Positions 1 through 64,000 of a stretch of DNA of 64,000 nucleotides are shown in pieces (the first letter of the stretch is position 1; every line of letters starts with the position of its first letter). This DNA is from Allacma fusca. Lineage: Eukaryota; Arthropoda; Collembola; Symphypleona; Sminthuridae. The notes beneath the pieces were generated by a model. It did no database searches. It had not been told where the DNA came from and saw nothing but the letters and a program-made list of their open reading frames with translations. Location of the stretch: contig OX359246.1 of the NCBI GenBank assembly GCA_947179485.1, positions 43,007,632 through 43,071,631 on the forward strand, written 5' to 3'. A program made the translations under genes and the position numbers.

Positions 1-232
1 AGTTGTTAAGTTATGATTAAAGTACATATTATTACGACCTGTGATTACGTGATTGTGAGGAGCAAATTTTGCAGAGATGGGAAGAAATCCTAAGAAGCTA
101 AATGTAAAACTGAAGTCTTAAATTGAACGTTTGGAGAAATTCCAGCGACTAGCTTCTGTTTGATAAGGGTGTGAAAGGATCCGAGAAAATGGGAAATAAT
201 TTCATTCAATTTCATTTAAAATTAGATATTAG

Positions 233-1709
233 ACGTGGATCCTCAAGATTTGGGAGAGGAAGACGGAGCGAATGTTGATCTTGACTCGCAGAGGAAAGGA
301 AAGTGTGCTGTCATCAAGACTTCAACACGACAGGTAAATCTTTAAGATGAGATAATCTTTGGTTTTAGTTTAATACTTTTGTATGTGTTGGTATGGTTTT
401 TTCCATTTCTTTAAATCATTATATTTTAAGACCTGGGAAATAGGAATGGGATAGCTTACACGGCCTACAGCATTAGCGTATTAAGCAGTATCCATGTAAC
501 TGATGAATATATAGTTTTTCATTATTTTGTACATTTGTAGTATTAGGGGGTTTCATCCAGAAAAATTAATGACAATAAATGACACATTTTTCAGACTTAC
601 TTTTTGCCTGTCATTGGGCTGGTGGATGTGGAGACGTTGAAGCCTGGTGAATTGGTCGGAGTCAATAAGGATTCGTACCTTATCTTGGAAAACTTGCCTC
701 CAGAGTATGATGCGAGAGTAAAAGCTATGGAAGTCGATGATCGTCCAACAGAACAGTACAACGATATTGGAGGGCTGGACAAACAAATTGAGGAGTTGAT
801 TGAAGCTGTAGTACTCCCGATGACTCACAAGGAGAAGTTTGAAAATTTAGGCATTCATCCTCCAAAGGGTGTCCTGTTGTATGGACCTCCTGGAACAGGC
901 AAAACTTTACTGGCCCGTGCATGTGCTGCTCAAACCAAATCTGCTTTCTTAAAGCTGGCAGGTCCTCAGCTTGTCCAGATGTTTATTGGTGATGGAGCGA
1001 AGTTAGTCCGTGATGCCTTTGCCTTGGCGAAAGAAAAAGCACCGGCGATTATTTTTATTGACGAACTTGACGCCATTGGTAAGAAATCGATATCAAGTCA
1101 TCTACATAGAATTTTGTAGGATATGCGTAATTGATTTTTTCATGAACGTTTTTAAGGTACAAAGCGGTTCGACTCCGAACGAGCAGGTGACCGTGAAGTC
1201 CAGCGTACAATGTTGGAATTGTTAAATCAGCTGGACGGCTTTTCCTCAAATGCTGACATCAAAGTAATTGCTGCTACAAATCGTGTAGATATTCTTGATC
1301 CTGCCCTCCTTCGTTCTGGACGTTTAGATAGGAAGATTGAGTTTCCTCATCCTAACGAAGAGGCTCGAGCGCGGATTATGCAAATTCATTCTCGAAAAAT
1401 GAAGGTGTCTCCTGAAGTCAATTTTGAGGAGCTTGCACGTTCCAGCGATGATTTCAACGGTGCTCAGTGCAAAGCAGTTTGTGTCGAAGCGGTAATAGAC
1501 TTACATTTTCATAGCAGTTTTCTAATAGTAGATGGTAGAATAGGTCTATTAGTTTCATCGTCAGTCAGCATTTCAATAAACGTTTATTTTTCTAACAGGG
1601 AATGATCGCACTGAGGCGAAATGCTGCAACAGTAACGCATGAGGATTATACAGATGCGATTTTGGAAGTCCAGGCTAAGAAGAAGGCTAATTTGTACTAT
1701 TATGCATAA
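233..1709 (+). CDS. Rpt5: 26S proteasome regulatory ATPase Rpt5 (PSMC3/TBP-1), 5' partial
   Basis: AAA+ ATPase subunit of the 19S base that unfolds ubiquitinated substrates into the 20S core (cytosol and nucleus). Exons: 233-333, 595-1078, 1157-1491, 1599-1709; introns 334-594, 1079-1156 and 1492-1598 all have GT-AG ends. The spliced product reads like fly and human Rpt5 throughout: the OB region ([11 protein letters not shown]), Walker A GPPGTGKT, Walker [12 protein letters not shown], pore loop near MFIGDGAKL, arginine fingers in [10 protein letters not shown]. It ends in YYA, the HbYX tail that docks on the 20S alpha ring. The first exon here starts mid-codon at the family's DVDP position, so roughly the first 80 residues (coiled coil) must be encoded upstream. 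I could not find them in 1-232. A candidate AATAAA lies at 1859-1864. Identification is very secure; only the 5' end is missing. Confidence 0.96.
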
Positions 1710-4134
1710 GCTTTATGTTATATTTCTCCTTCCAGCAATTTGAGGATACTGTTTCTAACTTAAGCATTATTAATAGGTGTCTGTTTCTTAATATTTATAT
1801 TTAGTCCGTGACTTAAAAATCTATTTCACAATGTAATTGGGTCTTTGCAAAATTTAACAATAAATCAGTAAATGTTTCAAATAGTGTCCTTTTGATTGAT
1901 CTATTCAGTTTTTGTATGTTTCGGTTATATTCAGGATTTATTTTTTTTACCAGTAATTCGTCTAATCTGTTAATGCTAGCTCCCCAGAGGCTATCATAGT
2001 TTGACACATAATTACATATTAATAATCTTTATTTATTTATACCTGTGTCTCACTCTTACAAAAACTCGTACCCGAGTTATTTATTTATACTTGAAGTCTG
2101 GATTTGCAATAGCCAAAACAGTCCCTAATCTTTCAGTTTTCATGTTAATATCTATTCATAACTTTACAGACAAGTTGGAACTGAGGTTATGGCTAAATAC
2201 ATTAATGACTAGCTTAAATTATTATTCCCTCGTAAGACATCCTGAAAAAAGATCAGTAATAATAATTATTCCTACTTTACTGTAATTAAGCGTACTTTTG
2301 ATCTTAAGAGCCAATCTTGAACATGTTCAACAATTTATTTTACAGTATCAACCTTATTGTCAGTCAACATTTGTAGTTACTGTGACAAAAAGTGTTAATA
2401 ACGAAGATGGTAAGAGGAAAAGATTTTTGACACTTTTACGTGGAAAGTAATAGTAGCCAGAAATATTTACTGTACACACTGCATCTTATATAATATTTAT
2501 ACAGAGACCTTTCAATGTATGCGCGTATATAGACAATTGGAGATGCAATTATGATTATCAAACGTTTATGCATCCGTATTTAATGACCTGTAGAATTCGT
2601 AGTATTTATTATTTTTGAATGTCGGTGATAAACAATTTAGTTGAATCTTCTGCTGTAGACAACTTTGCATTGTACTTTAAAGTATAGGATATACACTCCG
2701 TGTTAGAAATTCCCCAACCAGATCATTTTTTCTTCAAAGGCAAAAACATTTGAACACGTTTCTATTTACCAGGTTACCGTATTTTTCGCATTTAAAGAGC
2801 ATACCATAAGAGCCTCAACTGTACTGCATTGAGGTGAACACCTTCTAAAAGGACAAAATATAGAAATTAGAAACCGTTATAGCCATTATAACAAAGAGAT
2901 TTGTTGCTTGTCTTTTCATCAATACCTTCGGTTGACAAGTGTCTATTACATTATAATCTGTAGTTTTATTTCCTATTAAAATATATACTAATTATTATGT
3001 GCGGACTTAATTGATTACTATCGACATAAATTACAAGCTCAAAGTTTACCCAAATATTTACGCTAGCATTTTAATAGTAACGAACTCGGAATGTTGTTAC
3101 ATTATATTGTCCTCTTCATCGTAATTATTTTAAACGGTAAGGTTCTCTGAATTTACTATTTATGACTCAATCACATAAAACGAATGAGTGGTAGCTCAGG
3201 CTTCTGATATATGTAGATTTGAAGTCTTTAAACCAATTTTTTTTGCCATTATGGTTGCAGAAGGTTCCGCCATGAAGATATCATTAGATTATTCCTTGTC
3301 ACGGGCTATCTGTCGCCAAGTTACTGTCCTAAGAGCTACAAAGCAACCTCAGCGCCCACTAGTGAGCAAGGAAACCTTATCTAACAAAGTTCAGTGTTCC
3401 TGGGTCGACTGGCATAAGTGTCGTAAGATTTGTTAAAAATTTAACGGTTGCTCTTTATATCTTACAAATTCATATTTTTCTAAATTTAGTTGCAATGTCC
3501 TTTTATTTTTTGAAATAAGCTGGGAGACATTGCAGTACTTTTCTGGAGAAACAATGTTCTAACGAAACGAGTGTGTCAGTTGGTAACAGTAGTGTTAGTG
3601 TGTCATCCCCTGTAGATGCAGATGGTGTTAAGCCCTCTGTAGTAACTGGAAAATATTTACTTACAGCTCCCATTCACAAAAGGCATTATTCCACACATGC
3701 TGAAGGCGTGCTCTCCAATAAGACAAGAAATATCATATTTCGAACCTTTCACTTCAAACGAGTTCATCTCTAGAAATTACACTATTATGTATTTAACTAT
3801 AGTCTTTGATTTACAGTGATTGCTCTGTATAAAAATAAAGTACTCTAGGAGAAAGAATAATAAGTCGCATATTTAAAAGTTTGATTAATTTCCTTTTACC
3901 TATCTAATATTACGAAATGTTTAATATTTTCTTATAATGAAAATGTTCAAGTACACTTTCAAATGGAAGCCATATTTTTCATATTTACAAGGGGCTGTAA
4001 CTCAAGAGAAGTAACACAAATGCACATAAATGCAGTGCTGTCTGCTGTGATCTTGGAAGATTTAAATGACAGGTTGAAAAACCAAAAACAATATCCCAAA
4101 ATCTCAGCTACCTTTTGATTCAAAATAGTGCTAA
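1710..4134. other. intergenic AT-rich DNA, no gene recognised
   Basis: About 2.4 kb between the Rpt5 stop and the duplicated decarboxylase unit. Short open frames exist but resemble no family I know: 64 codons on the minus strand at 2007-1813, 82 codons on + at 3188-3436, and 66 codons on + at 3573-3773 (Ser/Val rich at its start). The minus-strand one has protein-like composition and sits over the Rpt5 3' end, but I see no splice context or homolog for it. No tRNA, tandem repeat or transposon ends were seen. Confidence 0.6.
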
Positions 4135-4168
4135 AATAGTACAATTTACGTTTTCAATGCTCAAAGTA

Positions 4169-4174
4169 TTTATT
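4169..4174 (-). terminator. candidate polyadenylation signal of decarboxylase copy A
   Basis: AATAAA on the minus strand about 77 bases past the stop codon at 4251-4253. Position and sequence fit; no transcript evidence is available. Confidence 0.45.
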
Positions 4175-4250
4175 TCTTAAGTTATTACATTAAATCCGAA
4201 TCAAAGGTTGATATAGGCTGTCTGTAGATATAATTTAGCTTGCGAAAAAT

Positions 4251-7200
4251 TCACAGGTTTTTACCATAATGGTCAATCAATTTCAGCATGTACACCATAT
4301 CCGCTAAAGTTGAAGCGGAATTATAAGTACTCAAAATCAAGCAAGCGGGTATATCTCCGGCTGGTTTGTAAGAAATGGTGAGTCGATTGCTGATAACCAC
4401 ATCATTCAGAATTTGACGTTGTACCTTACCACATATAAAACAACAGTTAGTATTAAGAAAAATAAAATGCTCAAGAAGCTAAATAGAAATGCATGGACGC
4501 TCACGGGTTGTAGTAGTTGTATAAAGTCTGGATCATTCCTCATTGTAGTGGCATTAGCCCGAAGTCTTTCTGGAACATAGTAAAAGTTGACAGTGGTGCA
4601 CTCTGGAGGAGTCTTGGGATGAACAAGAATAAACCGGTCGGAATTCATCTGTAGGTACTCATAGACTTGATCAATCAGTGTATAGCCAGCGTCAATGTGA
4701 GCACCAAGTCCTTGCAGTCCCTGTCAAAATATTTTTTATAAATATTTTTAAACCAAAGGATCTCATAATTCAAAGGAGTTTTCGATCAAACCTTTGCCTT
4801 CCACAGGAACCAGGTTTTGAAAACTTGTGAACGTCGATCTGGGAAAGGTTGGTAAAAGCCGGTGTCATACACAGAACTGTCATAAAGCTGTTTATTATTA
4901 AATTCCTGCTCGCTAATTGGTGGAGCCACTTTTCTCAAAATGCCTTTGTGTCTCGTAACGAAGAAACTTGCATCTTGGGCAGCTCCAAAAGATTTGTGGG
5001 GGTTAAAATTGAATGAGTCGGACCTGCAGTTATCGGGTTTGAGAATATTTATGGTGCATAGATATTATTACTGTGACTAAAAAAAAATTGTTTTACGGCT
5101 AATTCTTTATTATGTACATGACTTCTTCGACATGGTTTAGAATTTAATATCCACATACCTTTCAATTCCTGTAAACTGTCGTGCTTTTCTAATTGCATTT
5201 GAAGACAAAATACTAGAACCTCCATAAGCTCCATCCACGTGAAGCCACATTTTATTATCCCGGCAGACATCTGCAATTTCATTCAATGGATCAAAGGCTC
5301 CAAGGGTTGTAGTTCCAGCAGTGGCTACAACAAGAAAGGGTGTCTTATTTGCAGCTTTTGCTTCCGCAACCTTTTCTCTCAAATCTGCCACTGACATTTT
5401 CCCACTCTCGTCCTGAGCCACATACACTGCGTTTTCCTGACCAATACCTAATATGACAGGAACAGGATTTTGGAGTGTAACAATACATTTTCTGAATTTC
5501 ATTAATTCTCAAAGATACATATATCACACTATTTATCTAAAGAGTAAAAATTACCGCTGAAAAAGGCTCCTTTATTGGTGGAGTAATGTGCTGCTATGCT
5601 CAAAAATGCTACGAGAGTAGTATTTGCTTCGGAGTTACCACTTTCCTTTGCTTTAGTTTCTTTAGTTAAAAGTGCCAGCATCATTGCAACCTGATTGGCA
5701 GCTGAACCTCCTGGTAAAACTAGCCCGTCTCCTTGTTCAGGATATCCCACTTGCTTCCTCACTGCCTTAGCAAGTTCATCCTCCATTAAAGTAAATATTG
5801 GGTTATCCTCATACGTTAACATTGGAGAATTTACAGCAGCGATGATGTAGTCACCCATAATAGTATAAGGGTCCAATCTGAATTTAATTATTCAAATGAT
5901 TACAAAAGCCGAAACAAATTTTACTATCTACAAATGTATAATAATATTTAACTCACACCATATTAAATTGGTAATTGTCATAAGGATGTCCCAGGTGAAC
6001 GCTGTATTTAATAATTCTGTTAAATATCTCAAGCAAAGCAGCCTCATTTTCCTTCATGGTACCAGAAGGGCTACTTAGGGAGAAGTCAAATTTTTTCAGT
6101 AGGTCTTCGGGTGATTCAAAATGAGCAGGGGTTTCATTCTTCCTTGAGTTTTGAAAGTAAGTCCCCTTTTCAAGTACCGCCTCAAAAAAATCAGTGAAAA
6201 AGTTTTTGTGGAGTGATTCAATTGGAGCGGAGACAAAATCTGAGTAGGTTTGTGGAGCTTTGGGGATTTTGAGGGAGCTGGGCAATGGTGTAGCTCCTGC
6301 AGGTTTGGGTGTTGTTGTCCTTCTCCAGAATGGCCAAAAAAATCCTTATAAAGTAAATTTGTTTTACAATCGAACCCACAATTATTTAAGTTGCAAGTAA
6401 AGTAACGACAAAATAAAAACAAGCACTTTTTTCTGTCTGAGGTATCCATAACTTGGGTTGGCTGCTTCCTTCTTCCTCAATCAAATCTATCATGTAAATA
6501 ACGTCATCTCTTGTAATTGCAGAGTTGGCAAGGCTCATGACGAAAACCGGCGCCCTGGATTTAGAAGGGATGGTGTTTACTGAAATAGTCATTTTCCCCT
6601 TTTTTAGGAGATTTTCTCGTATGGTTTCAGTAATCTGCAAAACGATTTACTCATTTTAACAGGCCCCATGCTTGAATTCTTACTTTGGATATTTAATTAT
6701 TGAAACTTGTAATAGTCTTGTAGTTAACAAAATTGGTTTCATTACTTTCTTCTGCTTAATACAATCTTCTTGTGAAGTAGGGGCGGACCAAATATACGGA
6801 CACTGTTCTGACTTAAAGTAAAAGGCAACTTGGTTGCTTTCAAAGTTTTGCAAAATCAATTTAAATTTGTTTGGCCGGCGCTTAAGCTGTGAGACTGCAA
6901 AGTCTGTCATGGTATAGGTGTAGTCAACATGCCTTGCAAGTCTTTCCGTACCCTGAAATTAGTATAGAAAGTGTCCTGGCGCTGATATAAACGAACTTTA
7001 TCATTATAAGACATTTTATACATGCATTCAAGAATTATTATAAAATACATTGACAGAACCTCTGCTTTTGAATTACATTTAGCATTATGCACTATGCATA
7101 CCTTGGCTTTCCAGAGAAACCAGATTTTTATAATGTCTGGTCTTCTGGTGGTTTGCATGGTGTTATCTCCATTGTCCCATTTGCTGTTGTTGTATAAGGG

Positions 7201-9188
7201 GCTTGGGATGAAGAGGAGGTCGGAATTGAATGAGAAGGTTTTCTTCATTATTCTTTCCTCTTTTGTGACCAAAATTGTGGAAACAAATGGGGCTGAAAGA
7301 CCTTTATCGACACTCCAAAGGAAGGAATCTGATCTGAAATTCAGAATTTCTTTATGTGTACTGACACATGGTAAGATTTTATACATACCTCTTTTGAACT
7401 CATACGGGGCAAGGGCTAACAAAAGATAAATGGTCTCTCTTTTATACGAGATGTGTTGTGCGAATTCCAACTACAGTGAGCAAGGCCAATGTATGCTGGA
7501 GCAACAGCAGAATATTTTTGTGAACTTGCTTGTTTAAATAGCCAAACAAATGTGTTCTTCAATACAATTCATTAACAGCGATTTTCAAAATATTTGGGCA
7601 TAACAAAAACGGTACCTCTCAACTCCCTTCAGACGATTTTTGTAGTGTGGTGAAAGTATGGTGGCACCAGCCAGTTGTCCATCAACATGAAACCACATTT
7701 TCTCTCTTTTCGCAATGACAGCAAGGGACTCAAGATTATCGATTGCACCCAAAACCGGAGTACCTTAAGTTTTAAAAAATAAAACTATAATTTGATGTAT
7801 GTATTATCATCTATTATTATGTATCATGCTTTAAAATGAAGGAAGTTGAAAATAGCAAGAATCTGTATGTACATACATACCTACTATAGATTTGAAGATG
7901 CTCAAAATAAATAATATTTTTTTTGCGTACAGAAGTTCCATACACCCCGTAATATTTACCTGCTGTTCCTACGATCATTGTAGGTACATAATCTTGTTTC
8001 TTAGAATCAGATATGGCAGTGTTTAAAGCATTCAAATCCATACGGCCGTTTTCGTCAGTTTGAACTCTGGAACATCCCGTTAGACCCAAACCTGGCCATT
8101 TAGTAACAAAATATTAGTCAAAATTACTTTCTACTGAACTTTATGATTACAGAATAAAAATCCTGCGTCAGCGTACCTTCCCAGATGCAGTATTTTTCAT
8201 AAGCGAAGGAGGCATCTTCTGAGATGAAGATGATTGGCCGGGGTCCCTTCGGAGATCCAGCTTGGATAAAACCTTTTTGTTTGAAGTTTAGAAATTTCCT
8301 TTGTAGTGCCATTTGGATCACATAGCCATTGCCCATTCCAGCACCAGGGGTGATCATTCCATCGCCTTTCCCATCAGGGTAGTTAATTAGCTCTCTCACT
8401 TTTCTCTCAACTTCGTATTCCATTAGAGTGTACACTGGAGCGAGGAGGTACGTCAAAACTGGTCCTGACATGACTGTTCCCATCCAATCTCCAATGAGAC
8501 CATACGGATCGAGTCTGCGGGTTCAAAATTGGGTTTGTTTAATTTTATCGCCCTTTAACCAGGGGTCCGTCCCTCTTTGTATTTTTTTCATTCAATCACA
8601 CTTAAATAACTAATCTATACATCGTTGGCTAAATGTCAAATAGGATTATTTTCACTTCAAAAGATTTTATATACATATAACATAACTTTTTAAATGGGAT
8701 CTCCATTGAAATTGGTAGTTACTTTTTAAAATATAGCCAACGACATGTGCTTGCACCCGAAAAATTTATAATTGCTCTAACCCAGCCCCATGACGATCAA
8801 CTTTGAAAGGATGTGAGACATGAGGACTGTACTGGATAACTTTTTTCACAATTTCAATTAGTGCTGCTTCGTCCACTCTTTCCTCAGGTAAACTTAAATC
8901 AATGAGGCTTTTGATTTCCTCGGGGGTCCTGAATTTAAAAGGAGGCTGTGACCTCGAAGAATCGTTATTAAAGAAGACGCCCTCATCAAGCAGAATGTTA
9001 ATAATTTCCCGATACAGTTTGTCGTGTAGAGCAGGGACGGAGCTGGAGACGTAATATGGGTAGGTCTTAGGCGGTTCTGGAGGAATAAGGCCATTGTCAG
9101 TTAAATCTTCACCATTTTTTGATTCAAACCCATCGGTCAACCCCCATGTCAAAACGGAAAGACATGAGAACAGAAATCCTAATCTCAT
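4251..9188 (-). CDS. secreted double-domain group II PLP decarboxylase (GAD/CSAD-like), copy A
   Basis: Thirteen exons: 9188-8782, 8514-8177, 8091-7960, 7763-7616, 7333-7102, 6952-6746, 6634-6427, 6344-5957, 5877-5555, 5447-5159, 5023-4792, 4720-4505, 4424-4251. They total 3,294 nt in one frame. Residues 1-20 form a signal peptide. Exons 1-7 encode one decarboxylase domain and exons 8-13 a second, joined by a linker with a TTTPKP stretch. Domain 2 has the canonical PLP residues: His in AAHYSTNKG, TAGTT, Asp in HVDGAYGG, Lys in FNFNPHKSFGA, and the family-like C-terminus HYGKNL. Domain 1 keeps the Lys and Asp but has SVDK for NPHK and Phe for the PLP-stacking His. Matching exon sizes (232 nt for the Lys exon in both halves) indicate internal duplication. 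Substrate (Glu, Asp, cysteine sulfinate or other) is unknown. The exon 7/8 join is inferred from phase; two adjacent genes is the alternative. Confidence 0.82.
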
Positions 9189-10559
9189 TGTGTATGCTAA
9201 TGCACTTTGTATCTTGTATCATAGAATATTGGATGTTGGGTAATTTAACCAAAACTTCACAAAACTATGTGTAGGTATAGAGCCTGTAGTCGAAAAAGCT
9301 AAATAAATGACTCGGCGAATATAACTGGATGATTTTATACACAGTGGGGATACAATAAATAATCAAGTTGTCAAATGGCAGCTGAATTTAATTGTTAATG
9401 GATTGGGGCTAATGCTCCGGTCTTCGTTCTGTAATAATTATGTACAAATATGTAATTACTGATAATTAAACAAGTAAAAACAGATACATTTCTCATATAG
9501 ATAAGGTTGGCATTTGTACATCTGGCCTTAAATTCTGTATTTAAGTATTTACTTAAACGAGTGCCGGCGCGTGTTCTAATTGCTTTCCAAGGTGAATTTC
9601 ACAATTAGGCTTATTATTAGTTTTAATGGTGTAGTGAGAAAATTCTTGATTTTGGACCGATTTTTCTTATCTCAGAAAATAAATTTCTCCTGATGTGAAA
9701 ATTTTCTGATTGTTGTGCGAAATGATAATATAAAGTCAAAAGTATTAACCCGTTTTAGGATTATACGTATGCAAAGCTTGCCTTTGTAGATATATATATG
9801 CATTCTGTAGGAACAGTTTCAAGAGCCTGTATGCAATTATGCTTTAATTTATTTTGCTAAATCCTCATTCTCACATGTATGCATCTATCTACATTTATGC
9901 GGATGCTTTTTTCCAACATGCACATATTAAGCATTAATGGCAGCCTATTAATCGTTGTTCTTTACGATGTCATTAATTCTAAAATTACTACTGTATACAG
10001 ATCGGCAGCGTGAAACGTTCGTGGTAAATGTTTAACATTACAAACATTAATTATTACATATACAAACCGCATACAATTTGCGTGCGAAACTACCCACATT
10101 CTAAAAATTGTTAAACTCTTTGATAAAATTTCACGATATGCCTTTAGGATCATTGTGGGAAATTGTATTTACAACATTTAGGCTATTGCACTTAAGTACA
10201 TCTGTAAATTGTAAATAAAAAACGCCCATGCAATTCAGGGATTTTGAGATTTAGGGCTTGTTTATATGCTAGAAACATTTTAAATTCTTATAATTAAGTA
10301 AGAATCTTCTTCAGAAACTAAACGTCTCCCGGTTTCTCGACTTTACAGGTACTACTTGTTGTGAGACAATTGGTATGGTAATTATGGTTCGATAAATGAA
10401 ACTTCCCCCGAAAGGGTCCTCGGTAACAATCTAACAAAATACTAAACTGTCGTGGAAATTTGTGACACAAAATATAAATTGTAGGCAGATCTGCATAGAA
10501 TGTCGCTTTTGAAAAGCTTTTGAAGTGAATGGGCTTCCTGGGTCCGTTTTAATAATGTT

Positions 10560-12330
10560 AGGGATACCATGTTAGTAGATAATTGTCTGAAGGAACCCTT
10601 TTATGGCCTCCAAAGAATACTGATACACCGTGGTCCCTCAAATCGAGAAGGTGATACTGTACAATTAATAAGTATAATCAATATTAAAATTCCCGAAGGC
10701 AATCCAATCTTTCCCTATCCTGATACCATTATCCCTGAAATTACCCAAGGAGTACCCTCTGAAGTTCCACACTCAACCACTGAAACTTGCATTAATGTAG
10801 CGACCTTGATCCCTGACGCCTAACTTTTCCTGATGCCGTTCCATGTAACCCCGAGATTTCCCCAGAACCCCTCTCTGTAGTCAATCCTCAAGAAAATTCA
10901 TCTGCCCTAGCGCTTAAAATAATGAAACTGAAGCTTCAAATAAAGAGTAGGAAAAATTCAATCGATGTAGGTTTCCTCAAGCAATATGTAAAGGAATCGC
11001 AAAAAACGACTCACACAAATTCCAGCTCAGTATCTGTCATACCATAGTCTGTAGGGACGGAGCCTTCATTGTCAGAGTCTACACGGTCAGAACCTTCCGA
11101 ATTAGAACCTCCAGGGTCAAAGCCTTCAGAGCAGAGGTGTCCATTTGAAAACACCTTCGTTCATCCTTCAGAAGGAGAACCGTTTACAATTACCCGTTCC
11201 TTCATCGTTCCGTAAAATGAAGCCTTCTGAATGTTTATCCTTCCTTCGCCCTTCCTTCATTCAAAACCATGCTATAATCCTTCCTTCAGCCTTCAAAAAT
11301 TATTTAAATTCCTTCATGCTTCGGGTATCATGCTGCCTTTGTGATATAAATGTTTCAGAATAACGTTAAGCCGACCCGCCAGAAAAATAGTTTTCAGTTG
11401 AGTAACGGTGTACGTACGTACATGAACTTAAGTTACGGAAGAATTTTGCCTAAAATATAGTAGATGGAATTGCAAGCTCCAGCGGCGTTCGAAGGCGTAA
11501 AAACAACATGTTCCTTCACATTCCATTATTTCTGCAAAGAGCAGAAGCCTTCGTTCAGCCTTCGTTTCCTTTCCAGCCTTCCTTCCCTTCCCTTCATAAT
11601 TGTCAAAGATAACGCTTCATTCGTTCAAAGAAGCCTTCTCTGAAGGAAATCCTTCGAAGGATGGACACCTCTGCTTCAGAGGGAGAGTCTTCAGAATCGT
11701 ACCATCCAGGGTCAAAACCAGAGTCACACTCTAGTGTCAGAGCGTGCAAGTTCAGTCTACAAGATCAGGCCAGGAGCACCTTCTAGCGACTGAAGATTCT
11801 CCATTACAGCAACAGCCGTTTCTTAAAGAATCAACACGCGGAACACCAACTCAAAATACATGTAAAAATGAACTGGATCAAGTTAATGCAGAAATTGTTG
11901 AACTAACAAAATTGGCAGGGACGAGATTTTTGACGAATGAGATGAGTTCAAAATTGAAGAAACTTTGAAAACAGAGTAATAAACTGCAATCCACTTTAAA
12001 TAAATTAGCAAGTGATCGTGAAGCTTCACTGAGATCAAGGATGAAGCGGAAGCATGGTCTTCAAAAATTAAATGCACAGATTCCAGAAGCATCAGAAATA
12101 TTAGTGTTTTTCAAAAAAGGGTAGAAAACATTTGGAGGAGAAACAAGCAGGGTTAACTAATTCTTGATATCATTTCACGAAATTGTAGTGCGATCGAGCG
12201 GAGAAGATGCGAGACACTAACAAGCAACATGCGGCTTAAGGATATACTTTTGGAGCTAAATTCCATGGGTAATTTATTCATGTAGACGAAATCGTAGTGA
12301 AATTTAATGCCATTTAATTTCAAATTCTTT
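10560..12330 (+). pseudogene. decayed transposon-like coding remnant, split by a MITE
   Basis: Broken reading frames run across this stretch. Before the MITE at 11132 the plus strand reads a Ser/Glu/Pro-rich segment (LSESTRSEPSELEPPGSKP). After it the same style resumes (EGESSESYHPGSKPESHS). It is followed by a coiled-coil-like segment near 11870-11965 (NELDQVNAEIVELTKL), a basic stretch (SLRSRMKRKHGLQKLNAQ) and, near 12165-12280, IERRRCETL followed by LKDILLELNSMG. Stops and frame changes interrupt it. From memory, this order (coiled coil, basic region, ERRR...L..L..L) occurs in repetitive transposon-borne proteins of invertebrates. I cannot name the superfamily. Confidence 0.35.
11132..11673. 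mobile_element. hAT-type MITE, CCTTC-word element
   Basis: Terminal inverted repeat CAGAGGTGTCCAT at both ends (13 bp). It is flanked by a perfect 8-bp target duplication, CTTCAGAG, at 11124-11131 and 11674-11681. Length 542 bp with no transposase. The word CCTTC/GAAGG recurs densely inward from both ends, as expected for subterminal transposase-binding repeats in hAT elements. It interrupts the decayed coding remnant at 10560-12330. Confidence 0.88.
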
Positions 12331-12685
12331 AAAATGCAGTTAAAGCTTTATTAAAAATAAGGCCGTAGCGTTACTTTTGGTCGTTTCAAGCGTTTTCATC
12401 ATTTTCAGGAACAGAATATTGATTCCTTTGACAAACCCAACTAGACAACTTTAACTTTTAAGGGCGCAAAAGGAACTTCTGTTTTAGCTTTTTTAGCTAT
12501 TAATGTATTTCCAACTTTTGATGCAAAAGCACAAATTACAATGGTATCCAATGCGCAATGCCAAGAAAAAAATGACTTTCACGTTAAGTAACGTTAAGAA
12601 CAGGAAAACAAATTATTTGTTTCAACCATCAAAAATATTAAACTTATATTTCCTTAATCTCTTGATGTCTTTCATTATCTGTTGG
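12331..12685. other. AT-rich spacer, nothing recognised
   Basis: Short frames only, with possible further decay of the coding remnant to its left. No ends, repeats or RNA genes seen. Confidence 0.4.
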
Positions 12686-15600
12686 TTATGTATGTATGTA
12701 TGTATTTTAGGGGTTCCCTCTCACCTAATTGGAGAGAGATACTGCTCAGGCCATCAGGTGGGCCCATTGCAAATTGCCCTGTACACTTCACTTTGGGCGG
12801 GTTACGAAGCGGCCAGTTGCAATTGAGTAATACAACAGGTCGCTCGCGTTCGCCTGTTTAAGAAGACTTAGGTCTAAAGTGCATGCCATAAGATAGATAT
12901 TTCTAATGATGCACAAGGCAGGACACGTCGCCAAGAAGTGAAAGGCGTCCTCATCCTCTATGCCACAATATGTGCACAGGGGGCAGGTTGCCTTCCCAAT
13001 TCTATGGAGATGTTTTTGAAATCTGCCATGACCAGAAATAACCTCCGTGATCCACTTGATGTGGACTCGTGAGAATTTGGTCACCGATTTGTTCCCATAT
13101 AGTGAAGTATTTATCATTGATCTGGGATGAGCACCAATTTTCAGGTTTTGCCATCTCTCAGTGTGCAAGGCACGCAGTTTGCTGCGTACGATATGTTTCA
13201 CCACTGAGGTAGCAATTGGAAGTTTAGTTGGAATCCTGGTTTCTAGGGATTCTTTAGAGTAAGCGGCTTTCGCAAGTTTATCTGCCTCCTCGTTGCCTTC
13301 AAAACCTTGATGACTTGGTATCCAATGGAGCCGAACAGTGTTATCCTTGGATAAACTGCTCAGCGCCATGTTACAATCAAGTACTAGTTTAAGTTTTAGT
13401 ACTATAAAAGATGAGGCCAATGTTGTCCAATGACAGATCTTTGGTCCACTCAGACGTTTCGCCAATAACAATTCCAATATCGTTATTTACAAGTTGTGAC
13501 GGGATGATGCTATCGCTAAGTCTCAGTAGGATAGTTTCCATCGTCACCCATAGATTCCACAGTCTAATATGACTGCGTTTAACATGTGTCATAGATTCGT
13601 CGAGCCAGAGGTTCCTGGCCCTTAGTCTGCATTGTTCGGACAGCTATTCCCTGTTGATGTAAGTCTAGCGGAATAATGCCTAAAATCGCTTCTAATGTCG
13701 CAGTTGGAGTGCTTTTACAGGCACCTGTGATACTGAGACAAGCTTGCCTTTGCACACTGTTTATCTTGGCAAAGGTGTATTTTGCATTATAACCAGGATG
13801 CCAGACGACAACTGCGTATTCCAGAATGGGGCGCACGATTGTCGTGTACATCCAGTTTGCAAGTTTGGGGTTAATACCCCATTTCTTTCCGACCAAGCGT
13901 TTGATAGTGAGTAATGATCAGCTAGCTTTATTCGCAATGGAGAGACAATGTCCTCTCCATGTGAGGTGGCTATCTAACATAACTCCTAGATATCTTATGC
14001 TTGGGAAGATGGCGATTTGATTACCATAGTAGGAAAGTGTACTTATCCTCATGCGTGTGTTCCTGGTAAAAATGACTGCGCCCGTTTTTTTCGGGTTTAG
14101 TTTGAGACCCGTGCGTGTGCACCATACATCGATGATGCCTAGACCCTTAAGAGTTCTATCCGCACATCTTCTGAAGTCTTTTCCTGTCTGAGCAAGGACT
14201 GCGTCATCCGCAAATCCATGTGATGAGAGAGATGGCATCCTGGTATGAAGCTGTTGGAGTAGCTCATCCATAACGAGGTTCCAGATTAGAGGAGACAAAA
14301 CACCGCCCTGTGGGGTTTCCCTTTCAACTCCTCTCTCGCTGTGAGAGCTTCTCAGTGTGGAGCAAGCTAATCTGGATTGCAGCATGTGATTTATCCATCG
14401 AAAAATTACAGTGTCATTTCCAGATCTGCTCAGGGCTGATTCCATCGCTGAAAATAACAAATTATTAAATGCTCCATCGATGTCCGCAAATATTGCTATA
14501 ACAATTTCCTTATTTTCCAGGGCTCTTTCCACGTAGCATACAAGTGCTGCCTCTGTGGAAGTTCCCCGTAAATACTCAAATTGTTTGTTAACCCTAAGAG
14601 CTTGTAGTTGATATGTTCTTATGTGACAATCAACTAGTATTTCGAGTGTTTTCAATAGAAACGAGGAAAGTGAGATTGGTCTCCAAGCAGTCGAACTTTC
14701 GTAACAGCCTTTTCCAGGTTTTGAAATGAATATCACTCTTGCTTTGCGCCATTCTAGTGGCACGTAACCTAGTGTCAAACAACCTTTGTAGATTGTGCAC
14801 AGGTGAGTACTGGGAACATCCAGACCCTTTAGTAGAACTATTGGGGAGATGTTGGCTGTACCAGCAGCTTTGAAGGGGCCACAGGTACTCAATGCCCACT
14901 TTATTTTGGATGGATTAACTATTTTGTCTAGCTACGTCACTTCCATTAGGTTATGATCCCAAGTTATGGAGTTTAACGAGGGACCACATGGAAAGTGGTG
15001 AGCTAGTAGTTCATCTAGAACCAGGTAATCATCCCTTGTGTGCATACCAATCGGGAGTTTCATGCGGCTAGGAGTTTTCCGATTCTCCGAACTTAATACG
15101 TTTTTTAGTCTAGCCGCTACTGGTAAACAGGTTATGCTCTCAAAGTCGTTTTGCCAAGACTTGCGTTTCTCGCTTCTTAAAACTTTTTTATATTTATTTC
15201 GGCATCTCTTATAGATCTCCCAGGCTGATGGATCACGCTCATTGGGGTTACCAACCAATCGGAGGAGACCACGAGATCTTTTACAGGGTGCAGACAATTC
15301 ATTGGTCCACCAAGGAACAGTTTTTTGCCTCCACGAAATTGTTTTTAGTGGACAGGCTTTGTCAAAGATGTTTGGATCGATGATGTTATCAACACAGCCT
15401 GATTCTCAAGTTTACCAACATTCAGAGGTGCCTCCATGTGTACACCATTTAGATCTTCAGATAAGCAATTGACGTATTTTTCCCAATCAGCCTTCCTTTT
15501 ATGACGAGTTTTTATTGGGTTTGGCTTCATGGCGGACACCAAACATCCAATGTACAAGTGGTCAGACATGGATTCAACATCCAGAACGCCCCACTGTCTA

Positions 15601-16240
15601 ATTAGACTATGTGCCCAGCTGTTTGTTATTGTAACATCTAAGACCTCCTGTCTATTAGCAACTACGAATGTGGGTATATTTCCCACATTGCAGGTCTGCA
15701 GGTGGTTTCTTAGTAAGAATTCAAGTAGCTGCTCGCCTCGTGAGTTTATATTGGAGCTACCACAAGCTGTGTGGTGAACATTTGCATCTGCACCCATAAC
15801 CAGCGGGATCTTTAGCTGATTACAGTATTCAACAAGATTTGTGATAGATCTGCTAGGAGTCGTTTGTGTGTCACCAGGGCAATAAGCTGATGCAAACACA
15901 ATGGTTCCGCTTCTCCATTCAGTGGAAATAGCCATCAAGTCTCTATCATTGAATTGAGAGAGAGGAGTAGCTATTATGTTTTTGGTTGTTACAATGCAAG
16001 CCCTATGGGCTTCGTTTATTGTATCAACAAATAAATTATCTCTTTTTCCAAGGCCTGAGATTTTATTTTTGACCAAATATGGTTCTTGAATGAGGAAAAT
16101 AAGACCACTTACCAGAGATTTATGCTCGGCGATTTTACCATGCTTGTATTTTGACAACCATTTAAATTAATCTGGTAAACTATTAATAAAAATTTGGAAA
16201 TCATGAATTTCGATAGGGCTAGCCATGTTTTAGCTAAAAT
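12686..16240 (-). mobile_element. defective non-LTR retrotransposon (RNase H-bearing, I/LOA/Jockey-superfamily type)
   Basis: Minus-strand ORF2 in pieces. The AP-like endonuclease is at 16157-15345 (VMGADANVHHTACGSSN, VESMSDHLYIGC). The thumb/linker is at about 15365-14935. The reverse transcriptase is at 14892-13579, with WRPISLSS, TPQGGVLSPLIWNLV and a FADD box (GFADDAVL) where many relatives have YADD. An RNase H ends in VRLHWIPSHQGFEGNEEADK, and the tail holds a Cys/His motif (CPLC..C....DAFHFLATC). Inactive: a frameshift near 15360, in-frame stops at 14932-14934 and 13918-13920, and a frameshift near 13390 where the RNase H N-terminal part is degraded. ORF1 is absent, so it is probably 5'-truncated. 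The 3' end carries a short TACA-type simple repeat at about 12689-12706, as usual for this class. Confidence 0.88.
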
Positions 16241-16935
16241 TTGGAACATAAATATATTAGATGGGCATATAGTTTTTGTGATTATGTTCATCCACCCTCA
16301 CACCCAGAATGCTGCTTAGCGCGAAACGATAATTTTTGAGTCTCTTACCTTGATGGATGCGACCACACTGAAGCTGAACAATTTGGTCATGACGATATTT
16401 TATCAATGACAGTTGACCCAACTTCGGATGATGAGAATCCACTAATCAGTGAACGACGTGTGAAAACGTGTCACAAACTGGAACCAAACTCGGCACACGT
16501 ATAATATGTGTCTAATTAAAGCCCTAATTCCAATCTGGGCCAGTTTTGTCACCGTTTAGATTATGAAACCGGTATCGACGCTCTTTGACCTCTTGAGGTC
16601 AGTATCTTGGAATTTTGAAGTCAGATCTCGCTGAAAAGTTTTTTGCACGTTATTTAATTTTTATTCTTGCCATTTTTGAAGTTATATTGCTAATTTTCAC
16701 TGTTTGAATTTTTTGGTACCCCATAAACCCCCCTCATTTTTTGCTAACTTGGACCCGGGATATCTCCGAATCCCGTCGTCAGATTTTTTCGGGGCAATTA
16801 TCAAAAATGATCTACTGATCAAGGCGCACCCTGCAGTAATTTTTTCGTTGAAATCGAACAGAGGGCATTTTCTCATAAGGATTGTGCGGTGTCCTTTATT
16901 TGTTAATCTAGGTGGGCATTAATTTTCGTCATGCT
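16241..16935. other. unassigned accessory DNA
   Basis: Between the retrotransposon 5' end and the third duplicon relic. If this relic copied the whole unit, the decarboxylase gene would be expected here, but no decarboxylase exon is recognisable. The 16704-16922 open frame matches nothing I know. Confidence 0.4.
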
Positions 16936-17840
16936 GTAGTCATGCACATATTTGCATAACCTGATAATTAAACAAATAATTTCTCATTTAGTTGAAGGTT
17001 ACATCTTTCCTTGAATTCTGTATTTAAGTGTTTGCTTTTACGAGTTTATGAGCTTGTTCTAATTGTTTTCCAAGCTGATTTTACATTTAGATTTATGTTT
17101 ACTCGTGTGGTGAGGAATTTTTTGGTTTTGGACCAATTTTTATTATCTCACAAAATGAAGTTCTTCGACTCTGACAATATTTTGATTGTTGTGCGCAGTG
17201 ATAATAATAGCCTAAAGTAATGATCCGGTTGAGTATTATACGCATGAAAGGTCGCTTTTATTGAAGAGATTATATATGTAATTATGTTTTAATGTATTAT
17301 GATGAAATCCACATTCTCACATGTCTCTTCATTTTTGCCGAATCAATTATGCACATACAATTATATAAGCCAATACCGGCTTCCTTTTATATGTTCTTTG
17401 TTTTTTAATTAATTATAAAAAGAATACTACTGTGTGCATACAGATCGGCAGCGTGAAACGTTTTTGGTAAATATTCAGCATTACAAACATTGACAACATA
17501 TATTAAATACTGTCGGAGTCGGATGGATTCTGGACTAACAAGCAACTCTCGTGACATCCTATAGGGATCGAAAACAAATTTTGTGTGAGTATATATAGGT
17601 ACATTGCCTGATCAAACGTACGGCTATCTCTCTCACTCAAGTATACACATTGCACAATTTTGAATATCCTCCAACTGACGAAATATATTAGGAAATAAAA
17701 TTTCAGCAGGTAAACATACGTTAATATTTTTGCTAAACCAATTTATCCCTGAGCATAAGAATTAACATTTGTTTCATTTCTGATTTCTAAGAACAACCCC
17801 CGGATGATTACACAAACATTTTCAATTCTCATAATTAAGA
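16936..17840 (-). repeat. third relic of the decarboxylase upstream flank, part 1
   Basis: Matches the upstream flanks of both decarboxylase copies (about 9430-10310 and 30765-31860). Shared blocks include one with TACAGATCGGCAGCGTGAAA near 17440 (also near 9995) and one with GAACCCCCGG-type sequence near 17790 (also near 31800). It stops at 17840 where a different repeat begins; the flank resumes at 19668. Confidence 0.75.
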
Positions 17841-18305
17841 AGAGCTATGTAGTATTTTCAAATACAGTATTTTAAAATACGTATTTGGAGACCACCAAGT
17901 ATTTTGTATTTTATAGTTTGCAAGCAGTGGTTAAGTATTTTGCCAGTATTCTAATGGCCTGATGACGCACAAAAGTATTTAGATTTACTTACTCTCAATG
18001 ATATGTGAAATGTATTTCAAATAAAGTATTAGGCTCAAAGTACTTTTCAACAGCACGATTATGGCTTTGACATATCGTATATTGTGTGTGCAATATCTAT
18101 GAGAGTTCCATTTTAGCAATGGAATAACATACGTTGGAATGAATCCTTTTTACTACATCAAACTTGCACAGGTTCTGCATGTCGTCGCTGAAGTGGCTAG
18201 ATTGTCTACACGCGCATGGTTTGGTACACCACTTAGACCATTTTGCCTGTTCAAAAACGATATTTAAGATGTGCCGAAGACCGACTCAATTTAATTTTCA
18301 AGTGC
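17841..18305 (-). mobile_element. partial copy of the AAATAC-word element
   Basis: Inverted relative to the complete element at 62213-63129, matching its right half (about 62660-63129). It has the same AGAGCTATG terminus, GTATTT/AAATAC words and a decayed form of the hairpin block (18198-18260). The other end is missing and no target duplication was found. It was inserted into the duplicon flank. Confidence 0.7.
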
Positions 18306-18958
18306 TGTTAAGCTTAAGTAATTATTACATATGATAATATGGGTGTCTCCCGAAAAGAATCCTGAAATAAATTATTATTATTATTATTAAGTAATTATTA
18401 CATGCTATGCTTGTATGTTATGCAAGCAGTTCTCTCATTGTCAGTTAACTCGTTTAACAATCGTAGAACCTCACTGGTTCTCACTTCGCTTTACTGCTAA
18501 AATCTCCAATGCCGATGCCAGCAGGAAAATAATTCTCTTCAACGTAGCAAGTTTCAACTAGCTTACTCATCGCTGGTTTTCAAGACTCTTCGATTTACAG
18601 GATCAGTTTTAAGTCAACAGCCAAACCATTTGGTAAGCAACCTCGTTGTTATGTACTACTGAATTCAGTTTTCTCATCACTAATTTACCTGATTGTACCA
18701 CTAATTGCTAGTAGGAAAATTGTGACTAATGGTGAACCCTGACATGTATTAGAATTTTCAATTCTGTAAATTGTGACTTGTAGTCATAGCTATAGTTTCA
18801 AATACGCGAAAAATACAAATTACATGTATTCGCAATTATGGGAGATCAAAGTTCAAGCAATAGCTGTGATGCTGCAATTATTACACTGAATGAAATTCAC
18901 AATGAGGGAAATAAAGGGACAAGTCAACACAGATCTGAAGTGTACCAAAAATTCCAAT
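18306..18958. other. accessory spacer holding a short open frame
   Basis: Includes a TTA microsatellite near 18371-18392 and a short frame from ATG 18838 (MGDQSSSNSCDAAIITLNEI) that runs into the MITE at 18967. The frame resembles nothing I can name. It may belong to a larger element whose right end is at 19604. Confidence 0.35.
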
Positions 18959-18966
18959 GGGTTAAA

Positions 18967-19325
18967 GCAGGGGTCGGATTTTTGTGGGAAGGCGGGAAGA
19001 TTGTTCCCAGGGAAAAACGATTTCTGGCAGGTAAAATCTTAAAGGGAAAGAATTCTTTTTTTGGAACAGGGATTTTCAAATTTGTTGGCGTGCTTACAGG
19101 AAATTTATTAGCAAACAGGGTTTCTTTGATTGGCTGACCTTATTTGACAGGGAATTGACGTCTTATAGAGAAATTATTTTTGCCCACAGAAATATTGAAA
19201 ATCGTTGACCTTTATTTCAGCAGGGATTTTTGAAATCGTTGAGGACCTCCCTGCAGGGACATTTGATTCAGCAGGAAAGTTCATACAGGATATACCAGGG
19301 AAATTTTCAAAAATCCGACCACTGC
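18967..19325. mobile_element. hAT-type MITE, CAGGG-word element
   Basis: Terminal repeats GCAGGGGTCGGATTTTTG and its near-perfect inverse (17 of 18) sit inside a perfect 8-bp duplication, GGGTTAAA, at 18959-18966 and 19326-19333. Length 359 bp with no coding capacity. CAGGG/CCCTG is repeated through it. A diverged inverted relative lies at about 54190-54425. Confidence 0.85.
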
Positions 19326-19333
19326 GGGTTAAA

Positions 19334-19604
19334 GAAACTGAAAGAACTTGATATTTGGTTATTTAAAGCGATGCATAAATTGAGTTACCAGTGGCATAAA
19401 TTTGTATGTTGCCTCTCTCTGCCGATCTTTAAGTACTTTTGGGAACAGGACAGGAACTTTCCTGTTCCTGCAGGAACGGGTCCAGGAACTTAGGATTGGT
19501 ACCCATTTTTATGGGAACGGGATAGTTTATTTGGTTCCTCAAAAATGGGTATAGGTACAGGAACAGGAATGGGTACCAAATTCTTGTTCCCATGGACAGC
19601 ACTA
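19334..19604 (-). mobile_element. partial GTTCC-word element (inverted copy of 52353 element)
   Basis: The stretch from about 19345 to 19604 matches 52353-52590 in inverse orientation. It ends with the same terminus (GTTCCCATGGACAGCACTA) and is dense in GGAAC/GTTCC. Its other end is not visible, and the CAGGG-word MITE at 18967 is nested beside it. No matching target duplication for CTTAGAGT was found upstream. Confidence 0.7.
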
Positions 19605-19667
19605 CTTAGAGTCAATAATACTTAGTACACATATTACAGTCAAAATTACAAAACAGTTAAAAATTCA

Positions 19668-19925
19668 AAAAATGATAATATAGGTTAGTTTCTATCGCTA
19701 ATTTATCCAATTACAGTACGATAGATGAAACTTTCCACCCTCGATTGGGTCCTCGATAACTATCCAACAAATTATTGAACTGACGCGAAATTATGTGATG
19801 CACAATGCAAATATAGGCAGATACGTATACATCTAGAAATTACTGTTTACATAAACTGAAAGCTTTTCTTCCAGCTTTCCAAATCAAATATTTGGGTAAA
19901 CAGTACTATGGTTGGCAGGGTGATT
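19668..19925 (-). repeat. third duplicon relic, part 2, with a scrap of the EFR3 last exon
   Basis: Matches 32070-32300 with a shared order of landmarks: a TAGGTTAGTTTCTA block, then a GGGTCCTCG(G/A)TAAC-type block, then a segment that at 32253-32300 is the last coding exon of EFR3. At 19878-19922 the corresponding bases are still recognisable but frame-broken. The copied unit therefore reached into EFR3. Confidence 0.72.
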
Positions 19926-20769
19926 TACTTTGGTCGTGGTCATCGGTTACCGTCGGAGTTCCAAATGTGAACGAGGGCATTGCTGGCTCCATTACTACCG
20001 AGACTTAAAGGGTTGGAATCCCTGAGAGTTTCCGGTATAAGCTACAGAAGGGTGCCCTTCTGTGCCAATTGCTGCAACGGTTTCTGCGGCAACTTGGCCT
20101 CCTCTTATCGTGTTGGCTCCACTTAAATTCACAATGATTCATGTGTTGGTATGGCATGTTCCCAATGCAATGATAAGGGATTACAACCAGATGGTCCAAT
20201 AATATTGTTTTTATTATGTAATACAAAATCTATAAGATTTATAGCTAATGAGTGACTCCCAAAATAAGTCCTAACATTCATTATAATATCATATGGAATT
20301 TTAATATCAACGGAAAACCATGGCATTCTTATCTATGTGAATTTTTTTAAGCATTCCCATAGATCCTCGTTTTTATTTTTAAGATTTTACAGGATCAAGG
20401 TTCTTAATTATTTTGCCAGATCGCCTGATTTCCAATTCTCCTACCCATAGTTGTACTTACTCACAGGTTCCGGTTTCCATATCAATTAGAATTTCCGTGG
20501 TTTGAAATGGTCCTTTATTCAGCATGGAGCTATTTCTTCTCTAGGACCCAGCTGGCGCCTCGAACTCTACGCAATAACTCTGTACGTGTTTTTATAGTAA
20601 ATAAATACGTTGTTCCCCGGTCTGAGCAGGCTAGTGTTATAACCCCATTATGAGTTTCATCATTTCTTTTCTGGGATTTTTTTCCTTTCTCCTCCCAGAA
20701 AATGAGCATTTTCGTATCTACCATAGATGGTTGCAAATTGATTTACATTTTTGCGGGGCTGTATCCGTT
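19926..20769. other. transposon-derived DNA, unassigned
   Basis: Open minus-strand frames at 20326-20005 and 20736-20530 carry protein-like sequence but no family I can name. Given the Ty3/gypsy RNase H piece immediately to the right on the same strand, this may be the downstream part of that element. Confidence 0.3.
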
Positions 20770-20972
20770 TGGAAGTGGACGTTATCACTTTGATAATGGA
20801 AAGCATGTGCTTAAAATCAGCTTCCAATGAAAAATGAAGCCCCGTAATAAAATCTGTAACTCTAGCACAAGCCCATGCAAATTCGAGTGATTCCTTTTCA
20901 ATTTGGGCATAATTATTGTCACTAGAACTTAACGCACAGGACGCATAAGCAACAAGCTTCCATAATCCGTCG
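20770..20972 (-). mobile_element. Ty3/gypsy pol fragment (RT-RNase H)
   Basis: The minus strand reads LWKLVAYASCALSSSD, then YAQIEKESLEFAWACARVTD and GLHFSLEADFKHMLSIIK. This is the gypsy RNase H signature (VAYASR-L, YAQIEKEALA-VWAC, F-LETDHK-L) with the catalytic region altered (LEADFK for LETDHK). The frame is lost on both sides. Confidence 0.75.
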
Positions 20973-21689
20973 CCTGGCTTTTATTCTAAACAGCTAATCA
21001 TATATATCTATAAAATTGCATATAGAAGCGTTTAATGTAACCTATTGTTAGCCAGTAAATATTGGTCATGTTCATTAATGTTGCGGTCGCATACACAGAT
21101 ATCATCCATGTGAATATGACCCCTTCTTGTCCAATCAAAATGTATGTAAGTCTTTTATTCACGTGCTTTGGTAATGATGAGATTCGAAAGGGAATCCTCA
21201 GAAAGCAAAGCCTCTCGAAAGCGGTAGTAAACATAGTCAATATTTTAAACTTCTGGCACAATTAAGCTACGTATAGAGTCAAGAGCCATCATGCATATCC
21301 TTTAATCATACATGTGTACTAGTCAGTTATAAATTCAACAACTCGTCCCATTTCTAACAGCATTCTAGAATTGAACCTGGCGCGCTTGTAAATTTTATTA
21401 CGAAAAATGGATGTCAAAATGGATGTCAAATGGATGTTTTTCTTGCAACAAGAAAGTTGTTGTAGTCAAAGTTAATAAGAGTCAAGGCTAACGTTTCCCA
21501 TATGATCAGCAAACATCGGATATGTGGAAAGAATTCAGCATTAATACGAAATAATGTTTTCATGATTGCAGGAGAAAGTACATTTTCTGCAGTATCATGA
21601 AATAGCGGATCTGTTTGACCATGTTAAGGTGGCATCAAAGGTATTGAACCTCAATCATAAAAAAGGAGGTTGTCGGCGGTTGATACAGC

Positions 21690-22020
21690 ATCGGAGATAG
21701 CTGTTACAATGAAGTTGCAAAAATTCAAAATGCCAACATTTTGTGGTGATTTGGTCTCGTGAACTTCATTCAGGGACCTATTTATGTCAAGAATACATAA
21801 TCACTCTGGAAAGAGAATCAGGAATCGAGTTCAGGAGAATGGCGGTCACTGCTTTATTGGTAGTAAAACGGAATTGGAAAAGCCGATTGATGAAGATAGT
21901 GATTTGGCAATGTTGCGTACTAAAACGTTGGATCGCGAGACCCATAAATTGTTGGAAACGAAAACGAGACTGGAGATAATTCCAAAGATGGCGGAGCTGA
22001 TTGCAAATGGCTGCAAATGA
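21690..22020 (+). mobile_element. BEL/Pao-like gag fragment
   Basis: Plus-strand pieces in two frames: MKLQKFKMPTFCGDLVSWTS, then FRDLFMSRIHNHS, then DSDLAMLRTKTLDRETHKLL. These match the BEL/Pao gag pattern (P-F-G---W-SFRDLF-S-VH). Frameshifted, no LTRs adjacent. The family call is from memory of the motif. Confidence 0.5.
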
Positions 22021-22029
22021 GTTACCATG

Positions 22030-22610
22030 TAAGCTCGTATCGTTTGACCTGGTTTCAGGCATTATTAGCATAGCTGTAACTGTTGTTGACGAGGGATAGA
22101 TGGCGTCGGCAGCCGAGCCCTCAATGGATGCCAGTAGGTTCTGTAGTTTTTAATCGTTTGATAGACCGCTGCCTCCTCGAATAAACCGGTATATTTGGGA
22201 ATTGTGGACTGTGTTGGTTTCAGAGCTTGAGTAACCTGGTATACCACAAACTGGTTGGCCACCCCATTATAGTGGCGCAAGCTGCGCTTGTGCATTTAAC
22301 TCGGTTTGGAGACGCTTAAAAGCGGTGTACTCTCCTTTCTGATTCCTACTCTAGTAGTTTGGCGTGCCACTGTGCTATTTTGTTTTCAAGGTCCAGGATA
22401 TCCTCAAGGATTGAGTTAATGTCTGCTTCGACTTTATCCACACCGTGCTGGTTAGAACATGGCCCCAAAATGGTCGCTAATTGTCTTCTAGGTCCTAATC
22501 AGGGACTCTTTGTAACCTCCAACGTTTTTCGGATCCGCCATTACTGCTTGTCTCACTTTACGCTCAGTCATGTATATGAATCTAACTTATGCTTTGCCTG
22601 GTGTTATCGC
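22030..22610 (-). mobile_element. second gag-like fragment, opposite strand
   Basis: The minus strand contains ADINSILEDILDLENKIAQW, PTQSTIPKYTGLFEEAAVYQ and KLQNLLASIEGSAADAI in different frames. The last resembles the gag segment that precedes EAA--I in BEL/Pao proteins. Head-to-head with the fragment at 21690-22020, so two insertions or an inversion. Confidence 0.35.
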
Positions 22611-23360
22611 TAGAGTTGTCTGCACCCCAGTAAAATTGACCATCACGAATAAAATGAGATGCAAATGAGGGACTGCGATTGTACTGTCAATTATTCTTAC
22701 ATTTTTCTAAAATAAACATAAATTGCAATCCGAACTTGGGTGCCCCAGGACGTCATTTTTTCGGAATCTTGAGGAGTCCTTTCCCGTATACTGTTCAATG
22801 GTGATATTTTCGGAGGCAACTCCGGGTAATTTCCAATCGTAGTGTCTGGTATGATTTTAAACTTCGGCAGGATACCTCAGAAAGTTCTATCTTTGGTCAA
22901 GCTCTCAATCCGGGTACAATTTAATCCCCCTAGCAGATATAACATCTAGCCTTGTGCGGCGTACCTGTTGACGGCGGAGTTCGTGATTTTGTTGTCTTCT
23001 AAAATTAAATTTTCAGTAATTTTTGAAACAATAATTTAAAATAAAACTTGCCCTGGACCCCACTGGATTGTTTGGTAGCATTTTCTGGAGTTTTTTAAAA
23101 TATAGCTTTCTTAATTTTGGCTGTTTTTGGACAGGAGATTTTTGTGTCATTAGGTTAAACCAAACTTTGTCACCCACTCTAACACTATTCTTTCACATCC
23201 TAATTTTGCTGCCCTATTTCCTGAGTACAAATCAAGTCTCTGATACTTTAAAACTCAGAGTCCGCGTATTAACTTATATTTTAGTAAATTGAATTTTCAA
23301 TTTATTAAAACATTTGATTCCGAGGGAGACCATTATTTGTAATTCCGGCCTTATGAGTAT
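22611..23360. other. spacer, nothing recognised
   Basis: No open frame with a recognisable family and no terminal repeats. Immediately left of a solo LTR. Confidence 0.4.
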
Positions 23361-24019
23361 TGTTAAGTTATCATTGTAATTGGGATTACTTAACTTGTAA
23401 AAATGAGCAGGTTCGTGTATGTAACGAAAAGAGTAAAATAAAGTATAATAAATAGGGGGAAATGTAGCAGGTAGATAATACACTCTCTTGCTGTGAGGGA
23501 TTTCGGGAGTTTAGTCTCAAGATAATATAATGTAAAGTAAAATATTAACAGAGTATTGCCAATTATAGTAATATTTATTCAGTGTACAAAAAGAATAAGA
23601 GGAAGAGTGAGAGCTAGAGAAGGAGAGTGGAGTGGAGTGGAGTCCGGCAGAGTAACAGTAAGTTACAATGGAGAATATCCGAGCCAGACTCCCCGATTGT
23701 GTGAAGGAGCTGGGTTTATATAGTGTAGGGTTGGCTGTAAAACAGGAATTATCCAGTTCAAACTGGTTTCGTTTCCGTTACATTTACATTGTTACTCTTA
23801 TTCAGAGCTAATACCAATGAGACTACAGAGTCCAAGCTTCTTAGATGAAACATCCTTTTTTAACCAATAGTTGAGCACGATACAATAGACAATAAGATTC
23901 TCTTTTCTTTACAAATGTAAGTAATATTCCTTACGTGTTACAGTTAACAGTAAGAGGCTTCATTGTTACTCTTAACATACAATGTAATATTTTTCTTAAA
24001 ATACAAGTATGGCTTAACA
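23361..24019. mobile_element. solo LTR (TGTTAAG...CTTAACA)
   Basis: Begins TGTTAAG and ends CTTAACA, with a 4-bp duplication GTAT on both sides (23357-23360, 24020-24023). It is homologous to 50069-50692 and to 48196-48659, so these three define one LTR family. It contains a GGAGTGGAGTGGAGTCC block and an A-rich 3' part. Orientation and superfamily are not determinable from the LTR alone. Confidence 0.85.
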
Positions 24020-24344
24020 GTATGGATATCAATATTTGGCGTGCAACCCCCAACTTATAAGTATAAATCCAATAAAAGTATATGCTTCACCTAAAGTTTC
24101 GCCTCTTCATTTAATCATGATTGTTTTCATTATCCCTTTTGATTTGCTTAAATTGGAACCTTCTTAGTGCCGGCACCCTCACAACAATATTGACCGTACA
24201 ACGAGTCATGCACCGCTGTAGTGATAGAGCCAGGACTCCTTTACATAATCCCAGGAGCTGATACATATGGCTAAAATAGTAAAAACGCACAATTCTACAC
24301 GACTAGAATCAACAATACCCTGTGATTTAAAAAATGAGGTCAAA
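24020..24344. other. spacer left of duplicon copy B
   Basis: No gene or repeat recognised between the solo LTR and the 3' edge of the duplicated unit. Confidence 0.4.
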
Positions 24345-24456
24345 CAGTACAATTCCCGTTTTCAATGATCAAGTGTTTATATCTTCAGTTGTTGTATTAA
24401 ATACGAACAATGATTGATATACATAGGTGATCTGTAGAATTTAACTTGCGAAGTAT

Positions 24457-27400
24457 TCACAGGTTTTTACCATAATGGTCAATTATGTTAAACATGTAAA
24501 CCATATCCGCGAACGTCAAAGCGGTATTATAAGTACTCAAAATCAAGCAAGCGGGTATATCTCCGGCTGGTTTGTAGGAAATGGTGAGTCGATTGCTGCT
24601 AACAACATCTTTCAGAATTTGACGTTGTACCTTACCACATATAAAACAACAGTTAGTGTTAAGAAAAATGAAATGCTCAAGAAGATAAATTAAAATGCAT
24701 GGGAAACTTACAGGTTCTAGTAGTTGTATAAAGGCCGGGTCATTCCTCATTGTAGTGGCATTTGCCCGAAGTCTTTCTGGAACATAGTAAAAGTTGACAG
24801 TGGTGCACTCTGGAGGAGTCTTGGGATGAACAAGAATAAACCGGTCTGAATTCATCTGCAGGTACTCATAGACTTGATCAACTAGTGTATAACCAGCGTC
24901 AATGTGAGCACCAAGGCCTTGCAGACCCTGTCAAAATATTTTTGATAAATATTTTTAAAGCAAAGTATTTCAATTCAAAGGAGTTTTAGTTCAAACCTTG
25001 GCCTTCCACAGGAACCACATTTTGAAAACTTGTCCACGTCGGTCTGGGAAAGGTTGATAAACGGCTGTGTCATACACAGAACTGTCATACAGCTGTTTAT
25101 TATTAAATTCCTGCTCGCTGATTGGTGGAGCCACTTTTCTCAAAATGCCTTTGTGTCTCGTAACGAAGATACTTGCATCTTGGACAGCTCCAAAAGCTTT
25201 GTGGGTGTTAAAATTGAATGAGTCGGTCCTGTAGTTATGGGATTTGAGAATTATCATGGCGCACAGATAGTACTGTTTATTCTTTATTACCTGAGCTTCT
25301 TTAACATGTTATGAAATTTAATACCATCATACCTTTCAATTCCTGTAAACTGTCGTGCTTTTCTAGTTGCATTTGAAGAAAAAATACTGGCGCCTCCATA
25401 AGATCCATCCACATGAAGCCACATTTTATTATCCCGGCAGACATCTGCAATTTCATTTATAGGATCAAAGGCTCCAAGGGTTGTAGTTCCAGCAGTGGCT
25501 ACAACAAGAAAGGGTGTCTTATTTGCAGCTTTTGCTTCCGCAACCTTTTTTCTCAAATCTGACACTGACATTTTCCCACTCTCGTCTTGAGCCACATACA
25601 CTGCTCTTTCCAGACCAATACCTAATGTGGCAGCAACAGAATTTTTTAATGTAAGTATATATTTTATACGTTTTATTAATTCTCAAAGATATATCACATT
25701 ATTTATGGAAACAATAAAAATTACCACTAAAAAAGGCTCCTTTGTTGGTGGAGTAATGTGCTGCTATGCTCAAAAATGCTACAAGAGTAGTATTTGTTTC
25801 GGAGTAACCACTTTCCTTTGCTTTAGTTTCTTTAGTTAAATATGCTAGCATCACTGCATACTCATTGGAAGCTGATCCTCCTGGTAAAACTAGCCCGTCA
25901 CCTTGTTCAGGATATCCCAGTTGCTTCCTCACTGCCTTAGCAAGTTCATCCTCCATTAAAGTAAATATTGGGTTATCCTCATACGTTAACATTGGAGAAT
26001 TTACAGCAGCGATGATGTAGTCGCCCATAATAGTATAGGGGTCCAAACTGAATTTGATTATTCAAATTGTAACGAAAACCGAAACAAATAGCATTAAAAA
26101 CATAATATATTTAACTTACGCCATAACAAATTGGTTATTGTCATAAGGGTGTCCCAGATGTACACTGTATTTAATAATGCTGCTAAATATCTCCAGCAAT
26201 GCAGCCTCATTTTCCTTCATTGTACCAGAAGGACTACTTAGAGAGAAGTCAAATTTTTTCAGTAGGTCTTCTGGTGTTTCAAAATGGGCAGGGGTTTCAT
26301 TCTTCCTAGAGTTTTGAAAGTAAGTCCCATTTTCAAGTACCGCATCAAAAAAATCAGTAAAGAATGTTTTGTGGAGTGATTCAATTGGAGCGGAGACAAA
26401 GTCTGAGTAGGTTTGTGGAGCTTTTGGGATTTTGTTGGATGGTGTAGCTGCTGCAGGTTTGGGTGTTGTTGGCCTCCAGATTGGCCAAAAAATTCCTGAT
26501 TTTACTTTTAAGTAAAAAATTTTAGGATCAAACCTTAAAATTTTTAAAACCTTCATTGCAATAATTATATATATATGCAAGTAATGTAACGACAAATAAA
26601 AACAAGCACTTGTTTCTTTCTCAGGCATCAATAACTTGGCTTGGCTGTTTCCTTCTTTCTCAATCAAATCTATCATGTAAATAACGTCATCTCTTGTAAT
26701 TGCAGAATTTGCAAGGCTCATGACGAAAACCGGCACCCTGGATTTAGAAGGGATGGTGTTTACTGAAATAGTCATTTTCCCCTGTTTTAGGAGATTTTCT
26801 CGAATGGATTCAGTAATCTGCAAAACGGTTTACTCATTTTATTAGGCCCCATGCTTAAGTTTTCACTTTGAATTTTAAGTTATTCATTGAGACTTGTAAT
26901 AGTGTTGTAGTTAACCAAATTTGTTTCATTACTTTCTTCTGCTTAATACAGTCTTCTTGGGAATTAGGAAAGTACCAAATATATGGACATTGTTGTGGCT
27001 TAAAATAAAAGGCAACTAGGTTGCTTTCAAAGTTTTGCAAAATCAATTTAAAGTTTGGCCGGCCCTTAAGCTGTGAGACTGCAAAGTCTTTCATGGCATA
27101 GGTGTAATCAACATGTCTTCCAAGTCTTTCCTGACCCTGAAATTAGTATATATGTAAGTGTCCTGGCACTAATATAAACGGACTTTGTGATTATAAGCCA
27201 TTTTATACACACAATCAATAATTATTATAAAATACATTAACAGAACAGTAACTATAATTATGTACCTTGGCTTTCCACATAAACCAGAGTTTTATTATGT
27301 CTGGTCTTCTAGAGGTTTGCATGGTGTTATCACCATTGTCCCATTTGCTATTGTTGTATAAGGGGCTTGGGACGAAGAGGAGATCAGAATTGAATGAAAA

Positions 27401-29315
27401 GGACTTCCTAATTATATTTTCCTCTCTTGTGACCAAAATTGTGGTAACAAATGGGGCTGAAAGACCTTTATCGGCACTCCAAAGGAAGGAATCTGATCTG
27501 AAATTCAGGATTTCTTTATGTATATCTACTAACACTCGGTAAGATACATGTAACCTCTTTTGAGCTCATACGGGACAAGTATTAACAAAAGATAAATGGT
27601 CTCTGCTTTATACGAGATTTGTTTTGCGAATTCCGACTACACTGAGCAAGGTCAATGTATGCTGGAGCAGAATATTTATGTTCACTTGCTTGTTTGAATA
27701 GCAAAAGAACTGCACTCATCAATACAATACATTAACAGTGATTTTCATAATAATATGTCGGTAAAGTAACAGTACCTCTCAACTCCCTTCAGTCTATTTT
27801 TATGGAGTGGAGAAAGTATGGCGGAACCAGCTAGCTGTCCATCAACATGAAACCACATTTTCTCTCTTTCCGCAATGACAGCAAGGCTCTCAAGAAAGTC
27901 GATTGCTCCCAAAACAGGAGTGCCTTCATTTTTAAGAATAAAACTATAATTTTATATATTATCATGTATTATTATGTATTATGGTATAAAAATGTAGGAA
28001 GTTGGAAGTAGCAAGGTCCGACCTGTTTGTACATATGTACATGTTATGGTTTTGAAGATGCACAAAATAAATAAACTTTTTATACGTACACAAGTTCCAT
28101 GCTCCTCGTAATATTTTTACCTGCTGTTCCTACGACCATTGTGGGTACATAACCTCGTCTCTTAGAATCAGATATGGCAGTGTTTAAAGCACCCAAATGC
28201 ATACGGCCGTTTGCGTCAGTTTGTACTCTGGAACATCCCGTTAGACCCAAACCTGGCCATTTATTAGTAGCAAAAATTTTACTCAAAATTACTTTCTACT
28301 TATGAGGCTTATGATTACATTTCCACGAAGAAAAATCCCACGTCGGCGTACCTTCCCAGATGCAGTATTTTTCATAAGCGAAGGAGGCATCTTCTGAGAT
28401 GAAGATGATTGGTCGGCGTCCTTTCGGGGTTCCAGCTTGGATAAAACCTTTTTGTTTAAAGTTTGGAAATCTCCTTTGTAGTGCCATTTGGATCACATAG
28501 CCATTGCCCATTCCAGCACCAGGGGTGATCATTCCGTCGCCTGTCCCATTAGGGTAGTTTATTAGCTCTCACTTTTCTCTCAACTTCATATTCCATTAGA
28601 GTGTACACTGGAGCGTAGAGGTATGTCGCAAGTGTTCCTGACATGACCGTTCCCATCCAATCTCCAATGAGGCCATAGGGATCGAGTCTACGGGTTCAAA
28701 ATTGGGTTTCTTCAATTTTAACCGCCCTTAACATGGTGGCCCATCTTTGTGTTGTAATTTTTTCATTCAACCACAATTAAATAACTAATCTATACATTGT
28801 TAGCTAAATTTTTAAAAGTAACGTTTTCAGTTCAATACATATGCTTTTTAAATGGGATCTCCAATGAAAATGGTAATTACTTTTTAAAACTTAGCCAACG
28901 ACATGCGCTCTTACCCTGCCCCATGACGATCAACTTTGAAAGGATGTGAGACATGAGGACTGTACTGGATTACCTTTTTTACAATGTCAATTAGTGTTGT
29001 TTCGTCCACTCTTTTGTCAGGTAAACTTAAATCAATGATGCTTTTGATTTCCTCGGGGGTCCTGAATTTAAAAGGAGGCTGTGACCTCGAAGAATCGTTA
29101 TTAAAGAAGACGCCCTCATCAAGCAGAATGTTAATAATTTCCCGATACAGTTTGTCGTGTAGAACAGAGACAGAGCTGGAAACGTAATATGGGAAGTTTT
29201 TAGGAGCTTCTGGGGGAATAATACCATTGTCGATCAAGTCTTTACCATATTTTGATTCGAAACCATGGGTAAATTTCAGAACGGCAAGACACGAGAACAA
29301 AACTCGGAACCTCAT
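24457..29315 (-). pseudogene. double-domain PLP decarboxylase, copy B, one frameshift
   Basis: Same 13 exons as copy A: 29315-28915, 28687-28352, 28252-28121, 27923-27776, 27497-27266, 27136-26933, 26817-26610, 26495-26120, 26047-25725, 25621-25333, 25228-24997, 24927-24712, 24630-24457. All splice sites are intact. Exon 2 lacks 2 bp of a CT run (near 28566-28571 on the + strand), giving a stop at 28551-28549, so as read the product would end within domain 1. Every other exon keeps its frame. Domain 2 has NTHK for NPHK but keeps the PLP Lys, the Asp in HVDGSYGGAS, and His in AAHYSTNKG; domain 1 has SADK. The signal peptide is retained (MRFRVLFSCLAVLKFTHG). A recent pseudogene, or a sequencing error in a dinucleotide run, is equally possible from sequence alone. 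Confidence 0.82.
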
Positions 29316-29357
29316 TGTGTCTACGAATTTATGTACATTATTAATAGAATTAATTTG

Positions 29358-29368
29358 ACTTTATATAC
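29358..29368 (-). promoter_or_regulatory. candidate TATA box of decarboxylase copy B
   Basis: GTATATAAAGT on the minus strand about 45-55 bases upstream of the ATG at 29315. That leaves room for a short 5' leader. The same place in copy A has no clear TATA. Confidence 0.4.
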
Positions 29369-29447
29369 TTATGTCGTGGAACACACGGTGTTGCCTAATT
29401 TAACCACGACGCTACATAATTATATGTAAGTACATATGCATAGACGT

Positions 29448-30590
29448 CACTGGTGCCCTAGTCTAGTCCGACTTGACTAGGAAAAAAGGGTATGGGCTTG
29501 ACTATAGGTTAATGGGGAGCAAAATGTATAGACTCGAATAGACTAGCATTATGTGAGGTTTACAAGGACTATACTAGATTAGACTAGTCAGATAACGAAA
29601 ACACATCGATTAGAATAGACTTGACTAGAAAAATAGATCACCCAACACGGACAGCAACTTCTGTGTTGACATAAATGTAGTGACATGCATATGCAAACAT
29701 AAATGCACAGCATTGACATATAAATAGTGCAGCCAATGAAATTAAGAAGAAATATGTGGGTAAAAACATGGTTATTTTTAGCGGGCCTGTATTTGGAATG
29801 AAGAAGGTTCCAGCACATAATATACATAATTACTTTGTCAAGTTTTTCCCGCACAACATTTAGTAACTTGCATATGTCACCACTTGTGCTGACACAAAGC
29901 TCACATATATATGTGAGAACTTGTGCAAGCCACCTCCCACGTATGTCAGTGTACGTACGAACGCACAGCATATCTGTGTCAAACATATACAAGTCAGCAC
30001 AGATTTCGTGCTGTCCGTGTTGGGTATAGATTAGCATGACCCGTGCTCCCGTAAAGCAGCAGGACCATGCTAATGTAATTTCAAGATACTCAAAGCAGCG
30101 TAATGCTAAAGTACACTACGTATAATTTCTTCTTACAATTTTATTTGTAATGATTAGTTGTTGTTAATTTTATGTTAAAGATAATAGTGCGAACTTTCTT
30201 CGGAAGGAGTTCAATGCAAGCACTAGCACTTATTTTTTTAGTTCATGAGTGCTTGACGTGGTACTCGCACTCATCTAGCGGATCCCGCATTTTATTTCCT
30301 CACTCCTAAATACCTCATTTTGTCCACGAACTTCTGAATCTAAGACCAGGATCAGGGCAATCCCTATCCCTTTTGTCCATTACATTTGAGCAATTTCTAG
30401 AAATATTTTAGATTGAGCCTTGAATAGAAATTGACTAGGAATAGACTAGGATTTTTAAGAAAAAGTATGAGTAGGACTACACTAGACTAGCACGAAGAAA
30501 TTAGTAAAACAAAGGCTAGAATTGAATAGGCACGGACAATCCCCAGAAAGAATAGAATAGACTAGACTAGTCAACCTCGTGGGTACCAGT
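29448..30590. mobile_element. CTAG-word DNA transposon, non-autonomous
   Basis: Ends are imperfect inverted repeats (CACTGGTGCCC and GGGTACCAGT). Words ACTAG/CTAGT/AGACTAG recur many times inside both ends. Flanks ATAGACGT and ATAGAACC look like a decayed 8-bp duplication. The empty site survives in copy A as ATAGAGCC at 9277-9284, which shows the insertion came after the unit was duplicated, or was absent from the copied template. No transposase. Confidence 0.7.
29641..30024. mobile_element. nested MITE with CCCAACACGGACAGCA ends
   Basis: Perfect 16-bp inverted ends at 29641-29656 and 30009-30024, nested inside the CTAG-word element. Flanks ATAGATCA and ATAGATTA (the latter after one extra base) suggest an 8- or 9-bp duplication with one change, so hAT and Mutator-like origins are both possible. 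384 bp, no coding. Confidence 0.7.
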
Positions 30591-32252
30591 ATAGAACCTA
30601 TAGACTAAAAAACGAATTAAATGACTTGGCTAATATGTACATATAACTGGATGATTTTATATAAATCTGGGGAATACAATAAATAATAATGTTGTCACAT
30701 GGAGGCATAATTAATTTCTTGATGGAATGGGGATAAATGTCCCGGTTCTACTTTGTGTCATACTGTGTTGTGATCATGTACAAATTTGTAACAATTGATA
30801 ATCAATCAAGTCCTGACTGATACATTTCTCATCGAGATGAAGGCTAACAGATATCTAGCCCACAATTGTACATTTAAGTTTTTACTTAAATAACACGGCG
30901 CGTGTTCTAATGGCTTTCCAAGCTTATTTGCACAATTAGATTTACGTTTACTGGTGCAGTGAGGAACTTCTTGATTTCGGATCAATTTTTATTATCTCAG
31001 AAAATCAATTTCTCCTGATCTGAAATTTTTTGGATTGTTGTGGTAATTGATAATAATAGCTTAAGATACTGATTCGTTTTAGGATTATATGCATAAAAAG
31101 TTGCCTTGTAGATACATGCATTCCTTAGAAATCGTATCAAGAGCTTATGTGTAATTATTTTTTAATCATCATCACATGTATCTACATTTATGCCAACGTT
31201 TTTTGTTTCCAACATGCACAAATAAGGCACCAATGGCCGCGTGTTAATTGATGCTGTTTATGCTTTCATTTATTCTGAAACTAATGTATGCGCACAGAAG
31301 TGAATTGTGGTAAATATTCAACATTATATTGATGACATATATACAAACTGCAAAACATATTTTCGTGGGCAACTACCCACATTGTAAGCATTATGAAACT
31401 CTGATGAAATTTCACAATGTCATTAGGGTCATTGTGGGAACATTAGACTTACCACACTTAGGATATTGCTATTACACAGATGGCAAAATAAAAACGCCCA
31501 TGCAATTCGGGGATTTTGAGACATAGGTACTTGGTTTATTGTTAGCACATAAAATAAGGTATCTACAGATGGGAAAAATCCTAGTTTTAATGACATTCTA
31601 TGTATACATATTACACACACTTGAATATTCACCAACTGACGAATTATATTAGGAAATAACAATACAGTGTGCAGGTTGGACCCCAGCATGTATGTATGTA
31701 TACATTCTTTATAAGTAAACATACGTCAATATTTTTTTGCTAAACCAATTTTTCCCTGAGCACCAAAATTAATATTTGTATCATTTCTGATTTCTAAGAA
31801 GAACCCCCGGACGTGATTACACAAACATTTTCAATTCTCATAATTAAGTAAGAATCTTCTTCAGAAAATAAACTACTCCCGGTTTCTCGACTTTACAGCT
31901 ACTACTGGCTGCGATACAATTGAAGTTTTTCCATAAAATTCTATGTCAACTACCATGCATAACTTCAAAGCAGGACCTATGTAAATACGTAGTTTATTCG
32001 GGGTGCAGCGAGCTGGAAACAATAAATAAAGTTATAGAACAGAATTTGAAGTAACCGATTAAAGTTCATGATATAGGTTAGTTTCTACCGATTATTAATC
32101 CAATTATGGTACGATAAATGAAACTTTCCCCCGAAAGGGTCCTCGGTAACAATCTAACAAAATATTGAACTGCCGTGGAAATCTGTGACACAAAATGTAG
32201 ATATAGGCAGATGCGTATATACGTAGTACTATCACATAAACTGAAAACACTT
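30591..32252. other. spacer between EFR3 and decarboxylase copy B
   Basis: Duplicon flank, homologous to 9285-10510 and to the third relic. No gene recognised. It holds the EFR3 3' UTR (near 32252 downward) and presumably upstream control DNA of decarboxylase copy B. Confidence 0.55.
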
Positions 32253-35200
32253 CTACAAATCGAATATTTGGGGAAACTGAATTCTACTATGGATGGCAGG
32301 TGGATTTCCTGTAGTACGGTTTGCTTCAGCGGTATTGGAGAATGCCTTAGTAAATATTTCAGTTAGTTTGTTTTGAAGGTTTCCACTCTGAAAGAAACAA
32401 CATACAAAAATATTAAAATTTAAGTTATGATAATTAATAAAGACCAAGGGTGTAATGGGCTAATGGGCTACTGGACAATTGATTATGCCCAACTAAACAG
32501 AAACATTAATTCTAAGTAAGCTCAGAAACTATGAGACCCTGGCCGATAATACGTGAAGTATCAACAATGGATGACATAATCTCAGCTTTGCAGTATGTAA
32601 TTTTACTCACTACCATGTGAGTAACATGTTATCGACGCAAGGACACCACTTTGACTTTAAGTTTTGTTGATGAATGACACATAATTCCAAAATCAATTTC
32701 ATTCCGAAAAAACAGCTGACGGTATAACAAGAAATTATTTAAAACCGTAGGTATGACAGCATGGTCAAATACACTGCGAGGGTTGGAAGTACACATAAAA
32801 GAAACAAATAAGCGACAGGCTTAAATGAAACCTTCTACAGATTTTTATTATGTATACGTAAGTAGGATGTGCGGAATCATTGTCTTCCTGTCTGCCTGTA
32901 TGTTCTTACGACACATAGATAAAGTTGTCTTTACCTTAGCTGCTGTTTTTGCGACTAAATCCTCAAAGTTAGCCGTTTTGTAAGCATGTGTCAACTCTTT
33001 TCTCTTCTGCACTTCGATCTCCTTGCGAATATCTGAAGAGTCATTGAGAAGTCGTTTCAAGTTCTCTACCGTCATTTCTTCATCCTCACGTTCCGGGCGC
33101 ATCTAAAGAATAAATACAGCACGATTTACTTAGGTTTAACAAATGCATATTAGGGTTTTACTTGTACATATACAGATTAAGCTGTTTTCTAACCTTTCTA
33201 GACCCAATAGGAGTGGAAGCACCAGAATCAACCTCCATACTAAAAGAGTTGAGATCCGTCGTACTACCAGACTGCATATGAGCGTCGACCCAAGAGTGCC
33301 GGGGAACGGAGTATGAAAGTTTGTTTGAACTGACTTCCAAACCTTCGTTCTTGAGAATGGCAAAAATCTCGTCTTGTCTGAATAGACAGGGTTCAGCGAT
33401 ATTTTGCGAGGGTTCGTAAGCCTCATATCGAACTTTCATTGGGGGAATCAAGTGAGCAGCCAACTCCCGCCTAGCTTTCACCACCTAAACCGGTCAGCCA
33501 ACAGCAAAAACAATCAGCCTCATTTAATCATTAAGTAGATTACGTCAAATACAGACCTAAAATATAGACTACAGTAATGCACATGTATACGCACACTCTG
33601 GATTCATGAACACTGCGAGTTCATTCATAACCACTTAGTAACTTGCCACCATTATAAACCTGTATATCTTGTATGCACCGCTACCTGCTACGATGTCTAT
33701 CTGCTGTCATTGTCATTACTTTGTAGCTGTTCAGATATTTTCTCAGGCTGTAGTACATTATCTCATGTGAACTTAGTACACACAATAACATTTTTATTAT
33801 TACGGAGTTTTTGTATGCTTCCGGGGATGTGACTCCCGTTTTCCTCTGCACATTCAACTCTTGCAGTACGAATCACACCCACCGGTTGCAATTTACAATA
33901 TATGCTGTAATATCAAAATCGTTTTTCCCTGGGTAAAGTGGCACGCAAATTCTGCACGGCACGTCCAATACTTTTTTAGAAGGCAGAATAATACTTTATT
34001 ACCTTCGAAACGTAATAGTAATTGCTTATACCCTTTATTTGTAAATAGACATAAAAAGCAATTCATTTGGAACATAACACTATACTAGGAACTACACTCA
34101 CGCTTTCGAACTACAAAAATATTCGTATGTACGAGTAGTCGACATAAACGTGCAGTTATATTTTCACAAAACAAAGAACGGTAAATTCAAACCTAACTGC
34201 AAGTGACAGACGAAAAACTTTCCCGTTCACAACGGAAAAAGGAACATCCCATGTAACGATTATTGATTTTATTAAATGCTAGCTAAATTAAGAGTGAATA
34301 GACGGTAATTGGCAAACGAAGCAATTACTACTATAAAATTAATGTTGCATGTATAAAATACACGCTATAAAGAACAAAAATAGAACAATAATTATTAATA
34401 CAGCCGTTTAAGCACAGCATGCAGCATGCATTGAATAAATAATATATAAGTTGGGTTATTATATTTCCAAAAGCGGAAAACCGTTTGATAAGATATATCA
34501 TCGATTACTCACTGAATTTTTGTAGTCCTGAATAGCTGGAAAACATTGGGCGATGACAGCAAACAAGGATACAGACATCACGTGTAAATGAATTTTTTGC
34601 GTCGCAGACAAAGAAGCCGATGTGAGGGCTAAATCTTGAAAACTGATAATGACGCGGATGAAGTCAACAAGAGTGTCTTCACAAAATAGTTCCACTAGAA
34701 AGAGAGCAATTGTTGTATAAATGGCATTCATATTGCCAATCGCATTATTATTCTTTCCCACTGAGGCTACCAAGCTGGTAAAAATTTCGGAACCATTCTT
34801 TTTAACAAACAGAATATCCGTTCTGGTACAGGACTCTCGTTTCAAATGTTCCAATTTTGTTATTCTGCAAACATATATGTAAAAGTTGTTTTATATGGTA
34901 TTTAAAGGGGCAGATGCATTTTTAAAGATATCTCAATTGTATAAGCCGAAGTAAAATCAGGAATATTTACGCACGTCGGTGATGAAAGCCTTTCACGATT
35001 TTGGTGTCGATCAATCAGAGTATGAAGAATATTTTGAACTAACAATCGCAATTCTGCATCTTCATCTTGACACATAGTAAGCAAAGGTTGGAGGAAAGAC
35101 AAAGGAAATGTTGTACTTAAATAGGTCGTATGGTACTTTGAACCAACCTATTAATTAAATAGAAGACTTCAAGACCTTACCAAGGAAACTAAATTGATAA

Positions 35201-37586
35201 ACAACTTCAAGTACATTAATGATAAAGATTTTTTTAGACTTCCAGCAATTTTCAAAAAAACGTTATAGTACATAATTATATACAGATCTTATGTAACATC
35301 GCAAAATAGTAATTTACCATGAGAAGTGATTTTAAAAGCATGCTTTGAAGCAACCGCTGAGAAGAAGAATTGTCAACTCGGGACGGCACTTTTTGCATAA
35401 TGAATTTCATAATTTCTATCTTCTGATAGTCAGGAAGATGTGTTACGTATTCACCCAAAGCAGCTATCAAAGTTTCTCTATAAGCCTTTTCATCACTGTC
35501 AGCCCCCTCCAATTTTGTAGACACTTGAATATGTTGAACAATTGAATTCACAATTTCCAAAACGGATGGACCTAAAAGCAAATTTCAAAACTTTTGTTTG
35601 TAAGTTTTCTATTAAATATAGACTTACAATTTGTCCAACGAATTTCTTACGCCCTCACCTACACTTTCACCAGCAGCAATATCAATTATTTTTGCTAACA
35701 CGTCCCCCATACTCGTCCGAACTTTTGCACTAGATTTCATATGATGTTGATCCAAATGATTCATAAGGGTTTCAATAACAGCGTATGAATACTGGGACTG
35801 AAAAAACAACAAATAACATTTTTATAAATTGGTTTAATTGCCTTATACCATGATGATGAATGGAATTCCAAGTAAATAAAATCATACGTAAAAAATTACC
35901 TGAATGGAAAACATGATGACTCGAAATGTGTGAACCGCGAAATCATTTGGCACCCACAATTCAAACGTATCAAAATGACTGTGGGGAATAGAAGAAATAA
36001 TAAGTAGTATTTTGCACGACAGACTCAGACAGAAGACAAAATTAACTGAAATGACACAATGTTTATCGGTAATTGCAACAAACTTACTGTAGCACAGGCT
36101 TGACAAAACTGCGGACGTGACCAAAAGTTGCTTTATTTACAAGATCTCGCATGCAATTTTCAGCTAGTCGTGGAGCCTCCATTTCTTCCTCATTCTGATT
36201 TTCAGTACTAGCGTCATTTTCGTCTGCAACTAAACCCTGTCTCCCTTGCTCCATGTTAAAAAGTAATGACGGAATGATTTTTTCCATGTGAGATGAATCC
36301 CAAATATTTTCCACTAAATCATCTGATACTGTTTTTCTTACGACACTCTGAAATTAACGATTCACTTTTTAAGGTATTGGGAGGCACATATAGGCGTCTA
36401 TTTAAATTTTAATGAGAAAAATTTTCATCAGTAATCAGGTGTTTTTAACATTTATCTGAATTCTAATTGTAATACTAGCTGGAAAAACAATTACTGAAAA
36501 CAATTAAAGAAATGATCGATTATGGACTTCACAAGAATTACATCACATTGTTATTGTGATTAATCAGCTACTATTTTAATGGGCACCATGGTTGACAATT
36601 TACCAATAATTTTTTTCGTTGGTTTCTATCGTCATTTTTCTCTGAAACTTGGCAGCAATTTTTAATTAAATTTTCAGAAGCCAATTTTTAAAATACTTGG
36701 TTTACGGTTATATTTTTTGGTAGCCCCCTCCCTCTGATTTTTATCAATTTTTAAAAGCACATTATTCACTATAAAAAATCTGAAATGCAAAATACTTACT
36801 CTTAGACCCCGCGTCCCTGCTGCGCGAATTTCATTACGGATATCATCATTGGGTGAATTATTATGGCACATGGATGCAAATTTGGAAACAAAAAAATCAT
36901 AACGGCGATGATATGATGGAGTATCTTCTTCAATACTGGAGAACTTTACAAACTGGAAAAAGCAAGTGATAACTGATTATTAATTAATCAATATTCGTGA
37001 CGTATTCTGAGTAAAAAATAATACACTCGGCTTTAAAATAATTAACTTGCAGACTGAGTTGCTAATATCTGAAGATTTGGATCCGGAGATTCTAGTAATT
37101 TCTGAACCATTCGCAGGAAGCTTTCAACAAATAGATTCAACGTCTGAGAGTGACAAGCTTGAAGAAGCTGATCCATCGACTCCACTCCGATCACGATGAA
37201 CCTGTTAAAATTATTAATATTTCTATTCCCAATTTGTACTTAATACCAAATAATACTGAAATATTAAAAACACTAAAAGTACATAATACTTACCCAGGTT
37301 TCTTCCTATAAATATCCCGGCTGACTCTCTGGTACAAATACTCTCCGACCCGGTCCAGCTTCTCCGGTGATGACAAAACATAAAAAGTAAGCTTTTCCAT
37401 ATTCCCTTTGACCAACCCATCCTGTAATGAGAAATCAAGAAAATTCCATTAAAAAACATTTTTATTTTACCAACATTCCCTACAAGCTCAAGTCAAGTAA
37501 ATTTAATAATCCCCATACCTGAGGATCCCGTGGAAATACACTATCCACTAATCTCTTGTATCTAGGAGCACAACAGCCGCAACAAC
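32253..37586 (-). CDS. EFR3: EFR3 / rolling blackout homolog, start exon missing
   Basis: Palmitoylated plasma-membrane protein that with TTC7/YPP1 anchors PI4-kinase IIIalpha to make PI4P; the fly ortholog is rolling blackout (stmA). Exons: 37586-37519, 37421-37294, 37201-37051, 36952-36800, 36347-36088, 35978-35900, 35797-35659, 35571-35318, 35147-34975, 34864-34513, 33484-33194, 33102-32935, 32387-32253; about 784 codons, in line with the family (~820). Seen: N-terminal CCGCC palmitoylation cluster then APRYKRLVD; NMEKLTFYVLSSPEKLDRVG; FVKFSSIEEDTPSYHRRYDF; VVRKTVSDDL; NIWDSSHMEKIIPSLLFN; the C-terminal IQFPQIFDL matches the family tail. The 37201-37051 exon uses a GC donor (TCT then GCAAGT). 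The first exon, needed for Met plus one base, was not found upstream. Intron 33485-34512 is the long one. Confidence 0.94.
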
Positions 37587-40386
37587 CTGTAACAAAAAAA
37601 ACATGATTTCTCAAATTTTGCATCTTCCGGACTTCCAGCCCAGGTCAGAACACTCCAACAAACACCCTTTTCCCTCAAATCCCCAACACAAAATCAAAAT
37701 CACACCTTTTAAAACCTCACTACGAGTCCCAATCTAGCAGAAGCAGCCTCACCTCACAGATAAGATTACACAGCAACTGCATAATTATTATTACTTCATC
37801 GTACAATCAACTTAAACTGGAATGTCGTAGAATCCTATAAAATAATTCTACATATATTTATCTCCACACCAAATTGATAAGATTAAAAACTTTATTGTTT
37901 ATGAATCCACTAACTGATAGGACTGAGGGCACTGAACAGCTACAACTCAAAATAAATACATTCAAAATCTAAAGATTTTTCTTACAATCAGGGCTCGCAC
38001 AGATTTTAAAGAGGTCAGATTCAACAAGATCCTCTGGGATTTCGAAGCAGCAACAACGTTTGACCAAACAGGCCATCGAGCCCTGCATCTAGTCAATCCG
38101 CGTCAACAGAATTAACATATCACGTCTCATATAATAATTATTCACACGTTCTCATAACCTTCAACCTTGCTTCTACAACTTATAAACACATACATTTTTT
38201 TCAAATTAATCTCTACTAAAACTTGAATCGACATAACACTGAACAACGATTTTTTGAACCACACCCGACCAGAGTCTGTGTATAGTGTGGGGGAATCACA
38301 AAAAGCCTGGAAACCCGCAAAAAAAAACAAACTAGAACTCCGGGGTCAAACCAATCTTTACTTTCCCATAGTTCCTCGCCCCTGGAGCCTCCAGGCACTA
38401 TAAAGAAGTAGAACGATGATCACTTCTATACAAGAACTCTTCTAGAACAAGTATTCCTACTCTATGATATGAAGATACAGCGTGAGTCCTACTATTTGCC
38501 CCTCCAGTCCACCGAATCGATTCCACTCCAGCGAACTAGTCAAATATTAATTCCAATTTTTTTTAGAAAATTATCCTCAACTAATTTTTGAAACAAATTA
38601 TCTTCAAAATTTTTCCCCATAAGACAAATATGGCTTTTCTTCCAATTACTAAAATGTGTCCCATTGACCTACATCCGAGTTTGGGGATACTGCTGGGTCA
38701 CAAGTCACAACCTAAATGTATAAGAATTTCAAACCAATTTTGTTTTTGTATCTCCAAAATAATTATTTGATTTCAAAAATTTATTTTATGCCGTAACAAT
38801 TTTTATACACGCTCCCCAAAACTACCTCCATCCGATAGATCATCGAGAGATATACAAACTCTCACAAAAATTTATCGATCGATCCTCATCAATAGTCTGT
38901 TGTACAGCTCTGGCCGGAGTATCCCTTTTTGAGTATCTACACCAAAATATATTCAAAACTGCCCTCACTTACATATTCGGAGAAACCTTCAATACTCTAC
39001 TGTTTTTTCAAAATAATTTTATTTATCTGAAATCTTTTTCGAGATATTTTAATCCTTGGTCAAAAACCTCAGGCACTCAATGAGTCATACACTAATATGA
39101 GGTCAGGAACCATCCCTGAAGAAATTCCTGTCCACAGATGACACATGACTTTTCTTGAAAACAATAATAATTAAAAATATTAGTCATTTACCCATTTCTA
39201 CCATTCGATTATGTAAATTCTGGAGCACAATTTAATCCCAATATATGGATGAGCAAAAAAGGGAACTTTTTCGGACACTTGTTCCTTTTTTGAACACAAT
39301 TCACAATTGTAAAGATACACTTTCAAGCCAGTCTCGTTTAATCGATTTATAATTAATTATAGAGTATAAAATCTGTAATTTATATAATATACCGATTTAT
39401 TTTTATCTTGAGCAAAAATTGAAAGATAATACTGGAATAAGAAGAAGAATTTTCACAGACACAATAAGGTATGAAGGTTCACTGAAAAAATAACTTAGGA
39501 ACTTTATTCGTGGTCGTGGAAAAACATGAATATTTTTTTGATGGATTTAAAATGTACTGAGGATATATTTTTAGTTTTATTTAAGTTATGTTATTCCTTA
39601 TTTTGAAATTAGCCTAATACTATTTGAAAGTTTTAAAAGTTACACCAGATCAAAAATATATCAGACTTCCCTCTGCATTACAGAGCAGAGGTTCAAATAG
39701 CCCGCTCGGATTTTAAAAGAAATTCCTTTAAAAATTTATGGGACACCGGCACTGACTCACGTAACAAGTAGTTTTGCTTTAGTAGAAATTCCAATATGAG
39801 GAAAAAATAAAAATATTAAGGATTAATAATTATTTTCCTTAGGAGAGTATGTATTAGTAGTAGCGTGCTGATGTGATGCGGCTCACACACTGGGTCAGTT
39901 TGAGCCTTCACTTGCGGTCAGTGATCAACTTTAAAATTAATTCTGACTGTATAAGTACGTCCAATGTGGAGGTTCAGTTATGAAGGATTATTGAAAGGCT
40001 AGTTTTTTTACCCTTTATTTTCTGAGGGTTTTAAAAATTCTCAACTAAATTTGATTAGTGTTATGTGTGAAGGTTGTTTAGTTTTTCTCGATATGTTTCC
40101 CAATACAGGATTCACACACACGCTCGGGTCCTGTACATATGTTACAGGAGAGCCATGGATAGGGCTTTGGCAATGAAGCAGTTTATTGCATATAGCCTCC
40201 AAAAAGAGAAATTCCCATAGTTTGTGAAATTAAGAGTGCGATGACGCAAACATAAGTCACTTACGATCCCAAACGAGTTATATTTTTCCATATGTGCAGG
40301 AAGCTCTGGTTATAAAGGCTCGTTGATGAGAGGATTTTTACAGCTATGTTAATTATTGTGCTTATTAAACGCAGGGTTTGCTGTAA
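37587..40386. other. intergenic, probably EFR3 promoter side
   Basis: Should contain the EFR3 start exon and promoter, but no ATG with a phase-1 donor is convincing. A 97-bp hairpin-like unit with CAGGGCTCG...CGAGCCCTG ends lies at 37989-38085 without a target duplication. The rest is AT-rich with no recognised family. Confidence 0.45.
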
Positions 40387-40620
40387 GAGTCAAATTTTGT
40401 TCCTTATAGGGTGGTTTTGTAAAGGGGGATGACTTTGTAGGAGTAAAATTTTGATGCGCTTAGGGTCGATTTTGTAAAAAAGGGGTGCCTGTGCAGGAGT
40501 AAAATTTTGCTGCATTTAGGGGCGATTTTGTAAAAAGGGGTGACTGTGCAGGAGTAAAATTTTGCTCCTTTTAAGGGTGATCTTGTAAAGAGGGTTGATT
40601 GTATAAGATTCAAATTTTTG
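40387..40620. repeat. tandem repeat, about 55-bp unit, four copies
   Basis: GAGTAAAATTTTG-type starts recur at 40387, 40441, 40497, 40552 and about 40606 (spacing 54-56). Each is followed by a TTAGGG(T/G)(C/G)GATTTTGTAAA block. A minus-strand open frame across it (40613-40404) is a by-product, because the unit length is not a multiple of three. Confidence 0.8.
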
Positions 40621-42020
40621 GATTTTATATAGAGATACTCCTATAGGGAGAATATACTGTACTATGAGTGATTCAGTTCAATGTTCAATTATCCTACTCA
40701 GTTGCATTTGTCACTTATATGTGCTGCAATATCTCACTTTCCGTGCTCGTTCAGGCATAGTTCACAAAATAAAATGAGGAAGCCAAGTTGGAATAATTAA
40801 AGTTTGATATGCACACGCAACCTTTAAAGGGTACATTGAAATGATCGCATGTGTAATATTTGCATATAGAATCTAATACTTATAGTTTCTTAATCGTATT
40901 ATGTAAGACACTCATTATTGTCACTTGGTTTCATCACTAGGCAGCTGTAAAATTTTAGAGTTGAATGTATGTGTATGGATTTGAGTACAGACAAAACGTG
41001 ATGGGAGCCTTTCAACTTACATATACTGAATAACAAAATATATCAATCAATAATGTAGGACTATAATCGAATAAAATAAATAAAGGGACGTGCAATTGTA
41101 GGGGTGTGTAATTCTCCCTAAATATTCTAACGGAACTCTAACCGTACATGTGGTGCTATACTTGTCTTTTATTCTCTGTACAATAATTTCTTTCTTTTGT
41201 ACAGAAGGAATGCTTCACCTTGAACGCAGTAGAAGGATATTCCGGAATGAAATATGTTCATTTTTGAAGGAATAATTATTACAACGTGGGAAATCATACG
41301 GTGTAATCTAGGAAGGAAATGGAACTTGTGGATTATGTATAAAATGTGAACCATATATGGTGACCTACTGAAAATCATATGTACGTACATATAATTTTAT
41401 TGATGCATTTACATGTGATGTTTAATTTCTATATATTATATGTCAAGTCATGTTAGTTATAGTGTGACTTATTGTAATAACGTCTGAATGATTTATGTCT
41501 ATTATGAGGGCTATTATGTCAGGCGGGATTATATCTTGAAAATATTTGAGTGGGGATCAGAGAGCAGAATTATTTACAAATCTTCAGTCCTGTTGCCCAG
41601 GGTTTGTAATGCGACATTATCGTAATTATGTAACGTCAATGTTTCTACTTACCTACATACATACGGCCCATATCTGGTTTTACAAGTGAGTAACATTAGA
41701 CGTACTGTGGAAATGTGTCGTATCAGGAATGTTTAATGAACCCTTTATTTGATCTGGCGCTCAAAATATTTCACACATTCAGAAGCTATAATTTTATTAT
41801 TATTTGTAGCGAATTGTATGGGAAATCCTTTAAATTTAATAATATCTGTTCACAACAAACATTCCGGTCTCAGAACCACTATCTAAATGTCATGAATGAT
41901 TTATATGAAGCATCTTACATCAAAAATTGTTCTTACAGCAATATTTGAAAACACTTCAAAATCTTATATTGCCTCACAGTATTGGTTTCAATTAAAAAAT
42001 GAAGGGCTTAGAATACACTC
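40621..42020. other. intergenic AT-rich DNA
   Basis: Nothing recognised; 3' side of the first receptor gene. Confidence 0.45.
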
Positions 42021-44083
42021 CTATGTGTCATCATCCATTGAATTCAAACCAATTTCCGAAATTTGTAGCTGCAGCATAAATATGAAGTAAGTTAGGATGG
42101 TTCCCATCGTCTTGAATAAAATTTGAAAATTAATTATAATTACTAATCATTACACTGCAAGGTATAATAATTATTGTAAAATATATCTTAATACTATTAC
42201 AAGCATCTAATTATTTTCTCCTTACAGACAGAATCGTAGAATGATTAACACTGAAATAATTTCTAGCCGTGAATCTCCACTTCCATCGCAAGAACCACTC
42301 ACCCCATAGACGAAGTTGCCTAGATCTTGCCTAAATATATAATTATAACATTGAGAAACAATCAGGGTTGGAAAAAAACCGGATTTTATCAATAAAGGCC
42401 AAGCCAGTGGTAAGAAATGGTAACAACCGGTTTTTATTGGACAGTCGATTTATTTGGATAGTATTAATTATGGCCATTTTATACCAACCTATACAAAAGC
42501 TCCAGGCCGGTTAGAACCGGATTTTAACCAATAATGACCACGCCATTTCTTGCCACTTGGCAACCCTTTGTTAATGCATGCATAATATTAGCCAAGCCAG
42601 TGGCAAGAAATGGTAGAAACCGGTTTTTATTGGACAGTGGATTTATTTGGATAGTATTAATTATGACCATTTTATACCAGCCTATAAAACAGGTCCAAGC
42701 CGGTTAGAACCGGATTTTAACCAATAATGACCAGGCCATTTCTTGCCACTTGCCAACCCTGGAAACAATGCAATGAAATTGGATATTTTGCAGGACATGA
42801 AATTTTTTAAAGTACATGCCTCCCTCTCAAGGTTTAACATTCCAAGCGCATCCGAAACTCGTTCCTTACATTTCTCAACCTGGAAGAGGGAAAAGTCATA
42901 AAATATCAATCCCAGTGAAATTCTCAGATTCATAGCCAAAACTTTATTCACATGTGCTTTCAATCCCCATCATAAAAGGAACAGTAGGTATAAATAACAG
43001 TAATTATGTACCTACATTTAAAATATTTGCATGTCTATGTAATAGAATCCTGATTGAACTCACCTTTGAAGCCATGAATTCACCAAACATGGCCAGCACG
43101 AGAATCTGATAGACTCCAAATGCCAGCCAACCGACATCTTCAAAAGTTCCAAAATTGGTGAAAACAAGCAGGCACAAAAAACAAATGATATCTACGACAT
43201 TACCAAATAACGCAATTAAAATGTTCCAGCCGGCCAGAACAGAATAAATATTGAATGCCCTCTGTAGTTGCTCAAAGATCTCAGGGAACTCCGACAGATT
43301 CGTTGAGATTTCCAAGTCGTCCTTAACCACTGTTTGTACCAGGATTTGTCGTTGTAAGGAATTCTTCTGCTGTTGTGGCACCCGCCCGAATTGTAATTTC
43401 TCCAGTGATGACACGATGATGCTAGAAAGGTCATCCTGAATACGGGTTAATACACATCCAGCTAATAAAACCAAAGTGAATGCAGAGAACACTGGTAGGA
43501 TAACCAGTTGGTCAACTAGAATGAATAAAGCTCTCGAGAGTACATAATTTTCGGAAATTGATCTCATACTATCAAGTGCCTTGCGCCGAGGGATTAATAT
43601 TTTAAATAATTCCAAGCAACCTGATATTATGAAAATGGAAACGCCCATCAAATAGACAAAAATAATCCATCGGAACTGTATTTTGCTTTTGTATACAACC
43701 CCTTCGGATCTTTTGATCCCATTAATTTTCCGACTGAGCGAGTCCAATATCTGAATCAATTCCAGTGTGGACTGGCAGTAAACAACAGCGATGATTCGAT
43801 GAAATAAAGAGTTCCAGAATGCGAGTGTGCCACAATAATGGGTCAATTTCTCGGCCAATGTTGCTCCACTCGTGACTAGAGTCAAATTTTTGAGGCAGTA
43901 GTCCGCAAGTACTATAGCCGGGTAGACGAAAAATATAACGCTTAGTAATGTCCAAGTGTTAAACCGTGAGTATTTTATTTTGTGAATTTTACTGAATGGA
44001 TTTTTTACAGGAAATAAGCCTATGATTGCAGATCCTGCTATAAAACTGCGAGTGAATATTTCAATTTTGCTAGTTTTGTTCAT
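42021..44083 (-). CDS. gustatory receptor (7tm_7), Gr-a
   Basis: Ligand-gated cation channel-type chemoreceptor of the arthropod gustatory family, plasma membrane. Exons 44083-43064, 42879-42820, 42330-42226, 42110-42021; 424 residues. Several hydrophobic segments are visible, for example TWTLLSVIFFVYPAIVLADY and FSAFTLVLLAGCVL. It has the cluster's N-terminal IGLFPVKNPF and a last-exon LTYFIFMLQL that fits the family TYhhhhhQF signature. Exon 3 reads RLWGEWFLRWKWRFTARNYF. This is the most divergent of the four paralogs (AAG|GTGAGT first donor). Its second intron uses a GC donor (GAG then GCATGT) and houses the hAT MITE at 42363-42761; its third intron is GT-AG. Ligand unknown. Confidence 0.88.
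42363..42761. mobile_element. hAT-type MITE, CCGG-word element, in an intron of Gr-a
   Basis: Ends CAGGGTTGG...CCAACCCTG inside a perfect 8-bp duplication GAAACAAT (42355-42362, 42762-42769). Internally it is two tandem halves of about 190 bp, each running from GCCAGTGG(T/C)AAGAAATGG to its inverse CCATTTCTTGCCACTTG. AACCGG/CCGGTT is repeated through both. No coding. Confidence 0.9.
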
Positions 44084-45418
44084 ATTGTATCGGGCTGGAT
44101 TAGTTACCAGATGTCACCAGGAGAAGAGTAATGCCAATGAGAAGGAAGTACTTTATAAAATTATATTTCGTGTGTAAGATTGAGTATAAAGAATTTGCCC
44201 ACTTGTTAGGAATCAGATCAACGGGAAGTAGAGTAGTCCATGTTGAAAACTTATTATAAACTACAAGCAAGAAAAATTTCCAATAGAAATAAGATTTTAT
44301 CGAGACTCTGCAATACGAATGGTAATTTTTGTCTGTGTAGTATTGAAATGTAAACAATAATTATAAAATTTGACTCCCAGCTGTCCTCACAACATCACAT
44401 GTATGTCGGTGTTTGCAGGAAATTGTATTTTAAGTATCTACAGAATAAATACTGGCCCAGTTAAAATTTGTTTTGTCAATAAGAATCATTCACTGGTTTG
44501 GTGTCAATTGTATGCAATATTTATTATTTACTACTGATTTATAAGCACATGTAATCCTACAATTTAAGCACGTGGTTTATTAAAACCTGAGTTAGCCCAT
44601 TTATGGTCCGATGATAAATCAATACGTCTGTACGTGTGAACGCAGTGAGTGTACTTGCATAAATTTACCTGTAGATACTTCTGTAAAAATTACTTACATC
44701 CAACATGCATTAAAATTATAAAGCGTACACCTTGGTTTTGTTTATCAAGCATATATTTACTTTGGAGTATCTACAGGTATTATGTACACATATTTACAGG
44801 ACCCACCTAAACCATCCGGACATTACAAATTCACGGGCTGAAAAACTAGTCAAAATATGTACTTCCATTTCCAGGATATGTTTCGTTCAAGGGTCAAAAA
44901 TTCCGATGGTATTTCCAGTAACCTCAAGAAATTATTCCTTGAAATTTGTAGACAATTTATTACTAATTCTGTGGGACTCAAATGTGTGAGATTTCTGATT
45001 GATTTATTTTAGTTCCAGCTTAGGAGTTATTCATAGAATTGTATTCATAGTTTTCAATGAAAAACGTATTAAAATTAACCAACCGCAGTCATAACCCCTG
45101 TTTCTGGCTGTCTGCTAACTTTCTCCTACTTGATGGATCCAAATAAAATCAGTTTCAAATTACAGGACTTTTTCGAAAAAGAATTAGTAACACATACCTA
45201 GTTTCTCTTTTAATAGTATCCGTAGAATAATCTACTTAGTCTGCTACAATTATTTAACATGAATGTAATTATTATTTATTTACATACACACGTATCAATA
45301 TTTTCCCACTGGAATATTAATTAAAGTACAATACACAAAGTACAGATAACAGGAGACCGGGACGGAAGATAAATACAATATTCCTACTCTGCAGTTTTGT
45401 CAAGATCCTGTTCAATAT
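44084..45418. other. intergenic between Gr-a and Gr-b
   Basis: The part from about 44930 to 45170 is homologous to 53950-54180, the 3' flank of Gr-c, so the Gr-b/Gr-c duplication carried 3' flank with it. Nothing else recognised. Confidence 0.55.
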
Positions 45419-46983
45419 TCATTTTCTAGATTTCGCAGTAATTTCGGACATTCCGAGTTGAAGCATGAAGATGAAATACGTCAGTATAGTTCCAATTACC
45501 TAAAGATGACACGAATTTCTAAAACGTTAGATATTAATTTTGTTTAGTCTAATACGTAATTATCTCAATGTAAGTAGTTTCTACTTGCCGCTGGAACAGT
45601 CGAATTATTAACATTAAAAAAATGATTAGCTGTAAACTTCCAATTCCATTGCAAGTACCACTCGCCCCAAATACGCAATTGCACCCAGCTTCCCTGCGTT
45701 CATATTTCCAGGCAATGTCAATGTGTATAAGTATACTGGGTGATGAATGAGAATTATTATTGTTGTCAATCATATTTTCGAGAGTAAATATAGATACAGG
45801 CAAAATGTATGTGACAGATGTACTATTACTAACCTCGTTTATAATGCTCAGCTTTCCAAGGGCATTAGAGATTGCCTCCTTGTGTTCCTCAAACTGGTGA
45901 AGCCATAAAAAATATACTCAGAAAATTTAGAAATGCAGGTGTACATAAAAAATATAATTATAGCACCTGTGTCTCCATGAATTGTCCAAATGTTGCCAGC
46001 ATAAAAACTTGGTAGATTCCAAATGCAAACCAGAGCACATACACAAAGGATTTCAAGTCCTTGATTATGAAATTACTGATGAATGAGACGACATCGATTA
46101 TGGCGCCCACCAAAACTACAAACACATACCACCCACCCACATTTGAATAAATAGCAAAAGCCCGTTTAATTTGCTCCAAAAGCTCGGGAAACTCCAGTAT
46201 CTTATTCCTGCTCAAATAATCCTGAATCGGTTTTTCTTGTCTAGGTGTTGATTTCCCCCTTTCTACCAATGTTATATTCTGGTTGGAGCGACCAATATAA
46301 GCTTTCTCTATTGACAAGACAAGGATCCTTGTAATTTTACTTTGAATTCGAATCAAAGCACATCCCGAGAGTAAGACAAAAGTCAGGGCGAAGAGTCCTG
46401 GTGTAATTACAAGATGATTAACAACCACGAATATAATATGAGCAATAATATTAATTCCCGTTAAAGATTTGAATCTGCCTATTGCTTCAGGTGGAAGATA
46501 AGCAATGTTCAAAACATCCGCTCCGTTAACAATAATCATAAACACAAATCCAATTATGTAGTTTACAATAACCCAGCGAAACTTGTGCTTTCTATCAATT
46601 ATGCCTGTCATTTTGAAAGTCTCAAGTCTCTGACTGATGGAATTCAATATCTGGATCATATGAAGTGTCTGCTGACAATACACTAATGCTATTACTCGAT
46701 GTAGTAATGTGCTACAGTAGGAGGACATGAAGCAGAATCGGGATATTTTCGTCGATAGTGTGGTTTGATTGTCAAAAACAATTTCTTGTATATGATAGTC
46801 CGTTAGGACAGTGACTGAGTAGATGAATATTATCACACTTGTGAGGACGTAGAGGCTGAAATGTGAATATTTAATGTCGTTCAAATTTTTGAAGGGATTT
46901 TTCACAGGAAATAGACCCCATATTGCAGACACTGAGATCAGAATACGAATTGAATTAATCTCACTGCCAATTTGCCTTCTCAT
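45419..46983 (-). CDS. gustatory receptor (7tm_7), Gr-b
   Basis: Exons 46983-45967, 45893-45834, 45693-45589, 45499-45419; 420 residues, same plan and exon sizes as its neighbours. Seen: SISxSAIWGLFPVKNPF-type N-terminus, membrane segments such as LVITPGLFALTFVLLSGCAL, a short second exon FEEHKEAISNALGKLSIINE, and a third exon with QLRIWGEWYLQWNWKF. The last exon is VIGTILTYFIFMLQL, fitting the TYhhhhhQF signature. The exon 3 donor is GC (GCG then GCAAGT). Closest to Gr-c, with which it shares flank sequence. Confidence 0.92.
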
Positions 46984-48195
46984 AATGAACGATTATTTAA
47001 ATTTTCTTGTACCGCTTAAGTTTTGTTTTTAGGTCTTCTTGCTTAAAATTATTTTTTAAGAACAGATTTTAAAAAATCGGCGATTTTGTTTTTATACTGA
47101 AAATTTCAACGCAGGCAAATGTTTTTATTCGATAATACGGAAAATACTTCCATACACGTAGTTAGACGCGATGGATTATGTACCAGAGTTTTTTCGAGTT
47201 TTAACTTTCGGGCCCGGACAGAATTATTTTCTAGACGGATTTATTATGATACATTTATTTATTCAGAATTTTAGGATATTTTATTACAGACTTTATTGGC
47301 GTAATGCAGCAGAACAAGGAAGTATTGTATGGACAGTTGGTGGCTGGGTAAATTAGGACAGCGACAGAACCCATTTGACTATACATATGTACATACATCC
47401 GTGTTTGTTTTGTCTACTTTGTGAAGAGCTTGTTAAAACTGCATAATATTTTGCTAGCAGTGACACGTGTTCTGTGTAAACAAATAAAATAAACAATAAA
47501 ATAAAATAATAGATAAATGCTTCAACCCTCCGTCGAAGGATTTTCGATTTTTGAGTACAACAGAGATTTTGCGTTTACTACATTTCCAAAGATAAATACA
47601 AACATAGATTATATTATAAATTGTATGTTGATGTATTTTGATTGCTACGAAAGACTAATGTTCTAGTTTAATTATTGTTTTCCGACTATTAGTCGGAAAT
47701 TGTAGAAGGGATGAGTACGTAATTGTTTGAGGACTTGTAAATATGTTTACTGGACAATAACCAGGCTGTAATTGAATTAAAACTCTGAATTCATTGGCCA
47801 GAATATCATGCACTATATGGTGCATCCGTAGGAGAAAATTATTTATTGCAGCTTAGTGTACGAGCGTACGGGTTGTGGTACTAGCAGTCTACGTGAATGT
47901 GTGATTTTTGGTATGCTTGTGGGCAGATGGTTACAATAACAATACATAATAGCAATGGCTGGTAAGTCGGGTTTTCTCACTGCGAAGGCTAAGCGAATTA
48001 GTATTTAAGTATGTCAAAAAATAATTAAAGAATTACAACGTCAGATCGATTTATATCATGGATAAAAGAGTAAAAAATATCAAAAGCAGAGGCGCTCAGG
48101 TATTGACAATAGCAACATCAAGCACAGTAACAACGTGCTAAAAACTGTTAAGATATAATTGGACTTATACCTTAAAGGAGTGTAGCTCTAATAGT
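46984..48195. other. upstream of Gr-b, nothing recognised
   Basis: AT-rich. A short perfect palindrome (TTCCGACTATTAGTCGGAA) lies near 47680. No open frame with a family. Confidence 0.45.
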
Positions 48196-48659
48196 TAAAT
48201 AATAAAGTGGGAGAATATTAAGAGAGTATTGCCAATTATAGAGATATTTATTCAGTGTACAAAAAGAATGAGAGGAAGAGTGAGAGCTAGAGAAGGAGAG
48301 TGGAGTGGAGTGGAGTCCAGCAGAGTAACAGTAAAGTTACCAAGGGTTAGACCCGAGCCAGACTCTACGATTGTGGGAAGGAGCAGGGTTTATATACTGT
48401 AGGGTTGGCTGTAAAACAGGAATTATCCAGTTCAAACTGGTTTTGTTTCCGTTACATTTACATTGTTACTTTTGTTCAGAGTTAATACCAATCAGACTAC
48501 AGAGTCCAAGCTTCTTAGATGAAGCATCCTTTTTTAACCAATAGTTGAGCATGATACAATAGACAATAAGATTCTCTTTTCTTTTACATTTGTAAGTAAT
48601 ATTGCTACTCTTTACATACAATGTAATATATTTTCTTAAAGTACAAGTATGGCTTAACA
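48196..48659. mobile_element. 5'-truncated LTR of the TGTTAAG family
   Basis: From 48226 to the terminal CTTAACA at 48659 it is 434 bp and reads identical to 50259-50692. The first ~130-190 bp present in the other copies are missing. No target duplication can be checked on the left. Confidence 0.8.
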
Positions 48660-50068
48660 TTCATTGGATTATAGGAAACGATGACCTCATCGTTGGAAAA
48701 ATATAAAATGTGGAATTAAGTACACTGTAAAAATTTTGAGTCCGAATTAAAATTTCAATAACACAATAAAATTCTTTAGAATGATGAATAAAATATTTGA
48801 ACACAGAATACATGACTTTTCTCATAAAAATGACACTTTTTACGTATATTTCACCTTACATAAAGATTTTTCGTCCTCGAAAAAGTAAACAATTTCGGAA
48901 GTTCAAGGCACACTGGAAATGTTAACATTGTCGTGGAAATGTTTGTCGCAAAAATTGTTGGAAAATGGAGACACTGCATTTCGTAGAGTAGACTTCAAAA
49001 TAAAATGTAGATTAACCGTGACATTCAAAAATAATAATAAGGCAAACCGGTTGAAGCGAAGAATTCATTGGGTGGTTTCTCTGTACTGGAAACTTTTCTG
49101 TAGTAACGTCTTAAATGGAAGAGGCATGAGGCGTGTCTTGTCGCTATTTTGAAAACCAGGGCGTGCATGGGGCGCGTTGAGTGAAGTCCGTAAATTGTCG
49201 TTGAGCAGGTCAATATTGGGCTGGTGACTTGGCTAGGGTCATCATTGGAGTTTCGTCTGCAATGGGCAGAAGCTTTGCGATGGGAAATCACGGGTAGAGT
49301 GATCAATTCTCTCAGTAATTTCAAACGGTAATCCGGGTGTCGGCAAAATTGTTGGTTGACTGGTCTGGGCATTTTGAGAATGTCTTGAAAATTTTGAGCA
49401 GGGCCTCCGGCAGAGGCTGACGCCACAAAAATATTTTGTATAAGTAGTTTGGATAGTAGGAAATAAGGAAGAAAGATAGGAACAAATTGTCGGTCGAAAT
49501 AAAGATTTAATTAAATGAAAAACTGTGTGACCAAAAAATTTTAGATTTTGTAGGAGCCTATTTCAGAATATGATTCCTAGTAAATTTTTACATATACTGT
49601 AAATTTTTTATCGATCTAGCTCTACTCCTTGGGGTAAAATGAAATTTTTTAGGGAAATTTTTGACAGGGCCTCCGGCAGAGGCTGACGCCACGAAAAATT
49701 ATTATAGTAGAAGATCGTATAGTGGAATAACAAAGGAAAAGTGTAGGTACATAACAATTTATTCGTTCGTTAAAAGTACGGGGGAAAAAATTTTTTGGAA
49801 AACATTTACCAAAAAATTTTCGAATTTTCAGGAGCTGATTTTAAAATTAAATTACCCGTAAATTTTTATCTAATCTATGAAATTTTCAGAGATCTAGCTT
49901 TATTTGGGTAAAATGAGAATTGTGTAAAAAATTTGGGCAGAGCCTCCGGCAGAGGCTTACGCCACGAAGATATTTGTGACTGAATTTTGTTTTAAAAATA
50001 GGGAAAAAAAGGAAGATTTTTGATACGAACCTGGTGTGAGACTTTGTCGTCCCCGCACCGTGCACCAT
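48660..50068. other. sequence between two LTR copies, with a 3-copy tandem repeat
   Basis: About 1.4 kb with no recognisable gag or pol, so if this is the body of an LTR element it is a non-autonomous one. From 49397 it contains three diverged units of 266-273 bp, each opening with a CCTCCGGCAGAGGCTxACGCCAC block (49401, 49667, 49940). The third is cut by the LTR. The long minus-strand frame at 49426-49025 has no known family. Confidence 0.55.
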
Positions 50069-50692
50069 ATTAAGTTATAATTGTAATTGGGATTACTTAA
50101 CTTGTAAAAATGAGCAGGTTCGTGTATGTAACGAAAAGAGTAAAATAAAGTATAATAAATAGGGGGAAATGTAGCAGGTAGAGAATACACTCCCTTGCTG
50201 TGAGGGATTTCGGGAGTTTAGTCTCTTGTAATATAATGTAAAGTAAAATATTAACTGCGTATTGCCAATTATAGAGATATTTATTCAGTGTACAAAAAGA
50301 ATGAGAGGAAGAGTGAGAGCTAGAGAAGGAGAGTGGAGTGGAGTGGAGTCCAGCAGAGTAACAGTAAAGTTACCAAGGGTTAGACCCGAGCCAGACTCTA
50401 CGATTGTGGGAAGGAGCAGGGTTTATATACTGTAGGGTTGGCTGTAAAACAGGAATTATCCAGTTCAAACTGGTTTTGTTTCCGTTACATTTACATTGTT
50501 ACTTTTGTTCAGAGTTAATACCAATCAGACTACAGAGTCCAAGCTTCTTAGATGAAGCATCCTTTTTTAACCAATAGTTGAGCATGATACAATAGACAAT
50601 AAGATTCTCTTTTCTTTTACATTTGTAAGTAATATTGCTACTCTTTACATACAATGTAATATATTTTCTTAAAGTACAAGTATGGCTTAACA
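50069..50692. mobile_element. LTR of the TGTTAAG family, near full length
   Basis: Homologous to the solo LTR at 23361-24019 over its length and identical to 48226-48659 over the 3' 434 bp. Ends CTTAACA. The first bases read TATTAAG instead of TGTTAAG, so the 5' terminus is altered. Confidence 0.8.
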
Positions 50693-52344
50693 AAACCAAG
50701 TGACCCAGGACCAGGATTATAATGGCACATTCCTATTTTTACACTACGAGCATTAGTCATTCCAAACACCCAAGTGGCATGACTTCAAATTAGCATAACT
50801 TTTAAACTATTCGAGTAAGCTCACCGAATTTACATTCTAATTGCATCTACTCATTACCGGCTACAGGTTGGTCGCGTAAAAACACAAAGATAGTACATTG
50901 GTTCAAATGTTATAAGCATAAGATGTAAAAATTACCTATTTACGGTCCTTCCTCAAATTAGTACATGATGGTAACTGAAGAAGTAACTGAACGTACAAAC
51001 TCAAATATGCATATGGTTAGTCAGTAGTCAATTTAATGTACGCTTAAACACTTTAAATGCCTTAAAATTAGTGTATAACTTCTTGGTACACTCGTCTTAA
51101 CATTTCTGAATATTTTTATTGGTGCCCGAAAGTATGAGTAGGTGACTGCAAATAATTTACCCCTCCCCAATATAGCCCGCATTTCAATTTCCGTTGAATT
51201 TTTGCCCGTGTGGTGGAGTCCGATTCTGGGAGTTAATAATAAATCATTTACTATAATATGACATACCAAAAGATTTGTTGTACGCCCATAGTCACTGTAT
51301 TTATTCATCTACTTATTGTTAGTTAAGGAATCAAATATAGTTTCCCAAAGCACAAATTCTGGTCATGACCGATGTAAAAACTCGAGAGCAAAATTGTTGA
51401 ATTCAGCTTGAGGAGTGACTTTAATGAAACATATACATATGTTGTAATAGGGCCAATAGTGGTTGATGAAGCGATTTTGAAAAATGCGGAAGCCGTTTCT
51501 CTAAATCCGGAGAAATTATGTGGTTTTGGGAACTTGAGTCGTTTCTTGACTATCAGCATCAGCATAGAAAACTACTGCAAAAACTGAAAACTTCCAAAAC
51601 TTTTAAAGAAACGGCCTTTTGGGGATTTTTCGTTGATGATACGAGACCTCTAATTGTAAGTGCAGTTGTATTCCTATGACCAGTTTTAAAATTGGGCCAG
51701 TAATTTTGGATGGTCTTTTTCAGGATCTTCAAAAAAACCCATTCAGGAGGAATTATTATCCTTTACTTATTTATACTCAAGAAATTCCACTACCGTATAC
51801 GGTAGATTTTCCATTATAAAAATCTCAAAGAACCAGAAAAACAAATTCTTGATTTCGGATCAGGTCACGTAAGAAATCTCGGAGAATTTAAAGACGTTAA
51901 AAGTGATAAAGTGAGTTTATTCCATCATTAATAACCGTTTTGTTTATATTTGCTTTAACACTGATTATATGTTTCCTTGCAAGTGAAAATGGATATGTTG
52001 CCCTGGAGCATTATATTGTGGAGAATTTTAAAACTTACAATCCATGAAGCTAAAAATTCTCGTTGAAGAGGCATAACGGTCTAAGTGTTGTACAAAAGCA
52101 TGCGCGCGTAGACCATTTTGCGACGAAATTCTTTAACCATCTGGCTCACAAAGCGTGATTGTCCTTCAGTCCTTCATCACTGATGGATGAATAATTGCAA
52201 TGTAGTCAATACTGAAGTTTTCAGAATATTTTGCAGGTGAATAATTTATTTCCGCTGTTTCAATAAAGTTGACATCTGATTTGGTTACAATCCTTGAACA
52301 TACATACAAACGTCTGGACTAGCTGACACAGAATTATGAGCAAG
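50693..52344. other. spacer, one hairpin block
   Basis: No recognised gene. Contains the hairpin module at 52061-52129 described separately. Confidence 0.4.
52061..52129. repeat. hairpin module with CATGCGCGCG loop
   Basis: Left arm CGTTGAAGAGGCATAACGGT and right arm with AGACCATTTTGCGACG are partly complementary around a loop containing GTACAAAAGCATGCGCGCGT. The same module, better preserved, is at 62694-62768. A decayed inverse is at 18198-18260. Confidence 0.65.
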
Positions 52345-52352
52345 CACACCAT

Positions 52353-53153
52353 TAGTGCTGTCCATGGGAACGGAAATTTGGTACCCATACCTGTTCCTGT
52401 ACCTGTACCCATTTTTTCAGGAACTAAAGCAATGGGACTGTTCCTGTCCTCATAAAAATGGGTACCAATTCAAAGTTCCTGAACCTGTTCCTGCAGGAAC
52501 AGGTATGTTCCTGTTCCTGTTCCCAAAAGTACTTAAAGACTAGCAGAAAAGTACAACCTACACATTTATGCATCGATTTAAAAAGCCAAATTTCAGATCG
52601 ACTTTATTAAAAATAAATAACAGCACACCATCTGTAATACCATTAGCTACTCGAATTTAAATGAGAATTCAGTAACAGTCATTAAATTAATTATCGCAGC
52701 GCAAAATACAGCAGTAACTGAAATTAGCTAAGACAAGTAGCACTTTCAATATACTTTTGCTGAGCTAATAAGGAAAAGAGCACACTGGAGTTTTCTGAGC
52801 TACAATTTTAGATTTAAGTTCCAGAGAATTCCATTTTTGCAACGTGTTAAATAATAATAATTTTTTTTAAATATTGACGTGCGAAAGAGTGACTTATTTG
52901 ATATGTTGCAACGTACTTTTAATAATATTTTGATTGTGAGGTTTTTATATTATAAACTTCATGTGAATACCGGGTAGGTACACGTTTTGTTCCTGTTCCC
53001 AAACCCGCTTTTGTTCCTATATTTTGGGAACAATTTCTATGTTCCCAAACGTTCCCAAAGTATTTTGGGAACAAAATTTATGTTCCCGTACGCACCCATT
53101 CCTGTTCCTGTTCCCAAAAACCTGGGTGTCTCCTGTTCCCATGGACAGCACTA
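52353..53153. mobile_element. hAT-type MITE, GTTCC-word element
   Basis: Perfect 19-bp inverted ends (TAGTGCTGTCCATGGGAAC) with a perfect 8-bp duplication CACACCAT at 52345-52352 and 53154-53161. GTTCC/GGAAC is repeated many times within about 180 bp of each end; the middle is plain AT-rich DNA. 801 bp, no transposase. An inverted partial copy lies at 19334-19604. Confidence 0.92.
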
Positions 53154-53161
53154 CACACCAT

Positions 53162-54189
53162 GCTTGTTATTCAGCTTCTCTAGAAGCATATGAACTAATG
53201 ATTGACGTTTTCGTCTAAGACGCCTTTTATTTTTACAATTGTTATTGTCTTTATTAAGTGTGGGAAAGAAGTCAACATTAATGCTGGACATAGAGAGTTA
53301 GATAAAGTCATAACAAAGAACAAGATAAATAAAGGCAGGGTCATCAATAATATCGTAGATTGTTGTAGGTCCATGGTCCATGCAAAGACATGATGCCATT
53401 ACGCTTAACAAGGACGTGCTTAATCAACATTTTGTCGATCAAACCAGAAACACATTAACGCAAACGCAGGGCTCTAGGCAGGTCAATGCATATTTTTACC
53501 CATAAATAATATGTTTTTTAAGGGTACATTTCTTACCCGATCCCAACCAAACTTTTTACAGCAAAGCCCCTAGTAGACCCTTGAGCTCCTTGCTAGACTT
53601 TGGTTGAAATCGATTGTTCATTATGATCTAAAAAAAATTCATTTATGATCACGTATGTATTTCTTAACCATATTTTCATCCTACTTCAATCAAACTTTAC
53701 ACATACAAGCGTAGTACCCTGCACAAGTCTGACATTGATTTTACTGACATTAAATAAGTACCCTTCCCATGCCCATAAGCCCCTAAGTATTTAATAAATA
53801 CCCTTCGCAGAAGCATCCTAGAATGTGTCGTTCAAATCTTTGCACGAATCTTTTGAATTTACGGTTCTCGCAAGTGGTATTTCTTGAAGTTTTGCCGACG
53901 ATATTATCTGTATTTATCTAAACATGCTATTGCATTCTTGATTAACTAACCAAAATTATTTCTTACTATTTCTGTGGAACTCAAAGCTGATTAGTTTATT
54001 TTAGTTTCAGTTGGAAGTTATGCGTAGAACTGAATCCATGATTGTCAATGACGAATAGCGTCTTAAAATTACCTACGAGCAGTCAATCTCTGGTGCTAAT
54101 CTGCTAACTTATCTCCTCAAATATCTACTGTAGATGGCTTCAATTCGCAGAACACTGTAGTTTTAATGAAGAAACAGAATAACTAATAC
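53162..54189. other. spacer; right part is Gr 3' flank
   Basis: 53950-54180 matches the Gr-b 3' flank at 44930-45170. The remainder is unrecognised. Confidence 0.45.
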
Positions 54190-54425
54190 CAAGGAGTTAG
54201 ATGTCTGTAAATCGCTCTGGAAGGTCATTTTTGGTTTTCCCTGGTGAACCTTTTTTCCTAGCAGGGAAGCCGTTTAAGATTTCAAAAATCCTTACTGAAA
54301 GAAGGTCAAAGAATTTAAAAACCCCTGTTCCCAAAGTATCCTTTCCCTTTCATATTTTCCCTACCAGAAATCTTAGTCCCTGGGAAGAATCTTACTGCCT
54401 TTCCACAAACATAACTACCACAAAT
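54190..54425 (-). mobile_element. diverged inverted relative of the CAGGG-word MITE
   Basis: Reads as the inverse of 18985-19240, sharing blocks such as TTTCCCTTTxATATTTTCCC-like and CCAGAAATC..A.TCCCTGGG. Ends are decayed and no target duplication is visible. It sits in the 3' flank of Gr-c but not in that of Gr-b, so it arrived after they split. Confidence 0.6.
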
Positions 54426-54682
54426 CATAATTCTTTACCTTATATACTCCTTACCTATTTTCACCTTCGACACTGTCCGTCGAATATTTTATTCACGTCG
54501 GCTATCTTTACATAACAAGAACTCTCGTAGTGACTGTTATATAATTATCACTCATTAATGTTTCCCCTGTAAAACACTAATTAAAGTATAATACAAGAAC
54601 AAATGCCATGGCGAACGGAAAAAAATACTCCTACATAATATATGTACATACAGATTTCTCAAAGTCCCATTCAATACTGTAA

Positions 54683-56249
54683 TCATGTTGCAGCTTTCCT
54701 AGTCATTTCGGACATTCTGAGTTGAAGCATGAAGATGAAATACGTCAGTATAGTTCCAATTACCTAAGGACGATACGAAATTTGTAAAATATTAGAGATC
54801 AACTTCGTTTAACGTTATTCACTCAATTAAAGCTGTCTTTACTTGCCGCTGGAACAGTAGAGTTATTAACATTAAAGTAATTTTTAGCTGTGAATTTCCA
54901 ATTCCATCGCAAATACCAATCGCCCCAAATACGCAACTGCACCCAGCTTCCCTGCGTTCATATTTCCAGGCAATGTGAATGTGTAAGTACATATACTGGG
55001 TGATGAATGAGAATTATTATTATTGTTGTATCATATTTTCGAGAGCAAATACACACTAAAAATAAATGCTATAATGTAACTAATATAAGTACTGTAAAGA
55101 TTATACCTCCATCACTGAGCTGTTCCCAAGGGCATTTGAGATTGCTTCCTTGTGTTCCTCAAACTGTTGAAGCAATGGTAAAAAATATATTCATATATAT
55201 ATAGAAATTCAAGCGAACATAAAAATAAATACCACCTGTGTCTCCATAAATTGCCCAAATGTTGCCAGCAGCAAAACTTGGTAGATGCCAACTGCAAGCC
55301 AGAGCACGTAACTGAGGGATTTCAAGTCGTAGATCATGAAAGTACTGATGAATGAGATGACATCGATTGTGGCTGTCACCATAGCTACAAACACATACCA
55401 TCCACTCACATTCGAGTAAATACCAAAAGCCTGTTTTATTTGCTCAAAAAGCTCAGAAAACTCCAGCATTTTGTTCCTGCTCAAATAATCTTGATTCGGT
55501 TTCTCACTTCCAGGTGTTACAGATTTGTGATTCTCTGCCCATGCAATATTCCGGGCGGAGCGACCAACACGAACTTGATCTAATGAGCAGACAAGAATCC
55601 TTGTAATTTTACTTTGAATTCGAATTAAAGTACATCCCGAGAGTAAGACAAACGTCAGGGTAAAAAACCATGGTGTGTTAACAAGAAGAGTAACAATCAC
55701 AAATAAAATATGACCAACAATTTTAATTCCTGTTACAGATTTTAACCTTGCAATAAACTTTGGGGGAGAATTGGCAATGTTTGAAACCTCAACTACGCAA
55801 ATAACGATAATAAGTACAAGTCCAAATACAAAGCTGGCAATAACCCATAGGAACTTATTTATTTTGTCATTTCTGTTTGTCATTTTGAAAGTTTCAAGTC
55901 TATGACTGAGAGAATTCAATATTTGAATCATATGAAGGATCTGCTGACAGTACACAAAAGCTATTACTCGGTGTGCCAAAGTGCTGTAGTACGACGTTAT
56001 GAAGACGCATTGTGTTATTTTCGTCGTTATTGAGGTTCGATTATCAAAAACAGTATTTTGAATGTGGTAATCCGTTGTTACAATGAAGGAGTAGGTGAAT
56101 AAAACCACACTTATGAAAATGTAGATGCTGAAATATGAATATCTGGTGTCGTTCAATTTCCTAAAGGGGTTTTTCACAGGAAACAGACCCCAAATTGCTG
56201 ATATTGAGATCAGAATGCGAATTAATACAACCACACCGAGCCTTCTCAT
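54683..56249 (-). CDS. gustatory receptor (7tm_7), Gr-c
   Basis: Exons 56249-55236, 55163-55107, 54951-54847, 54763-54683; 418 residues. N-terminus SISAIWGLFPVKNPFRKLND, several membrane segments, second exon FEEHKEAISNALGNSSVME, third exon with QLRIWGDWYLRWNWKF, last exon VIGTILTYFIFMLQLRMSE. The exon 3 donor is GC (GCG then GCAAGT), as in Gr-b and Gr-d. Start chosen at the ATG that aligns with the Gr-b MRR start. Ligand unknown. Confidence 0.92.
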
Positions 56250-56896
56250 TATGAGAAATCAAACGAAACGTTTTTATAATTAACTGTTGAAATACTGTTC
56301 AAAATTTTCTCTTGAAATAGCGTTGTGTGTTTGAGCAGCTTACGCCTAGAGAATGTTTATGCTGTCTCCATTTTAAACGTCTTGATGGCTAACAGATTCT
56401 TGAAATGCAATTTTTTAGAGGAGGTTCTCAAAATACTTTATGCATGTTTGTGTAGCGTAGCAGAATTTAAGAATAGAATGTCTTGACAATCATTAGTGCC
56501 TCGATAAATTAGTGGCGTTTTGGGCAGCAAGAATAGCCAATTTACTTCTTGTTTGATGAGTCTACTTTGTATACAACTCGTTATAGCTGCATTATATATT
56601 GCTAGAAGTGACATTTTATCCGATTATTATATCCTATGTAAGCATATAAGTACAATGGTAAATATTATCGGCAAATACTTGGTTTTCTGTTAGAAACGTG
56701 TCGAAAGATTGCTACTTACTTTAACTAAACATGTACGGATGTATTCAATTGGTTTTAAAGATTAAAAAATACAAAGAGAATGCTGTACAACTGTTTACAT
56801 TTATTCAATGAATAAATGATAAGCAAAATATTATGTGTGTTAATTGTAATTACTATATATTATTATAAAATTTATTATAGTTTTTATGCTTATGTG
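56250..56896. other. upstream of Gr-c, nothing recognised
   Basis: AT-rich, no features beyond likely promoter sequence. Confidence 0.4.
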
Positions 56897-57758
56897 TAGG
56901 GTTTGTCGATTTTTAAATGCCTTAGGTATTTTGCCTGCCCGGTATTTTTTGCCCGTAGCAAGGCAAAAAAAACAATTTATGCCTTCGCCTTGCCCTTAAA
57001 AATAAATGCCGGTCAAACAGGCAATAAATGCATGGCAAAAATGGCAACAATTATGGCAACAAAAAACTTCTCGCGAAAAATCTTTTGCGGGGCATGTTGA
57101 GGTGCAGTATTGTGGCATGAAGAAGTCAAACCTGTTCAGCAGACTCAACAACAATGAGTATGCTTTCAAAAATTCCACCATTATAAATCGAAAATTTGGA
57201 ACAAATGTGAGAATGCTGGTCTATTTGTTTTCAATTTGTAATTTTAGTATTCATCCAAAAGTGTTTAACATTATATTAACCGACAATACTCATCCAATTT
57301 GTCACTTTTTGGGAACTATTGTGTCTAAGTCAAAACTATCGCCAAAAATATGTGAACACAAACTAACAATTTTCCAAATCACTATCAGAATATCAATATT
57401 GTTTCAAGTTCATCGTCGGTTTTTTCGTCGCCTTCATCAATTTCATTGAGGCTATTAACATCTGACAAAGTGTCTGCAAATAAGTAATTGTATATCGAAT
57501 CCACAATCCCACATTCTTTTGCTTGTTTGAAAGCCTATTTTAAAGTTAGCCACGGTCGGAGCAAGCACTAATGATGGCGGAAATAGAGCGTTCCATGAGC
57601 ATAGTTAATTTATGCCAATTTTGCCAAGGCAAAAAACATTAAATGCCAATTCTGCCAGAATGGCATAAAAAATCATTTTTTGCCCATGTGAATAAATGCC
57701 CTAAATGCCTGCCAAATTTGCCATTTATGCCATGGCATTTAAAAATCGACAAACCCTA
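56897..57758. mobile_element. hAT-type element, TGCC-word, non-autonomous
   Basis: Perfect inverted ends of about 25 bp beginning TAGGGTTTGTCGATTTTTAA, flanked by a perfect 8-bp duplication CTTATGTG (56889-56896, 57759-57766). TGCC/GGCA recurs at high density in the first and last 150 bp. The middle has an open plus-strand frame (57006-57449) without recognisable transposase motifs, probably fortuitous. 862 bp. Confidence 0.92.
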
Positions 57759-57766
57759 CTTATGTG

Positions 57767-58316
57767 AACAGTCACAATCATGCCGTTTCATAACCTTGCA
57801 GGATTCACAAACTTCACAGATTCCAGATCCACAGATGATTTCCCTCAACCTTGTTCTACATTTTTCGGCTCACCCTCACAATCCTAAATGTTCCGAGCTC
57901 TTTTCAAAGTCAATGAATTTACCTAGAATCCAGGGTTAAACATAGTTTTGAAAAATATTTTAAACGTTGAATACAATTTCAAAAATTCAAAATTATTGTC
58001 TGTTTTTCCAGAAACTCTCGACTTTTGAGTCTCATCCTTCAACTCATCCATAAATTTTGAGCTGCAAAGATGTAGCAAATAAAAACAAAATGAGGGAATC
58101 GTGAATATTTTTCATCAATTCTATTGCTTGGAGGAGGCGGGGGGGGGGGTAAGATAATGGTTTTGTGGCACCCTAACTCTATACACATGATGACTATTTC
58201 CGTGAGCAATGATGATTATTACAGTGCATTTGGCAAAGTAAATGCTGCAACGGATGAAAACGGAAAAAATAAATAAAATATTCCTATAGTGTATAGCATT
58301 GTCTCTTGTTCAATAT
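57767..58316. other. spacer 3' of Gr-d
   Basis: Nothing recognised except a G run at 58138-58149. Confidence 0.4.
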
Positions 58317-60346
58317 TTATTTTGTAAATGTCGTGACAATTTCGGACATTCTAAGTTGAAGCATGAAGATGAAGTACGTCAGTACAGTGCCAATTACCTA
58401 AAGATGATATGATTGTTAGAGATTAATTTCATTTAATGTAATATGTAATTCACTCAATTAAAGTTGATTTTACATGCCGCTGGAACAGTAGTGTTATTAA
58501 CATTGAAGTAGGTTTTAGCTGTGAACTTCCAATTCCATCGTAGGTACCATTCGCTCCAAATACGCAGCTGCCCCCAGCTTGGCTATAAATGTATAAGTAC
58601 GTTTGTAGATAATATGAGTACCTACATCTACATAAATTGGTTAATCAGGGACAATATTCTATTTTTACTACTATAAAATACGAATGCGTCCGTCCGCCAT
58701 GCTAATTTTACGCTTTTAAGAGGGAGAACATTTTACGTTATTGGTAGGGGCATCTTTTTGCGCTTTTGATAGAGACACCTTTTAACGACAGTGTGGGTTA
58801 GAGATAAGGGTGAATTTATGCCTTAAGACGACGACAACTTTATACGTTGGGAGTCTGGAAATTTATGCGCCAGGGATAGGTAATGGGTGGAGGGTTGCAC
58901 CCTGCACGCGGAACGCGCTATAGGGGGCGAAAGCCACCTGATTACACACTACCATTAATGAGGAAAGAATAAAAATATTTTTAAGAGTGAATCTAGAAGG
59001 GAGTTTCAGTGTATTTGTGACAATTTGTAATTTTGTGAATGAAGACGCTATAGGTCATGCATGAACACGTACTGCATTAACACAATTAATTGAACGGTAC
59101 TGAATCAAATAGAACACACAAAGATAATGAACTCTTCAAAATCTAAAAAATGCTCACCTCGTTTACAACATTCAGCTTTCCAAGGGCATTTGATATTTTT
59201 TCCTTGTTTTTCTCAAACTGTTGAAACCATACAAGTTAATATTCATATTTAGATGTTAGAATTTTAAGTGTGTACGTATCTACATACATATTTGGAACCT
59301 GTAAATTATATCAGTCAGAAATATCCCACCTGTGTCTCCATAAATTGACCAAATATTGCCGGCACCACAAGTTGGTAGCAACATTTTGTAAACCACACCA
59401 ATTGTCCGAAGGTTACCGAACCTTGGATCATGAAGACGCTCATGAATGAGATGATTTCAATTATGGTGCTCACTAGAGTTACCAATACATGCCATCCACC
59501 CACATTTGAATAAATAGCAAAAGCCTGTTTAATTTGCTCAAAGAGCTCAGGAACCTCCAGCAACTTTTTCGCTCTCAAGTAAACCTGCTTCTGTTCTTCA
59601 TTCTCAGTTGAAGTGACTAATTTTTCCCTGCCTTTTTCTATCCATACCAATTTCTCGTCGTGACGACCAATTGGAACTTCCTTTAGTGCACGAACTAAAA
59701 TCTTTGTAAATTGACTTTGAATTTGCAACAAAGCACATCCCGAGAGTAAGACAAAAGTAATGGCGAAAAATCCTGGTGTTTTAACAAAATGATAAACAAG
59801 GAAAAATAAAATCTTGGCAAGAATGCTAATTCCCGTTAAAGATTTCCCTAATGTCTGAAGGGGTAAATCAGAAATGATGTAAATATCAACTACGCAACTA
59901 AGTATAATAAGTAAAAGTCCCAGCACATAGCAGACAAGAACCCATCGGAACCCATGCATTTTGTCACATCTGTCTGCCATTTTGAAAGTCTCAAGTCTGT
60001 GACTGAGTGAATTCAATATTTGGATCATACGAAGGGTCTCTTGACAGTACACAAAAGCTATTACTCGGTGTATTAATGTACTGTAGTAAGACGATATGAA
60101 GAAGAATCGTGTAATTTTCTTCGTTAGTGTCGTTAGATCAACGAAACCGATTTCATTTAAGTGAAAATCCGTTAGTACAATGGCGGAGTAGAAGAATATT
60201 ACCACACTTGTGAAAATGAAGATGCTGAAATATGAATATTTAATGTCGTTCAATTTTCTGAAGGGATTTTTAACAGGAAACAGGCCCCAAATTGCGGAAA
60301 TTGAGATCACAATGCGAATTAAATCAATCTGACTGAGCATTCGCAT
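58317..60346 (-). CDS. gustatory receptor (7tm_7), Gr-d
   Basis: Exons 60346-59330, 59217-59158, 58582-58478, 58397-58317; 420 residues. N-terminus SISAIWGLFPVKNPFRKLND, membrane segments such as FFAITFVLLSGCALL, second exon FEKNKEKISNALGKLNVVNE, third exon with QLRIWSEWYLRWNWKF, last exon VIGTVLTYFIFMLQLRMSE. The exon 3 donor is GC with a weaker match (GCG then GCATGT). An upstream in-frame ATG at 60451 would add 35 residues; I prefer 60346 because it aligns with the starts of Gr-b and Gr-c. The 0.6-kb intron 2 carries a degenerate array (58710-58870). Confidence 0.92.
58710..58870. repeat. degenerate ~25-bp array in Gr-d intron 2
   Basis: Successive segments open with TTTTACGC, TTTTACGT, TTTTTGCGC, TTTTAACG, TTTATGCC, TTTATACG and TTTATGCG, spaced roughly 23-30 bp. 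G-rich stretches follow each. The block is richer in CG dinucleotides than its surroundings. Confidence 0.4.
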
Positions 60347-60823
60347 GATGATGAATAAAGGATATATTGTTATAATTAATTGCTGAACAACAAGAAATAT
60401 TATCCTTCCCTTCGTATCACGAATACTACTGTATTTGAATAGTTTAAACAAGCGGAGACAGTTTATGCTGTTTCAAATTTAACTTTATTTAACAGTTATG
60501 TTAACCTTGGCGGATGCTTGAAAAATGAGTGTATTAAGACTTACACTAAAATATTGATGCAGATTCTATTTGCGTATTGCAGTTGTGGACTGAAGAAATT
60601 AATGGCGTTTCTACAGTAAGTACATATATACTTCTTGTTAAAAGTATACAATACACTGCTAGTACTAACATTTTATGTGATTATAATAGTCTTTGTAAAC
60701 ACGTGTAGAAAGTAATTGTATTGTCGACTGATACTTCAGTTGGTAAGTAAGTTATTACTCGACAGATTTTTAACTTTTGAACGCAGCAATTTTCAAATTT
60801 GCTAAATTTCCAAAGGAACACAT
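60347..60823. other. upstream of Gr-d
   Basis: Likely promoter and 5' leader of Gr-d; no motif stands out. Confidence 0.4.
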
Positions 60824-61658
60824 TAGGCATGATATTATCGTTCATTTTTAAACTCTCGTTAATATCGTTATCGTTTATTCAAAAATTCCCGATATGAATT
60901 TTGAGGAACGATATGAACGATAAACTTTTATACTGTAAAAACATGGTGGGTACTATAAAAAACAATTCAAGAGGGTTTCTTAAAGTGGTTCCACGTACCT
61001 ATTATATGTTCAATTGACGTGAAATTCATTTTTGGTGCATATTCAAGAAATATTCGGAAACCAAAATTTACTGTTATGGTAAAAATACCTAAAATCGATT
61101 GATATTAACAGTTGTCATTCAAATATAAGAAATCCACGTGCGACCCCGTCACTGCATCTTCGTTTACAATTTTCTTAGCAATCGTCTCACTTTTATCTCC
61201 TCATCCTCAATTATTAATTATTATTATTAATAAATTATCTCAATAATTATTGGACGAATTTGTTTCGGCATTTTTAAAGTTTTTTTAAATGTGTCAGGAG
61301 TATTGCAGATATGCCATGTAAATTTCCAGTTCTGCAAATTTAGTAAAATGGTTTTGATTCATAAAAAAGATGGGTTGATGGCGGCTTACGGTTTGTTAAT
61401 CTTTCTAGGCCGGCGAAATATTGTTGCTGTTCTTAAATAAACACAGTGTAATAGTGAGGTTTTAATGGTTCCAGCGTTAGGATCCAATGCATTTTGGCTA
61501 TGGACTTACAGTTTCAGCGATTATCGCTAAATTGTGCGATACATTATTGTGACGATATATCGTTTTAAAAAAACGAGAATTATCGTTTAATATCGTTCGT
61601 CAAAAATGTGCGATATTAACGAGAATATCGTATCGTTATATCGTTAATATCATGCCTA
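60824..61658. mobile_element. hAT-type MITE, TATCG-word element
   Basis: Inverted ends TAGGCATGATATTA / TAATATCATGCCTA with a perfect 8-bp duplication GAACACAT (60816-60823, 61659-61666). TATCG/CGATA occurs repeatedly in both terminal thirds. 835 bp with no transposase. Confidence 0.92.
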
Positions 61659-61666
61659 GAACACAT

Positions 61667-62204
61667 GTACATACATTAAATATATGTATATATATACATG
61701 GTGCCAAGAAACGAATTAGCTTTCCCCTCTTTATCACATGTAAGCAGGGATGAAAGGAAGAAAAGCACTTCATTTATTTTGCCTCACCTTTTCAGTTCCT
61801 GGGAATGCAACTTTTGGTGGGAAAGTTAATATTGGTCTCAAACTACTCCTCTTGAAATACGCTACAAATTCAATATCTCAAAATTGTGTTCGAAAAAAAT
61901 GGCTGGATCCGAAACTTTTTTCCGGCTCTTTGCTCCTGAAAAGAAGTTTCCCCAACCGTGATCTCCCTTACGTGTAATGCACCAATATTCAACGTATGTG
62001 CCTATTAGATAGCCTAAAGCTACTATCGAAAAGCCCATAAAATTTCGTACACATGACGGTCAAAGCAGATTTGAAAATAAGCTTGGCACTGGAATAAGCA
62101 AGTTTGAACTTCAGTAAGTTTTCAGAAAAATCCTGACTTTGCTCCATTTGTTTGACTGCTGTCATCTGAGTTAAATAAATTATTAAACTATGGGGAAGTG
62201 CAAT
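61667..62204. other. spacer, nothing recognised
   Basis: Starts with a TATA-type microsatellite near 61680-61700. The 75-codon plus frame (61750-61977) matches no family I know. Confidence 0.4.
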
Positions 62205-62212
62205 GTTTTTAC

Positions 62213-63129
62213 CAGTGCTATGCAAAATACTTGGTCTTCGATAACAAAATACAAAATAAAATACCTGAAATAAAATATGGAAAATACAAAGTAAAATACC
62301 TCAGGTTACATTGCTAAAATACAAATAAAAATACAATACATGGTAGGTAATTTAAAATACTCAAATACAAAATACTGTATTTTAAATACAATACTTTCCT
62401 TAAAATACCCACATATTGTTCACCCTTTTCGGTTTCTAGAACACAAACCTTTTAAAACAGTCACTTCAAAGACTGCACATAAGGCATGTGTACTAACAAA
62501 ATGTTCAACGGCTGCCGAATAGGTCAGTCCATTATAATTATATTTTAAGGCAGTATAACTGTTAATGAAGTAATGTGGATTAACATGAAATTTTTATTTA
62601 TTAGTAATTATATGTATTTTAGGAATAATTATTATAAAAAGGAGTTAGTATCTGAAAATTAAATCGAGTCGGTCTTCGGCGTATCTTAAATATCGTTGTT
62701 GAAGAGGCAAAATGGTCTGTGCTGTACAAAAGCATGCGCGCGTAGACCATTTCGCCTCTTCAACGATGATATGTACATAGCATAGTGAACCTGAACATGT
62801 TTGATACAGTAAAGGGATTCATTCCAACGTATGTTATTCCAATGCTAAAATGAATTTTTCACAGATATTGCACATCATACAAACGGCATACAATATCAAA
62901 ATCAGAAATAATACTAGTGAAAAGTATTTTGAGCCAAATACTTTATTTGAAATAAATTTCACATGTCATTGAGAGTAAGTAAATACCTAATACTTGTGTA
63001 CTTACTGGCTCTCAAAATACTAAGTACAAAATACTTGCTCACTGCTTACCAACTTTAAAATACAAAATACTTTGTGGTCTCAAAATACATATTTTAAATT
63101 ACTGTACTTGAAAATACTGCATAGCTCTG
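62213..63129. mobile_element. hAT-type MITE, AAATAC-word element
   Basis: Imperfect inverted ends (CAGTGCTATGC and GCATAGCTCTG) inside a perfect 8-bp duplication GTTTTTAC (62205-62212, 63130-63137). AAATAC/GTATTT is packed into the outer ~180 bp on each side. The centre holds the hairpin at 62694-62768. Partial inverted copy at 17841-18305. Confidence 0.9.
62694..62768. repeat. hairpin module inside the AAATAC-word element
   Basis: Arms GAAGAGGCAAAATGGTCT (62701-62718) and AGACCATTTCGCCTCTTC (62744-62761) pair with one mismatch around a 25-nt loop holding GTACAAAAGCATGCGCGCG. Confidence 0.8.
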
Positions 63130-63137
63130 GTTTTTAC

Positions 63138-63644
63138 CATCCATCCTTATCAGCATGTGGACTAATTGTAACGCGGGTTAAATCGTTTCTTAGTACCCTT
63201 TTAAAGGTAAAAAAATGTAAGGAGAATAATTTACGAGACGACAGACTAACCAGATTAGGTTATGTTCGTAAAAAGTTATTAATTAAGGAATTAAATGCTT
63301 TGACACATGTGATGTAAATGGAAGAACTATTTGGCGTAGCGTTCGTACTATGTGTGCTGCGGTCGCTGCGTGGTTAACCTCATATCAGCACTCGTTAACA
63401 CTGCAGGGCAGTGAAGGGTTAGTCCAGACGCTATTCTTAGGTGCGAAACGAAGCTGAAAGTCCCTAATGTGATTGCCGGGTGTCTGGTTGTCTGTCGTCA
63501 CCATAACTGCTGAATCGATGATACCCCGCCATTCCAATTTTGTGTAGGAACAAACAAATTAATAAATTTTAGATTGACCTTATCGTATTACCACAGGGGC
63601 CCCCGGAAAAAATTCCTACTTCACAAAACTCGCACCTTCAGGAA
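63138..63644. other. spacer, nothing recognised
   Basis: No gene or repeat ends seen. Confidence 0.4.
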
Positions 63645-63831
63645 GTTCATTCACCGATTCCAAATATTCTAACGCCGAAATTGTTTTCCCTAACCCCTCG
63701 AGTGTAGTAATTTGAATTCCGTCATGTGGCAGTGGGAATTTTATTCACCGATTCCAAAAATTCTAACGCCAAAATTGTTTTCCGTCCCCTCGAGTGTAAT
63801 AAAATTAATTCCGTCATGTGGCAGTGGGAAC
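63645..63831. repeat. two-copy tandem repeat, 94-bp unit
   Basis: Two adjacent units share TCACCGATTCCAAA, CCCCTCGAGTGTA and CCGTCATGTGGCAGTGGGAA blocks. Diverged by a few substitutions and small indels. No coding meaning seen. Confidence 0.75.
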
Positions 63832-64000
63832 TACAACAATCCACTAAAATGAAACCATTTATTAGAGCAACATATAGAAAAAATTTGGTGATTCTGCAGT
63901 AGTTCTTGTGTGAATTGCCACAAGCATGTAGTTTCATAGACTAAAGTTTGACAAAATCATATTCCATATTTGAAGATGATTTCCCAAGAATGTTCATTCA

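Follow-up and report, generated by a model that had tools for sequence, protein, structure and literature searches.

The closest described systems are the dimeric animal enzymes GAD, CSAD and GADL1 (PF00282). In GADL1, as stated in the passages of the published description that concern its dimer, the active sites are located at the dimer interface, and the Tyr-bearing loop comes from the apposing monomer (PMC5947694). The proteins that we investigated in the collembolan Allacma fusca belong to the same fold family, and their intron positions are common with those of a CSAD-like gene of the same genome (L070). They are unlike GAD, CSAD and GADL1 in having two domains per chain and, in copies A and B, a signal peptide, and in the absence of the loop Tyr and of the substrate Arg from both halves. 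Our main reading, to which we assign a probability of roughly 0.6, is that each is one chain with two group II PLP-decarboxylase domains that forms a pseudo-dimer, in which a degenerate partner half accompanies a PLP-binding half of altered or lost chemistry.

Copies A and B are located in a window of 64,000 nucleotides on contig OX359246.1 (the whole stretch of DNA that was analysed; Table 1). The coding exons of copy A add up to 3,294 nt including the stop and give 1,097 residues in a single frame. The protein has two PF00282 domains, and a signal-peptide-like stretch is found at the start of half 1 only. The exons, phases and length claimed in the first-pass annotation, and a signal-peptide-like start of the first domain alone, are all borne out. 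It had also pointed out that the exon sum is divisible by three; the number is right, but it follows from the choice of splice sites and is therefore not evidence. The PF00282 profile matches the whole copy A protein in two stretches (E 4.1e-120) and the separate halves with E values of 2.8e-54 and 2.5e-65.

Table 1. Features of copies A and B, numbered from the first nucleotide of the window.
Feature	Position	Strand	Description
Copy A gene	9188-4251	minus	13 exons, 12 GT-AG introns
Exon 1, copy A	8782..9188	minus	signal peptide (MRLGFLFSCLSVLTWGLTDG), called from the hydrophobic N-terminus, and N-terminal part of half 1
Exon 2, copy A	8177..8514	minus	half 1; Ser in place of the PLP-stacking His
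Exon 3, copy A	7960..8091	minus	half 1
Exon 4, copy A	7616..7763	minus	half 1; Asp of HVD retained
Exon 5, copy A	7102..7333	minus	half 1; NPHK replaced by SVDK; loop Tyr gone
Exon 6, copy A	6746..6952	minus	half 1
Exon 7, copy A	6427..6634	minus	half 1 ends, linker begins; Val at the position of the substrate Arg
Junction intron, copy A	6345..6426	minus	82 nt, weak donor
Exon 8, copy A	5957..6344	minus	linker plus N-terminal region of half 2
Exon 9, copy A	5555..5877	minus	half 2; PLP-stacking His retained
Exon 10, copy A	5159..5447	minus	half 2
Exon 11, copy A	4792..5023	minus	half 2; NPHK retained; loop Tyr replaced by Gln
Exon 12, copy A	4505..4720	minus	half 2
Exon 13, copy A	4251..4424	minus	C-terminal end of half 2, with stop; Ile at the position of the substrate Arg
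Copy B	24457..29315	minus	13-exon layout as in copy A, 20 kb away
Copy B open frame	26118..26829	minus	uninterrupted from last exon of half 1 to first exon of half 2
2-nt deletion, copy B exon 2	28567..28575	minus	frameshift in half 1

A splice from 6426 to 6344 had been proposed to join the two domains, with the same junction in copy B. The sites and the frame are as claimed, but the donor (AAA/GTGCTT) is near chance level: its U1 pairing is the least of the 12 donors of copy A (-2.7 kcal/mol), its counterpart in copy B is likewise the least of 12 (-2.5 kcal/mol), and exonic decoy GTs average -2.3 kcal/mol (n=127), whereas the remaining 22 donors of the two copies range from -3.2 to -8.9 kcal/mol. 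Judged by splice scores alone, the junction is indecisive. Alternative GT-AG pairs at the copy A junction likewise preserve the frame. The copy A junction intron is intron-like in comparison with copy B (74% identity, frame-breaking indels), and exon 8 differs between the copies by gaps of 3 nt and 9 nt. The shared junction holds for copy B in that the weak donor has a counterpart there, but the frame is open without splicing, for 711 nt up to a stop at 26118. The junction intron of copy A by itself proves little about fusion.

One could assume that there are two single-domain genes 80 bp apart and that the link between them is an annotation error. The near-chance donor would agree with this, as would the stop that an unspliced copy A meets about 40 nt beyond it, and among the 74 ATG..GT candidates for a separate half 2 start that we found upstream of 6345 in copy A there is one possible first exon, 7941-7881, that combines a good donor with a hydrophobic stretch. 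However, this candidate is not conserved in copy B and was rejected. An independent start near 6344, which together with transcripts ending after the 6634 exon had been named beforehand as a sign of separate genes, was looked for, and half 2 of copy A has no in-frame ATG before 6057, yet the exon 8 codons ahead of this ATG are under selection (p 0.0005). Copy B is open across the junction, and in four distant loci a single 593-nt exon runs without interruption from the end of half 1 through a 41-residue linker into half 2. We therefore regard the two-gene explanation as scarcely credible. It is because these four paralogs carry the junction within one exon, and not because of the splice sites in the window, that the fusion of the two domains in one chain is well supported.

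The same genome contains six loci in which half 1 is followed by half 2 (copies A and B, and L065-L068), and this family strongly supports the original proposal, in which two group II decarboxylase domains follow each other in a single protein. In L066, as in copy A, PF00282 is matched in two stretches. No lone halves were seen among the further genome matches that we inspected (L069-L077): L069 contains the last exons of L068 in a displaced position, L070-L073 are single genes of the GAD/CSAD-like kind, and L074-L077 have weak similarity and read like aromatic or histidine decarboxylases. An intact frame is not universal in the family; half 1 is frameshifted in copy B, and in L068 half 2 is broken and incomplete.

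Among three distant copies (three pairs, L068 left aside) dN/dS is 0.09-0.14 for half 1 and 0.12-0.18 for half 2, which indicates strong purifying selection on both halves. The linker appears loosely constrained, because its own dN/dS values are mixed (0.22, 0.36 and 1.02) and because copies A and B show eight nonsynonymous and no synonymous differences in the final 60 nt of half 1. The N-terminal region encoded by exon 1 has a dS of 0.80 and a dN of 0.15 between copies A and B (Fisher p 0.0002).

The Lys and the loop Tyr apart, the roles of the active-site residues compared here are those that we take them to have, and the C-terminal Arg558 is presumably the residue that binds the substrate carboxylate. 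Half 1 has lost His282, Asn393, His395, Tyr425 and Arg558 in all six copies; it retains the Lys and the Asp, and most other cofactor contacts are gone. Half 2 retains His282, Asp364, Asn393, His395 and Lys396 in the five complete copies, and all five have lost Tyr425 and Arg558. The pyridine Asp is present in 12/12 halves and the Schiff-base Lys in 11/12, the twelfth (L068 half 2) being uncovered at this position. The position of the catalytic-loop Tyr is occupied by L or V in half 1 (6/6) and by Q in half 2 (5/5 covered), and that of the substrate Arg by V in half 1 (6/6) and by I or V in half 2 (5/5 covered). The alignment around Arg558 has only about 30% identity. Among 51 prokaryotic relatives (from 54 loci, after ORFs shorter than 380 aa were set aside), His282, Asp364, His395 and Lys396 are each found in 51, the Tyr in 49, and the Arg position holds R in 42, K in five and a gap in four. 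Measured against what is expected of GAD, CSAD or ADC, half 1 lacks the PLP-contact His and the NPHK His (6/6), half 2 has both where covered, and the loop Tyr and C-terminal Arg are absent from both halves wherever covered. With a loop exchange of the GADL1 type, as the cited passages describe it, the Tyr would be missing whichever half gives the loop, because neither half has it. This indicates that the protein is not simply a doubled GAD or CSAD, half 1 being degenerate and both halves lacking the loop Tyr and the Arg. The loss of these residues is not tied to fusion, since the single-domain relative L071 shows it too.

An alternative explanation, in our view an unlikely one, is that half 2 has enzymatic activity of an altered kind and dimerises with its counterpart in another chain, half 1 being a mere tail; the reaction could be, e.g., the oxygen-dependent formation of aldehydes that loop-Tyr variants of aromatic decarboxylases carry out. 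The cofactor residues of half 2, intact in the five complete copies, are consistent with this, and a precedent exists in DOPA decarboxylase, which passages of one report describe as turned into an oxidative deaminase by a loop Tyr-to-Phe change (PMC7497351). However, half 2 has Gln and not Phe at the loop position, the Arg is gone too, and the constraint on half 1 is as strong as that on half 2, unlike what a passive tail would show.

The first-pass annotation considered the protein to be secreted. The hydrophobic N-terminus is conserved in copies A and B, and the signal peptide was called from this conservation, without a signal-peptide predictor. This supports an extracellular location for copies A and B only; the first exons of L065-L068 lie outside the comparison. 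If the Tyr and Arg missing from both halves are considered together with this signal peptide and with the few cysteines of copy A (its halves have 4 and 3, whereas the GAD65 and CSAD fragments have 8 and 12), then the whole protein might be a PLP-free extracellular pseudoenzyme with a binding, storage or structural role, in which the fold is reused. We consider this improbable: the retention of His282, Asp364, Asn393, His395 and Lys396 in half 2 of 5/5 complete copies is hard to explain without PLP, and L065-L067, with 6-10 cysteines per half, are not poor in cysteine.

In a tree of the six copies, which included five of the 51 prokaryotic sequences and the incomplete half 2 of L068, the first halves and the second halves form separate clades (100/100 each), and the two clades group together (97/95) to the exclusion of human GAD65, CSAD and three single-domain relatives from the same genome. 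Since the halves form separate clades, the fusion is older than the duplications. The program's long-branch warning for this tree still stands. Long-branch attraction between the halves was rejected, as with either half omitted the other still joins GAD65 and CSAD (93 and 92, in quick trees that left out L018, L020, L021, both copy B halves, L033, L037 and L054). In copy A, the five introns of half 2 match introns of half 1 in column and phase, and 5/6 introns of L070, which is single-domain, fit half 1. The best PDB matches are GAD2 and CSAD; the identity to GAD65 and CSAD is 34-35% for half 2 and 29-31% for half 1. Horizontal transfer was judged unlikely, because the best PDB matches are animal enzymes and because introns are in common with L070, a gene of the genome itself. 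A 57-aa query of IMG/VR gave 32 stretches that matched a pattern and no relatives, and the 54 bacterial or archaeal loci from GTDB genomes (best segment 39% identity) serve as outgroup only.

In the best explanation, a CSAD/aspartate-decarboxylase-like gene was duplicated in tandem and the copies fused, which would have produced a two-domain polypeptide; its halves most likely pack together as the chains of a GAD or CSAD dimer do. Two complete domains are present in one chain, and a covalent pseudo-dimer is a plausible and the best reading of this arrangement. Half 2 could also pair with half 2 of another chain, which would run counter to the pseudo-dimer view. In the pseudo-dimer, half 1 would be the non-catalytic partner and half 2 would bind PLP as an internal aldimine. 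Half 2 would not carry out the standard decarboxylation of glutamate, aspartate or cysteine sulfinate, because both it and its partner are without the loop Tyr and the Arg; the protein may have an altered PLP chemistry, or a role in binding PLP or a ligand, and copies A and B would be secreted. The enzyme fold was probably put to a new use, as both domains are without residues needed for the usual reaction. A more speculative extension, which we put forward tentatively, is that these proteins represent an undescribed family of extracellular single-chain GAD/CSAD-like pseudo-heterodimers, in which the live half no longer decarboxylates acidic amino acids and has its PLP site completed and shielded by the dead half, while the protein works outside the cells of an arthropod as an altered PLP enzyme or as a vitamin-B6 or ligand-binding protein.

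The dimer partner is apparently built into the chain, and this would free one half to lose its site while the other retains the cofactor. The family offers a natural experiment on what each half contributes and on how a PLP site behaves once the Tyr and the Arg are gone. The principle is not new, because other PLP families have members in which two halves are fused and one site is dead; in the full text of one open-access library, where tandem or double domains were targeted in part, we found no report of such halves in PF00282. Cystathionine beta-synthase belongs to another PLP fold type and acts in intracellular sulfur metabolism, and in both respects it is unlike the decarboxylase-like family. 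Nevertheless, C. elegans CBS-1 and CBS-2 resemble the proteins described here in that the PLP catalytic region is tandemly repeated in one chain, and in CBS-2 the C-terminal catalytic region is nearer to the human enzyme, according to passages of the two reports concerned (PMC4133348, PMC7708620). An aminotransferase-decarboxylase fusion from Photobacterium (L020) is similar in that PF00282 is fused to a second PLP enzyme (PF00202 followed by PF00282); it differs in that the partner is an aminotransferase and not a second decarboxylase, and in being bacterial. The P-protein of glycine decarboxylase contains two fused fold-type-I domains in a single chain, of which one lacks the cofactor; it differs from the double decarboxylase-like protein in belonging to another family and in being an active mitochondrial enzyme.

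The sequence evidence that decides for a fusion of the two decarboxylase domains comes from other loci of the Allacma fusca genome rather than from the window. A search of the window's own assembly (393 Mb, 91 contigs) found at least six loci that carry the first domain (half 1) followed by the second (half 2): the two window genes, copies A and B, and four distant paralogs, L065, L066, L067 and L068. As the best candidates alone were scored, six is a lower bound. In all four paralogs one 593-nt exon, uninterrupted by intron or stop, runs from the end of half 1 through a 41-residue linker into the start of half 2; the open frame of this exon is displayed for three of the four. After splicing, the linker has 41 residues in copy B (by count) and 45 in copy A. 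It follows that the fusion predates the family and that the junction intron of copies A and B is a later or variable feature. The claim of the first-pass annotation that both halves belong to one protein is thus borne out by the one-exon junction and by an order of halves that is constant at the six loci.

No lone halves were found among the other places listed in the genome search (L069-L077). L069 holds last exons that apparently belong to L068, L070-L073 are GAD/CSAD-type single genes, and L074-L077 have weak similarity and, from our reading of their sequence, are presumably aromatic/histidine decarboxylase-like. L068 (G000:C1:53037500-53066000, including L069) is the sixth double gene and has a broken half 2; the last exons that match it are found about 17 kb farther along, behind sequence read as retroelement-like.

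Taken by itself, the window leaves doubt about the junction in copies A and B. U1 pairing of the copy A donor at 6426 (AAA/GTGCTT) is -2.7 kcal/mol and that of the copy B donor -2.5 kcal/mol, compared to -3.2 to -8.9 kcal/mol for the remaining 22 donors of the two genes and a mean of -2.3 kcal/mol for 127 exonic decoy GTs; several alternative GT-AG pairs would also preserve the frame. In favour of the junction, the half 1 frame of copy B continues through a 114-nt stretch into half 2 with zero stops, a passage with a chance of about 1.4% in intron-like sequence. The stretch between the exons, at 74% identity and with frame-breaking indels, behaves as an intron when the copies are compared, and the linker exon differs by gaps of 3 nt and 9 nt only. 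The first in-frame ATG of copy A half 2 is at 6057; the codons ahead of it show 9 synonymous changes over 41.7 sites versus 5 nonsynonymous over 150.3 (p = 0.0005) and are under selection.

Exons and length of copy A were reproduced, and PF00282 covers its protein in two stretches, which upholds the earlier description of two consecutive group II decarboxylase domains in one 13-exon frame. Profile matches to the separate halves gave E-values of 2.8e-54 and 2.5e-65; in this analysis half 1 spans residues 45-544 and half 2 residues 590-1097. The closest solved structures are the animal enzymes GAD2, CSAD, GAD1 and GADL1. Copy B lacks 2 nt from a GA run in exon 2 (28567-28575); the resulting frameshift in half 1 is either a recent step towards a pseudogene or an error of the assembly. 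The copies share 70-74% identity across the 5' flank and the beginning of the coding sequence (9300-9065 / 29430-29190; dS 0.80), against 87-95% for the exons (dS in the halves about 0.17), a pattern which suggests that gene conversion homogenised the gene body. Elsewhere in the window, genes for related membrane proteins are repeated over 43007-60472 (-); one of the two tested matched 7tm_7, a chemosensory receptor family consistent with an arthropod source, and the other, 43007-44113 (-), gave zero matches.

Features of the window
Feature	Position	Strand	Remarks
Copy A	9188-4251	-	13 exons, 12 GT-AG introns, 3,294 nt with stop, 1,097 residues
Copy B	29315-24457	-	13 exons as in copy A
Chemosensory receptor gene	55212-56258	-	7tm_7 family match
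AAA ATPase exons	583-1602	+	presumably proteasome subunit Rpt5/PSMC3
Retroelement remains with reverse transcriptase	12791-16166		PF00078 at 13921-14931; non-LTR type by its look

Between copies A and B, with copy B read through its frameshift, dN/dS is 0.38 in half 1 (p = 1e-6) and 0.26 in half 2 (p = 2e-11). Pairwise comparison of L065, L066 and L067 (three pairs, dS 0.24 to 0.85 in the halves) gives 0.09-0.14 in half 1 and 0.12-0.18 in half 2. Both halves appear to be needed. Linker values in these pairs (0.22, 0.36 and 1.02) point to loose constraint.

The six first halves form one clade and the six second halves another (both 100/100), and the two unite at 97/95 relative to human GAD65, CSAD and three single-domain relatives from the same genome. 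The tree program issued a long-branch warning for this tree; with one half omitted, the other still groups with the animal enzymes. Copies A and B separate from the four paralogs identically in both clades, and the order within the paralogs is resolved among first halves and unresolved among second halves. The five half-2 introns of copy A share alignment column and phase with five of the six half-1 introns, and L070, a CSAD-like gene with one domain (contig C10), shares five of six intron sites with half 1 of copy A. These shared introns support the grouping independently of the tree. The simplest history is that a CSAD/ADC-like gene was duplicated in tandem and fused, and that the double gene then spread.

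Residue numbers follow GAD65, with the lysine taken to be at 396. His282, Asp364, His395 and Lys396 occur in all of 51 prokaryotic relatives and Tyr425 in 49 of them; at Arg558, 42 have R, 5 have K and 4 show a gap. Half 1 retains Asp364 and Lys396 in all six copies, in all of which His282 is replaced by S/D, Asn393 by S, His395 by D, Ala366 by Q/H, the loop Tyr by L/V and the Arg by V. Half 2 retains His282, Asp364, Asn393, His395 and Lys396 in all five complete copies, with the loop Tyr changed to Q and the Arg to I/V. All seven residues (these five, Tyr425 and Arg558) are retained in L070 and L072, single-domain controls from the same genome. Residue loss is not unique to the fused genes, since several of these residues are gone in L071 (G000:C5:11590000-11594500), an open single-exon GAD-like gene in which Lys396 is replaced by Tyr, Asp364 by Asn, His282 by Gln and Arg558 by Glu. 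L071 is thus a second dead GAD, separate from the fused family, and may be a retrocopy.

The GADL1 report places both active sites at the dimer interface, each covered by a mobile loop of the apposing monomer bearing a Tyr thought important for catalysis (PMC5947694). As this Tyr is missing from both halves, no arrangement of halves could supply it. Half 1 most likely serves as a built-in, non-catalytic dimer partner and half 2 as the PLP-holding half; the protein is unlikely to decarboxylate acidic amino acids in the standard way. In DOPA decarboxylase, changing the loop Tyr to Phe results in decarboxylation-dependent oxidative deamination (PMC7497351), and by analogy altered chemistry is possible in the double protein. 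Alternatively, it may bind PLP or another ligand.

Secretion, also proposed by the first-pass annotation, is likely for copies A and B, whose N-termini carry a conserved hydrophobic stretch (dS 0.80 versus dN 0.15 for the region) followed by a conserved T-x-G/FES site, a putative cleavage site. Among the distant paralogs, L067 has an upstream in-frame hydrophobic stretch, and secretion may or may not apply to the family at large. The copy A halves have 4 and 3 cysteines, compared to 8 and 12 in GAD65 and CSAD fragments. With 6 to 10 in each half of L065-L067, low cysteine content is not a family trait.

A tandem PF00282 protein was not found in the open-access literature searched, which does not show its absence from print. 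The glycine decarboxylase P-protein, with fused fold-type-I halves of which one site is dead, offers a parallel to the double protein. Among the sequences of this analysis, Photobacterium L020 fuses an aminotransferase to PF00282. Cystathionine beta-synthase (CBS) of C. elegans likewise carries tandem PLP regions in a single chain (PMC4133348, PMC7708620).
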